Assembly (NCBI GenBank): GCA_035454605.1
Contig: DATIGQ010000162.1
Coordinates: 1 to 44,079 of the forward strand
DNA length: 44,079 nucleotides
Source of the DNA: Terriglobales bacterium
Lineage (GTDB): Bacteria > Acidobacteriota > Terriglobia > Terriglobales > Acidobacteriaceae
Reading direction: 5' to 3'
A program made the position numbers and the translations under genes. Position 1 is the first letter of the stretch, and every line of letters starts with the position of its first letter. The notes below the pieces were generated by a model. It was not told where the DNA came from. It worked only from the letters and a program-made list of their open reading frames with translations, and did not search any database. Below, piece after piece: positions 1 to 44,079 of the stretch.

Positions 1-1117
1 CGCCGCCGGCGTGGAAGCGGGTGAGCGTCTTCTTGAGCCAGTCCGTGCCCTCGCGGCAGGGGATGCACCAGCCGCAGCTTTCGTGCTGGTAGAAGCCGAT
101 GATGCGCTGCGCGAACTTCACCATGCAGGTGGCATCGTCAACCACCACCACGCCGCCCGAACCCAGGAAGGTGCCGATCTTGGCCAGCGAGTCGAAGTCC
201 ATGGCGACGTCGATTTCTTCGGCGGCGAGGATGGGCGTCGAAGAGCCGCCCGGCACCACGGCCTTGACCTTGCGGCCGTTGGGGATACCGCCCGCCACCT
301 CGTGAATCATCTTCTTCAGGTTGTAGCCGAGCGGCAGTTCGTAAACGCCCGGCCGGTTGACATGGCCGCTGAGGCAGAACAGTCGAGTGCCGCCGTTCTT
401 GGGCGTGCCCAGGTCGGCGTACCATTTCCCTCCGCCCAGAATGATGTGCGGCACCGAGGCCAGCGTCTCCACGTTGTTGATGACGGTAGGACCGCCCCAC
501 AGCCCCACCACGGCCGGGAAGGGCGGACGTATGCGCGGGATGCCGCGCTTGCCCTCGAGCGACTCCATCAGCGCCGACTCTTCGCCGACCTCGTACGCGC
601 CGGCGCCGGTATGCCAGTAGACCTCGAAGTCTCGGCCGCTGCCAAAGATGTTCTTGCCGATGAAGCCGCGCGCGCGCGCCTCTGCCAGCGCCTGGCGAAG
701 GATGTCGACCAGGTAGCGGTACTCGCCGCGAATGTAGATGAAGCCGACCTTGGCTTGCACGGCCAGCCCGGCGATCATCACGCCTTCAATCACCGAGTGC
801 GGGTCGTGCTCCAGGAGCAGGCGGTCCTTGCAGGTGCCGGGTTCGCTCTCATCCCCGTTGCAGAGCACGTACTTGGGCTTGGGAGACTCTTTGGGCACGA
901 AGGACCACTTCAGCCCCGCAGGAAAGCCAGCCCCGCCGCGGCCGCGCAGGCTGGAGTCTTTCACTTCGCCGATGATGGCGTCCGGCGTCATGGAAAGGGC
1001 CTTTTGTACGGCCTTGTAGCCATCCAGCTCCAGGTAGCGGTCCAGCGAGGCCGCACCTAGGCCGAAGCGTTTGCTTACGACCTTGACTTCATCGGCGTGT
1101 GCTACCAGGTCCGCCAC
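1..1117 (-). CDS. nuoF: NADH-quinone oxidoreductase subunit F, partial (C-terminus beyond window)
   Basis: NuoF is the FMN- and 4Fe-4S (N3)-carrying subunit of the Complex I NADH dehydrogenase module; it takes a hydride from NADH at the cytoplasmic tip of the peripheral arm. The minus-strand translation shows the NADH/FMN-binding glycine-rich stretch RGRGGAGFPAG followed by LKWSF, the CNGDESEPGTCKDR signature, and near the window edge the cluster motif ESCGWCIPCREG. About 372 codons are present of a usual 430-445, so the C-terminus lies outside the window. I place the start at a GTG at 1117 that immediately follows the nuoE TAG stop with no spacer and in the same frame, so the pair is presumably translationally coupled. 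The long plus-strand reading frame over this stretch is a shadow. Confidence 0.95.
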   Translation of the reverse strand, partial: MADLVAHADEVKVVSKRFGLGAASLDRYLELDGYKAVQKALSMTPDAIIGEVKDSSLRGRGGAGFPAGLKWSFVPKESPKPKYVLCNGDESEPGTCKDRLLLEHDPHSVIEGVMIAGLAVQAKVGFIYIRGEYRYLVDILRQALAEARARGFIGKNIFGSGRDFEVYWHTGAGAYEVGEESALMESLEGKRGIPRIRPPFPAVVGLWGGPTVINNVETLASVPHIILGGGKWYADLGTPKNGGTRLFCLSGHVNRPGVYELPLGYNLKKMIHEVAGGIPNGRKVKAVVPGGSSTPILAAEEIDVAMDFDSLAKIGTFLGSGGVVVVDDATCMVKFAQRIIGFYQHESCGWCIPCREGTDWLKKTLTRFHAGG

Positions 1118-1603
1118 CTATTGCGTTCCCTTCTTGCGGCAATCCTCGAGGAGCTTATCGACCTTTTCCGCTGTGAGGTTCTCGTGAAAGTCGTAGTTCA
1201 CCTGCATGGCAGGCGCCCAACTGCAAGCACCGATACACTCGACTTCTTCGAGCGAAAACACGCCGTCCTTGCTCGTTCCCTTGTGGCCGATGCCGAGCCT
1301 GCTCTTGCAGTGCTCGAATATGCCCTCGGCTCCGCGCAGCATGCAGGAAATGTTGGTGCAAACCTGCAGGTTGTACCTGCCTCGCGGCTTGGTGGTGAGC
1401 ATGCTGTAGTAGCTGATGACGTTGCGGATCTCTAGCTCCGTCAGGTCGGTCTTGCTGGCCAGGTAGGTGACGGCTTCGTCGGTCACGTAACCCAGTTCAT
1501 CCTGGGTGTAGAGCAGCATGGGAACGAGGAACGAGCGACGCGTGGGGTATTCCTGCATCTTCTCGTCAAAAAACCTGTCGAGCTGTTCGGAGACGGGAAT
1601 CAC
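1118..1603 (-). CDS. nuoE: NADH-quinone oxidoreductase subunit E (2Fe-2S, thioredoxin-like)
   Basis: NuoE is the thioredoxin-fold subunit that holds the 2Fe-2S cluster N1a and pairs with NuoF. The 161-residue product has the family's usual length. The four cluster ligands are visible as C82-x4-C87 (CTNISC) and C123-x3-C127 (CIGAC), preceded by the helical N-terminal extension typical of the family. Its ATG overlaps the nuoD stop in an ATGA (1600-1603), and its own stop abuts the nuoF GTG, so the gene is embedded in a tightly coupled operon. There are no missing ligands or odd features. Confidence 0.97.
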   Translation of the reverse strand: MIPVSEQLDRFFDEKMQEYPTRRSFLVPMLLYTQDELGYVTDEAVTYLASKTDLTELEIRNVISYYSMLTTKPRGRYNLQVCTNISCMLRGAEGIFEHCKSRLGIGHKGTSKDGVFSLEEVECIGACSWAPAMQVNYDFHENLTAEKVDKLLEDCRKKGTQ

Positions 1604-2799
1604 CGGTCGATTTCTCCCAGCACGATGTCAATGCTGCCGATGGCCGCCACCACGTCCGCGATCAGTTTGCCTTCGCACATCTTGGGCAGGGCCTGGAGGT
1701 TGGCGTACGACGGCGAGCGCATGTGGACGCGGTGCGGCTTGGCAGTGCCATCGGACACCACGTAGTAGCCCATCTCGCCGCGCGGTGACTCGATGGCTTG
1801 ATAGACTTCGCCCGCGGGCACCGCAAAGCCCTCGGTGACGATCTTGAAGTGATAGATGAGCGCTTCCATCTGCGTCTTCATCTTCTCCCGATCCGGCAGC
1901 ACCACCTTGGGCGCATCGGCTTTGACCGCGCCTTCCGGCATGCCGTCCAGCGCCTGCCGCACGATGCCGATGGACTCGCGCAGTTCCTGCACGCGCACCA
2001 GATAGCGGGCGTAGACATCGCCGTCCGTCGATACCGGGACCTTGAACTGGAACTGGTCGTAGCTCGAATAAGGCATGTCGCGGCGCAGATCGATATCCAC
2101 GCCGCTGGCGCGCAGTGAGGGACCGGTCACGCCCAGGGCCACGGCATCGTCGCCGGAGAGATAGGCCACGCCCTTGGTACGCCCGATCCAGATGCGGTTG
2201 CCGGTGAGCAAGGCTTCGTATTCGTCCACCCGCGCAGGGAAGAGGTCGGCGAAGCGACGGACGCGCTCAAAGAAGCCGAGCGGCGGCTCCAGGGCCAGAC
2301 CTCCGATGCGGAAGTAGGAGGTCATCATGCGCTGGCCGCTGACCATCTCGAACAGGCGCAGGATGTCCTCGCGCTCGCGGAAGCAGTAGAGGAAGACGGT
2401 CATGGCGCCGATATCGAGCGCATGGGTGCCCAGCCAGACCAGGTGTGAGGCGATGCGCGAAAGCTCGTTGAGCAGCACGCGCATCCACTGCGCGCGTGGC
2501 GGAGCCTCCAGGCCCAGCAGCTTCTCGACCGCCAGCACGTAGCACAGGTTGTTGGTCAACGGGCACAGGTAGTCGATGCGGTCGGTCAGTACCACCACCT
2601 GCTGGTAGAACTTGGCTTCAGCGGTTTTCTCAATGCCGGTATGCAGATAGCCGATGTCCGGGATCATGCGCACCACGTTTTCGCCTTCGATCTCCAGCAG
2701 CAGGCGCAGGACCCCGTGCGTTGAAGGATGCTGTGGTCCCATGTTCAGGACCAGAGTGCCTTCGCCCTCCGGCGTAAGCGTGGGGGTGAGCGTGGCCAC
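1600..2799 (-). CDS. nuoD: NADH-quinone oxidoreductase subunit D (49-kDa)
   Basis: NuoD is the 49-kDa homologue in the quinone-reducing Q module of Complex I; with NuoB it forms the quinone pocket near cluster N2. The product is 399 aa, close to the usual 390-420. The N-terminal hallmark GPQHPSTHGVLRL (about residues 17-29) is present, followed by IGYLHTGIEKTAE, the LTDRIDYLCPLTNN segment, and a C-terminus with SPRGEMGYYVVSDGTAKPHR and the family's terminal VLGEIDR. It begins 2 nt after the nuoC stop and overlaps nuoE by 4 nt. Its binding partner NuoB is not encoded in this operon as far as the window shows. Confidence 0.97.
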   Translation of the reverse strand: MATLTPTLTPEGEGTLVLNMGPQHPSTHGVLRLLLEIEGENVVRMIPDIGYLHTGIEKTAEAKFYQQVVVLTDRIDYLCPLTNNLCYVLAVEKLLGLEAPPRAQWMRVLLNELSRIASHLVWLGTHALDIGAMTVFLYCFREREDILRLFEMVSGQRMMTSYFRIGGLALEPPLGFFERVRRFADLFPARVDEYEALLTGNRIWIGRTKGVAYLSGDDAVALGVTGPSLRASGVDIDLRRDMPYSSYDQFQFKVPVSTDGDVYARYLVRVQELRESIGIVRQALDGMPEGAVKADAPKVVLPDREKMKTQMEALIYHFKIVTEGFAVPAGEVYQAIESPRGEMGYYVVSDGTAKPHRVHMRSPSYANLQALPKMCEGKLIADVVAAIGSIDIVLGEIDR

Positions 2800-2801
2800 G
2801 G

Positions 2802-3299
2802 CTAGCGGTACCCCTCAACGGGATAATCCTTGCGCAGCGGGTGTCCCTGCCAGTCTTCCGGCATCATGATGCGGCGCAGGTCGGGGTGGCCCAGGAAGCG
2901 AACCCCGAACAGGTCAAAAACCTCGCGCTCGAAGAAGTTGGCCGAAGGCCAGACTGAAGTCACAGACTCGACGCCGGCATCGCCCTCCGCCAGACGCACT
3001 TTCAGGCGTACTCGCGCGCGGCGCGGGATGGAGAGCAAGTGATATACGACCTCGAAGCGCGGCTCACGCGGATGCCAGTCCACGCAGGTCAAATCGGAAA
3101 GAAAGTTGAAGCGCAAGTCGGCATCGTCACGCAGCAACAGCCCGGCTTCGCGGAGGGCGGGAGCGCGCACTTCGATGCTCAGCTCGCCGCGATCGAGCTT
3201 GGCGCCGGCCACCGCATCGGACCGCCAGCCGAGCAAGCGCGCGACGGGAGCCTCCCCGCGAAGCTGCTCGAAATCGGTGATGGCCGGTGGGAGCGCCAT
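2802..3299 (-). CDS. nuoC: NADH-quinone oxidoreductase subunit C (30-kDa)
   Basis: NuoC is the 30-kDa Q-module subunit that packs against NuoD. The 165-aa product carries the family signature across about residues 105-160: [20 protein letters not shown], then [20 protein letters not shown] start it at ATG 3299 (MALPPAITD), one nucleotide after the nuoA TAA and behind a GGAG, rather than at the longer open frame reaching 3401, which would run into nuoA. In most genomes nuoB sits between nuoA and nuoC. Here the two genes are separated by a single base, so nuoB is missing from its expected slot. The gene is not a nuoB-C or nuoC-D fusion: it has no NuoB cysteine motif and ends before nuoD. Confidence 0.95.
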
Positions 3300-3300
3300 G

Positions 3301-3690
3301 TTAAAGATCGCTCCGGGGAGTGCCGGACCAGTCCAAAACTCCCTTCTTCCAGATGTAGAAGAAGCCGGCCAGGACGATGCCGATGTACACCAGCATCTCA
3401 AAGAAGCCGAACAGTCCCAGCTCGCGGGCGATGACCGCCCAGGGAAAGAGGAACACCACCTCGACGTCGAACAGGATGAACAGCATGGCGACCAGGTAGA
3501 ACTTCACCGAGAAGCGGCTGCGGGCGTCGCCCACCGGATCCATGCCGCATTCATAGGCCTGGGATTTGACTCTACTGGGCCGGCGCCAGCCGATCAGATG
3601 CGAGAGCAGCACCATCCCGGCCGCCAGAGCCGCGGCGACCAGTAAATGTAGAAGTAGCGGCAGGTAGCGGGCGAAGTAGTTGTCCGGCAT
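3301..3690 (-). CDS. nuoA: NADH-quinone oxidoreductase subunit A
   Basis: NuoA is a small three-helix membrane subunit at the junction between the peripheral arm and the proton-pumping arm. The 129-aa product has three predicted hydrophobic helices (about residues 9-30, 63-86 and 93-112). The conserved loop [20 protein letters not shown] is followed by the acidic membrane segment [13 protein letters not shown], where D and E are the family's conserved intramembrane acids. It is the first gene of the operon: a near-consensus promoter lies 50-80 bp upstream and the neighbour upstream is divergent. Confidence 0.96.
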
Positions 3691-3709
3691 GGGAGAGCGT
3701 GTATATAAT
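3680..3709 (+). promoter_or_regulatory. Possible divergent promoter for the 3833 gene
   Basis: TTGTCC (3680-3685), an 18-nt spacer and a perfect TATAAT (3704-3709) lie on the plus strand, partly inside the start of nuoA. The -35 is weak, so this is only a candidate; if real, it makes the 3690-3833 gap a divergent promoter region overlapping the nuo leader. Confidence 0.35.
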
Positions 3710-3739
3710 GCGCGCCGTTCTCAAACCGCTAAACATTCG

Positions 3740-3768
3740 ACTATAGAGTTCGCATTTCGGAGTGTCAA
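3740..3768 (-). promoter_or_regulatory. Housekeeping promoter of the nuo operon
   Basis: On the minus strand, TTGACA (3768-3763) is followed after exactly 17 nt by TATAGT (3745-3740), a near-perfect sigma-70 promoter. It would give a leader of roughly 40 nt before the nuoA ATG at 3690. Confidence 0.8.
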
Positions 3769-3832
3769 GTTTGCGCCGATTTGTGCGGCTCGCTGCAAAG
3801 AAGTGCGCCGGCGGCCGAGAGGCGGGCGGGCC

Positions 3833-4411
3833 ATGATTTTCGGTTTCAACACCGACGTCAAGCACGGCGATACCGTCTACCACGTCCAGAGCGAAGCGCG
3901 GAAGGTCGAGCTCCTGCTGCAGACCCAGGTCTTCGTCAAGGGACAGTGCATCGGTAAGCGTGCCGCATCCTATGCCGGTCATGCCCTGCGGCCGGATTTC
4001 TCCGAAGAGCAGATGCACGAGATGCTCAAAGCCCAGCATCGCCTGGTGCTGGACGGGATCAAGGAGGGCAAGGCGGCGGAAGTCGTCGCCCAGGACCGCG
4101 ATATTCAGGATGTAGATGGCAGCGGGCTGGCCATGCGGTGGAGCAACCCAGGCGCGCCCGATGCCAATGGCGTCCTGGCGATGAAATTGCTGGTTACCGA
4201 TGGCGGCGCTCCCGCTTCCGGTGCGCGAGTAGCAGCGAAATTGTCCTTGGACGGCCAAGCCCCGGTGGTGGCGCAGGCCTCAACGGATAGCTCCGGAAGC
4301 GCAGAACTCACAGTTACGCTGGGCGCCGATGCCGGCCAGGATTCCGGGGTGTTGATCCGCGCCGTGTGGGAAGGGAAGTCGGCGACGCGCAAGTTCCGAG
4401 TGAAGCGATAG
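3833..4411 (+). CDS. Conserved hypothetical protein with C-terminal Ig/carboxypeptidase-regulatory-like domain
   Basis: The function is not recognised. The 192-aa product begins MIFGFNTDVKHGDTVYHVQ, an N-terminal block of about 90 residues rich in charged residues with no signal peptide or membrane helix. A C-terminal stretch of about 75 residues (VLAMKLLVTDGGAPASGARV onward) has the alternating pattern of a beta-sandwich: the xxGxP-(A/x)-SGARV element plus GSAELTVTL resembles CarboxypepD-reg or bacterial Ig-like repeats. I choose ATG 3833; the frame stays open back to 3680, but those extra residues run through the nuo promoter and look non-coding. A weak 6-bp dyad (GGACCT/AGGTCC, 4411-4428) starts at its stop codon. 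The domain reading is inference from pattern only. Confidence 0.7.
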   Translation: MIFGFNTDVKHGDTVYHVQSEARKVELLLQTQVFVKGQCIGKRAASYAGHALRPDFSEEQMHEMLKAQHRLVLDGIKEGKAAEVVAQDRDIQDVDGSGLAMRWSNPGAPDANGVLAMKLLVTDGGAPASGARVAAKLSLDGQAPVVAQASTDSSGSAELTVTLGADAGQDSGVLIRAVWEGKSATRKFRVKR

Positions 4412-4437
4412 GACCTATCACCAGGTCCCGTTGAGAA

Positions 4438-4641
4438 TCATCCGCCGCCGACGAAATGGACGATCTCCAGCTGGTCTCCATCCACCAGAGGTGTCGCAGG
4501 CCAGCGGTCGCGGGGGACGATCTCGCGGTTCAGTTCCACGGCCACCCGGTCCGCCTTCAAGCCCAGATGGTCGAGCAATCCCGCCAGACTCGCCGGCTCG
4601 ATTGAGACGCTTCGCTCCTCGCCGTTGATCTGCAGCTTCAC
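4438..4641 (-). CDS. thiS: Sulfur carrier protein ThiS
   Basis: ThiS is a ubiquitin-fold protein whose C-terminal glycine is adenylylated and thiocarboxylated to carry sulfur for the thiazole ring of thiamin. The 67-aa product has the family length and pattern ([12 protein letters not shown], then [15 protein letters not shown], then [14 protein letters not shown]) and ends in the required diglycine, here three glycines directly before the stop. The gene stands alone: neither thiG, thiF nor thiO is adjacent, and its neighbours face other ways, so its partners must be elsewhere. A MoaD-like protein is less likely given the ThiS-type NREIVP block. Confidence 0.9.
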
Positions 4642-4767
4642 GCCTCGATTGTAACCAGTCCCCAGGACCGAACGCCAAGCGGCAACAGCGATGCGCTCAG
4701 GCCGTATCCCGTCTGCCGTGTTCGTCGAGTCTGTTACTTGCAGAGATGCACGAGGGGCGGATTCTGC

Positions 4768-4798
4768 TTGACACGCAACATTCCAGGCCTAGAATGTT
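4768..4798 (+). promoter_or_regulatory. Promoter with overlapping dyad operator upstream of merR-type gene
   Basis: TTGACA (4768-4773), 16 nt and TAGAAT (4790-4795) form a strong promoter. A perfect 7-bp inverted repeat, AACATTC (4777-4783) and GAATGTT (4792-4798) separated by 8 bp, covers the spacer and the -10 element. MerR-family regulators usually bind a dyad placed in this position, so this is a likely autoregulatory site. Confidence 0.7.
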
Positions 4799-4843
4799 CG
4801 AAACAATTCGGCAGTTGCGCGTTTCAAGCAAAAGTTTTCGCGA

Positions 4844-5317
4844 ATGAGCCAAGGATACACGTCGAAGCAAGTGGAGGCGCTCACCGGCATCACCCTGCGC
4901 CAGCTGCAATGGTGGGACGAGCAGGGAATCGTGGTGCCGGCGCGCGACGGGCGCCGCCGGCTGTACTCGATGGACGACCTGGCCGCCGTGGCTGTGATCG
5001 CCGAGCTGCGCGACAAGGGCTTCAGCTTGCAGCGCGTGCGCAAAGTGGTGCGCATGCTGCAGCGGGAGTTCGGACGCAGCCTGGTGGACGCGGTCTCGGT
5101 CCGGTCCGACTGCCACCTGCTGACCGATGGTCGCCGCGTCTATGTGGAGGACTCGGCGCACCGGGTGGTGGACATCCTCAAGAGTGCGCGTCAGCCCATT
5201 TTCGCCGTCTGCCTGACCGATACCGTGCGCCGCCTGCGCAGCGACCTGCGCGGGCGCAAGCGTCCGGTCCGGGCGGCGGGGATGCGGAGGGCGCGCTCGC
5301 GGAGGCTGGCGTCATGA
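4844..5317 (+). CDS. MerR-family transcriptional regulator
   Basis: This is a DNA-binding regulator with an N-terminal winged helix-turn-helix. The pattern TSKQVEALTGITLRQLQWWD, then EQGIVVPARDGRRRLYS and DDLAAVAVIAELRDKGFSL (residues 6-60) is the MerR HTH and first wing, followed by RVRKVVRMLQREFG, the start of the usual dimerisation helix. No metal-binding cysteines typical of MerR/CueR are seen in the rest of the 157-aa protein, and its tail is very basic (GRKRPVRAAGMRRARSRR). A strong promoter with an internal dyad lies 46 bp upstream. The stop overlaps the next start in an ATGA (5314-5317), so the downstream zinc-ribbon gene is co-translated. The effector is unknown. Confidence 0.88.
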   Translation: MSQGYTSKQVEALTGITLRQLQWWDEQGIVVPARDGRRRLYSMDDLAAVAVIAELRDKGFSLQRVRKVVRMLQREFGRSLVDAVSVRSDCHLLTDGRRVYVEDSAHRVVDILKSARQPIFAVCLTDTVRRLRSDLRGRKRPVRAAGMRRARSRRLAS

Positions 5318-5640
5318 AAGAAGATCCCAAGCTATCGCACGGCAAGTCAACCAAGGCTCCTGCGGGGTGCGTTCCCATGGTGGCCGAACTGAGCATCCTC
5401 ACCGAATGGATCCCCGAGCAGATGGAGCCCGGCACCGTCTTTGTGCTGGAAAATGCCGGCGAGGTAGGGGGGAACGAGGATCCCTACTGGGCCGTGCTGG
5501 CCTGCCCCTCTTGCGGCACGCTGGGCTTGATCACGCGCCGGCAGGTGGCCGGGCTGATCCCGGTCCTGTGCGGTTCCGCCCAGTGCTCGGCGCACTTCAT
5601 GCTGCGCGATGATGCCGTGCTGCCGCGCAAGCCGAACTGA
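5314..5640 (+). CDS. Small putative zinc-ribbon protein coupled to the MerR regulator
   Basis: The 108-aa product is not recognised as a named family. It has a C-terminal half with CPSCG (about residues 68-72) and, about 22 residues later, CGSAQC, which together could ligate one zinc in a ribbon. No signal peptide or membrane segment is visible. The start is ATG 5314, overlapping the regulator's TGA by 4 nt, with the regulator frame supplying the upstream context. A strong hairpin follows the stop. The arrangement suggests a two-gene operon in which this protein is either a partner or a target of the regulator; that is inference. Confidence 0.7.
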   Translation: MKEDPKLSHGKSTKAPAGCVPMVAELSILTEWIPEQMEPGTVFVLENAGEVGGNEDPYWAVLACPSCGTLGLITRRQVAGLIPVLCGSAQCSAHFMLRDDAVLPRKPN

Positions 5641-5664
5641 CGTATTCTCCCCCAGAGAGGCCAG

Positions 5665-5694
5665 GGGCGCGGCTGAAGCCGCGCCCTGTTTCTT
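5665..5694 (+). terminator. Rho-independent terminator
   Basis: GGGCGCGGC (5665-5673), a TGAA loop and GCCGCGCCC (5678-5686) form a perfect 9-bp stem, followed by TGTTTCTT. It ends the MerR/zinc-ribbon operon on the plus strand and lies just past the convergent RibBA-like gene. The hairpin also resembles GC-rich palindromes scattered through acidobacterial genomes. Confidence 0.7.
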
Positions 5695-5709
5695 CGCCAG
5701 GAATCCGTG

Positions 5710-6876
5710 CTAATCCCGGCTCGGGACTTGTGATCGTACCGGCACGGGAACCTGCTCCACCACCCGCATGCCGAATCCTTCCAGCGCCACCAGCTTGCGG
5801 GGATGATTGGTGAGCAGGCGGAGGGAATGGATGCCCAAATCGGAGAGAATCTGCGCTCCGATTCCGACTTCGCGCTGAGTCTTGCGCTGATGGTCGGGCA
5901 GGTCGGGCTGGCGCACTTCGCGATGAAAGGCCAGCGCGGGGCGATCGGCCACGCGCTCGACAGAGAAGCCCTTGGAAGTCTGGTGCAGATAGATGAGGGC
6001 GCCGCGGCCTTCGGCGGCGATCCGCTCCATGGAGCGCTCGATCACCGCCTGGCAGTCGCACCAGGTGGCGCCGAAGACGTCACCCACCAGGCAGTGGGAG
6101 TGCATGCGCACCAGCACCGGTTCATCCCCGGACTTTTCCACCTCGCCGCGGATCAAGGCCACGTGCGACTCCCGGTCGATCTCACTCTCGTAGGCGATCA
6201 TGCGGAAGTCGCCGAAGCGGGTGGGCAATACGGCCTCGCCGATGCGGCGCACGAACCGCTCATGGCGCAGTCGATAGCGGATGAGATCGGCCACGGTCAT
6301 CATCTTCAGGCCGTGCTCGCGGCAGAATTCGATGAGGTCGGGCACCCGCGCCATGGTGCCGTCCTCCTTCATGATTTCGCAGATGATGCCGGCCGGTACC
6401 ATGCCGGCCAGGCGTGCCAGGTCCACGGAAGCTTCCGTTTGGCCCGCACGCACCAGGACGCCGCCTTTGCGCGCCCGTAGCGGGAAAACGTGGCCGGGCC
6501 GGGCCAGGTCGGAGGCCCGGGTGGCGGGATCGATGGCGACCCGAATGGTTCGTGCCCGGTCGTAGGCGGAGATTCCAGTGGTGATGCCGCTGCGCGCGTC
6601 GATGGCTTCGCAGAAAGCCGTGCCGTAGGTAGCCGTGTTCTCCGCTGTCATGGGGCCGATGCGCAGGTGGTCGAGCCGCTCCTCGGTCAGGGCCAGGCAA
6701 ACCAGGCCGCGGCCATGCTTGGCCATGAAGTTGATGGCTCCGGCGGTGACCCTCTCGGCGGCTAGCGTCAGATCGCCTTCGTTCTCACGGTCTTCGTCGT
6801 CCACCACCACGACCATGCGGCCGTTGCGGATTTCCTCGATGCAGCTCTCGACGTCGCTGAAGGGCGCGTTTGTCAT
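5710..6876 (-). CDS. ribB: RibBA-like protein: active-looking DHBP synthase with degenerate GTP cyclohydrolase II domain
   Basis: The N-terminal half (about residues 1-205) is 3,4-dihydroxy-2-butanone-4-phosphate synthase of riboflavin synthesis: [10 protein letters not shown] at 26-35, [24 protein letters not shown] and [11 protein letters not shown] are all intact. The C-terminal half (about 206-385) has the GTP cyclohydrolase II fold and keeps the zinc ligands C262, C273 and C275 ([11 protein letters not shown]). It deviates at residues known from E. coli RibA: the RQEGR loop that binds GTP is HQTSK (298-302), the glutamine after the zinc cysteines (Gln70 in E. coli) is valine, and the catalytic Asp126 position is threonine (T333), while the following Arg128 equivalent is kept (R335). 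I infer that GTP cyclohydrolase activity is doubtful and has to come from another gene. The symbol ribBA would follow the domain layout. Confidence 0.9.
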
Positions 6877-6987
6877 CCGCGTACGGTTGTCATTCTAGCA
6901 AACAGGCCGTTGGAAGCTGCGACTCTGAAGGACGACCACGCACGGCGCCAGTCTTCAGGTTATTGACCCGTCGGGCCAACTGGACCA

Positions 6988-7980
6988 TCACAGGATCAGC
7001 AGCAGCAGCTTCATGGTTGTCCAGGCAATTAGGGCGCAGACTGGGAAGGTGAGAATCCATGCTATCGCGATTTCCCTGCCCACGCCCCAGCGGACGGCGG
7101 AGAGCCGTCGTGTCGCGCCGACCCCCATGATGGCGGTATTGATGGTGTGGGTAGTGCTCAGCGGGATGCCAAAGTAAGAGGCCAGAGTGATGGTGAATGC
7201 TGCGCCTGTTTCGGCGGCGAACCCATGCACGGGCTGCAACTTCGTCAGCCGTAATCCCATTGTCTTGATGATACGCCAGCCGCCGATGGCGGTTCCTACA
7301 CCCATGGTCAGGGCGCAGGTCCAAATCACCCAGCCGGGTACGGCGAACTCCGGCAACAGTCCGCCCAGAACCAGGCCTAGGCTGAACACGCCGATGAACT
7401 TCTGGCCGTCGTTGCTGCCGTGGCCAAAGGCCATGAAGGCGGCGGAAAGAATCTGCAACTTGCCGAACCAACGGCGCACGGTCTCTGGGCGGGATTGGAA
7501 AAACAGCCGATAGATAAGGATCATCAGCAGTAACCCGCCGCCGAATCCTAAGAAGGTGGAAAAGGCCAATCCGATGAGGACTTTGCTCCAGCCCTTCCAC
7601 ACCAGGACCTCGGGTCCGGCAGCAGCCAGGCCGGCTCCGCTGAGACCGGCGACCAGGGCATGGCTCTCGCTGGTCGGCAGACCCCGCCACCAGGCCAGCG
7701 TGCTCCAAATGATGATGCCAAGCATGGCGGCGCCTATGGTAGGCAGGGTGATAACTTCAGGTTTGACGATGTCCTTGCCTATGGTCTGGGCCACCTTGAT
7801 CCCATAGAAGGCACCAATGATGTTGAGCACGGTGGCCACGGCTACCGCATGGTAGGGCCGCAGTACGCGCGTCGCTACCACCGTGGCGATGGCGTTGGGA
7901 GCGTCCGTCCAGCCGTTGACGAATTCGGCGCCGAGCACGAGGAGCAAGACCAGCACCAGGGCGGGAGAGAGGTCCCCCAT
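6988..7980 (-). CDS. pit: Inorganic phosphate transporter, PiT family
   Basis: This is a low-affinity phosphate (metal-phosphate)/H+ or Na+ symporter of the inner membrane. The 330-aa product is the compact PiT form with about ten hydrophobic helices. Both duplicated PiT signature blocks are present: FVNGWTDAPNAIATVVATR near residues 20-38 and FGHGSNDGQKFIGV in the second half, along with the SESHALVAGLSGAG and PLSTTHTINTAIMGVG re-entrant segments that pair across the inverted repeat. The adjacent upstream gene on the same strand, 55 bp away, encodes a DUF47/PhoU-like protein, the usual PiT partner, so the two probably form an operon. No pho-box was identified. Confidence 0.95.
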   Translation of the reverse strand: MGDLSPALVLVLLLVLGAEFVNGWTDAPNAIATVVATRVLRPYHAVAVATVLNIIGAFYGIKVAQTIGKDIVKPEVITLPTIGAAMLGIIIWSTLAWWRGLPTSESHALVAGLSGAGLAAAGPEVLVWKGWSKVLIGLAFSTFLGFGGGLLLMILIYRLFFQSRPETVRRWFGKLQILSAAFMAFGHGSNDGQKFIGVFSLGLVLGGLLPEFAVPGWVIWTCALTMGVGTAIGGWRIIKTMGLRLTKLQPVHGFAAETGAAFTITLASYFGIPLSTTHTINTAIMGVGATRRLSAVRWGVGREIAIAWILTFPVCALIAWTTMKLLLLIL

Positions 7981-8035
7981 TAGAAAGACCTCTGGCCGGC
8001 AGGGCGTCGTGCGGGGATGGAAAACGTGAAAGACA

Positions 8036-8650
8036 TCAGGCGCTCTTCAGCACCACGCTTTCCAGCACATTAGCGACATCCTCGCCACGGTCGGTGGCAG
8101 TCTCCAGGACTTCGTACAGTTCCTTGATCTTGATCAGGCGGATGGGGTCCCGCTCCTCGTCGAACAGCCGGCCAATGCCCGCGCGCGCCAGCCGGTCCGC
8201 TTCGTTTTCCAGACGGTTGATTTCCACGCAGTAGTCCAGCACATGGTTGTGCTTCTCCAGCATGACCACCGCCTTGGCGATCTGCTCACTCTGCAGCACG
8301 ATAATCCGGGCCAGCTCCCTGGCTTCCGGTGGCGCTTCCGTGATCTTGTACATCAGGATGCGTTCGCCGGCGGCGTAGATCAGGTCCAGGACGTCATCCA
8401 GGCTGCTGGCCAGCCGGTGAATGTCTTCACGATCGAAAGGCGTGATGAAGGTCTGGTTGAGCTTGACCAGGATGGAGTGGGTCATCTCGTCGCCGCGGTG
8501 CTCGATCCCCTTCAGGGCCTGCACGCGTCCGTCCACCTGCTGAAAATCTGCCAGGAGCTCGGTCAGCAGCCTGGCGCCCTCGGTCAGATTGCCGGACATG
8601 TCGGCAAACATGTCGAAAAACTTCGTTTCGCGGGGAATGATGCGGACCAT
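8036..8650 (-). CDS. DUF47 family PhoU-like phosphate transport accessory protein
   Basis: The 204-aa all-alpha protein belongs to the PhoU-related DUF47 family that is typically encoded next to PiT transporters and thought to regulate them from the cytoplasm. The sequence has the hallmark N-terminus IIPRETKFFDMFADM, the central LNQTFITPFDREDIHRLASS followed by LDDVLDLI, and a C-terminal EVLETATDRGEDVANVLES helix. These acidic D/E-x3-D/E helices bind metals in PhoU relatives. It lies upstream of pit on the same strand. A candidate promoter lies about 50-80 bp upstream. Confidence 0.93.
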   Translation of the reverse strand: MVRIIPRETKFFDMFADMSGNLTEGARLLTELLADFQQVDGRVQALKGIEHRGDEMTHSILVKLNQTFITPFDREDIHRLASSLDDVLDLIYAAGERILMYKITEAPPEARELARIIVLQSEQIAKAVVMLEKHNHVLDYCVEINRLENEADRLARAGIGRLFDEERDPIRLIKIKELYEVLETATDRGEDVANVLESVVLKSA

Positions 8651-8702
8651 ATTGTCCGAGGCTGCTCCACCTTTTAGGATTGCCGTACGAATCGAGGCGC
8701 CT

Positions 8703-8732
8703 ACTATCGCACGCAGGGAAGAAGCGCGTCAA
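8703..8732 (-). promoter_or_regulatory. Candidate promoter of the DUF47-pit operon
   Basis: On the minus strand TTGACG (8732-8727), 18 nt and GATAGT (8708-8703) resemble a sigma-70 promoter 53 bp before the DUF47 start. The -35 matches consensus at five of six positions. Confidence 0.5.
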
Positions 8733-8770
8733 ACCAGGCGCGTGTAAGGCCACTTGGACTCGGCGGGAGG

Positions 8771-8804
8771 AAAAATCAAACGGGCCATCCTGCCGGATGG
8801 CCCG
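8771..8804 (-). terminator. Rho-independent terminator of the 75-aa gene
   Basis: CGGGCCATCC (8781-8790) and GGATGGCCCG (8795-8804) pair perfectly over 10 bp with a 4-nt loop. On the minus strand the hairpin is followed by TTTGATTTTT, so it terminates the gene ending at 8832. Confidence 0.85.
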
Positions 8805-8831
8805 TTCTGAAGCCCTCGGAAAGACGGACGC

Positions 8832-9059
8832 TTACAGGGTGGACTCGATCTCGAATCCCCACGCCTGCAGCAGCGTCTCCGGGATGAACTTGGAGTTCTT
8901 GTTCTTGCGCGCCCACTCGCGCAGGCGCGTGGAGCGGAGATACTGTTCCGGCTCGAGCTTGAACTCCTTCACCACCTGCTCGAACTCGGTCACCGTGGGT
9001 ACCACCGGGCCGATCGGTTCCGGCTTACCCCAGTTGGGATTTCCACGACGCTTTGCCAT
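8832..9059 (-). CDS. Small conserved hypothetical protein (75 aa)
   Basis: The product is unrecognised: a basic, soluble 75-residue protein starting MAKRRGNPNWGKPEPIG, followed by a predicted helical segment (TEFEQVVKEFKLEPEQYLRS) and RLREWARKNKNSKFIPETLL. It has no membrane segment or cysteine motif. The reading frame is bounded downstream by an excellent hairpin-T-tract terminator 28 bp after its stop, which supports it being a real, separately expressed gene. The R/K-rich N-terminus could suggest nucleic-acid binding, but this is a guess. Confidence 0.75.
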   Translation of the reverse strand: MAKRRGNPNWGKPEPIGPVVPTVTEFEQVVKEFKLEPEQYLRSTRLREWARKNKNSKFIPETLLQAWGFEIESTL

Positions 9060-9337
9060 TGAAGTTGCTTACCTGCCTTGTATCAGTGATTTGAAACCTA
9101 CAGAATTGCTGCTACTTGATTGGATTGTCATCCGCTGAACCGCGATTCACCACGACAGCAGATTTTTCCCGAGCCGGAAGGAGCCTCTTCGAGTGTCCCG
9201 GGAAACAATTAGTATAGAGCTTTTCCCCGTGCAGTTCAAGGGCCACATGTAATCCATTGATATAGAACTGGTTACACGAATCTCCAAGCGCTACCCGACA
9301 GGTCCAGCCCGGACGATCCTCAGAATCGATTCCGGCT
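9060..9337. other. Intergenic gap of about 280 bp
   Basis: This gap holds the upstream region of the small gene ending at 9059 and the downstream end of the long minus-strand operon. I see no convincing gene, no hairpin with a T-tract after the debranching-enzyme stop, and no clear promoter. Confidence 0.5.
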
Positions 9338-11383
9338 CTACGGTTGTGAACTGCGAGCGGGTTTGGCGGTTGCCGACGCGGTCCGCCGGACGGGACGGCG
9401 TCGGGGCTTGTCTGCGTGGAGCGCGAGTACGTCCTCCACCGCAGCGCGGAGCAGTTCGGCCACGCTCCATGCCTGGGCAAAGCACCCGCGCGGGCGGTGC
9501 GGAGGTTCAGCATCGAAGATTTCAGAGATTTGGCCGAGTCCGCCCTCTTCCATGTGGCGTCGGAACCCTTCCAGCCACGCCCGGGCCTGCTTGCGTGACT
9601 TGGTTGTGGCACCGTTGGCCTTCACATACGCGGTGAGGAAAGGCCCCATGAGCCACGGCCACACCGTTCCCTGATGATAGGAGGAATCGCGGCTGAACGG
9701 GTCACCCTCGTAGCGCGGGCGGTATTGCGGATCCTTGGGTGTCAGACTCCGCAGACCGACCGGAGTAAGGAGTTCGCGTTCTACGATCTCAAGCATGCGC
9801 CGGGTTTTGTCCAGCGGGAGCATGGTGAAGGGAAGGCTGGCGGCCAGCACCTGATTGGGACGGATGGATGCGTCGCGGTCATCGCCGTGGACTACGTCGT
9901 AGAGACATCCCGCGGATTCGTTCCAAAAAAGCCGGTTGAAGCTGGCACTCGCCTTGGCGGCCATGCCGGCATAACGCTTCGCGGCCTCCGGTTTCTCGAA
10001 GTGGCCGGCAAAGTCCTCCATGATGCGCAGCGCGTTGTACCACAGGGCCTGGATCTCGACCGGCTTGCCGTGGCGAGGGGTGACCACCCAGTCGCCGATC
10101 TTGGCGTCCATCCAGGTGAGCTGTACGCCGGGGACGCCGGCGGCCAGCAAACCGTCCTCTTCCATGCGGATGCCATAGCGGGTCCCGCGAATGTGCCAAT
10201 CGATGATGTCCGTCAGGGCCGGATAGAGTTGCTCCCGGACGAGCGCCACATCTCCCGTGCGGTCGAGATAGGCGCGGATCGCCTCGAAGAACCACAGGGT
10301 GGCATCCACGGTGTTGTACTCGGGCGTTTCGCCGGCATCGGGAAAACGGTTGGGCAGCATGCCCTGGTCCACGTGCTTGGCGAATTCCAGGAGGATGCCC
10401 CGCGCTACGTCGACGCGACCGGTCGCCAGGGTCAGGCCGGGAAGGGCAATCATGGTGTCGCGTCCCCAATCGCTGAACCAGGGATAGCCGGCGATCACGG
10501 TGCTGCCTGCCCCGCGGCGGACAATGTACTGGTCGGCGGCGGCCACCAACTGTCTCACCAGATCGTCGTCGGCTGGAGCCTCGGCGAGGACAGCGTTGCG
10601 ACGGGCGATCTCACGCTGACGGTAGAGGCCCGCGTCCCCGGCGCTGCGTGGCTCGGTGGAGACGATGAGGGTTGCCCCGGCGCGCATGCCCAAGTCGAAC
10701 TTCAGGCGCATGGGGCTGAACAGATCTTCCTGGAAATCCAGGCCGCGCTCGCGTTCCACCGCATACTCGAAGTTGTAGAACCAGTCGCCGGAGGGGTCGA
10801 GCCCGGCAGCGTCGTGGGCGAAATAGAGGGTGGGCGCTCCGTCGTACGGCCGCACTGCCGCCAGGCCCGGCTGCACGTCCACGTTACGGTTCAGTGCGCC
10901 GTTGGCGTGCGTGGTGCTGTGGTAGTCGCGAAAGGCGATGAGCGGCCGGACCTCAAGCTGCGCGCTCGCAAGCGGGCGTTTCGAGCGCACCGCGTATGCC
11001 ACCACTGTGGTGTTCTCGCCCTGCACCAGGAAGACCGATTTCTCGATTTCGATGCCATCCACTTCGTAGGTAAAGATGGGAAACGGGTCGAGGCGGAACT
11101 GCTTCAGGTAGTGGAAGCCCTGGGGGTGAACCACGCCCGGATACTGATTGGCGGAGAGGTCGAAGCGCTGTCCGTCGAGAACCACCGTCTCTTCCAACTT
11201 GGACAGCAACACCATCCGGCCCACCGGCGGATGCGTGGCGGCGGTGAGCAGCCCGTGGTAGCGGCGCGTGTTCAGGCCGACGATAGTAGAGGAAGAGAAA
11301 CCGCCCAGGCCGTTGGTTTCCAGCCATTCCCGTCCCAGCGCTTGGGAGAGGTCATCGCAGATCTCCGGGCCGAAGCGAATCAT
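9338..11383 (-). CDS. Glycogen debranching enzyme (amylo-alpha-1,6-glucosidase, GDE type)
   Basis: This is a glycoside hydrolase of the archaeal/bacterial GDE type (GDE_N plus GDE_C, GH133-like), which removes alpha-1,6-linked glucose from limit dextrins in the cytoplasm. The N-terminal beta-sandwich domain carries REWLETNGLGGFSSSTIVG then NTRRYHGLL, its hallmark. The C-terminal (alpha/alpha)6 barrel has AGYPWFSDWGRDTMIALPGL, PEYNTVDATLWFFEAIRAYL and SSYHQGTVWPWLMGPFLTAY. At 681 aa it is full length for the family; the last 30 residues are a basic low-complexity tail. It is the last gene of the 14-kb minus-strand array and overlaps the 52-aa gene upstream by 4 nt (ATGA). Confidence 0.94.
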   Translation of the reverse strand: MIRFGPEICDDLSQALGREWLETNGLGGFSSSTIVGLNTRRYHGLLTAATHPPVGRMVLLSKLEETVVLDGQRFDLSANQYPGVVHPQGFHYLKQFRLDPFPIFTYEVDGIEIEKSVFLVQGENTTVVAYAVRSKRPLASAQLEVRPLIAFRDYHSTTHANGALNRNVDVQPGLAAVRPYDGAPTLYFAHDAAGLDPSGDWFYNFEYAVERERGLDFQEDLFSPMRLKFDLGMRAGATLIVSTEPRSAGDAGLYRQREIARRNAVLAEAPADDDLVRQLVAAADQYIVRRGAGSTVIAGYPWFSDWGRDTMIALPGLTLATGRVDVARGILLEFAKHVDQGMLPNRFPDAGETPEYNTVDATLWFFEAIRAYLDRTGDVALVREQLYPALTDIIDWHIRGTRYGIRMEEDGLLAAGVPGVQLTWMDAKIGDWVVTPRHGKPVEIQALWYNALRIMEDFAGHFEKPEAAKRYAGMAAKASASFNRLFWNESAGCLYDVVHGDDRDASIRPNQVLAASLPFTMLPLDKTRRMLEIVERELLTPVGLRSLTPKDPQYRPRYEGDPFSRDSSYHQGTVWPWLMGPFLTAYVKANGATTKSRKQARAWLEGFRRHMEEGGLGQISEIFDAEPPHRPRGCFAQAWSVAELLRAAVEDVLALHADKPRRRPVRRTASATAKPARSSQP

Positions 11384-11538
11384 CGCTTCTCCTGGAGCTT
11401 GCGCAGCATGTAGCCCGCATACCAGGTGGGCCAGTCGTCGTCGCGGTGGCCGAGAGTGCGCTCGTAGGTGCCGTGCGCCTGTTCCGCGTCGCGCAGCAGT
11501 TGGGCGAGTTCCGCCTGAGTAAGCTCTTTGAGGGTCAT
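11380..11538 (-). CDS. 52-aa conserved small protein, coupled to debranching enzyme
   Basis: Start MTLKELTQAELAQLLRDAE, then AHGTYERTLGHRDDDWPTWY, ending AGYMLRKLQEKR. A GGGAGAG ribosome-binding site lies 5-10 nt before ATG 11538, and the stop overlaps the debranching-enzyme start in ATGA, so the frame is almost certainly translated. The DDDWPTWYAGYM block resembles a short D-W-x-x-W/F-Y-A-x-Y motif found as a stand-alone peptide or tail in various bacterial proteins; no function is known to me. It is too short to be a domain with a catalytic site and may serve as a partner peptide. Confidence 0.72.
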   Translation of the reverse strand: MTLKELTQAELAQLLRDAEQAHGTYERTLGHRDDDWPTWYAGYMLRKLQEKR

Positions 11539-11548
11539 CCGACTCTCC

Positions 11549-11731
11549 CTACGCGAAGCGAGCTTCGGCCTTGCCGCAGCCGGGGCAGGTATGGGTTTCC
11601 TCGATCAGGCCTCCCAAAGCCGGATCGACCCTCTTCGCCTCCTGAGGGCTGGAGGGATAGATCAGCTTCTCCGCGTGGTGGTTCATCTCCATCTTGCATT
11701 CGGGGCAGACCATTTTCTGCTTGGCGGCCAT
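11549..11731 (-). CDS. 60-aa zinc-ribbon protein
   Basis: A small soluble protein with two CxxC pairs: CPECKMEMNHHAEK near residue 9 and CPGCG near residue 49. It is a likely single-zinc ribbon with a two-histidine insert next to the first pair. It sits 10 bp from each neighbour (FMN reductase upstream, 52-aa protein downstream), so it is an operon member. The role is unknown. Confidence 0.75.
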   Translation of the reverse strand: MAAKQKMVCPECKMEMNHHAEKLIYPSSPQEAKRVDPALGGLIEETHTCPGCGKAEARFA

Positions 11732-11741
11732 GGCATCTTCC

Positions 11742-12308
11742 TTATTCGAGAGTGATGTTCTCGCGCCCGTGGCGCAGTGTCTTGGCCATCCAGATGAGTT
11801 CGCCCAGGAACTTGTCGGCGCGGCGGTAGTAGGCTTCGTCGAGCAATTTGCCGGACTCGTCGAAGGTCTTCGCGACCGTGCCGAAGTTCAGGTCCCAGAA
11901 GATGGGCACCAGGCCCAGCTCGCGCAGCACCGGCACCAAGCTCTGGATGCCCCGCGCGCCGCCGAACGGCCCGGCGGAAACGCCCGCGATGCCCGCTGGC
12001 TTATGGATGTATTCCTTCAGGCAGGAATCGAGCACGTGCTTCAGCAGCCCGGGAAAGCTGTGGTTGTACTCCGGGGAGACGATCACCAGGCCGTCGGCGC
12101 GGTTCATCTTCTCGGAGAATCCGGCGTCCTTGATGGCTTCTCCGGCGTCATCCACCGGGAGCGGCAGCTTGGCGATATCGATCACTTCCGACGTCACGCC
12201 CTTGCGCTTGAGCAATTCGCCGTGGACGAAGTGCGCCACGTGCGCGCTCATGCGCCCCTTGCGCGTGGTGCCCAGGATGACCGGGATGTACAGAGATCGT
12301 TCTTCCAT
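11742..12308 (-). CDS. NADPH-dependent FMN reductase family protein
   Basis: A flavodoxin-fold oxidoreductase (NADPH-dependent FMN or quinone/azo reductase, SsuE/ChrR-like superfamily). The FMN phosphate-binding loop ILGTTRKGRMSAHVA is at residues 11-25 and the second FMN-contact motif SPEYNHSFPGLLKHVLD at about 78-94. Length 188 aa is typical, with no signal peptide, so it acts in the cytoplasm. It starts 9 bp after the glucose-dehydrogenase-type gene; the pairing suggests redox cofactor handling linked to sugar oxidation. The exact substrate cannot be assigned from sequence. Confidence 0.88.
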   Translation of the reverse strand: MEERSLYIPVILGTTRKGRMSAHVAHFVHGELLKRKGVTSEVIDIAKLPLPVDDAGEAIKDAGFSEKMNRADGLVIVSPEYNHSFPGLLKHVLDSCLKEYIHKPAGIAGVSAGPFGGARGIQSLVPVLRELGLVPIFWDLNFGTVAKTFDESGKLLDEAYYRRADKFLGELIWMAKTLRHGRENITLE

Positions 12309-12317
12309 GGCTTGTCT

Positions 12318-13487
12318 TTATCCCAGGGGCGCCACTTCGCAGAACACCTTGATGGCTCCCTTGGCCTCCGTCAGCGTCTGGATGAGCTGCTGGTAGTTCT
12401 CCAGCCCCCGGATGGGGTGAGTGAGCAGCTTGGCGAGCCAGCCAGGATACGCCAACTGCGCCTGTCCAAGATCCTGGACAGCGCGCTCGAAGTCTTCGCG
12501 GCTGGCGTTGACGCTTCCGAACGCTACCTTGTTGCCCAGCACAAAGCCCTGGTTGATGTGGTCGGCGGGAATCTGCAGCACCTTGTCGCCGCCGGTGATG
12601 CTCACCATGGCCAGCACGCCGTTCTTGCCCAGCGCGTCCATGGCTTCAAAGACCAGGCCGGAATTGCCGGTGCCTTCCAGGATGTAATCGAAGGGACCGA
12701 ACTGCTCCGCCGCCTGCTTCAGGCTGGTCTGCTTGGTGCTCACGTAGCGGACGCCGATCTCTTCCAGGAGATTGGAGTTGAGGTACGGGGGTTCGGTGCG
12801 GCCCAGGGCCACGACCTCGAGGCCACGCAGACGCAGGAAGAGTGACGCCAGCAGACCCAGGGTTCCCGTGCCCAGCACGGCAGCACGCTTGGGGCGCCAC
12901 ACCCGCAGGCGTCGCTGGATTTCCCACGCCTGGTTGATCGCTTTCTCAGCCACGCTCGAGGGCTCCAGCAGCACGCCCACTTCTTTCAGCCCGCCGGGCA
13001 CCTTGACGAGGAACTCGGCGGAATCGGCGTAATACTCAGCCAGGTAGCCGTGGCGCAGGTTGATGCCGCGCTCGAAGTAGGTGTCGTCGGTGGTCATGTC
13101 CTGCAAGCCGATCTTGTCGTAAATGCTCGACCCGGGACGGCGCACGGAAGCCACCACGTAATCGCCGGGCTGGAACTCGACCACGCCCGGTGCGACCGCT
13201 TCCACCTGGCCGAAGCTTTCATGGCCGAGGATGAGGTACTCATCGCCCGGTGGCGGAGCGCCGTACTCGGCGGCGTTGATTTCCTTGTCTGTTCCGTCCA
13301 CGCCCACGCGCAGCACTTTGACGCGCACGCCCCGGCCATCGGCGACGTCTTCCAGGCGTGGCTTGGGGACTTCCCGCAGGTGGATGCTGCCCGGCTTGCC
13401 GGGGATGACCGCGATGGCCTTCATCGTGGTCTGGGCCGCCTTCCTTTCCGTCTCCGTAGCTGATTCGGTTTCTGCAACACCCTTCAT
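12318..13487 (-). CDS. Glucose 1-dehydrogenase-type zinc-dependent MDR oxidoreductase
   Basis: A medium-chain dehydrogenase similar to archaeal glucose 1-dehydrogenase, which oxidises glucose to gluconolactone with NAD(P)+. Visible features: [12 protein letters not shown] and LGHESFGQV (substrate/zinc region), [35 protein letters not shown], a Rossmann glycine motif [13 protein letters not shown], and a C-terminal [18 protein letters not shown] block seen in GlcDH. In the usual GlcDH zinc-ligand position, the C-G-T-D/C-x-D motif is VDGTDKE here, so the catalytic Cys is replaced, as in several GlcDHs that use Asp and His. I take ATG 13487 (GAGGAG 6 nt upstream), which leaves a 21-residue extension before the usual MKAIAVIPG start. 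It is a member of the long minus-strand array. Confidence 0.87.
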
Positions 13488-13536
13488 GATGTCTCCTCGC
13501 AGGCTCCCATCTGAGATTCCGACGGGGCAAAAAAGT

Positions 13537-16308
13537 TCAGCCGCCGACCTTGGTTTCTTCCAGTTCCGGCTTGGCCGCGGGTCGCCGCCGGCGCTCTCCC
13601 CGCCGGGTTTCCCGCTCAGCGCTCTGCTGGATCAGCTTGGCGACCACACCCGTCCAGCCGGTCTGGTGGTTGGCGCCCACACCCGAGCCATTGTCGCCGT
13701 GAAAGTACTCATAGAAAAGGATGTGATCGCCCCAGTTGGGATCCCGCTGCAAATCGCCCCAGTGCTGATGCACGGGCCGGCGTCCCTGGCCGTCGCGCAG
13801 GAAGATGCGGGTCAGGCGCCGCGAGAGTTCCATCGACACCTCCCACAAGGTCATCATCTGGCCGGAACCGGTGGGACACTCCACCTTGTAGTCGTCACCC
13901 AGATAGTGGTGGAACTTCTGCAGCGACTCGATGAGCAGGAAATTCACCGGGAACCAGATGGGGCCGCGCCAGTTGGAGTTGCCCCCAAAGAGGCCAGTCG
14001 AAGACTCAGCAGGTTCGTAGTCAACGCGGTATTCGTGGTCGTCCAGGTGCAGCACATAAGGTTCGCGCAGGTGCCTGCGAGAGACGGCGCGAATGCCGTG
14101 TGGCGAGAGGAATTCGTTCTCGTCCAACATGATGTGGAGCACGCGGCGCAGCTTGTCGCGATCCACGATGGAGAGCAGGCGGCGCTCGCCACGTCCAGGC
14201 GTGCGCATGCAGGCCACGTTCGCAATCAGGTCGTGACGGTAGTCAACGAACCATTCCAGTCGGCGGGTGAAACCGGGCAGATGCCTCAGGGTTTCGGGCT
14301 CCAGGGTATCCACGGCGAAGAGCGGAATCAGGCCCACCATGGAGCGGATCTTCATGGGTTCGAAGCGGCCGTCGGGAAAATGCAGGGCGTCGTAGTAGAA
14401 GCCGTCCTCATCGTCCCACAAGCCCATGCCGTTGTGGCCCAGATGGTTCATCGCGTACGCGATGTTGATGAAGTGCTCCCAGAACTTGCTCGCCACGTCC
14501 TCGTACGCCGGATCATGCAGGGCAAGTTCCTTGGCGATGGCCAGCAGGTTAAGCGTGTACATCGCCATCCAGGACGTGCCGTCGGACTGTTCCAGGTGTC
14601 CGCCGGTGGGCAGGGGCGCGCTGCGATCGAATACGCCGATGTTGTCCAGGCCGAGGAAGCCGCCCTGGAATATGTTCATGCCCTCCGCGTCCTTGCGGTT
14701 CACCCACCAGGTGAAGTTCAGCAGCAGCTTGTGGAACACGCGCTCCAGGAACTGGAGGTCGCCCTTGCCGCGGCGCTTCTTGTCGATCTTGTAGACCCGC
14801 CAGGCTGCCCAGGCGTGCACCGGCGGATTCACATCGCCGAAGGCCCACTCGTAGGCCGGGATCTGCCCGTTGGGGTGCATGTACCACTCCCGCAGCATGA
14901 GAATGAGCTGGTCCTTCGCGAAGTCCGGATCCACCAGCGCCAGCGGGATGCAATGGAAAGCCAGGTCCCAGGCCGCGTACCACGGGTATTCCCACTTGTC
15001 CGGCATGGAGATCACGTCGGCGTTGTAGAGGTGCATCCACTCGTGGTTGCGGCCGTTCTTGCGTTCCGGCGGCGGTGGCAGCTGGCCCGGGTCGCCCTCC
15101 AGCCACTGCTTCACCACGTAGTGGTAGAACTGCTTGGACCACAGCATTCCGGCGAAGGCCTGGCGGGCCACCGCCTGGGCGTCGTCGGAGATGTCCTGGG
15201 GAATCACGGTCGCGTAGAACTCGTCGGCCTCGCGCTTGCGGTCGGCGAAGACGCGGTCAAAGGCGCCGCCGAACACGCTCGCGCCCGCCGGCAGTTCCTG
15301 GTCCGTCAGGCGTAGTTGGATCGTGACTTCCTTTCCCGCGGCCACCTCGAGCATGTAGTGAGCGGCGGCCTTGGTGCCCGTCTGTGCCGGATTCACCTTG
15401 TCGCGCGCGCCCTGCGCAACGCAGTCGTTGATGCCGTCCTTGACGTAGGGAGTCGGATTGGGGCTGCCGAACAGCCGCTCGTCGTTGGTTTCGTTTTCCG
15501 TGAAGAGCAGTTCCGGGCGGCCCTCGCAGTACAGCCAGCGGTCTCCATAATGGTGGTGCGTGAGCTCGACCACGGCGGCGGGCGCGCGCTTGGCGTCACG
15601 CCGCAACTGCGGGCGCGGCTCGCCGGCGCCCCAGGACCAGGTGTTGCGGAACCAGACCGTAGGCAACAGGTGCAGCTTGGCCGCCTCCGGTCCCCGGTTG
15701 GCCACCGTGACCTTGATCAGGATGTCTTCCGGGCCGGCCTTGGCGTATTCCACGAACACGTCGAAGTAGCGGTTCTCCTCGAAGACGCCGGTATCCAGCA
15801 GCTCGAACTCCGGCTCGCCCCGGCCGCGGCGGCGATTCTCTTCCGCCAGCCGCCCGTAAGGGAACTCCGCCTGTGGATACTTGTAGAGGAACTTCATGTA
15901 GGAGTGGGTCGGCGTGGAGTCGAGATAAAAGTACAGTTCTTTGACATCCTCGCCGTGGTTGCCTTCGTTGCCGGTCAGCCCGAACATGCGCTCCTTGAGG
16001 ATGGGGTCGCGTTCGTTCCACAGCCCAAGCGCAAAACAGATGTACTGATGGCGGTCCGAGATGCCGGCCAGCCCGTCTTCGTTCCAGCGATAGACGCGGG
16101 AACGAGCGTGGTCATGAGGGAAAAACTCCCAGGCGGTGCCGTACGCGCTGTAGTCCTCACGCACCGTGCCCCAGGCGCGTTCGGAGAGGTAGGGGCCCCA
16201 GCGGCTCCAGTAGGCCTTGCGCTCGCGGTTTTCCTCCAGGCGTTGCTCTTCCGCGGTGAGTGGGCGATTCGTCACAGATGCCTCTCTCGTGGTGGATCTA
16301 GAACTCAT
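13537..16308 (-). CDS. MGH1-type glucosidase (GH63-related, 923 aa)
   Basis: A large (alpha/alpha)6-barrel glycoside hydrolase of the MGH1/GH63-like superfamily, members of which cleave alpha-glucosidic bonds in mannosyl-oligosaccharides or glucosylglycerate-type substrates. The N-terminus has [20 protein letters not shown] and [20 protein letters not shown]. The barrel shows [20 protein letters not shown], where the Asp is a candidate general acid, [40 protein letters not shown] and [13 protein letters not shown]. No signal peptide, so it is probably cytoplasmic. The ATG at 16308 overlaps the upstream VOC stop; a GTG at 16275 with a better GAGAGAGG site is an alternative start. The actual substrate is not decidable from sequence. 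Confidence 0.88.
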
Positions 16309-17333
16309 TTTTCAGCGACCTCCAGGACGTGTCCGTCCCCATCGCGCACCAGCAGGGCCCTGCGATATCCCGTCTCCGCTTTCGGCAGTGAGATGACGCC
16401 GCTGGAAACGAAAGCGACGTGCCCGCCACGCAGCAGGCGCGCAGCAGCTTCGGCGTCGAGCGTGACCAGGCGCGTCTGCCGGTGCACCAGGTCGTTGGCC
16501 TTTTCGTCCAGCGGAAAAGGCCGGCCATCGCGCGGAGACAGGTACTCCAAGAGCTCGATGCCGGGGCCGGAGGCGGCGCGCAGCGCCGTGATTCTGAGCC
16601 GTGCCCCGAATACGTTGTTCAGGCGTTCTTGTTCGGGACCGTAGTTCTCGCTCTCCCCCACCACCCGCATGCCCATAAGAGTCCGGTAGAGCTTCAAGGT
16701 TTCATCCGTATTCCAGACCACGATGGCGGTGTGGTCGATGCCCAGGAACAACCGGTCGGATGGCCTATGCCACTTGGGGTCGCCTTTGCCGGCCGGGAAC
16801 TCAAGGATCTCCAGCGGGTGACCGTCGGGGTCCTTGAAATAGAAGGCTTTGATGCCGCCTGCGTTCGGGTTCCAGTCCGGCAATCGCTGCGGCCCGGTCG
16901 AGGCATGCTCGACCTTGAATTCCCGCAAGCGGCGGTAGGCAGCGTCCATGTCACGCACGATGATGGCCACATGCTGGAACCACCGATCGTTGGATCGCGA
17001 GTCAACCGGAATCGGCCGGCCCTTGGGCGCAAGGTACTCGGTCAGCTCGATGAACTCGTCCCCCAGCCGCAAGCGGACCACGCGCATACGCAGGCCGAAC
17101 ACGCCCTGCAAGTGCTCGTAGTCGTCGCCCGCGACCTCCACATCCGAGACTTTTTCGAAGGTCAGAACTTTGGAATAGAAGTCCACCGTGCGGTCCATGT
17201 CGGAAACGGTCATGTTGACCGAGTCCACGGCCACCACCAGCGGTTGCTGCGCCGCGAGTGGCAGCGCGAGGAGCAGCAGTGCCAGCCCTATGGCTAGACG
17301 GTGCTTCATTCGCATTGATCGATCCATGTTCAT
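16305..17333 (-). CDS. Exported double-VOC (glyoxalase-fold) protein
   Basis: A signal peptide ([21 protein letters not shown], ending about residue 29) is followed by two vicinal-oxygen-chelate modules, about residues 33-180 and 195-342. Each starts with the fold's typical opening ([20 protein letters not shown] and [20 protein letters not shown]) and ends near a metal-site glutamate ([19 protein letters not shown]). Both resemble lactoylglutathione-lyase/dioxygenase-type VOC proteins, but the sequence is too diverged to assign a reaction. It is predicted to act outside the cytoplasm. Several in-frame ATGs near the start leave the exact start uncertain. It lies between the GMC dehydrogenase (28 bp upstream) and the glucosidase (4-bp overlap). 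Confidence 0.85.
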
Positions 17334-17361
17334 CGCTGCGGGCCTGCGGCCAGGTTATGCG

Positions 17362-18924
17362 CTACTTCAACCGTTGCATCAGGTGATCGCCCACGCGTAG
17401 GGCGTTCGCCATGATGGTGAGCCCCGGGTTCACCGCGCCGCTCGAGGGGAAAAAGCTCGCGTCGACTATGTAAAGGTTGTCCACTTCGTGGGCTTTGCAG
17501 TTCACGTCGAGCGCCGAGCTCTTGGGGTCTTTGCCGAAGCGGACGGTGCCATTCTGGTGTGCTACTCCTGCCAGCGGGATTCTCTGTCCTACGAACAGGC
17601 TGCGCCCGAACAAGCCGACGTGGCACTGGTGTCCATGCTCGTGGCACTTGGTTTGCTGGTTCAGCAGGTCCTTGAGCTTGGCGATGAGGCGGTTGTGGCC
17701 TTCCTCGTTGTTGGGCTTGTAGCTGAGGACGATGTTGCCCTCGCGGTCGAGCGTGACGCGGTTGTTCGGGTCGGGCAGATCTTCGGAAGTCAGCCAGAAA
17801 TCCAGCGAATGGTTGGCCATCATTTCCAGCGTGAAGCCCGGAGTCAGCGGTGGCGCTCCCGCCTTGAGCGTCTCGCCGTCCAGCTTGCCCACGAACGAGA
17901 TATGGCCCATGGGATATTCCCATTCTTTGGAGCCGAGATAGAAATCGTTCACCGCCAGCGTCTTCTGAAACACCGTCGGGTTGGGACATTTGGAGATGGC
18001 CATCTGCACCGAGTTGACGTGGCCCATGTAATGGCGTCCCACCGTGTCGGAACCGTTGGCCAGGCCGCGCGGATGCTTCTCGTTGGCGGAGCGCAGTAGC
18101 AGGGCAGCTGAGTTGATGGCGCCGCAGGACACCACCACCACGTCGGCGCTGTATTCCTCCTGCTTGCCGTTACGCTGCACCACCACCTTGGTGACCTTGC
18201 GGCCGGAAGCATCGGTTTCCAGGCGCTCCGCCTTGGCGTTGGTCAGCAACGTGACGTTGGGATGCGCCAGCGCCGGGTCAACCGCACAAACCTGGGAGTC
18301 CGACTTGGCCAGGACCAGGCAAGGGAAGCCATCACACGTGTTGCAGCGGATGCACTTGCTGGTGCGCGGGTTCTTCTCGTCCAGCATCACGCCCACGGGT
18401 ACGTGGAACGGTTTCAGACCGTGACGAGCGAAGTCGTCGTGTAACTGCTGGATGCGCCACTCGTGGCTCACCGGGGGATGCGGATACGGGCCGCTGGCCG
18501 GGGGATCGGTGGGATCCTCGCCGCGCAGGCCGTGCACGTGGTAGAGCTGCTCGGCCTGGAGGTAATACGGCTCCAGTTCCTCGTAGGAGATCGGCCATGC
18601 CGGCGAAATACCGCCGTGATGTTTGATCTCGCCGAAGTCTTCCTTGCGCATACGGAACAGCGCTGCTCCGTAGAACTTGGTGTTGCCCCCGACGTAGTAG
18701 TTGGTGTGCGGGTGCAGCTCCTTGCCGTCCTTGTCGCGCCACTTCTCCTTGGTCTGGTAAAAGCCTTCCACGTTGACCGACCGTGGGTCCCAGTTCTTCT
18801 TCTCGCGAGGGACGTAGTCGCCGCGCTCCAGCACCAGGATCTTCTTGCCGGAAGGAGCCAGCTTGTAGGCCAGCGTGCCGCCGCCCGCACCCGTGCCGAT
18901 GATGATCACATCGTACTTTTCCAT
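17362..18924 (-). CDS. GMC-family FAD-dependent sugar/alcohol dehydrogenase
   Basis: An FAD flavoprotein of the glucose-methanol-choline family, comparable to the catalytic subunit of bacterial FAD glucose/gluconate-type dehydrogenases. The Rossmann motif DVIIIGTGAGGGTLAYKLA is at residues 5-23, the GGNTKFYGAALFR FAD-contact block at 79-91, and the C-terminal VDASFFPSSGAVNPGLTIMA active-site region is intact. A cysteine cluster C191, C194, C197, C202, C213 (KCIRCNTCDGFPC) could hold an iron-sulfur centre, as in FAD-GDH-type enzymes. I start it at ATG 18924 behind GGAG, not at the longer open frame to 19098 that would overlap the previous gene. No Tat or Sec signal is seen, unlike its exported neighbours. 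It starts 14 bp after the gluconolactonase gene. Confidence 0.92.
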   Translation of the reverse strand: MEKYDVIIIGTGAGGGTLAYKLAPSGKKILVLERGDYVPREKKNWDPRSVNVEGFYQTKEKWRDKDGKELHPHTNYYVGGNTKFYGAALFRMRKEDFGEIKHHGGISPAWPISYEELEPYYLQAEQLYHVHGLRGEDPTDPPASGPYPHPPVSHEWRIQQLHDDFARHGLKPFHVPVGVMLDEKNPRTSKCIRCNTCDGFPCLVLAKSDSQVCAVDPALAHPNVTLLTNAKAERLETDASGRKVTKVVVQRNGKQEEYSADVVVVSCGAINSAALLLRSANEKHPRGLANGSDTVGRHYMGHVNSVQMAISKCPNPTVFQKTLAVNDFYLGSKEWEYPMGHISFVGKLDGETLKAGAPPLTPGFTLEMMANHSLDFWLTSEDLPDPNNRVTLDREGNIVLSYKPNNEEGHNRLIAKLKDLLNQQTKCHEHGHQCHVGLFGRSLFVGQRIPLAGVAHQNGTVRFGKDPKSSALDVNCKAHEVDNLYIVDASFFPSSGAVNPGLTIMANALRVGDHLMQRLK

Positions 18925-18938
18925 GACGTTGTTCTCCG

Positions 18939-20549
18939 TTACGGCCGGACGCCGGCAATGTTCAGCCGCATCCGGTAGAGGCTGCTGCGTCCGCACAAGT
19001 AGAGCGTTTTTCCGTCTTCGTCGCCCCACGCCATGTTGTGCACGTGGCGGGGCGCAAGGATGGTTCCCAAATGCTTGCCCGCGGCCGAGATCACCCACAG
19101 CCCGCCCGGCCCGGAAACGTACAGGTTGCCCGCCTGGTCTACCTTGATGCCGTCCAACGCGTCTTCACCCTTGGCTGCCGTCATATCGAAGAACACCTGG
19201 CCGTTCGCCAGGGTGCCGTCGGGCTTCACTTCATAGCGCATCACGACCTTCTTCTTCTCATCCCAGTTGCCGACGTAGAGATATTTCTCGTCGGGAGAGA
19301 AGGCGATGCCGTTGGGCCCCTTCAGGTCGGTGGAGACCAGAGTGAGTTTGCCGTCCGTCGAGATACGGAACACGCCCTCGAAGGGAAGCTGCCGGCGCGG
19401 ATCATCATAGAACTTCGGCAGCCCGAACGGCGGATCGGTGAAGTACAGAGAGCCGTCGGACTTGTAAACCAGGTCGTTGGGGCTGTTGAGCCGCTTGCCC
19501 TGGTAGTTGTCGGCCAGCACCGTGACCTTGTCGTCCTTTTCCAGCCGCGAGACGCGGTGGTTGCCGTGCTCGTTGATGGTGAGGCGGCCTTCGCGGTCGA
19601 GGGTCAGGCCGTTCGAACCGGGCTGCCCGTACTCCGCGATGTCCGCGCCCGAGTAGCCGCTGGGCGTGCGGAAAACGCTGAGTTCACCGTCCTTCGTGTA
19701 CTTGTAAATGGTGTTGCTGTTGGGATCGCTGAACAGCAGATACTCGCCCTGGCGCACCCAGATGGGTCCTTCAGTGAACTTGAAGCCCTCCGCCAGCTTG
19801 AAGATTTTCGGATTGGGTCCGACGATGGCGTCCATCGCCGGATCGAGACGCTGCACTTCCACATTCACTTCCGCCGGGGTCACGGCCCGTGGCCCGTGCG
19901 TACCCGCGTAGAACTCCAGTCGGGCGTACCGCATCCAGATGAAGTTCGTGGGCGGGTTCGAAAGCGGTCCGTTGATGCCGAACACAGCAAGTTGGATCTG
20001 CTGGCCCGGTTTGACGTCGCGGCCGATGATGAGCCGGTTGGGCGCGTTCCAGCCCGAGACCACCGAGCCCCCCATCTGGCCAAGAGCCCGCGAGAGCTCG
20101 CCGTCCACCCAGATTTCGGCGTAGTCGTCGAGCGCAGTTTCGAACACCACCGTCGAGCCCGTCGCATCGAAGTCGCCGACACGCTCCGGAATGGTCAGCC
20201 GGATGCGATACCAGTTGAAGCCGAGACGTCCGAAGCCGCGGCGTGCGTTGAGCGTCGTAGGCTCGATGACCGGCCATGCGGAGTCGTCGAAGTCCGCCCC
20301 GCCGGCGTGCGGCGTGTAGTCGTAGGTCTTTACGGGAGCGCCGCTCGGCTGGTTGTCAGGGCCGGGTCCGCGGAAATCCACCTCGATGATCTTGGTGTCG
20401 CTGTACCGCCACGTTCCTTTTACCAGCGCCGCGCCCTCGTTCGTGGCCAGGTCGATGGTACCCAGCGGCTTGCCCGCGGGCGCATCGGCGACGGTTTGTG
20501 CGTGCGCCCAACCCGCGAGCGCCAGCAGCACGATTGCCAGGTATCTCAC
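18939..20549 (-). CDS. SMP-30/gluconolactonase with extra N-terminal beta-sandwich domain
   Basis: An exported (signal peptide MRYLAIVLLALAGWAHA, cut about residue 17) protein with two parts. Residues about 45-225 form a galactose-binding/jelly-roll-like module (DDSAWPVIEPTTLNARRGFG, VVFETALDDYAEIWVDGEL), similar to sugar-binding modules. Residues about 245-530 are a six-bladed SMP-30 lactonase: EGPIWVRQGEYLLFSD, GSNGLTLDREGRL, LNSPNDLVYKSDGSLYFTDP, GPNGIAFSPDEKYLYV and DGIKVDQAGNLYVSGPGG, with the metal-binding Glu, Asn and Asp positions present. It would hydrolyse aldonolactones made by sugar dehydrogenases. The stop lies 14 bp before the GMC gene; the start overlaps the HbpS stop by 4 nt. 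The N-terminal addition makes it longer than the 300-aa family norm. Confidence 0.91.
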   Translation of the reverse strand: MRYLAIVLLALAGWAHAQTVADAPAGKPLGTIDLATNEGAALVKGTWRYSDTKIIEVDFRGPGPDNQPSGAPVKTYDYTPHAGGADFDDSAWPVIEPTTLNARRGFGRLGFNWYRIRLTIPERVGDFDATGSTVVFETALDDYAEIWVDGELSRALGQMGGSVVSGWNAPNRLIIGRDVKPGQQIQLAVFGINGPLSNPPTNFIWMRYARLEFYAGTHGPRAVTPAEVNVEVQRLDPAMDAIVGPNPKIFKLAEGFKFTEGPIWVRQGEYLLFSDPNSNTIYKYTKDGELSVFRTPSGYSGADIAEYGQPGSNGLTLDREGRLTINEHGNHRVSRLEKDDKVTVLADNYQGKRLNSPNDLVYKSDGSLYFTDPPFGLPKFYDDPRRQLPFEGVFRISTDGKLTLVSTDLKGPNGIAFSPDEKYLYVGNWDEKKKVVMRYEVKPDGTLANGQVFFDMTAAKGEDALDGIKVDQAGNLYVSGPGGLWVISAAGKHLGTILAPRHVHNMAWGDEDGKTLYLCGRSSLYRMRLNIAGVRP

Positions 20550-21028
20550 CGGATGGCCGCCTCCGTGGCGGCCGCGCCGACCTTCGCGATGTCCTCGTCC
20601 TCCTGCGGAGTGTTGCCGCTCACGCCGATGGCGCCGATCACTTTGCCATTCACCGTGATGGGCACACCGCCTTGCAGCGGTGTCGCGCCGGGCAGCACCA
20701 GAGAGGCCAGGCGGCCGTTCTTCACCTGCTCCTCAAAGGCTCCGCTCGGACGGCGGAAGATCGCCGCCGTGCGTGCCTTGCCCATGGCGACCTCGACGCT
20801 CGCCACCTGCGTGTCATCCAGGCGTTCGAGCACGATGAGGTAGCCCCCGTCATCCACCACCGCGATCACCACGGTAGAGCCGCGCTTCAAAGCTTCCGCT
20901 TCGGCGGCGGCAGCGATCTTCTTCGCCGCCTCCAGGGTCAGGACTTGCTTCCGTGGCAGCTCCGCCCCCAGAGGCAGGGCCGCCACGACCATCAGCAGCG
21001 TTGTCGCTAGTGTGCGTAGAGTCTTCAT
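20546..21028 (-). CDS. Exported GlcG/HbpS heme-degrading-type protein
   Basis: A 160-aa protein with a signal peptide (residues 1-22) and a single GlcG/HbpS domain: LTLEAAKKIAAAAEAEALKR, VVIAVVDDGGYLIVLERLD, VAMGKARTAAIFRRPS and GGVPITVNGKVIGAIGVSG. Members of this family bind heme or act as accessory proteins of sugar or glycolate oxidation. It overlaps the gluconolactonase start (ATGA at 20546-20549) and lies 12 bp from a larger paralogue fused to a cupin, so the two are neighbours by duplication. Presumed periplasmic; biochemical role not proven. Confidence 0.9.
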   Translation of the reverse strand: MKTLRTLATTLLMVVAALPLGAELPRKQVLTLEAAKKIAAAAEAEALKRGSTVVIAVVDDGGYLIVLERLDDTQVASVEVAMGKARTAAIFRRPSGAFEEQVKNGRLASLVLPGATPLQGGVPITVNGKVIGAIGVSGNTPQEDEDIAKVGAAATEAAIR

Positions 21029-21040
21029 GGGTTTCTCGGC

Positions 21041-21901
21041 CTACCGCACCTTCACCACGTAGTACAGGAAGGGATTGCTGACTTCCTTGAACAGGTGGGG
21101 CGTGTTGTTGGGCACGATGATGACGTCGCCCTTCTTCAGCATGCGGGTTTCCCCGCCCTCGATGGTTGCGCCGCGGATCTCGTCCGCTGCGATGTTCTTG
21201 GGATCAACCACCGTACCGCCCGTGACGAAGGTCGCCGTCCCCTCGAGCACATAGATGATGTCGGCGTCGTTGTTGTGCACTTCGGCCTGGCCGGGTTTTT
21301 CGCGCCGGCTGGCGTGCACCATGTAGTTGCGTCCCTGGCCATCGAACAGGACCGCGCCCTTGGCGAAGGCCGCGGACACCTGGTCCTTGTCGAAATGGCT
21401 GACGGGCGCCGCCGCCATCGGGCCGGAGAGCGAGTTGGCGCCGGCGATAGCCAGTTCTTCGTCCTGCGCCGCGCTGGCCGCGCCGCTCACGCCCACGCCG
21501 CCCACCACCTGGTTGTCCACCACGATGGGCACGCCGCCGATCAGCGGGGTGAAGTCGTTGAGCGCGGTCATCACCGTGCGGCCCTTGCCGCTGGAGTTGA
21601 TCAGCTCTTCGAAGAAGCGCGTCGGCCGCTTGAACTGCACTGCGGTGCGCGCCTTGCCGATGGAGATGTTGGCCCCGGCGGCGAACGTGCCGTCCAGGCG
21701 CTCCAGCGCCATCAGGTTGCCGCCGTCATCCACCACGGCGATCACGCCGCCGGGTGCGTTGAGCTTTTGGGCTTCTGCCTTGGCGGCCGCGATCACTTTG
21801 CGGGCACCGTCCAGCGTCAGCGATTTCTTTTCCGCGATCTGCGCGGAGGCCGCTGCGGCCATCAGTGTCGCAGCGATCAGGGCTAGGAGGATTTTCTTCA
21901 T
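21041..21901 (-). CDS. Exported HbpS-cupin fusion protein
   Basis: A 286-aa exported protein (signal peptide residues 1-20) fusing a GlcG/HbpS domain (about 24-158; VIAVVDDGGNLMALERLDG, IGKARTAVQFKRPTRFFEEL, GGVPIVVDNQVVGGVGVSG) to a C-terminal cupin (about 185-286). The cupin shows EVHNNDADIIYVLEGTA (with H209) and GDVIIVPNNTPHLF (with H269), which together give the usual two-histidine metal site. The fusion pairs a heme-binding module with a metal-dependent one. It precedes the single-domain HbpS gene by 12 bp and follows the DM13-like gene by 79 bp. No family name is known to me for this arrangement; the role is inferred only from context. Confidence 0.88.
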   Translation of the reverse strand: MKKILLALIAATLMAAAASAQIAEKKSLTLDGARKVIAAAKAEAQKLNAPGGVIAVVDDGGNLMALERLDGTFAAGANISIGKARTAVQFKRPTRFFEELINSSGKGRTVMTALNDFTPLIGGVPIVVDNQVVGGVGVSGAASAAQDEELAIAGANSLSGPMAAAPVSHFDKDQVSAAFAKGAVLFDGQGRNYMVHASRREKPGQAEVHNNDADIIYVLEGTATFVTGGTVVDPKNIAADEIRGATIEGGETRMLKKGDVIIVPNNTPHLFKEVSNPFLYYVVKVR

Positions 21902-21980
21902 GTCACACGCTCATTGGTTTCTGGCGCGGGCCTGGAGGAAGGTTGACCTCCTGGCCCGCTCCGGGTTTCCGACAGGTTGC

Positions 21981-22463
21981 TTACATTACGGGCTTTTCGA
22001 ACGAAGCCTCGCCCAGGTCCACTTCTGCCCAGGCGCAGTAGATGATCACTTTGGCGACGTCCTTGATATAGGCGGGCAGGCGGATCTGTTTCTTCAGCTT
22101 GTCTTCGGGCTTCATGTCGCCGCCGCCCATGCTCATGCCGTCGCCCGCGCCCTTCACTTTCAAACGACCGAGGTCATACACCACTCCCTTCGAGTCCACT
22201 ACCTGCCAGTGCGGATCGGGACTTCCGGGAGCGACGAAGTCATCGGAGAGCGTCAGAACGTTGATCTTGCCCTCCTTGCTGTGGATGACGTGGCCGCCGT
22301 TGACCGCCTTGCCCTTGAAGGTTGTGCTGTGGTGCGCGGCCATCATCTTGTCGTCCTTCATCATCTTGTCCTGGGCGAAGCTGGAAGCGCCCAAAGCCAG
22401 GATGATCGCGAACGTAGTCAGAGCCGTGGTTACGACTTGCTTGCGGTTGTGCATCAGATTCAT
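21981..22463 (-). CDS. Exported single-domain DM13-like protein
   Basis: A 160-aa protein with a signal peptide (residues 4-31, ending ASSFAQ) and a region (about 48-155) resembling the DM13 fold: FKGKAVNGGHVIHSKEGK, LTLSDDFVAPGSPDPHWQV, YDLGRLKVKG and KVIIYCAWAEVDLGEASF. The cysteine in the YC position aligns with the conserved cysteine of DM13 domains, proposed to be redox active. A Met/His-rich linker follows the signal (DKMMKDDKMMAAHH), which could bind copper. It lies 38 bp after the tandem-DM13 gene. Similarity is inferred from pattern and should be confirmed by profile search; AAGGAG lies very close to the ATG, so M4 may be the start. Confidence 0.75.
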   Translation of the reverse strand: MNLMHNRKQVVTTALTTFAIILALGASSFAQDKMMKDDKMMAAHHSTTFKGKAVNGGHVIHSKEGKINVLTLSDDFVAPGSPDPHWQVVDSKGVVYDLGRLKVKGAGDGMSMGGGDMKPEDKLKKQIRLPAYIKDVAKVIIYCAWAEVDLGEASFEKPVM

Positions 22464-22501
22464 TTCTCCTTTTGGTTACGACGTTAGTCTTGTGCGAACT
22501 G

Positions 22502-23350
22502 TTAGGACTTCGGCGTCAGCGGCGCCGTGGCAAAGTTCACGCTGAACCGTTTGCACCACACGGCGACGGACTGATACTTGGCCAGGTCGAGGTCTTGGGG
22601 GAGCTCGTAGTTCTGGTCGCCCTTGTTGCCCTTGAGCGCGCCCAGATCCACGAAGCCGGCCTTCTTGACGCTGTCGCTGTCCGCGGCATCCGCAGCCGCC
22701 ACCGCGTAAACGTGCAGCTCGGGACCGTTGGAGGTCTCGAACTCGGTGAACCGCAGGATGCGGCGGCCGTCGGCCAGTTCATGCACCATGGCGTAGCCCT
22801 GGGCGTCGTGCGCCACCTTGTGGAACTCACCCGCCGCCACCAGCTTCTGGGGCGTAGCCGGAATGGCGTTGCCCGCGACCAACGGAGCGGCGCCGAAATT
22901 CACGCTGAACCGCTTGCACCAGATCACTACGGAGTTGTACTTCTCTACGTCCAGGTCCGCGGCCAGCTCGTAATTCTGGTCGCCCTTGTTGCCCTTGATC
23001 GTGCCCAGGTCGACGAAGCCGCCATTGGTTACGGTTTCGTTATCCAGCGCGTCCGGCGCCACCGCCAGGTAGACGTGCACGTCGGGCCCGTTCGAGGTCT
23101 CGAAGTTGCTCAGGCGCAGTACGTGCTTGCCGTCCGCCAGCCGGTGGATGGTGGCCATGCCGCGCGTCTGGTGGGCGCCGTCGTGGAATTGCCCCATGCG
23201 GAGCTGGGTGGAGGCCGAGGCCGCCTGCGTTTCCGGGAACTGCTCATTCACGGTCACGTTGGTGAACAGGCGCTCCGGGCGGAACGCGTACCACAATCCG
23301 AACACCACCGCTGCCGCGATCACTGCGATCACAAGCTTGCGTGCTTGCAT
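22502..23350 (-). CDS. Membrane-anchored tandem DM13 domain protein
   Basis: A 282-aa protein with an N-terminal membrane anchor (residues 5-21) followed by two copies of the DM13 domain (about 52-152 and 174-273). Both copies share GFVDLG(T/A)(I/L)KGNKGDQNYEL followed by WCKRFSVNF, with the conserved cysteines C145 and C266. DM13 is a predicted electron-transfer domain found with redox proteins. The ATG at 23350 sits 8 nt after AAGGAG; a TTG two codons upstream is too close to it. This is the first gene of the 14-kb array, with a perfect dyad about 37 bp upstream. Function is inferred from fold and neighbours. Confidence 0.85.
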   Translation of the reverse strand: MQARKLVIAVIAAAVVFGLWYAFRPERLFTNVTVNEQFPETQAASASTQLRMGQFHDGAHQTRGMATIHRLADGKHVLRLSNFETSNGPDVHVYLAVAPDALDNETVTNGGFVDLGTIKGNKGDQNYELAADLDVEKYNSVVIWCKRFSVNFGAAPLVAGNAIPATPQKLVAAGEFHKVAHDAQGYAMVHELADGRRILRFTEFETSNGPELHVYAVAAADAADSDSVKKAGFVDLGALKGNKGDQNYELPQDLDLAKYQSVAVWCKRFSVNFATAPLTPKS

Positions 23351-23386
23351 GCTCAAGACTCCTTCTAAAGTCGTTCGGTCTGTTTT

Positions 23387-23405
23387 GGATCCGAGGTTCG
23401 GATCC
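23387..23405. promoter_or_regulatory. Perfect 8-bp dyad upstream of the DM13-led operon
   Basis: GGATCCGA (23387-23394) and TCGGATCC (23398-23405) form a perfect inverted repeat with a 3-nt centre, 37-55 bp upstream of the first gene of the long array. It could be an operator or a leader hairpin. No convincing -35/-10 pair was found around it. Confidence 0.45.
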
Positions 23406-23577
23406 TTGAGGTCAGTGCCGATTCGGGCGGTGAGATGCGCGCCTGCCTCGGAGGTGACGAAATTCTTTGCATCCGGACCCGAAGGGAGCGCATCCTCCGG
23501 CCCTCCTCAAAGGAGACACAACTCCGCGCGCTTGCGACGATGCAAGATTAGGATTGGCCGGTTTTCTTCGAGTGGTT

Positions 23578-24405
23578 CTATCCGCCGTTTGCCATCTCGC
23601 CAAAGCGGCAGCGGAAAATGCAGCGTTCCGTGTTGTGGTGGTGATACTTGGCGCACAATACGGAACGCGCGCCCTTCCAGCGAACGTAGGTCTCCGCCGC
23701 CAGCAACATGCCCAGCGGTGGAGCCAGGAAATACAGCCAGAGACTGTCGAACACCGCGGCCGGCAGCGCCGAGCCCAGGGTTCGCGCCGGATTCATGCTC
23801 ATACCTGAGAGCGGCGCTTCCACGGAGATGTACGTAGCCAGCAGCAGGCCCGCGAATATGCCCGTGTAGTGCGAAAGCCGCGGGTGATTGGTAGTGATAA
23901 GCACCATGGTCATCAGCAGGAATGAGATGACCACTTCGCCCAGGAACGCGATCGCCGGCCCGTCCGGTCCCGGCAGGGTGACGGCGTAGTTCACATTCGG
24001 GTGTGCCAGCGTCTGCCGCAGCACCAGCCAGGAAACCACTACGCCGGCCACTCCGCCGGCGAACTGTGCCGCCATGTAGAAGAACGCGTCCCAAGGCGCT
24101 ACCTTGCCCAGACGTGCGAACGTCAGCGTGAAGGAGGGATTCATGTGCGCCCCGGAGCGCTTCCCCAGCGGCGAGTGGATCAGCGCGATGGCCGTGAGCC
24201 CCATGGCCACTCCCGTCAGGACCCGGCGGACTACTCCGTCCGGAATCGCCTGGCGCAACGGGGAGGATGGATGTTCCAGCAGCGCTGTGAACATGCACGC
24301 CGACACCATGAACAGCCCCAGCAGCGTGGCTTCGATCAGGTATTCGGGCCAGTGTCGGGCCAGTGCGTCGCCGGGTGAGGAAGCCGGTGGTGAGTTGTCT
24401 GCCAT
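23578..24405 (-). CDS. Aquaporin/MIP-family channel with Cys/His-rich C-terminus
   Basis: A six-helix MIP channel for water or small neutral solutes. Both pore loops are visible: the first reads HMNPSF, with serine replacing the usual alanine of NPA, and the second is the canonical MNPAR (GMSMNPARTLG). Hydrophobic segments frame the loops as expected. The last 35 residues after the sixth helix carry CAKYHHHNTERCIFRC, a Cys/His cluster not part of the normal family, which could bind a metal. I choose ATG 24405 (MADNSPPASS, GGCGG upstream); the frame is open further up to 24591, but these residues look non-coding. It lies 227 bp upstream of and on the same strand as the DM13-led array; whether it is co-transcribed is unclear. 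Confidence 0.9.
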   Translation of the reverse strand: MADNSPPASSPGDALARHWPEYLIEATLLGLFMVSACMFTALLEHPSSPLRQAIPDGVVRRVLTGVAMGLTAIALIHSPLGKRSGAHMNPSFTLTFARLGKVAPWDAFFYMAAQFAGGVAGVVVSWLVLRQTLAHPNVNYAVTLPGPDGPAIAFLGEVVISFLLMTMVLITTNHPRLSHYTGIFAGLLLATYISVEAPLSGMSMNPARTLGSALPAAVFDSLWLYFLAPPLGMLLAAETYVRWKGARSVLCAKYHHHNTERCIFRCRFGEMANGG

Positions 24406-24568
24406 CCGCCGGGTGAGATGCGGCGCGGGAAGAATCGTTTCGGTCCGTCTCGGCCATAAAAAAGTCATAAAGATTGCTTGTAACTTCCACAGGCCCCGGG
24501 AATCCCATTGCTCGGGTCCGGTCTCCCGCGCGGGATTACGTATCTGAACGCGCGGGGTGGAGGACGCC

Positions 24569-24670
24569 ATGAAGACGAAGCAGAAAATCATTTGTATTCA
24601 CTGTCGTAAGCGGGTTAGCTCGGAAGAGATTGCTAGTGGCCAACACAGTCATCTCGACTCCGCGGCCTAG
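24569..24670 (+). CDS. Possible 33-aa small protein with CxxC
   Basis: ATG 24569 follows a strong GGAGGACGCC ribosome-binding site; the frame encodes MKTKQKIICIHCRKRVSSEE, then IASGQHSHLDSAA and TAG. The CIHC pair plus two following histidines could make a small zinc knuckle. It lies upstream of the anti-sigma-like gene at 24746, same strand. It is short enough that chance cannot be excluded. Confidence 0.4.
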   Translation: MKTKQKIICIHCRKRVSSEEIASGQHSHLDSAA

Positions 24671-24745
24671 CCATAGAATCCGCCGGCAGGCTGCGCGGGC
24701 AAGGCTCCCATCGGGTTCCGGCCGGGGAGCAGGGAAGAGTGACGC

Positions 24746-24997
24746 TTGTCTGAACCGATCCGTATTCGCTGCCAGGAGGTCTGGCAGCTGCTCTCTGACT
24801 ACATCGAGAACCAGCTCAGCCCCAAGGACCGCAAGTCCCTGGCGGAACACTTCCGCACCTGCGCCCATTGCACCGCTATCTTGGACGGCACCCGCAACGT
24901 CATCGAGCTCTCTTGCGACGGCCGTAGCTTCACCGTGCCCACCGGATTCAGCCAGCGGCTCGAGCGGCGTCTCAAAGCCGCTCTCGCCAGGCGCTGA
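24746..24997 (+). CDS. Zinc-finger (putative anti-sigma) protein, copy 1
   Basis: An 83-aa cytoplasmic protein of the zf-HC2 type: C9, H35, C39 and C42 match the H-x3-C-x2-C anti-sigma signature (HFRTCAHC) with a preceding Cys 26 residues upstream. The shared tail NVIELSCDGRSF-(V)-PTGFSQRL is repeated in the genes at 25840 and 26705. The start is a TTG at 24746 (LSEPIRIRC). No membrane segment is seen, so it probably binds its sigma factor in the cytoplasm. It lies 171 bp upstream of the sigma gene's likely start. Confidence 0.8.
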   Translation: MSEPIRIRCQEVWQLLSDYIENQLSPKDRKSLAEHFRTCAHCTAILDGTRNVIELSCDGRSFTVPTGFSQRLERRLKAALARR

Positions 24998-25055
24998 CCG
25001 GCGGCTTCCCAGCCCCAACCGCCCTCCCCTTCTGCCCGTTCACTGGTTCGCTGCC

Positions 25056-25083
25056 TTGCTATTGCCGCGCGGAGTCCTATAAT
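25056..25083 (+). promoter_or_regulatory. Promoter upstream of the ECF sigma gene
   Basis: TTGCTA (25056-25061), 16 nt and a perfect TATAAT (25078-25083). The -10 overlaps an in-frame ATG at 25082, so that ATG cannot be the start of a transcript from this promoter. Confidence 0.6.
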
Positions 25084-25168
25084 GAGTTACCCTTCGGTTA
25101 CTCCCGGGCCGCAACTCGGTGATGCGCGGGATCGGTCGCGGAGTCCAAGAAGGACGCCGAGACCATCT

Positions 25169-25846
25169 ATGTCGCGGAGTGGGGCCGTCAAGGCCGAAAG
25201 CCCGGAACCGTCAGCCAGCAGGTCGCTGCGGGACGAAGCCGCACTCATCCACCGTGTCCAGCAGGGCGAGAATCACCTCTTTTACGAACTGATCGAGCCC
25301 TACCAGCGCAGCGTCTACTACGCCGCCTATGCCGTCCTGGAGAACGACGCCGACGCCGAAGAAGCCGCGCAGGAAGCCTTCCTGAAGGCCCTGGCCCACC
25401 TGCCGCAGTTCCGCGCCGAATCCAAGTTCAGCACCTGGCTGGTGCAGATCGCCATCAATGAGGCCCGCATGCGGCGCCGCAAGGACCGCAAGGGGCTTTA
25501 CGAATCCATCGACAACGGCAAGCCTGACGAGGAAGGCGATTACATCCCGCGCGACTTCGCCGACTGGCGCGAGATTCCTTCGGAAACCCTCGACCGCAAG
25601 GAACTGCGTGAGGCGCTGGCCCGCGCCCTGGCCTCGCTCAAGCCCAAGTACCGCGAAGTCTTCATCTTGCGCGACGTGCAGAACCTCAGCATCGCGGAGA
25701 CCGCCCGTCTGCTCGGCATCAACGAATCCTCGGTCAAGACCCGCCTGCTGCGCGCCCGCCTGCAGATGCGCGACGCGCTCGCCCCCGGCGTCGATGGCTC
25801 CTGGAGCTCGGGCAGTCCCAAGTACAAGAAGGTGCGGCCATGGTAG
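25169..25846 (+). CDS. ECF-type RNA polymerase sigma factor
   Basis: An extracytoplasmic-function sigma-70 factor. Region 2 is visible as LIHRVQQGENHLFYELIEPY followed by AEEAAQEAFLKALAHLPQFR and SKFSTWLVQIAINEARMRRR, and region 4 as ALASLKPKYREVFILRDVQN, then LSIAETARLLGINESSVKTR with LLRARLQMRDAL. I choose ATG 25169 (MSRSGAVKAE) because the frame's first ATG at 25082 lies inside the -10 element. The protein then has 225 aa. Its stop overlaps the start of the MEDS/zinc-finger gene by 7 nt. Three zinc-finger proteins surrounding one sigma factor is unusual. What the sigma factor controls is not visible. Confidence 0.9.
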   Translation: MSRSGAVKAESPEPSASRSLRDEAALIHRVQQGENHLFYELIEPYQRSVYYAAYAVLENDADAEEAAQEAFLKALAHLPQFRAESKFSTWLVQIAINEARMRRRKDRKGLYESIDNGKPDEEGDYIPRDFADWREIPSETLDRKELREALARALASLKPKYREVFILRDVQNLSIAETARLLGINESSVKTRLLRARLQMRDALAPGVDGSWSSGSPKYKKVRPW

Positions 25847-26694
25847 AAGCCAGACCCAAGGCCTGCCGCGGCATCGAGCGTCGCATCTCCGACTACCTCG
25901 AGGGTCAGGTCACCTCCAGGCAGCGTGCCGACATCCGCGGTCATCTTCGCCGCTGCCGCCGTTGTGCGGCGGTGTTCGAGGGCGTGCGCAACCTCAGGCG
26001 CTTGGCCGCCGACCCGTGCGCCTTCCCGCTTCCCGCCGGATTCAGCCAGCGCCTTCGCCGGCGTATCCAGGAAGCGGTTCAGCCTCCGGCGCTGTTGGTG
26101 CCGCTGGGTGTGGGCGACGCGATGGCCCGCAGCGGCGACCACGTCGGCTATTTCTGGGAATCCGAGCCCGACTTCGAAGCCGCCGTCGGCTTCCTGGAAG
26201 CCGGACTGCGTGGCCGCGACGCCGGCTTCATCTTCGGTCACCCGCAGGCCAACCAGCGCGTCCTCGCCATCCTAAGCCGGCATGGTTTCGACGTGGCGCG
26301 CCTGGCCCAGGAGCGGCGGCTGTTCGTGCTCGAAGGCAAGCCCACCGGTCAGGCCATGCTGGAAGACATTGCGGCGGCCTTCAAGCTCGCACTCGATGCC
26401 GGCGCACCCCTGCTCCGCCTGCTGGGCAACATCGGTTGGGGCCGCCCCGACTGGCCCCCGGACGACGCCATCCTCGAATTCGAATCGCGGGTCACCGTGG
26501 CCGCCAAGAGCCTTCCCGCCGTCATCGTCTGCATGTACGACGTGGCCGCGCTGCCCGGCCGCATCCTGCTCAAGGGCGGATTTGAAACTCATCCCTTGAC
26601 CTACCACGACCAGCAACTGGAGCAGAATCCTCATCACGTGCCCAACGACCGGTTCCTGGCGCTGCTCCAGGCCGCCGACGGGAGGATCCAGTAA
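25840..26694 (+). CDS. Zinc-finger/MEDS-domain fusion, putative sensory anti-sigma factor
   Basis: A 284-aa cytoplasmic protein. The N-terminus has the zf-HC2 pattern C9, H35, C39, C42 (HLRRCRRC), and residues 60-75 carry the PAGFSQRL tail shared with two neighbours. Residues about 97-252 form a MEDS (DcmR-type sensory) domain: HVGYFWESEPDFEAAVGFLE, AGLRGRDAGFIFGHP, LGNIGWGRPDWPPDDAILEF, VIVCMYDVAALP and LKGGFETHPL. MEDS domains are predicted to sense small molecules. The start overlaps the sigma-factor stop (ATGGTAG), coupling the two. I infer a ligand-responsive anti-sigma factor; it is also possible that it acts as a co-regulator. Confidence 0.85.
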   Translation: MVEARPKACRGIERRISDYLEGQVTSRQRADIRGHLRRCRRCAAVFEGVRNLRRLAADPCAFPLPAGFSQRLRRRIQEAVQPPALLVPLGVGDAMARSGDHVGYFWESEPDFEAAVGFLEAGLRGRDAGFIFGHPQANQRVLAILSRHGFDVARLAQERRLFVLEGKPTGQAMLEDIAAAFKLALDAGAPLLRLLGNIGWGRPDWPPDDAILEFESRVTVAAKSLPAVIVCMYDVAALPGRILLKGGFETHPLTYHDQQLEQNPHHVPNDRFLALLQAADGRIQ

Positions 26695-26704
26695 GGCTCG
26701 AGCG

Positions 26705-27007
26705 ATGGCCAGGCAGAAACGCCAACCCGCACCGAAAGCCGGGCAGAAGGCCGCCGGTCCGGTTGTCGAGATCAGTTGCCGCGAAGTGCTGCGCGAGATT
26801 TCCAGGTACATCGAGAGCGACCTCGATCCCGGCCTGCGCGGCATGATCGAACGTCACTTTGCCGGCTGCCGCCACTGCTCGGCGGTGCTCGACGGCACCC
26901 GCAACGTCATCGTGCTCAGCGGCGACGACCGCACCTTCTCCCTGCCCTCCGGTTTCAGCCAGCGCTTACGCAGCCTGCTCGAAACCCGATCCCCCGAAGA
27001 CAACTAG
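26705..27007 (+). CDS. Zinc-finger (putative anti-sigma) protein, copy 3
   Basis: A 100-aa protein with a basic N-terminal extension (MARQKRQPAPKAGQK) and the same zf-HC2 spacing as its neighbours: C25, H51, C55, C58 (HFAGCRHC), then NVIVLSGDDRTFSLPSGFSQ followed by RL. It starts 10 bp after the MEDS protein and is presumably the last gene of the sigma operon. No membrane segment. Confidence 0.78.
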   Translation: MARQKRQPAPKAGQKAAGPVVEISCREVLREISRYIESDLDPGLRGMIERHFAGCRHCSAVLDGTRNVIVLSGDDRTFSLPSGFSQRLRSLLETRSPEDN

Positions 27008-27297
27008 CGTCGCGCCCCACAACTTCATTTGGAATAGTTTTCAGGTTGTCATCCTGAGGGAAGCGAAGGATCACCCCCATCCCACAAATTCCCAGCAAAT
27101 CCCTGACCTGTCATTCTGAGCGCAGCGAAGCATCTATGAATTTGAAACCAATGCATGTCTTTCGGAGGGGCACGGCTCTAGCCGTGCCGTTCGGAGCGCC
27201 AAGCATCTGGGCTTTAGCCCCTGAAGGAACAACAGGCAGTGATTAGTGATTGAGGTAACGAAAATAGGAGCAGATATGGCCGGGACCTGCAATAAGG
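27008..27297. repeat. Intergenic dispersed repeats and REP-like hairpins
   Basis: Two copies of a 26-bp element, TGTCATYCTGAGSGMAGCGA-type, lie at 27047-27072 and 27109-27134. Further along are a perfect GGCACGGC/GCCGTGCC hairpin (27169-27188) and GGGCTTTAGCCC (27210-27221). These resemble dispersed intergenic elements known from many acidobacterial genomes. No gene is seen here. Confidence 0.6.
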
Positions 27298-27735
27298 TTA
27301 GTCGCCCCGCTTCCGGCTCGCTCGCCGGGGCTTGCTCTTGCCCTTGAGATTCAGCGCCACGGCTGCGCGGATGAGGTCCTTCAAGGCCGCCTCATGGATT
27401 TTGTCGCCTTCGTGGATATCGATGGCGCGCCTCACATTCCCCTCCAGGCTGGCGTTGAACAGGCCTGCAGGGTCCGGCAACGCAGCTCCCTTGGGAAACG
27501 TCATCTTGACGACGTTTTTGTACGTCTCTCCCGTGCACACGATGCCGCCGTGGGACCAGACCGGTGTTCCGGGGCTCGTGGGCTTCACCCACTTCCGCTC
27601 CTCGACGATCTCAGGGTCTGCCTTGTGTATGATGTCGCGCACTCTCGCGAGCGTCTTCCCGCGCCAATCCCCAAGTTCCTTGATCTTCATGTCGATGAAT
27701 CGAGAGGCGGATTCCACCGGCGCGGGCCCTTTCAT
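27298..27735 (-). CDS. DUF1801 family protein (YdhG/YdeI-like)
   Basis: A 145-aa soluble protein of the DUF1801 family. The core is recognisable: EERKWVKPTSPGTPVWSHGG, then IVCTGETYKNVVKMTFPKGA and SLEGNVRRAIDIHEGDKI followed by LKDLIRAAVALN. The C-terminus is a basic tail (KGKSKPRRASRKRGD). Related proteins include a family implicated in frataxin-like iron handling, but the function here is unknown. It stands alone next to repeats. Confidence 0.85.
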   Translation of the reverse strand: MKGPAPVESASRFIDMKIKELGDWRGKTLARVRDIIHKADPEIVEERKWVKPTSPGTPVWSHGGIVCTGETYKNVVKMTFPKGAALPDPAGLFNASLEGNVRRAIDIHEGDKIHEAALKDLIRAAVALNLKGKSKPRRASRKRGD

Positions 27736-27912
27736 GTACAGCTCTCGCGCCTAATCTAGCTGCGCTCACCTTTCGTCTGCAAGCCGCCGGAAGAGCCGCT
27801 CTTACATCGCCGACCGATACCAGAATGGACATCAACCCCTATGAACGTGACAGAAGCAGATGCGGCAATCATCGACTAACTAACATACAATCAACTCGCC
27901 AGCGCCTTGCCT

Positions 27913-27954
27913 GCCCGGGTGGCGAAACTGGCAGACGCACGGGACTTAAAATCC
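27913..27954 (+). pseudogene. 5' fragment of tRNA-Leu (anticodon UAA), truncated
   Basis: Starting GCCCGGGTGGCGAAACTGGC, the sequence matches the acceptor, D-arm and anticodon loop of a tRNA-Leu(UAA), with anticodon TAA in the ACTTAAAATCC loop. It diverges after three bases of the 3' anticodon stem (27954); no variable arm, T-arm or pairing CCCGGGC acceptor follows. The break in the anticodon region is where integrases commonly recombine, so this is probably an attachment-site scar. Confidence 0.75.
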
Positions 27955-28126
27955 ATTTCTGGGTTTCTGTACGAACGCGCACGATTTCGCAGCTTTCTGC
28001 AATGTTCCACGAAACACAAGGCTTTGTCTGCTGGTTTTCCCGCATCGACACGCACTGTCTCGCACCGAGGTCGGAGACCAAGTGACACCAGAAGTGACAC
28101 CGGATAGAGTGTGTCCGTAGAGCGCC

Positions 28127-28306
28127 ATGGAAGACGAGCCCAAAAAGCGGGACCTGAGGTTTGAGGTAGAACCAACTCCCACGCCGGAGCAGTTCGGGAA
28201 GGGGCTCGCGGAAGCAGTCGATGTCTACCTTCGAGCACCGAAGGGTCAGGGCAAGCAGGCGGTGAAGGAGCACTTCTTACGGCAGTTCAAGAAGAAGCTG
28301 CAATGA
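28127..28306 (+). CDS. 59-aa protein in mobile-element scar
   Basis: ATG 28127 opens a 59-aa frame (MEDEPKKRDLRFEVEPTPTP, ending LRQFKKKLQ) in the region between a tRNA fragment and an excisionase/IS remnant. The charged, short sequence looks like a small element-borne gene. I cannot assign a family. A single-frame ORF of this size has moderate chance support. Confidence 0.45.
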   Translation: MEDEPKKRDLRFEVEPTPTPEQFGKGLAEAVDVYLRAPKGQGKQAVKEHFLRQFKKKLQ

Positions 28307-28386
28307 GCGCGCGACCCTGCACCTCGTCTCGCAGGGTTCAGGCCACCAACGACATATCTCCCGAGCATCGCGGTAACCGGTTTCAG

Positions 28387-28517
28387 CTACGCGCGACCCT
28401 TGCCCAGAATCATTCTGTCGCGCAAGTGCTTTTCCAGCTCTAGCCAAGGGTAGCGCACGAGCCGGCCGACCTTCGTAAAGGGCGGCCCGTTTGGTGACCT
28501 CTCGCAGCGCCACTGCC
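28387..28517 (-). pseudogene. Excisionase-like HTH remnant
   Basis: On the minus strand, PPFTKVGRLVRYPWLELEKH followed by LRDRM matches the C-terminal part of an excisionase/HTH_17-type DNA-binding protein (VGR-x-RY-x3-LE-x-HL). The N-terminal helix-turn-helix is lost where an IS3-type sequence begins at about 28518. Confidence 0.5.
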
Positions 28518-28518
28518 C

Positions 28519-28771
28519 GACGCCCGGGAGAAGATCGCGCAGTGGAAGCAGGACTACGACGAAAATCGTCCACATAGCAGCTTGCAGCATCGTACACCGG
28601 TGGAGTTCGCAGCGCAGGCTGCAAGCTTCTACAAAGAGGGAGTGGGGCAAGAGGCCTCAAACGTCGGCCCCTTGCCCCACACCCCCATCCCGCTGCCGAG
28701 GAAGGCATGCGGGGCGAACAAAACCCGGAGAAAGTCTCATTATCCCTGGACTAAAGATGGGGGGCAGGTCA
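28519..28771 (+). mobile_element. IS3-family insertion sequence remnant (transposase C-terminus plus terminal end)
   Basis: The plus-strand frame from 28519 reads DAREKIAQWKQDYDENRPHS, then SLQHRTPVEFAAQAA, the conserved C-terminal part of the IS3-family OrfB transposase (YNE-x-RPHSSL-x-x-LTP-type). The coding sequence continues to a terminus GGGGGGCAGGTCA at 28759-28771, which resembles the TGACCTGCCCCCC inverted-repeat end of IS3-type elements. The 5' portion, including the DDE catalytic residues and the left terminus, is missing, so the element is inactive. Confidence 0.7.
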
Positions 28772-28845
28772 GATGGCAAACGACCAGACCCAGAGCCATC
28801 AGTGTGCGGATGGCTGTCGCATCAATTGACCTCACGCATCCGCGG

Positions 28846-29868
28846 TTAGCGCAGCGATTGCAAGTTCAGGATCTGCGAGAGGATGGCGCCCATGATGCCC
28901 GAAGTGCCACCCGAAGATTGGCCAAATTGGTTGCGGCTGTTGTAGCCGTCGTCATAGCCCCGGCTGAAGCCCTGGCGAAAGTAGTAGTTATACTCTCTTT
29001 GGTCAATGTAATAGCCGTCATAGCCGTAGTTCGCGTCCTGATAGGCGTAAGAGTTCCGGTAGCCGGACGTCCAGCGGTCCTGCTGTGCTGCCTGGCCGGC
29101 CTGGAAGCCTTGCGCATATCCGTTGTTCACGGCCTGGCGAAGCAGATTCGCGCCGTATTCGTTGGTCTGGTAGTAGCTGCCAGCGCGGTTGTAGCGATAG
29201 ATCGGGGCCGTGTAGAAGAAAGGATCGTTGTTGTAGTCGCGGGCTTGCTGGAGATCGATTCGCTGCTGACGCAGGCGCGCCAAATACTCCTGCTGGTAGC
29301 GGTAGCTCGCCATGTATCGTTGCTGCTGGAGCCGTGCCGCGTACTGCTGCGCGAGACGCTGCTGCTCGTCCAGGCGCCGACGGTACACTAGGACGCGCTG
29401 CTGCTGGGCGCGAATCAGGGCCTGCTGACGCTTTTGCGACACACGCGTCTGCTGTCCGGGGGGCACGGTGCCATCGCCCCACCCGACCTTTTTCCCCTTG
29501 TCCCAACCCGGCGGTCGGTCTTGCTGTTGCTGTACCCGCACCTGCCGCTGATTCTGCTTCTGCTGCTTCTGCGGTTTCTGCTGTGACTGCACCCGCTGCT
29601 GCTGTTGGTCTTGCTGCAGGGCCCGCTGTTGCGTCTGTTCAGGCCGGGCTTGTGGTGCGGGTTCCTGTTCCTGTTGCTTGCCTTGCCGGCTTTCCGCCTG
29701 GGCCTTGGACTTGCCCTTGGCCTGCTTTTGAGACTTCCCCTGTTTGTCGCCCTTGTCCTGCTTTTCTGACTTGTCCTGCTTGCCACCCTGCCGTGCGTAT
29801 GCAGGCGCGGCGGTCCCAAGCAGCAGGAACAGAGATAGTGCGGTGCTGATGACTCTAACTGACTTCAT
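28846..29868 (-). CDS. Exported Gln-rich low-complexity protein
   Basis: A 340-aa exported protein with a signal peptide (MKSVRVISTALSLFLLLG, cut after AYA at about 25), a long Q/K-rich low-complexity stretch (about 27-125) and a C-terminal region of Tyr/Gln-rich, YNNDPFFYTAPIYRYN-type sequence (about 210-325) with glycine and aromatic repeats. GGAG lies upstream of the ATG. No enzyme or domain is recognised; the composition is typical of surface or matrix-associated proteins. The neighbours are a mobile-element scar and, divergently, a glycosyltransferase. Confidence 0.75.
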   Translation of the reverse strand: MKSVRVISTALSLFLLLGTAAPAYARQGGKQDKSEKQDKGDKQGKSQKQAKGKSKAQAESRQGKQQEQEPAPQARPEQTQQRALQQDQQQQRVQSQQKPQKQQKQNQRQVRVQQQQDRPPGWDKGKKVGWGDGTVPPGQQTRVSQKRQQALIRAQQQRVLVYRRRLDEQQRLAQQYAARLQQQRYMASYRYQQEYLARLRQQRIDLQQARDYNNDPFFYTAPIYRYNRAGSYYQTNEYGANLLRQAVNNGYAQGFQAGQAAQQDRWTSGYRNSYAYQDANYGYDGYYIDQREYNYYFRQGFSRGYDDGYNSRNQFGQSSGGTSGIMGAILSQILNLQSLR

Positions 29869-30217
29869 TAGGTTGCGCTCCGTTTCAGCGATCGGCGCTC
29901 TGGTTCAGCGCGAAGTGCGGTCGGTTGACCCTTCATTCCTTCTTCATCCTGCGCGTCGGTGCGACTCGGCGTGTGCGTAGTTAGACGGACACTTTCGGTC
30001 GTAATTGGATGCTACGGGCCGGCGGCTCTGCTTTCTGTACCAAAGAGCACAGGCTCAGGCCGACTGGCGAAGGTGTTCAGTTGTGCACAGACGCCAGTCG
30101 TGTGATGGATTGATGATGAGGGAGCCCCTGGTCTTGCGTGGGCACAATCGGTACAACCTGCCACTGAAGCAGCGGCGAAGCAGCCCGCGCCCGCTGCCAC
30201 AACCTAAGGAGACATGA
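29869..30217. other. Divergent intergenic region (about 350 bp)
   Basis: This gap separates the Q-rich exported protein from the glycosyltransferase. It contains the leader and strong AAGGAG for the latter and a TGTGCACA palindrome near 30085. I could not recognise a clear -35/-10 pair on either strand. Confidence 0.4.
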
Positions 30218-32653
30218 ATGTCGTCACTAGAGAGTGCACCGTGGAGAAAACCATCATCTCGGCTCACGGTGCGCACGCCGGTGCTCGAAGAAAAGCCGGC
30301 GCCGTCGTGGCGGTTGAGGTCCAGCGCTGCGCTTCCAAGCCGGATCGCGGTGATCGGAAACTATCTCCCGCGACAGTGTGGGATCGCCACTTTCACGACC
30401 GACCTATGCGATGCCATCGGCGCAGAGTTCGGCACCGCGCAACTCCTAGCAGTGCCGGTCAACGACCCTGAATCGCGGTACAGCTACCCCGCTCGCGTCC
30501 GATTCGAGCTCACGGAAGGTGACCCTTCCTCGTACGAGGATGCCGCCGACTTTCTTAACTTCAACAATGTTGATCTGGTTTCTCTTCAGCATGAGTACGG
30601 CATTTTCGGAGGGCCAGCTGGCAGCCACATCCTGCGCCTGCTGCGGCGCCTCAAGATGCCTATGGTGACGACACTACATACGGTTCTGCGCGCGCCAGAC
30701 GCCAATCAGCGTATGGTCATGGACGAGATCGTGGCACTCTCTGACCGCCTCATTGTCATGAGTGAGCACTCCTCGCGGTTCCTGCAAGAAGTGTTTCGTG
30801 TTCCTGAGGAGAAAATCGACCTCATTCCTCACGGCGTCCCCGACCTGCCCTTTGGAGATCCCAACTACTATAAAGATTCCTCCGGAACGGAAGGGAAGGC
30901 TGTGCTACTCACGTTCGGACTGCTGTCGCCGAATAAGGGGATTGAAAGCGTCATTGAAGCGCTGCCACGCATCGTTGCCCAACACGCCGACGCCGTCTAC
31001 GTGATCGCGGGTGCTACCCATCCTCGTATCCGACGTCGCGAAGGGGACCAATATCGGCTCAAGCTGCAGGCTCTGGCAAGAAAGCTCGGGGTAGAACGCA
31101 ACGTGATATTCCACAATCGTTTCGTCAGCCCTGAGGAGATGGCCCAGTTCGTTGGGTCGGCCGACATTTACATCACCCCGTATCGCGATGAGGCACAAGC
31201 GGTATCCGGCACACTGGCGTATGCGCTAGGCGCGGGTAAGGCAATCATTTCGACCCCATACTGGCACGCCACCGAACTACTGGATGACGGCCGCGGGGTT
31301 CTAGTGCCGTTCCAAGACTCCAAAGCAATTGCAAGTGCGGCGATTGAACTCCTGGACAAGGAGGCAACCCGCCATGCCATGCGCAAGCGCGCCTACCTGT
31401 ATGCGCGCGACACGGTCTGGAACAAGATCGCCCGGTCCTATATGGGCACGTTCGTACGCGCCCGTTCTGACCGTATGCAAACCCCGCGTATCGCGTTCTC
31501 GGATCTGAATGCCGAAAGGACGCTGGACAGGCTGCCATCCATCAAGCTGGATCACCTGTATCGTATGACCGACCACACCGGCCTCCTGCAGCATGCAGTA
31601 TTCTCGGTGCCGAATTATCGGGAAGGCTACTCAACCGACGACAATGCTCGCGCGTTGATTGTGGCTGTTCTGATGGAGCAGCTTGGGATGACAGCGGTTT
31701 CCGAGTCGGCAAGGTTGGGATCATGCTATTTGGCGTTTCTATGGCACGCGTTCAATCCGGCGACCGGCCGGTTTAGAAATGTTCTGAGCTACGAGCGCCA
31801 GTGGCACGAGGCCGAGGGATCCGAAGATAGCCATGGGCGCGCTCTGTGGGGATTGGGAACCGTCCTGGGGCGCTCCAAGTCCCCGGGTTTAAGGGGCACG
31901 GCAGGCCGGCTTTTTGAATCTGCCGTTCCTGCCATGCACGCCTTCCGCAGTCCCCGTGCCTGGGCCTTCGCTGCGCTGGGATTGCAGGAATACCTTGACT
32001 GCTTTCCGGGGGACAGAGCGGCTCTCCAGACGAGAGACGAGCTGGCACATCGACTGCTTGATAGTTACGCTTCCAGCCGCTCGGCGGGATGGAACTGGTT
32101 TGAGGATGTCCTCGCTTACTCAAACGCCCGATTGCCACAGGCTCTCCTAGCTTGCGCTTCGCGCACCTCAGACAAAGTGATGCTTGCGGCCGGTCTTGAA
32201 TCCCTGGATTGGCTTGTCAGGATGCAGCGTTGCGAAACAAAAGGGCACTTTGTGCCCATCGGATCCCAGGGTTTCTACCGCGAGGGCGGTGACAAAGCCC
32301 GCTTCGATCAACAACCTGTCGAGGCAGGCGCTGCCGTATCTGCATGCCTGCAGGCCTTTCGCGCAACCGGAGATGACCGTTGGCAGAAGGAGGCTTGGTC
32401 AGCGTTCAACTGGTTTCTGGGCGACAATGATCTGCAGATCGTTCTTTATGATTCCAGCACCGGCGGATGCCGGGATGGTTTGCATCCCGACCGGGCCAAC
32501 GAGAACCAGGGAGCAGAGTCCACTCTTTCATTCCTGATGGCGCTGTTGGAGATGCGTCTTCTAGAGGGCGCGGACCTGCTGCTCACCAAGCGCGAATCGC
32601 CAGCCGACTCAGCCGGTTTTGCCAGTTCCCGCAATCCATTGGAGATCTCATGA
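30218..32653 (+). CDS. GT4 glycosyltransferase fused to a C-terminal helical (toroid-like) domain
   Basis: An 811-aa protein. The N-terminal half (about residues 40-410) is a GT-B fold GT4 glycosyltransferase: IAVIGNYLPRQCGIATFTTD, VDLVSLQHEYGIFGG, LTFGLLSPNKGIESVIEALP, ADIYITPYRDEAQAVSGTLA and YALGAGKAIISTPYWHATEL. The C-terminal half (about 440-790) has the spacing of alpha-helical hairpins as in (alpha/alpha) toroids (YSTDDNARALIVAVLMEQLG, WNWFEDVLAYSNARLPQALL), comparable to glycosidase-like domains, but no catalytic residues can be assigned. ATG 30218 has a perfect AAGGAG 6 nt upstream. It overlaps the GH130 gene by an ATGA. Presumably it builds a polysaccharide that the GH130 enzyme turns over. 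Confidence 0.9.
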   Translation: MSSLESAPWRKPSSRLTVRTPVLEEKPAPSWRLRSSAALPSRIAVIGNYLPRQCGIATFTTDLCDAIGAEFGTAQLLAVPVNDPESRYSYPARVRFELTEGDPSSYEDAADFLNFNNVDLVSLQHEYGIFGGPAGSHILRLLRRLKMPMVTTLHTVLRAPDANQRMVMDEIVALSDRLIVMSEHSSRFLQEVFRVPEEKIDLIPHGVPDLPFGDPNYYKDSSGTEGKAVLLTFGLLSPNKGIESVIEALPRIVAQHADAVYVIAGATHPRIRRREGDQYRLKLQALARKLGVERNVIFHNRFVSPEEMAQFVGSADIYITPYRDEAQAVSGTLAYALGAGKAIISTPYWHATELLDDGRGVLVPFQDSKAIASAAIELLDKEATRHAMRKRAYLYARDTVWNKIARSYMGTFVRARSDRMQTPRIAFSDLNAERTLDRLPSIKLDHLYRMTDHTGLLQHAVFSVPNYREGYSTDDNARALIVAVLMEQLGMTAVSESARLGSCYLAFLWHAFNPATGRFRNVLSYERQWHEAEGSEDSHGRALWGLGTVLGRSKSPGLRGTAGRLFESAVPAMHAFRSPRAWAFAALGLQEYLDCFPGDRAALQTRDELAHRLLDSYASSRSAGWNWFEDVLAYSNARLPQALLACASRTSDKVMLAAGLESLDWLVRMQRCETKGHFVPIGSQGFYREGGDKARFDQQPVEAGAAVSACLQAFRATGDDRWQKEAWSAFNWFLGDNDLQIVLYDSSTGGCRDGLHPDRANENQGAESTLSFLMALLEMRLLEGADLLLTKRESPADSAGFASSRNPLEIS

Positions 32654-33630
32654 GCGTGGGTAAGAATCATGATGAGCCACTGCTTCATCGCCATCCCTCG
32701 AACCCGATCTTGACGAGCCGAGACTGGCCATATTCGATCAATAGCGTCTTCAATGCAGGCGCGACGCTGCTGGAGGATGGGTCGACCCTGTTGCTGTGCC
32801 GTGTAGAAGACCGGCGAGGCCTCTCACATCTCTGCGCCGCCCGTTCTGCAAACGGCGTGGACGGATGGACCATCGATCCGGCACCCACGCTCATGCCGAG
32901 GCCAGATGAATATCCCGAAGAGTTGTGGGGCATCGAGGACCCTCGACTGACCTACGTGCCGGAACTGCAGCAGTACGTGGTGGTGTACACCGCATATTCT
33001 CGGGGCGGTCCTGGGGTCTCTCTGGCCCTCACGAAGGACTTCCGCACCTTCGAGAGATACGGTGTGATTATGTCGCCTGATGACAAGGATGCGGCCCTTC
33101 TCCCACACAAAATCGGAGGGTTCTGGGCACTCATCCATCGGCCCATGACGGCACTCGGCGCTCACATATGGATCTCCTACTCCCCCGATTTGCGACATTG
33201 GGGCAGCCACAAGGTGATGCTGGAGGCCCGCCGCGGCGCGTGGTGGGACGCGAACAAGATCGGCCTGTCTTCGCCGCCAATTGAAACCGCCGGGGGCTGG
33301 CTAGTGCTCTACCACGGAGTGCGTCAGACGGCTTCCGGATGTCTCTATCGCCTCGGTTTGGCTCTTTTCGATCTTTCCCAGCCGGACAAGTGCCTGTTGC
33401 GGGGCGATTCCTGGATCTTCGGAGCAGAAACCGACTACGAACGTGGCGGCGATGTCCACGACGTGGTTTTCCCCTGCGGGCATACGATGAGTTCGGATGG
33501 CGACACCATCAATGTCTACTACGGGGCAGCCGACTCCTGCATCGGGCTAGCTCGCGGCAGCGTTCGGTCTCTTGTCGGCTGGCTTGATGCCAACGGACAC
33601 TGTGAGCGGCGGCGTGATTGGCGCGCCTGA
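32650..33630 (+). CDS. GH130 family glycoside phosphorylase/hydrolase
   Basis: A five-bladed beta-propeller of GH130, which acts on beta-mannosides. Signatures in order: NSVFNAGATLLEDGSTLLLC followed by RVEDR, LWGIEDPRLTYVPELQQY, VVYTAYSRGGPGVSLALTKD, KDAALLPHKIGGFWALIHRP, WWDANKIGLSSPPIETAGGW followed by LVLYHG, and DVVFPCGHT with NVYYGAADSCIGLA. The DPR aspartate corresponds to the catalytic acid. GH130 members are either mannosyl phosphorylases or mannosidases; I cannot tell which. The start (ATG 32650, GGAGATCTC before it) overlaps the GT4 stop. Its last 84 bp overlap the convergent TPR-like gene. Confidence 0.92.
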   Translation: MSVGKNHDEPLLHRHPSNPILTSRDWPYSINSVFNAGATLLEDGSTLLLCRVEDRRGLSHLCAARSANGVDGWTIDPAPTLMPRPDEYPEELWGIEDPRLTYVPELQQYVVVYTAYSRGGPGVSLALTKDFRTFERYGVIMSPDDKDAALLPHKIGGFWALIHRPMTALGAHIWISYSPDLRHWGSHKVMLEARRGAWWDANKIGLSSPPIETAGGWLVLYHGVRQTASGCLYRLGLALFDLSQPDKCLLRGDSWIFGAETDYERGGDVHDVVFPCGHTMSSDGDTINVYYGAADSCIGLARGSVRSLVGWLDANGHCERRRDWRA

Positions 33631-34584
33631 CGGAGCTCTTGAGAGAAATTCTGCTGAGGAAGGCCCCCGAGGGGGAACGGCCGCGGTCGGAGGAACCTTG
33701 AGCTTCGCCAGCTCACTGGCAAAAAGCGAGTTGTCAGGGAATTCCGCGACTAGCTCCTCGAGTTGTGTGCGGGCTACCTCTGGCTTCTTCTCGCGCAGGG
33801 CTGCCAGCGCCAGCAAGATCTTCGCAAACGGCCGGAGATAATGGCCGCGGTCGGCGGCGATCTCGAGCTGTCGGATGCCTGCTTTCTTGTCGCCGCGGAT
33901 TCCAGCCAAGCGGAGGACAAACCTCTTGAGTCGTGGCAAACTCCCGATCACGTAATTCGCCGTGCCCAGGCCAAGATAGGCATCGGCGGCATCGGGGGCG
34001 ACGACCAGCAGTTTCTTGGCGTACTTATCAGCCTCGCGGATCATTTTCAGGCTATCAAGCTGCTCCTTATCGATAAGGCTGGCGTAGTCGGCCTCCATAC
34101 CCAGGCTCAGGGCCATGGCGAACAGGGCGTTCGCATCGTCGGGAGCGGTCTTCAAACGGAGCCGCGCCAGGTCCTGCGCCCGCTTGACCGCGCCGAAGAA
34201 TGCCGCGCGCAGCTTCGGGTCGGGCTTGAGAGGGATCTTGCCCAGAAAACGCTTGTTGTCCAGGAAAAAGTCGGAGGTCAGGACGCCCTGCCGATAGCAC
34301 TCCTCAAACAAATAGCTCGCCGCTTCCGAGGCGCTCCCAAGAGGATCTTCCGGGTGGGACTTCTGCCAGGCCGCAAACTGGTTGCGAGCTTCCTCCGGTT
34401 TCAGTTCGTAGAGAAGGTGAAAGCCGGCGTCGAGTTCCGGCACGTGCAAGGCTTCAGCCGGAGCCTGCCAGGAGGCTGCCAGCGTCACTGGAACATCAAG
34501 GACCCCAGCCGCCAGTGCGCTGCACAGGAGCGAGCAAATCAGGGAACGGGACAGCGACCATCGCTTGTTCTTACTCGCAGACAT
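33547..34584 (-). CDS. Exported TPR-like repeat protein
   Basis: A 345-aa exported protein (signal peptide about 1-37, ending TLAAS) with tetratricopeptide-like helices: ELDAGFHLLYELKPEEARNQ, AVKRAQDLARLRLKTAPDDA followed by NALFAMALSLGM, AAFFGAVKRAQD, and VVAPDAADAYLGLGTANYVI. The C-terminal 40 residues are Pro/Ala-rich. It lies 21 bp after a response-regulator gene on the same strand. Its 3' end overlaps the convergent GH130 gene by 84 bp. No specific function is recognised; TPR proteins commonly mediate protein-protein contacts in the envelope. Confidence 0.82.
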   Translation of the reverse strand: MSASKNKRWSLSRSLICSLLCSALAAGVLDVPVTLAASWQAPAEALHVPELDAGFHLLYELKPEEARNQFAAWQKSHPEDPLGSASEAASYLFEECYRQGVLTSDFFLDNKRFLGKIPLKPDPKLRAAFFGAVKRAQDLARLRLKTAPDDANALFAMALSLGMEADYASLIDKEQLDSLKMIREADKYAKKLLVVAPDAADAYLGLGTANYVIGSLPRLKRFVLRLAGIRGDKKAGIRQLEIAADRGHYLRPFAKILLALAALREKKPEVARTQLEELVAEFPDNSLFASELAKLKVPPTAAVPPRGPSSAEFLSRAPSGAPITPPLTVSVGIKPADKRPNAAAS

Positions 34585-34605
34585 TTCTTTGGTTCTGTCA
34601 TTGCG

Positions 34606-35001
34606 TCAGTTACTCTCTGGCGGTGCCACCGAAGCGCTGATCAGGTCACCCGTAGTGCGTACGAGGGCCTTCGGCTCCTGCTGACCCTTGGCGAAAAAGG
34701 CGTCGGCGACGACTCCGGCCGGTATGGCTCCACTCTCATATGCTCCACTCATGGCAATGAGCAGGGTGTGGGGATAGCCCCGGCGGACGATCGAGAGCAG
34801 CTCGGCTCCCGACATGTTGGGCATGTTGAGGTCGGAAATGATGACGTCGGGAGGCTCTTGCGTCAGTTGCAGGAGAGCATCGAAACCATCCGCCGCCGTG
34901 GAGACGTCGTATCCGTGAGACGCCAGCAGCTCCGCAATATACTCACGATTACTCAAGTCATCATCGACCACCAAGATTCGGTGCTTGGGCTTCCTCGCCA
35001 T
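34606..35001 (-). CDS. Single-domain response regulator (REC)
   Basis: A 131-aa CheY-like receiver with no output domain. Acidic pocket D13/D14 ([16 protein letters not shown]), phosphoacceptor D57 ([13 protein letters not shown]), switch Ser85 (LIAMSGA) and Lys105 ([10 protein letters not shown]) are present. I start it at ATG 35001 behind GAGGAG. A copy of the CTGTGCARTTCTGTACAG motif lies 67 bp upstream. The gene is followed after 21 bp by the TPR protein, suggesting co-transcription. No histidine kinase is adjacent. Confidence 0.92.
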
Positions 35002-35068
35002 GGCTCTCCTCACGGAAATGTGAAACCTATCGGTCAGCACCAAGATTCGCATTCCGGGACTTGCAATT

Positions 35069-35086
35069 CTGTACAGAACTGCACAA
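35069..35086 (-). promoter_or_regulatory. 18-bp CTGTGCAATTCTGTACAG-type motif, copy 1
   Basis: On the minus strand the site reads TTGTGCAGTTCTGTACAG, 67 bp upstream of the response-regulator start. The core TTCTGTACAGAA is a perfect palindrome here. Confidence 0.6.
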
Positions 35087-35152
35087 CTTCAACTTTTCTG
35101 CTGTCCCGGGGTGGTTCGAAGCCGGAATTAATCACGCTGGGCGCCACGGCCT

Positions 35153-36058
35153 CTACGGCGTCACCAAAACTGGGTTCAGCAGGCGGAACTCGATCACCGA
35201 CTCGGATGGAACCTTCACCTGGCCGGACTTGCGAATCGCCTGCACGCCGGTACCCGCCCCGGCGCCAGCAGCAGCACCGATGGCCGCACCCTTCCCGCCG
35301 CCCGCGATGCCTCCGATGATGGCTCCAACCGCGGCCCCGCCGCCTACGGCCGCCGCGGTCTCCTTGCCGCGGGAGGCGCCGTGGGTCGCGAACTCGCTGG
35401 TGTTCAGGTGGTACTGCTTTCCCCCAAGCGTAAGTTGCGTGAGCTCCAGGGAGATTTCCGGCCGTCCGGCGAACTTGCCTCCGCTCTTGGCGGCAATCAC
35501 CCGGCCTTCCACATCGGCGCCTTTGGCGGCGACGGTTTTGCCGTCAATCGCAATCGGAGTCTCCAGAGTTCCCCGGAAAATATCCCCGATCTTGCTCTGC
35601 TCGGAGTCGATGGCATCGATCATGCGCACAGAGAGGACCGTGCCTTCCGGAATGGTGACCTGGGCAGGCGCGGACGTTGGGAGAGCGCTGGGGGAGGAAG
35701 ACATGGCCCCGGCGGTCGCAGCGGACGACGCCCCTGTGGCAAAGCGTGCGCCCGGCTCGGTTCCGGCCGTCAACGGCACAACCTGCAGGTTGTTCACAAC
35801 AGTCTTGACGCCTTCGACGGTCCCGGCATGCACGGCCGCAGCGGCGCGCTGCTGTTCATTGTCTACGCTGCCGGAGAGTGTGACCACACCATCGGTGGAC
35901 TGAACGGTGACGGCTTTTCCAGCCAGCCCCGAATCTGCCGCGATCTTGCTTTGAACCTGGCTCACGATAGCGGCGTCGTTGGGCCGTGTCGAGCACCCCA
36001 TGACCACGAGCATGAGCAGAAGTGCAACGACGAAAAGAGAGCGATTTTGGCAATGCAT
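35153..36058 (-). CDS. BON-domain lipoprotein with glycine-zipper C-terminus
   Basis: A 301-aa predicted lipoprotein: signal with lipobox-like LVVMGCSTR, so Cys22 should be lipidated. Residues about 28-90 form a BON domain ([50 protein letters not shown]). The C-terminal half has an extended strand region ([40 protein letters not shown]) and a glycine zipper ([20 protein letters not shown]), then a short [12 protein letters not shown] end. A similar C-terminal module ends the DUF3011 protein at 39485. GAGG lies upstream of ATG 36058. A regulatory-motif copy is 56 bp upstream. Confidence 0.85.
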
Positions 36059-36114
36059 AGACACCTCGTCCTGGTGGCGAGCCTGACCATCATTCGCCGC
36101 TGGGGCCAGGGATT

Positions 36115-36132
36115 CTGTACAGAATTGCACAG
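36115..36132 (-). promoter_or_regulatory. 18-bp CTGTGCAATTCTGTACAG motif, copy 2
   Basis: On the minus strand the site reads CTGTGCAATTCTGTACAG, the best copy, 56 bp upstream of the BON lipoprotein. Its second half lies in a perfect 14-bp palindrome, ATTCTGTACAGAAT (36112-36125). Confidence 0.65.
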
Positions 36133-36165
36133 CCTCAACGTTCCTGCGGCCATAGCGGTTTTGGG

Positions 36166-36585
36166 TTACTGTCGCCCCTCCTGCAGAAGCAACAGTTTCG
36201 CCACCGTGCACTTCTTCCATGCCTTCCAGCGGCGGTTCTTGACGGGGTCGAAGTGAGGGAGTTTGACCAGGACCTGTTCCTTGGCGGCCCGCATCTCCAC
36301 TTGCGGCCTGCCGCCCGGGTCCAGGGGGCCGATCGAATCCGGAGCGCTCAAGATCAGCACCACACGCAGAGGGGCGAACACGTGCTCACCAGGGCAGGCA
36401 ACCCACACCTGGTTCTGGTCGAGGTCTACAAAGATGAGTTGGCATTGGTACGTGGAGGGCTGCGCCTGCTCAAGGCGTTCTCGCGTCAGCGGGGGAGGCG
36501 TGGAGGAGGTGGCATTAAACTGTTGCGCGAACGCAGGCAGCAGGAGCGCCAGATACGCCATCGTCACTCGACCAGCCCTCTTCAT
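36166..36585 (-). CDS. Small exported hypothetical protein
   Basis: A 139-aa product with a signal peptide (MKRAGRVTMAYLALLLPAFA, cut before QQ) and a mature part with two cysteines (CQLIFVDLDQNQVWVAC). A basic C-terminus (PVKNRRWKAWKKCTVAKLLL) with a further Cys follows. No domain is recognised. A motif copy lies 74 bp upstream, and the divergent gene at 36806 also has one. The ribosome-binding site is weak, so the start could be the ATG at 36561. Confidence 0.7.
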   Translation of the reverse strand: MKRAGRVTMAYLALLLPAFAQQFNATSSTPPPLTRERLEQAQPSTYQCQLIFVDLDQNQVWVACPGEHVFAPLRVVLILSAPDSIGPLDPGGRPQVEMRAAKEQVLVKLPHFDPVKNRRWKAWKKCTVAKLLLLQEGRQ

Positions 36586-36659
36586 CTAAAAGCCCGAGCA
36601 TCCTAGCTAAATCGCCGGCCCTCATTTGGCGAAGTTTCCCATTCACGAGAGCTGACTCG

Positions 36660-36677
36660 CTGTACAGAATTGGACAG
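36660..36677 (-). promoter_or_regulatory. 18-bp motif, copy 3
   Basis: On the minus strand the site reads CTGTCCAATTCTGTACAG, one mismatch from the best copy, 74 bp upstream of the small exported protein gene at 36585. Confidence 0.6.
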
Positions 36678-36741
36678 CCGCTCGTTTTCCCTGCCCCCCG
36701 GCGACCGACCCAGGTCCGGCGCGCGAAAAAGAGTTCCTGAC

Positions 36742-36759
36742 CTGTGCGATTTTGTACAG
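36742..36759 (+). promoter_or_regulatory. 18-bp motif, copy 4
   Basis: The plus-strand site reads CTGTGCGATTTTGTACAG, 46 bp upstream of the ATG at 36806; it has two mismatches to the best copy and the same orientation relative to its gene as the other three. Confidence 0.6.
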
Positions 36760-36805
36760 TCTTCGCTTTCTGTGTGTGCGACCTTTTCCTTGCTGAGGAC
36801 TCTCC

Positions 36806-37669
36806 ATGGCGCAGATTTCAATTCAGAAAAGCTCCACGCGCACTAGGAACCTTGAAATGCCTTCGGCTTCCCCAGGATCGCGCGCTTACGCCTACGGGTT
36901 TTGGATTGCCGTGGTACTGATTGTGGCCTCCGCATCCGTCGGCGTGGCGATGGCGGAAACTGTCGCCGAGGCCGCGTGTCAACCGGCTGCCGCGCCTTTA
37001 TCCGTGGAGCAGGTGGTAGAAAACCTGGGGAAGAGGAACGCCGAACGGACGCAGGCGCTGGAGAGCTATGTGAGCCAGCGCCGGTATCAGTTGGAGTATT
37101 CCGGGTTTCCTGGCAGCCGGCGCGCGGAAATGATCGTTCAGGCAAAGTATGCCGCGCCAGCCAACAAGGAATTCACCATCGTGTCGCAAACCGGATCCAA
37201 GGCCATCATCAACAAGGTGTTCAAGAAACTGCTGGAAAGCGAACAAGAGGCGCTTGCGCCGGAGAACCAGGAGCGCACCGCATTGAACCCTCAGAATTAC
37301 GAATTCTGCCTGCTGGAGTATCAGCGTACCGGCGACTTCGGCGCCTACGTGCTGGGCCTGAAGCCGAAGCTCAAGAACAAGTTCCTCTATCGCGGCAAGA
37401 TCTGGGTTGACGGCAAGGATTTCGCGGTCCTGCGCATTGAGGCCGAGCCGGCCAAGAACCCTTCGTTCTGGATCAAGAAGAGCCAGATCCAGCACGCCTA
37501 TATCAGGATCGGCGACTTCTGGCTGCCTTCCGAGAATCACACCACCAGCTCGGTGCGGCTGGGTGGGCGCGCGGTGCTCACCATTCAGTACACGGATTAC
37601 ACGGTGGTCCCGGATCGGGGTACGTCCCAGTTGCAGAGCAGTCTGGGCAGCGGGCAGAGCAAGCATTGA
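36806..37669 (+). CDS. Exported outer-membrane-lipoprotein-sorting-like protein
   Basis: A 287-aa protein with an N-terminal signal-anchor (about 26-50) and a LolA/RseB-like region (about 62-270): VEQVVENLGKRNAERTQALE, SYVSQRRYQLEYSGFPGSRR, GAYVLGLKPKLKNKFLYRGK and DGKDFAVLRIEAEPAKNPSF with WIKKSQIQHAYIRIGDFWLP. Such folds bind lipid or lipoproteins in the periplasm. ATG 36806 follows TTGCTGAGGACTCTCC. The gene is followed by a sigma-like gene (55 bp) and a response regulator (57 bp further), so the three look like an operon. LolA itself is not proposed, only the fold type. Confidence 0.78.
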   Translation: MAQISIQKSSTRTRNLEMPSASPGSRAYAYGFWIAVVLIVASASVGVAMAETVAEAACQPAAAPLSVEQVVENLGKRNAERTQALESYVSQRRYQLEYSGFPGSRRAEMIVQAKYAAPANKEFTIVSQTGSKAIINKVFKKLLESEQEALAPENQERTALNPQNYEFCLLEYQRTGDFGAYVLGLKPKLKNKFLYRGKIWVDGKDFAVLRIEAEPAKNPSFWIKKSQIQHAYIRIGDFWLPSENHTTSSVRLGGRAVLTIQYTDYTVVPDRGTSQLQSSLGSGQSKH

Positions 37670-37724
37670 GGAGCGAACTTCTGTACTGGTTTCTGATTGC
37701 GGTGGTGGGCTTGGGTTCTCAGAG

Positions 37725-38285
37725 ATGAAAGAAGCTGGACCTTCCTCAATTCGCCGGGCAGAGAGCAGGTCCTCGCTCCAGATGGAGGAATTCTACCGAC
37801 GCTGGAAAGCACCGGTCTTCACGTTCTGTTGCCTTTATCTTGGCGACACGCACCTGGCCAGCGACGCTACGGCGTGGGCCTTCTTGCGCTATTACCGGCA
37901 ACACGGAGAGCTCGAGGGTAGCCAGCTCCCGTCGCCCCTGATCGGTGCTGCGCTGGCTGAGGCTTGCCGGTTGGCCAGTCCTCCCGGTGGCCGCGCAGTC
38001 GCTTCCCAGGCAGCGGGCGCCGGGCAGCCGCTGACGGACGCAATCCTGGACCTTGCCGGTGAAGAGAGGGCGGTCTTCATACTGCGGACCGTGCTTGGCA
38101 TGGGTGCCACACCCATCTCCGCAGCGACAGGTTTGCCGTTGGAGCGTGTGGACGGGCTCTGGCGAGACGCCTTGAAGATGCTGAGTGCAGTCTTGTTACA
38201 TCCCGCGTCGCACGCGGACCAAGCGCCAGGCGGGACACCTGCCAGCCTGCACACAGCAATCCAGCAACCTGAGCCGGCTGGCTAG
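37725..38285 (+). CDS. Degenerate sigma-70-like protein
   Basis: A 186-aa protein with a diverged sigma region-2-like segment (MEEFYRRWKAPVFTFCCLYL, then GDTHLASDATAWAFLRYYRQ) and a region-4-like helix-turn-helix (ALAEACRLASPPGG aside, LTDAILDLAGEERAVFILRT, GMGATPISAATGLPLERVDG, then LWRDALKMLSA). The recognition helix and flanking residues are weakly conserved compared with true ECF sigmas. It lies between an envelope protein and a response regulator on the same strand. It may be an ECF-like factor, or a sigma-derived accessory. The start ATG 37725 is a choice; a later Met at 37782 is possible. Confidence 0.65.
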   Translation: MKEAGPSSIRRAESRSSLQMEEFYRRWKAPVFTFCCLYLGDTHLASDATAWAFLRYYRQHGELEGSQLPSPLIGAALAEACRLASPPGGRAVASQAAGAGQPLTDAILDLAGEERAVFILRTVLGMGATPISAATGLPLERVDGLWRDALKMLSAVLLHPASHADQAPGGTPASLHTAIQQPEPAG

Positions 38286-38342
38286 GCCGGCGAGCGTTAG
38301 AGGGTAAACCAGCTACCTGCAAGACTGAAAGTCGAGGTCACC

Positions 38343-38765
38343 ATGGCCGCACAGGGTAAGAACATCCTATGCATTGATACCGACAGGAACGGTCTCACTC
38401 TCCGCGGGGCGTTGCTGCAAGACCACGGATACCGAGTCCTGACCGCCACGTGCGGACGTGAGGGCCTGCAACTCTTCGTTTCGCAGGCGGTCGACGCGAT
38501 CCTGCTCGACTACTACCTGACCTTGCTGGACGGCGGCGTGGTGGCGGATGAGATCAAGCGCCTAAAGCCCGAGACCCGAGTGGTGATGCTGACCGACCAT
38601 CGAGAAGTCCCTCAGGATGGGCTGAAATCGGTGGATGCGTTCGTGTTCAAGTCCCATGGGCCCGAAGCCCTGCTGGCGGCACTTCATGCTGTCTTGGAGG
38701 CCAATTCGGGCTCCAAAACAGCCGGGGCTGATTTCAGGGCTGGCGGAAAAGCCAGCATAGCGTAA
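38343..38765 (+). CDS. Single-domain response regulator (REC)
   Basis: A 140-aa receiver domain: ILCIDTDRNGLTLRGALLQD, phosphoacceptor D56 in AILLDYYLTLLDGG, Thr84 (VVMLTDHREV) and Lys103 (AFVFKSHGPEALL). No output domain. It follows the sigma-like gene by 57 bp. The last 82 bp overlap the convergent gene at 38684. Confidence 0.9.
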   Translation: MAAQGKNILCIDTDRNGLTLRGALLQDHGYRVLTATCGREGLQLFVSQAVDAILLDYYLTLLDGGVVADEIKRLKPETRVVMLTDHREVPQDGLKSVDAFVFKSHGPEALLAALHAVLEANSGSKTAGADFRAGGKASIA

Positions 38766-38983
38766 CGCTTCCTTCTGCGGGCTGACTGGAATCGCTGTTC
38801 GGCTAAGGCGAAAACTCCCGATAGGCGGCCGGAAGTGAGACGCGCGCGTGCCTGCCGGACCCCGCCAACCAGTTTCTCTGCCGCCTTCCAAGCCAGTACA
38901 CCCCCGCCGATGAAACCCATCAGAGCGACAGACAACAGTGCACAGAGGGCGACTTCCCTAAAGATATAGAGATAAAGAGCCAT
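38684..38983 (-). CDS. Small single-helix membrane protein
   Basis: A 99-aa protein with one membrane helix (FREVALCALLSVALMGFIGG, residues about 8-30) and an alanine-rich, basic tail (RLTSGRLSGVFALAEQRFQS). AGGATGGCTGG lies before the ATG. It overlaps the convergent response-regulator gene by 82 bp. Function unknown; moderate support only. Confidence 0.55.
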   Translation of the reverse strand: MALYLYIFREVALCALLSVALMGFIGGGVLAWKAAEKLVGGVRQARARLTSGRLSGVFALAEQRFQSARRRKRYAMLAFPPALKSAPAVLEPELASKTA

Positions 38984-39093
38984 CCAGCCATCCTTTCAGG
39001 TCGTTCCGAGTTCGTTCCGGTGTGGCACACCTGGTAAAGGCAGGCAGGGCCCGACTACCACATGCCGGCCCGGACTCGCCTGCTTAGTTGCTC

Positions 39094-39243
39094 CTAGCCG
39101 GTAACTCGGCGTCCGCCCAGCAAGTTAACGATCAAAACGACTACCGCCAGAACTAACAGCAGATGGATCAGGCCTCCGCCTACATGAAAGCTGAAACCCA
39201 GAAGCCACAGAATCACGAAGATCACAAAAATTGTCCAAAGCAT
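39094..39243 (-). CDS. lmo0937-family small membrane protein (49 aa)
   Basis: MLWTIFVIFVILWLLGFSFH, then VGGGLIHLLLVLAVVVLIVN and LLGGRRVTG. Two hydrophobic segments joined by an H-x2-G-G-x-I-H turn and the terminal L-L-x-G-R-R match the lmo0937 family of small membrane proteins. CAGGAGATAAAAAC lies directly before the ATG. The family function is unknown; it is often found near stress genes. Confidence 0.85.
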   Translation of the reverse strand: MLWTIFVIFVILWLLGFSFHVGGGLIHLLLVLAVVVLIVNLLGGRRVTG

Positions 39244-39391
39244 GTTTTTATCTCCTGTTGCTTATCCATCGTGAGCACCGGTTCTAAGTTCATCGCAGGT
39301 GCGCACGAGGTACTTTCACCTTACCGAATTGGGAACCGGCAGTCTGTTCAATAACGCGCACTGACCGGGCGCGATGAGGGTGAAGACACGA

Positions 39392-39418
39392 AAAGCCGGC
39401 TCACCAGGAGCCGGCTTT
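39392..39418. terminator. Strong hairpin terminator between convergent/tandem units
   Basis: AAAGCCGGCTC (39392-39402) and GAGCCGGCTTT (39408-39418) form an 11-bp perfect stem with a 5-nt loop. It lies about 70 bp past the stop of the minus-strand DUF3011 gene; the minus strand continues TTCGTGTCTT. Confidence 0.7.
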
Positions 39419-39426
39419 CGGTTTGT

Positions 39427-39460
39427 GGGTAACCGAGGCGTGGTTCCGCTTCGGTTACCC
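39427..39460. repeat. Second inverted repeat adjacent to the terminator
   Basis: GGGTAACCGA (39427-39436) and TCGGTTACCC (39451-39460) pair perfectly across a 14-nt loop, between the DUF3011 stop and the previous hairpin. It may add to transcription termination or act as an RNA-processing site. Confidence 0.5.
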
Positions 39461-39484
39461 CTAGCGTACGCACAACATTGGTTG

Positions 39485-41764
39485 CTAAGGTTGCAAGCGC
39501 AGATCCTGGTCGAGCTTGAAACTCAGGAGGGTCTCTGCCGGAACCCGCACCTCTTTGCCTCCGGTCAAGACTTGCCCGGCGACACCACCTGCCGCGCCGA
39601 TGCCCGCGCCAATGGCAGCACCCTTACCGCCGCTGACAATGGCGCCGATAATGGCGCCCACGGCCGCACCGCCACCCACCAGTACCGCAGTCCGTTTGTT
39701 GGCGCCGAGTCCATCGCGTCCGCTGCGTTCCAGGTCCCCGGTACTGACGAAGTATCGGTTCCCTCCCACGGTCAGCGAATCGATGTCCAGCACCAGATCG
39801 GAGCCAGCCGTGCTTCGAATCACCAGGTCGACATCAGAACCCTTCCGAATCGTAACCGTACCTGCGCCATCGAGGACATCCTTATCCATCACAGCGGAAA
39901 AGGTCTGCCCCACGTTGGCGGTTTTGGAATCGATGACTTCGTTGGTTCGGATCGCGAGCTGCGTCCCGCTGGGAATGGTCGTGTAGGCTCCTCCGGATCC
40001 CACATTCGAACCCAGGAGCGAGCTCACCTCGAATTCCGCGCGGCAGCCGTTGTCCACCCAGACTCCTTCGCTGTCGTATCCCCAGGTGGATCCCTGGGTG
40101 CAGCGAGCATCACTGAGCTGACGGGACAAACGCACTCCGCCCCGGCTATCAATCCGGCAGTACCGTCGCTCATTGTTGCCGGACTCACACCGAATGTACT
40201 GTGAGGTTGAGGTTGCGTTTTGGACCGGAAGGTAGAGATAGTCGCTTTCGTTGATGACCACCTGGCCCGTCCGCCCGTTGAAGGAATGCTGCACAGTGAG
40301 CGTCTTGTTTTGGCCTTCGGCCGGGTCGCCGCCCATGGCGTTGTTGGTCACCTGGAGGTTGAGCTGGCCGTTCTGGATCTGCCGCCTTAAGCGGTCGGTC
40401 ACATCCATGGTCCGGTTGCCGGCGCCATAGGTGCCGCGAAGGATCTGCAGGCTGCCCTGGTAGCTGTCCGGCAGCCTGAGATAGTCGCCTTCGTTGATGA
40501 CTATCCGGCCCGGCTGGCCGTTGAACGAGTGCTGCACGGTGAGCGTCTTGTCTTGGCCCTCGGCCGGGTCACCGCCCATGGCGTTGTTGGTCACCTGGAG
40601 GTTGAGCTGGCCATTCTGGATCTGTCGCCTTAAGCGGTCGGTCACATCCATGGTCCGGTTGCCGGCGCCATAGGTGCCACGAAGGATCTGCAGACTCCCC
40701 TGGTAGCTGTTGTCCGGCAGTCGGAGATAGTCGCCTTCGTTGATGACCACCTGGCCCGTCCGCCCGTTGAAGGAATGCTGCACGGTGAGCGTTTTGGCTT
40801 GGTTTTCGGCCGGATCACCGCCCATGGCGTTGTTGGTCACCTGGAGGTTGAGCTGGCCGTTCTGGATCTGCCGCCTTAGGCGGTCAGTGACATCCATGGT
40901 CCGGTTGCCGGCGCCATAGGTGCCACGAAGAATCTGCAGGCTACCCTGGTAGCTGTCCGGCAGCCTGAGATAGTCGCCTTCGTTGATGACTACCTGGCCC
41001 GTCCACCCGTTGAAGGAATGCTGCACGGTGAGCGTCTTGTATTGGCCCTCGGCCGGATCACCGCCCATAGCGCTGTTGGTCACCTGGAGGTTGAGCTGGC
41101 CATTCTGGATCTGTCGCCTTAGGCGGTCGGTGACATCCATGGTCCGGTTGCCGGCGCCATAGGTGCCACGAAGGATCTGCAGACTCCCCTCGTAGCTGGT
41201 GTCCGGCAGTCGGAGATAGTCGCCTTCGTTGATGACCACCTGGCCCGTCCGCCCGTTGAAGGAATGCTGCACGGTGAGCGTTTTGGCTTGGTTTTCGGCC
41301 GGGTCACCGCCCATGGCGTTGTTGGTCACCTGGAGGTTGAGCTGGCCATTCTGGATCTGTCGCCTTAAGCGGTCGGTCACATCCATGGTCCGGTTGCCGG
41401 CGCCATAGGTGCCACGAAGGATCTGCAGTCCAGCGGAACTGACCGCCGCACTCCACACCGGTTGGAGCCTTACGTTCTCGTTCTCATGGAAGGTCACTAC
41501 TCGGGTGCGGCCCTGCTTGTCCCGGAGGTGCAGGCGAAGCGCCTGATCCTTCCCCGGTCGAGGGTCCACACCAAGGGTCGCGTTGTCGGCGCGGAAATTC
41601 AGGGACTGACCGCGGATGAGCGAACGCACACGCTCCGTCACATCCACCCAGGTGTCCCCCCAGCCATAGTCAGCACGGACGAGTTCTCCGCGCTTCGGAC
41701 CGCTTCGGGCGAAGACCGGAAGCGCGATGAGCAGCAGCAGTAATACGATGCCAAGTCGTTTCAC
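39485..41764 (-). CDS. Exported DUF3395-like repeat/DUF3011/glycine-zipper protein
   Basis: A 759-aa exported protein starting at GTG 41764 behind AAAAAGGAGATTTCATC (signal peptide KRLGIVLLLLLIALPVFA). After one divergent copy (DYGWGDTWVDVTERVRSLIR), five nearly identical 81-82-aa repeats follow, each starting LQILRGTYGAGNRTMDVTDR and ending GDYLRLP; the YGAGNRT-MDVT-DP-KTL-pattern resembles DUF3395 of DnaJ-C11-type proteins. Then comes a DUF3011 domain (SQYIRCESGNNERRYCRIDS, WGYDSEGVWVDNGCRAEFEV) and a C-terminal module with a glycine zipper ([20 protein letters not shown]) like that of the BON lipoprotein. It is probably an envelope protein. A longer frame to 41812 lacks a ribosome-binding site. 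Confidence 0.85.
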   Translation of the reverse strand: MKRLGIVLLLLLIALPVFARSGPKRGELVRADYGWGDTWVDVTERVRSLIRGQSLNFRADNATLGVDPRPGKDQALRLHLRDKQGRTRVVTFHENENVRLQPVWSAAVSSAGLQILRGTYGAGNRTMDVTDRLRRQIQNGQLNLQVTNNAMGGDPAENQAKTLTVQHSFNGRTGQVVINEGDYLRLPDTSYEGSLQILRGTYGAGNRTMDVTDRLRRQIQNGQLNLQVTNSAMGGDPAEGQYKTLTVQHSFNGWTGQVVINEGDYLRLPDSYQGSLQILRGTYGAGNRTMDVTDRLRRQIQNGQLNLQVTNNAMGGDPAENQAKTLTVQHSFNGRTGQVVINEGDYLRLPDNSYQGSLQILRGTYGAGNRTMDVTDRLRRQIQNGQLNLQVTNNAMGGDPAEGQDKTLTVQHSFNGQPGRIVINEGDYLRLPDSYQGSLQILRGTYGAGNRTMDVTDRLRRQIQNGQLNLQVTNNAMGGDPAEGQNKTLTVQHSFNGRTGQVVINESDYLYLPVQNATSTSQYIRCESGNNERRYCRIDSRGGVRLSRQLSDARCTQGSTWGYDSEGVWVDNGCRAEFEVSSLLGSNVGSGGAYTTIPSGTQLAIRTNEVIDSKTANVGQTFSAVMDKDVLDGAGTVTIRKGSDVDLVIRSTAGSDLVLDIDSLTVGGNRYFVSTGDLERSGRDGLGANKRTAVLVGGGAAVGAIIGAIVSGGKGAAIGAGIGAAGGVAGQVLTGGKEVRVPAETLLSFKLDQDLRLQP
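40228..41428 (-). repeat. Five tandem repeats of 243/246 bp in the DUF3011 gene
   Basis: Anchored on the TCCATGG in each unit (40404, 40647, 40893, 41136, 41382), the copies are spaced 243, 246, 243 and 246 bp, alternating by a codon in the loop (DSYQ/DNSYQ/DTSYE). The nucleotide sequence is very well conserved between copies, so the array is a recent expansion and likely to vary in length. Confidence 0.9.
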
Positions 41765-41847
41765 GATGAAATCTCCTTTTTGGTAATCGCGGTTATGTTT
41801 GCCTGAACTCATTGACGAATACTGTCCCCAAAATGGCTCACACCCGG

Positions 41848-42555
41848 CTACGTGCCCGAGGCTGCAGTCGAGTTATTCTGTGGAGCATTCTTCTGCAGGG
41901 AAAGAACCAGACGGCGGCCGTTAGCGGGAATCCGCACTTTATTGTCCCGCACGATCTCTCGTGCCGTGATGGAACGCCCATAGACGCGTGCGTTGGCGTC
42001 GTTGTCCGGACGAATGGTGGAACCCGCCAGGGAAATGCCGGCGAAGAGACCGCGCGAACGGGAGTAACTGAGTATCTCCGCCTGCATGAACGCATCGGTG
42101 GCGGCTTGAGCGTCCCGGCCTTTGGGGCCGGCCGCAGCGGAGGCATCCGCGCCCAGCTTTACCTTGCTGCTGAGAATGGAATCTACGCCTCTCTCATTCA
42201 TCACCAGGAGAATGAGATCGGTCGCTTGTCCGCCGAGTTGCAGTCCGAAGCTGCCGCCCTCCAGGGCGTACATGGCGGGAGCGCCCCACGGACCATCGAA
42301 GGTCTTGCCCGATCGGCAGACCATCGCCCCGCGGCCATAGCTTCCCCCGAATCCGATCGCTACCTTCTTGACGGAAGGAATCACAATGACGCACTCGGCC
42401 TTCTTCAACAGGTCTTGCGGGATGCTGTCGGGAATGTTCATGATCTCTTCCATCACGATCCCGGCATTGTTCAGACGCTTTTGCTCCTTACTCGCACCAT
42501 AGGCCGCACCGGTGGCAAGCAGGAAGCAGAGAGCAAGAGTGAATGTTCGTATCAT
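41848..42555 (-). CDS. SYLF/Ysc84-domain lipid-binding protein
   Basis: A 235-aa exported protein with a signal peptide (MIRTFTLALCFLLATGAAYG) and a SYLF domain: PDSIPQDLLKKAECVIVIPS, VKKVAIGFGGSYGRGAMVCR, GPWGAPAMYALEGGSFGLQL and GGQATDLILLVMNERGVDSI. SYLF proteins bind phosphoinositides or related lipids in eukaryotes; bacterial roles are unclear. GGAGGTCAGCG precedes the ATG. The upstream region has no copy of the 18-bp motif. Confidence 0.92.
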   Translation of the reverse strand: MIRTFTLALCFLLATGAAYGASKEQKRLNNAGIVMEEIMNIPDSIPQDLLKKAECVIVIPSVKKVAIGFGGSYGRGAMVCRSGKTFDGPWGAPAMYALEGGSFGLQLGGQATDLILLVMNERGVDSILSSKVKLGADASAAAGPKGRDAQAATDAFMQAEILSYSRSRGLFAGISLAGSTIRPDNDANARVYGRSITAREIVRDNKVRIPANGRRLVLSLQKNAPQNNSTAASGT

Positions 42556-42914
42556 CGCTGACCTCCATAGTCAGAAACTGTCGCTTACGGTTGTTCTTGA
42601 AAACCGTTGCCAGGACGGCTTCGAATCGACGAAGGGCCGCTTCGTTCAATCACGCGGCTGATGTGGTGATCCGGTTCCTTCAGGGCAGGTCAGGATGACG
42701 CACTATCGTCGTTTTACTTTCTCCCTGCTACGGCATCCTAGAAGCTTCGCCGGTGCGTGTATGTTCCCTTACGCACACCTTTCGTGATCTGGTCGCGCAA
42801 TCGCCGCGCGGTCGCACCCGGCCTCCCGGAAAGGGGGGGGTGTTCAAGAGTGGACAGACAACTCGCCTTCGCCGTTTGTAGCATGTCTCGGAGGCGGCGA
42901 CAGCGGGGAGTCGG
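42556..42914. other. Divergent intergenic region of about 360 bp
   Basis: This gap separates the SYLF gene from the cytochrome gene. It holds a GTGCGT/ACGCAC dyad (42753-42758 and 42771-42776) and a run of eight G residues near 42833-42840. I found no gene and no clear promoter pair on either strand. Confidence 0.4.
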
Positions 42915-44079
42915 ATGGTTATCCAACGGAAGGTCTTGCGTTTTGCGGTCATCGCCGCGGCCGTTACCGGTGTCTTGCTGTCGGTGCAGTTTGTAACGCA
43001 ATCACGCCTGAGTGCCGATGCCTCCGCCGATGGCCGAGCACAGCGAGGTAACACGCAAGGCGCGGCACCTTCGCAGTTTGATTCTCTCGTTCAAGACAAC
43101 GCCGAAAGGATGATGGCAGAAGGCAGGCAAGTCTTCCGCTACGACACCTTTGGCAGCGAGGCCTTCTGGGGTGACACGCTCAAACTGCACCAGGCCATCG
43201 CCGGCGAGAAAAACGGCGGTGTGGGGGGCGGGGTGAGCCCAAAGACCGCCTTGTCGGTGGGCCTTAAGGTGGATGCCGACGCCCTGCCTGACTCGTTGAA
43301 GCAAGAGCTCAAGCAAGGCAAGGTCAACCTCGACGATCCTGCGGTCACACTCGCCCTGCTCAAACTGAACTCGGTGGTTGGCGTGACGGGCATCTTTGAT
43401 GCGAACGGCAGGTTGCAGTCCATGGGTCTTCAGTGTTCCTTGTGCCACTCGACGGTCGACGACTCCTTCGCACCCGGCATTGGAAAGCGCCTGGACGGCT
43501 GGGCCAACCGCGATCTGAACGTCGGCCTGATCGTCTCGCTCGCGCCGAACCTGAAGCCTTATTCCGACCTCCTTGGCGTGGACGTCGAGACGGTAAAGAA
43601 GGTCTTCAACAGCTGGGGCCCGGGGCGGTTCGACGCTGTACTCGACAAGGACGGCAAGGCTTTCCGACCCGACGGGAAACAGGCTGGCACCCTCATTCCG
43701 CCCGCATTCGGCCTGGCGGGCGTGAACCTGCACACCTGGACGGGCTTTGGATCCGTTACCTACTGGAACGCCTATGTCGCCGCCACCGAAATGCACGGCT
43801 CGGGCATCTTCTTCGACGCCCGGTTTAGCAACAAGGACCAGTACCCGGTGGCCGCGAAAAGCGGCTCTGGCAACACGCGCGGTAAGCCAGATCTGGTCAC
43901 CTCGAAACTGGCGGCTCTTCACTTCTATCAGCTTGCCATCCCGGCTGCGAAGCCTCCGGAGGACAGTTACGCCAAGGAACCCGCGGCACGTGGAAAGGCA
44001 ATCTTCAACGGCAAAGCGAACTGCGCGAGCTGTCACGTCCCGCCACTCTTCACGGAGCCGGGAAACAACCTGCACGCAC
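42915..44079 (+). CDS. Multi-heme cytochrome c-type protein, partial (continues past window)
   Basis: ATG 42915 (GGGGAG 4 nt before it) opens a frame that runs past the window end. The product has an N-terminal signal-anchor (MVIQRKVLRFAVIAAAVTGV followed by LLSVQFV) and two CxxCH heme c motifs: CSLCH at about residue 175 (MGLQCSLCHSTVDD) and CASCH near the edge (GKANCASCHVPP). The part between them has TGFGSVTYWNAYVAATEMHG and is not assignable to a family I know with certainty; the second motif lies in a typical RGKAIFNG-x-ANCASCH cytochrome c domain. It would act in the periplasm as an electron carrier or peroxidase-like protein. Confidence 0.8.
   Translation, partial: MVIQRKVLRFAVIAAAVTGVLLSVQFVTQSRLSADASADGRAQRGNTQGAAPSQFDSLVQDNAERMMAEGRQVFRYDTFGSEAFWGDTLKLHQAIAGEKNGGVGGGVSPKTALSVGLKVDADALPDSLKQELKQGKVNLDDPAVTLALLKLNSVVGVTGIFDANGRLQSMGLQCSLCHSTVDDSFAPGIGKRLDGWANRDLNVGLIVSLAPNLKPYSDLLGVDVETVKKVFNSWGPGRFDAVLDKDGKAFRPDGKQAGTLIPPAFGLAGVNLHTWTGFGSVTYWNAYVAATEMHGSGIFFDARFSNKDQYPVAAKSGSGNTRGKPDLVTSKLAALHFYQLAIPAAKPPEDSYAKEPAARGKAIFNGKANCASCHVPPLFTEPGNNLHA

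What the first reader, a model, noticed from the sequence alone, without database searches (positions are those of the whole stretch)
9338..23350. A 14-kb single-strand array coupling sugar dehydrogenases with DM13 and HbpS/cupin exported proteins
Thirteen consecutive minus-strand genes from the tandem-DM13 protein to the debranching enzyme have gaps of at most 79 bp or overlapping start/stop codons. The set combines a GMC dehydrogenase, gluconolactonase, glucose-1-dehydrogenase-type enzyme, FMN reductase, two glycoside hydrolases, two HbpS proteins and two DM13-type proteins with conserved cysteines. I infer a pathway that releases sugars, oxidises them and passes electrons via exported redox/heme proteins. 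The coordinated pairing of DM13 domains with HbpS and a GMC enzyme is not one I know as a described system.
Basis: partly seen in the sequence, partly recalled or inferred. Interest (0 to 1): 0.75.

Follow-up and report, generated by a model that had tools for sequence, protein, structure and literature searches.

The report
Widespread sugar-oxidation gene cluster with DM13 proteins
A run of 13 adjacent bacterial genes turns out to be the local version of a gene cluster shared by many bacterial phyla, probably used to release sugar inside the cell, oxidise it and protect the cell envelope; no description of it was found and its exact chemistry is untested.

Summary
In detail: 13 minus-strand genes lie between 9338 and 23350, with gaps of at most 79 bp, and the gene names are right, including a second, divergent DM13 protein. 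The array is not a local accident. In 99 relatives a close GMC orthologue occurs in 11; the VOC gene occurs in exactly those 11, and full-length lactonase and HbpS-cupin in the same 8 of them and in none of the other 88. Around 80 GMC orthologues with about 14 phylum-level labels, VOC is present in 66, an aquaporin-family gene in 56, GH63-like hydrolase in 53, debranching enzyme in 37 and a DM13 gene in 34; two flanking control genes in 0. The real unit is wider than reported (the aquaporin lies outside the interval) and modular. GMC, the hydrolases and the Zn dehydrogenase show no export signal, so the proposed path from GMC to exported DM13/HbpS is unsupported; in three of seven named plasmids read, a GMC relative adjoins terminal-oxidase genes. 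I favour cytoplasmic sugar release and oxidation feeding quinones, with DM13/HbpS/lactonase as an envelope module. DM13 models show a Cu/Zn-SOD-like fold. My paper searches found no description.

The parts
22502..23350 (-). DM13x2: membrane-anchored protein with two DM13 domains, one Cys each; predicted Cu/Zn-SOD-like fold
   Evidence: PF10517 4.9e-52; one N-terminal hydrophobic segment; AF2 pLDDT 88.6; SOD Z 10.8
21981..22463 (-). Divergent single DM13-type protein with a signal-like N-terminus
   Evidence: no Pfam hit; hhalign to DM13 E 4.2e-7; SOD-like fold Z 8.3
21041..21901 (-). HbpS domain plus cupin, signal-like N-terminus
   Evidence: PF03928 4.2e-32, PF07883 2.2e-8; nearest PDB EfgA 6bws 2.1e-15
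20546..21028 (-). HbpS protein, signal-like N-terminus
   Evidence: PF03928 2.4e-36; in one open frame with the lactonase in L081
18939..20549 (-). SMP-30/gluconolactonase-type lactonase with an extra N-terminal domain, signal-like N-terminus
   Evidence: PF08450 3e-39; PDB 3e5z 2.9e-38
17362..18924 (-). GMC oxidoreductase, no evident signal peptide, C192/C195/C198/C203 cluster, H457/N500
   Evidence: PF00732/PF05199 (on the longer ORF); FAD-GDH 8hdd 7.2e-38; four Cys in 80 of 81 rows, 1 gap
16305..17333 (-). Double-VOC protein, signal-like N-terminus
   Evidence: PF00903 1e-19; in the same 11 of 99 relatives as GMC
13537..16308 (-). GH63/MGH1-like glycoside hydrolase, no evident signal peptide
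   Evidence: PF22422 4.6e-21, PF03200 1.3e-6; 53 of 80 loci
12318..13487 (-). Zn-type NAD(P) glucose dehydrogenase
   Evidence: PF16912 2.8e-46
11742..12308 (-). FMN reductase-like flavoprotein
   Evidence: PF03358 8.3e-28
11549..11731 (-). 60-aa protein with two CxxC pairs, next to FMN reductase in other phyla
11380..11538 (-). 52-aa ORF, seen only in the sister species L030
   Evidence: 83% identity in L030; 0 of 80 loci
9338..11383 (-). Amylo-alpha-1,6-glucosidase (GH133 debranching enzyme)
   Evidence: PF06202 1.7e-131, TIGR01561 above cut-off
23578..24591 (-). Aquaporin-family channel (MIP), outside the reported interval; pore filter G/I/M/R
   Evidence: PF00230 2.5e-26; 56 of 80 loci; filter kept in 43-46 of 46
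25082..25846 (+). ECF sigma factor, divergent from the array
   Evidence: PF04542, PF08281
25840..26694 (+). zf-HC2 anti-sigma-type protein with a MEDS (DcmR-type) sensory domain
   Evidence: PF14417 2.4e-15, PF13490 1.1e-7

Best explanation
The array is the local version of a modular gene cluster shared across phyla. Core: aquaporin-family channel, GMC dehydrogenase, double-VOC protein and alpha-glucan hydrolases (GH63-like and debranching enzyme), with an NAD(P) glucose dehydrogenase (Zn type or SDR type). Add-on: an envelope module of DM13, HbpS(-cupin) and lactonase. Most likely working: in the cytoplasm the hydrolases free glucose or a similar sugar from storage glucan or an oligosaccharide (inferred); the Zn/SDR dehydrogenase oxidises it with NAD(P) and the GMC enzyme with FAD; GMC passes single electrons through an iron-sulphur site made by its conserved Cys cluster into the quinone pool and terminal oxidases (inferred). 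In the window the set is probably controlled by the divergent ECF sigma/MEDS anti-sigma pair (inferred). The exported DM13 (SOD-like barrel with one invariant Cys), HbpS, lactonase and VOC proteins act in the envelope on lactones, reactive carbonyls or oxidants rather than as the main electron wire (inferred). Shown here: gene content, order, cross-phylum conservation, co-occurrence, absence of evident export signals on the enzymes, Cys conservation and the DM13 fold prediction.
For: VOC in exactly the 11 of 99 relatives that hold a close GMC; lactonase and HbpS-cupin in the same 8. Counts around 80 orthologues, with PiT and PhoU at 0 of 80 as negative controls; MIP-GMC same strand within 1500 bp in 43 of 56 and GMC-VOC in 55 of 66 loci with both. 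Homologues of 12 of the 13 array genes plus MIP on one strand in a Dadabacteria locus, L112, and of eight plus MIP in an NC10 locus, L056. Azospirillum brasilense p3: SDR-aquaporin-GMC-VOC-FAD oxidoreductase-debranching enzyme-glucosidase in a row. GMC relatives next to terminal-oxidase genes in Streptomyces canus (with gluconokinase, GH15, SDR), Trichormus variabilis and Roseomonas, and about 4 kb away in Paraburkholderia fungorum. zwf/pgl/gnd-type pentose-phosphate genes beside the cluster in two KSB1 loci (named by eye, no family search). GMC closest in PDB to FAD-GDH/FDH, whose 3Fe-4S Cys lie in the aligned loop. NDH-2-type gene in 16 and SDR in 17 of 80 loci.
Against: No substrate or acceptor is shown. 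No terminal oxidase lies beside the window's GMC, and I recognised none among the recurrent families around the 80 orthologues (not every family was annotated). The GMC of Roseomonas lacks the Cys motif, and the third Cys is replaced in Acidiphilium, Paraburkholderia and Streptomyces. Lactonase and VOC look exported here while GMC does not, so the lactonase may not act on GMC's product; in Paraburkholderia and Roseomonas the SMP-30 and VOC proteins, and in Acidiphilium the VOC protein, have no obvious signal. Priestia megaterium has a GMC relative with none of the partners. Nearly all loci are metagenome bins.
Confidence: 0.45

Rival explanations
1. One reading: exported DM13 and HbpS proteins are the electron acceptors of the GMC and other sugar dehydrogenases, forming an envelope electron chain.
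For: DM13x2 within 1500 bp of GMC on the same strand in 14 of 17 loci with both; DM13 said to be predicted to act in redox or electron transfer (PMC4140639, passages); one invariant Cys per DM13 alignment; Rieske plus ferric-reductase transmembrane protein in 11 of 80 loci; elsewhere a DM13 gene lies near Rieske, 2Fe-2S and MsrA genes in a Nostoc plasmid.
Against: GMC, GDH and hydrolases have no evident export signal; no PF13618 exporter found in the genome; no CXXCH protein nearby; most clusters lack HbpS, and the annotated Azospirillum stretch shows no DM13, HbpS or lactonase gene; whole-genome search of 15 cluster-bearing genomes found PF10517 in 5 only (DM13b-type proteins not counted).
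Confidence: 0.12
2. Carbonyl/oxidant stress unit: the cluster senses and removes reactive aldehydes, lactones or oxidants, and sugar oxidation only supplies reducing power.
For: ECF sigma with MEDS-type anti-sigma; HbpS-cupin nearest in PDB to the formaldehyde sensor EfgA (PMC8153426, passages); VOC family; DM13 SOD-like fold; MsrP/MsrQ-like and MsrB-type genes beside some clusters; MbnB-type family in four loci.
Against: The EfgA match is weak and its ligand residues are said to be largely conserved in DUF336 homologues; Msr-type genes were seen in few loci; the MEDS-protein query hits 9 of 80 loci only.
Confidence: 0.22
3. A loose carbohydrate neighbourhood: genes of separate functions kept near each other and exchanged together, without one pathway.
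For: Modularity and swaps (GH63, GH15, other hydrolases; Zn-GDH or SDR) across loci; DM13-HbpS association not significant in kinship-independent pairs (median p 0.125).
Against: Perfect co-occurrence of VOC with GMC and of HbpS-cupin with lactonase in relatives; short gaps and overlapping genes; similar sets on one strand in different phyla.
Confidence: 0.15

Closest known systems
FAD-dependent glucose dehydrogenase / fructose dehydrogenase complexes (Burkholderia FAD-GDH, Gluconobacter FDH)
   Same: GMC catalytic subunit, conserved His/Asn pair, Cys cluster in the loop that aligns with the 3Fe-4S loop
   Different: no hitchhiker subunit found in the genome, no c-type cytochrome nearby, different Cys spacing, no export signal
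DM13 domain proteins (insect Knickkopf, bacterial DM13 proteins)
   Same: two PF10517 domains with the invariant Cys
   Different: no DOMON domain found; beside GMC, VOC and lactonase genes
HbpS/GlcG/EfgA (DUF336) family
   Same: PF03928 domain
   Different: HbpS-cupin fusion with a signal-like N-terminus in a sugar-oxidation cluster; ligand unknown
Cu/Zn superoxide dismutase fold
   Same: predicted barrel, Z 10.8, rmsd 2.9, 109 aligned residues (3km1)
   Different: no detectable sequence relationship (hhalign E 0.042, probability 1.3)

Membership tests
FAD-GDH/FDH-type dehydrogenase complex | GMC-type FAD catalytic subunit | tested here: met
   PF00732/PF05199; 8hdd 7.2e-38
FAD-GDH/FDH-type dehydrogenase complex | Fe-S cluster bound by Cys of one loop | tested here: inconclusive
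   four Cys in 80 of 81 rows at the aligned loop; cluster not demonstrated; spacing differs; the Roseomonas relative lacks the motif
FAD-GDH/FDH-type dehydrogenase complex | hitchhiker (gamma) subunit PF13618 | tested here: not met
   0 matches in the genome (98% complete draft); found in 2 of 14 control genomes
FAD-GDH/FDH-type dehydrogenase complex | multihaem cytochrome c subunit next to it | tested here: not met
   no open frame of 60 aa or more with CXXCH in 8000-27000; rest of the genome not tested
DM13 domain family | PF10517 above cut-off, 22502-23350 | tested here: met
   175.4 bits against 25
DM13 domain family | PF10517 above cut-off, 21981-22463 | tested here: not met
   no Pfam hit; related by profile comparison only
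Cu/Zn superoxide dismutase | SOD-like beta barrel | tested here: met
   predicted models only; Foldseek E-values not significant
Cu/Zn superoxide dismutase | SOD sequence family | tested here: not met
   no PF00080 hit at E 0.01; hhalign probability 1.3
HbpS-like family | PF03928 above cut-off | tested here: met
   125 and 111.3 bits against 25
HbpS-like family | haem binding or degradation | not testable with these tools
   needs protein
GH133 debranching enzyme | TIGR01561 above cut-off | tested here: met
   499.7 against 364.15 bits
Gluconolactonase | SMP-30 propeller, PF08450 | tested here: met
   135.6 bits against 26.3

The most novel reading that the evidence does not exclude
A horizontally spread respiratory island in which an Fe-S GMC dehydrogenase burns stored sugar in the cytoplasm alongside a dedicated aquaporin-family pore, while DM13 proteins, a Cys-bearing offshoot of the Cu/Zn-SOD fold, form with HbpS and lactonase a new envelope redox device (metal, haem or thiol based). 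This would give DM13 its first bacterial pathway.
Probability: 0.15. Interest if true: 0.8.

Novelty: new variant of a known kind. Interest (0 to 1): 0.55.

Why it matters
A GMC dehydrogenase that keeps 69-82% identity to the window's across about 14 phylum-level labels, with steady partners and no description in the searches made, points to a common piece of soil and groundwater carbon metabolism that annotation shows only as scattered enzyme names. It gives DM13, a domain of unclear function also found in animals (PMC4140639, passages), a bacterial gene context and a predicted fold, so its function becomes testable. A cultured carrier of the core, Azospirillum brasilense, makes a genetic test practical.

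Tried and rejected
GMC export by a Tat signal or hitchhiker: no suitable N-terminus in the window protein (25 of 67 orthologue N-termini were printed, none checked with a signal predictor), and PF13618 was not found. A c-type cytochrome acceptor: none nearby. A DM13b-lactonase fusion in L101: the DM13 part lacks its Cys strand, so I treat it as a deletion or misassembly. Sequence homology of DM13 to Cu/Zn SOD: none detectable (in one search my pattern caught one SOD out of 20 loci, redone with 21 sequences). Equivalence of the DM13 Cys with SOD copper ligand His120 rests on strand order and recalled SOD numbering only; no coordinates were available. PDB search with the DM13 profile gave nothing; with the single DM13x2 sequence nothing. 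GH63 had no PDB match by sequence. Promoter/terminator scan uninformative. Ten paper searches: no paper in the library holds two of DM13, GlcG and gluconolactonase, none holds both GMC oxidoreductase and Rokubacteria, one search listed one archaeal genome paper without the GMC term (listing only, not read), none; subscription journals are mostly missing.

In 40 loci with more than 8 kb on both sides: VOC 37, MIP 35, GH63 32, GDE 24, either DM13 19, GDH 18, HbpS 13, lactonase 12. Of the 90 plasmid records with a GMC hit I read the annotation of seven (H1, H3, H8, H9, H18, H20, H22). Two further records were read for DM13 (H54, H58); their stretches show no GMC. Fisher tests take related species as independent.


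Full report
Observation. The window is one whole 44-kb contig (C162) of a 3.29-Mb draft genome (98% complete). The 13 genes are real and tightly packed. Transcription order: DM13x2, DM13b, HbpS-cupin, HbpS, lactonase (SGL), GMC, double VOC, GH63-like, Zn glucose dehydrogenase, FMN reductase, 60 aa, 52 aa, debranching enzyme. Upstream and co-directional lies an aquaporin-family gene (23578-24591), then, divergent, an ECF sigma factor and an overlapping zf-HC2/MEDS protein. The 227-bp gap between aquaporin and DM13x2 keeps a 19-base identical block (GCATCTCACCGCCCGAATC) in the sister species L030, so a promoter there is possible.

Conservation near home. In 100 genomes (own plus 99 relatives) GMC hits fall into two groups: 11 relatives at 73-97% identity, and 14 with hits at 64% or less. 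VOC occurs in exactly the same 11. Lactonase with its N-terminal domain and HbpS-cupin occur in the same 8 of 11, and in 0 of 88 others. PF10517 occurs in 8 of 11 and in 3 of 88. Fisher p values: 8e-15, 1e-9, 1e-9, 1.5e-7 (species are related, so these are optimistic). Of the three DM13 genomes without a close GMC, one is 53% complete, one has aquaporin, DM13 and sigma/MEDS-type genes at a contig end, and one (G091) has DM13 in another setting. Counting DM13b too, 10 of 11 have a DM13-type gene on the GMC contig; in G089 it lies about 30 kb away beside HbpS-cupin and lactonase. Nine loci with a distant GMC (48-62%, one of them a second copy in G048, some on short contigs) show none of the queried partners except one aquaporin (L048).

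Conservation far away. The 80 best loci of a GTDB scan carry about 14 phylum-level labels, 42 of them Acidobacteriota; two of the isolates among them are Anaeromyxobacter oryzae (MIP, GDH, GH63) and Granulicella mallensis (MIP, VOC, GH63). Presence within 10 kb or to the contig end: VOC 66, MIP 56, GH63 53, GDE 37, GDH 28, SGL 22, DM13b 19, DM13x2 17 (either DM13: 34), HbpS 16, FMN reductase 7, 60-aa 6, 52-aa 0, PiT 0, PhoU 0. DM13 is rare in genomes at large: 11 of 297 in the phylum sample. Against a general DM13 role: PF10517 was found in 5 of 15 cluster-bearing genomes searched whole. HbpS and lactonase lie within 1500 bp on one strand in 13 of 13 loci with both, and share one open frame in L081. 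On the GMC tree, HbpS-cupin and lactonase change together in independent pairs (median p 0.031); HbpS-cupin with DM13 goes the same way without reaching significance (median p 0.125). Acidobacteriota do not form one side of the tree (13 changes), which suits transfer but does not prove it, since bins can be mixed. L112 (Dadabacteria) has homologues of all array genes but the 52-aa one, plus the aquaporin, on one strand.

Cultured bacteria. Azospirillum brasilense p3 has SDR-aquaporin-GMC-VOC-FAD oxidoreductase-debranching enzyme-glucosidase in a row, with a signal-like N-terminus on VOC and the same pore filter by eye. Streptomyces canus, Trichormus variabilis and Roseomonas have GMC relatives (51-59%) next to terminal-oxidase genes, and P. 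fungorum has such an operon about 4 kb away; gluconokinase, GH15, SDR, DoxX, cupin and SMP-30 occur among them. Acidiphilium cryptum has SDR, GMC, glycosyl hydrolases, DoxX, cupin and VOC. Priestia megaterium shows none of these partners. Seven of 90 records were read.

The GMC enzyme. It is nearest to FAD-GDH and FDH in the PDB. Its four Cys are kept in 80 of 81 rows (1 gap) and align with the loop whose Cys212, Cys218 and Cys222 hold the 3Fe-4S cluster of Burkholderia GDH (PMC6719666, passages). Three of the four remain in Acidiphilium, Paraburkholderia and Streptomyces; the motif was not found in Roseomonas. A second C-x2-HGH-x-CH insert occurs in 54 of 81 rows, meaning unknown.

DM13. Both AF2 models (pLDDT 88.6 and 79.4) match Cu/Zn SOD best on realignment: for DM13x2 Z 10.8 (3km1, rmsd 2.9, 109 aligned), with all 42 listed rows at Z 8.3 or more being SOD or its copper chaperone; for DM13b Z 8.3 (4bd4, rmsd 3.0, 93 aligned), where GH2 and other beta-sandwich rows follow closely. 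Foldseek alone is weaker: best E 0.0095 for DM13x2, to an unrelated hydrolase, with SOD second (E 0.016, probability 1.00), and best E 0.43 for DM13b. No sequence link to SOD was found. By strand order the invariant Cys ends strand 7, where SOD has copper ligand His120 (recalled); this is a hypothesis.

Mechanism. Shown: gene content, order, co-occurrence, enzymes without evident export signal, signal-like or anchored N-termini on DM13, HbpS, SGL and VOC. Inferred: glucan or oligosaccharide hydrolysis, sugar oxidation, Fe-S transfer to quinone, ECF control, envelope protection.

Noticed in passing
window 25840-26694 (+) and 24746-24997, 26705-27007 (+): Anti-sigma-type zinc finger fused to a MEDS (DcmR-type) sensory domain, overlapping an ECF sigma gene; further zf-HC2-type small proteins flank it.
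   Followed up: partly
window 23578-24591: Aquaporin-family channel with a G/I/M/R pore filter kept in 43-46 of 46 homologues, unlike the GlpF or AqpZ filters as recalled; filter positions set by motif offset.
   Followed up: partly
window 17362-18924 (near GMC residues 428-436): C-x2-HGH-x-CH insert in 54 of 81 GMC rows, absent from the distant relatives in alignment A1; could bind a metal.
   Followed up: partly
L084, L102, L104, L122: MbnB/TglH/ChrH-type RiPP enzyme family with a recurrent partner gene near GMC; reminiscent of copper-related RiPP clusters (recalled).
   Followed up: no
L081:17277-18879 and L112:7533-8225: MsrP/MsrQ-like pair (molybdopterin and ferric-reductase domains) and an MsrB-type (SelR) protein beside the cluster.
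   Followed up: no
L081:8523-9260 and similar ORF L082:2748-3545: Spondin_N-like protein with a signal-like N-terminus near the HbpS/lactonase module; below the Pfam cut-off in L081, no hit in L082.
   Followed up: no
L130 (G091), 8290-11133: Two DM13 genes beside a propeller protein and a DoxX-like protein (names by eye) in a genome without the close GMC orthologue.
   Followed up: no
L145 (Streptomyces cadmiisoli) and L146 (Nostoc sp. ATCC 53789) plasmids: DM13 genes away from GMC: near VOC, Tat and CcdA genes in one, near Rieske, 2Fe-2S and MsrA genes in the other.
   Followed up: no
window 24569-24670 (+): 33-aa ORF with a CxxC, well conserved with the sister species, overlapping the annotated start of the aquaporin gene.
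   Followed up: no
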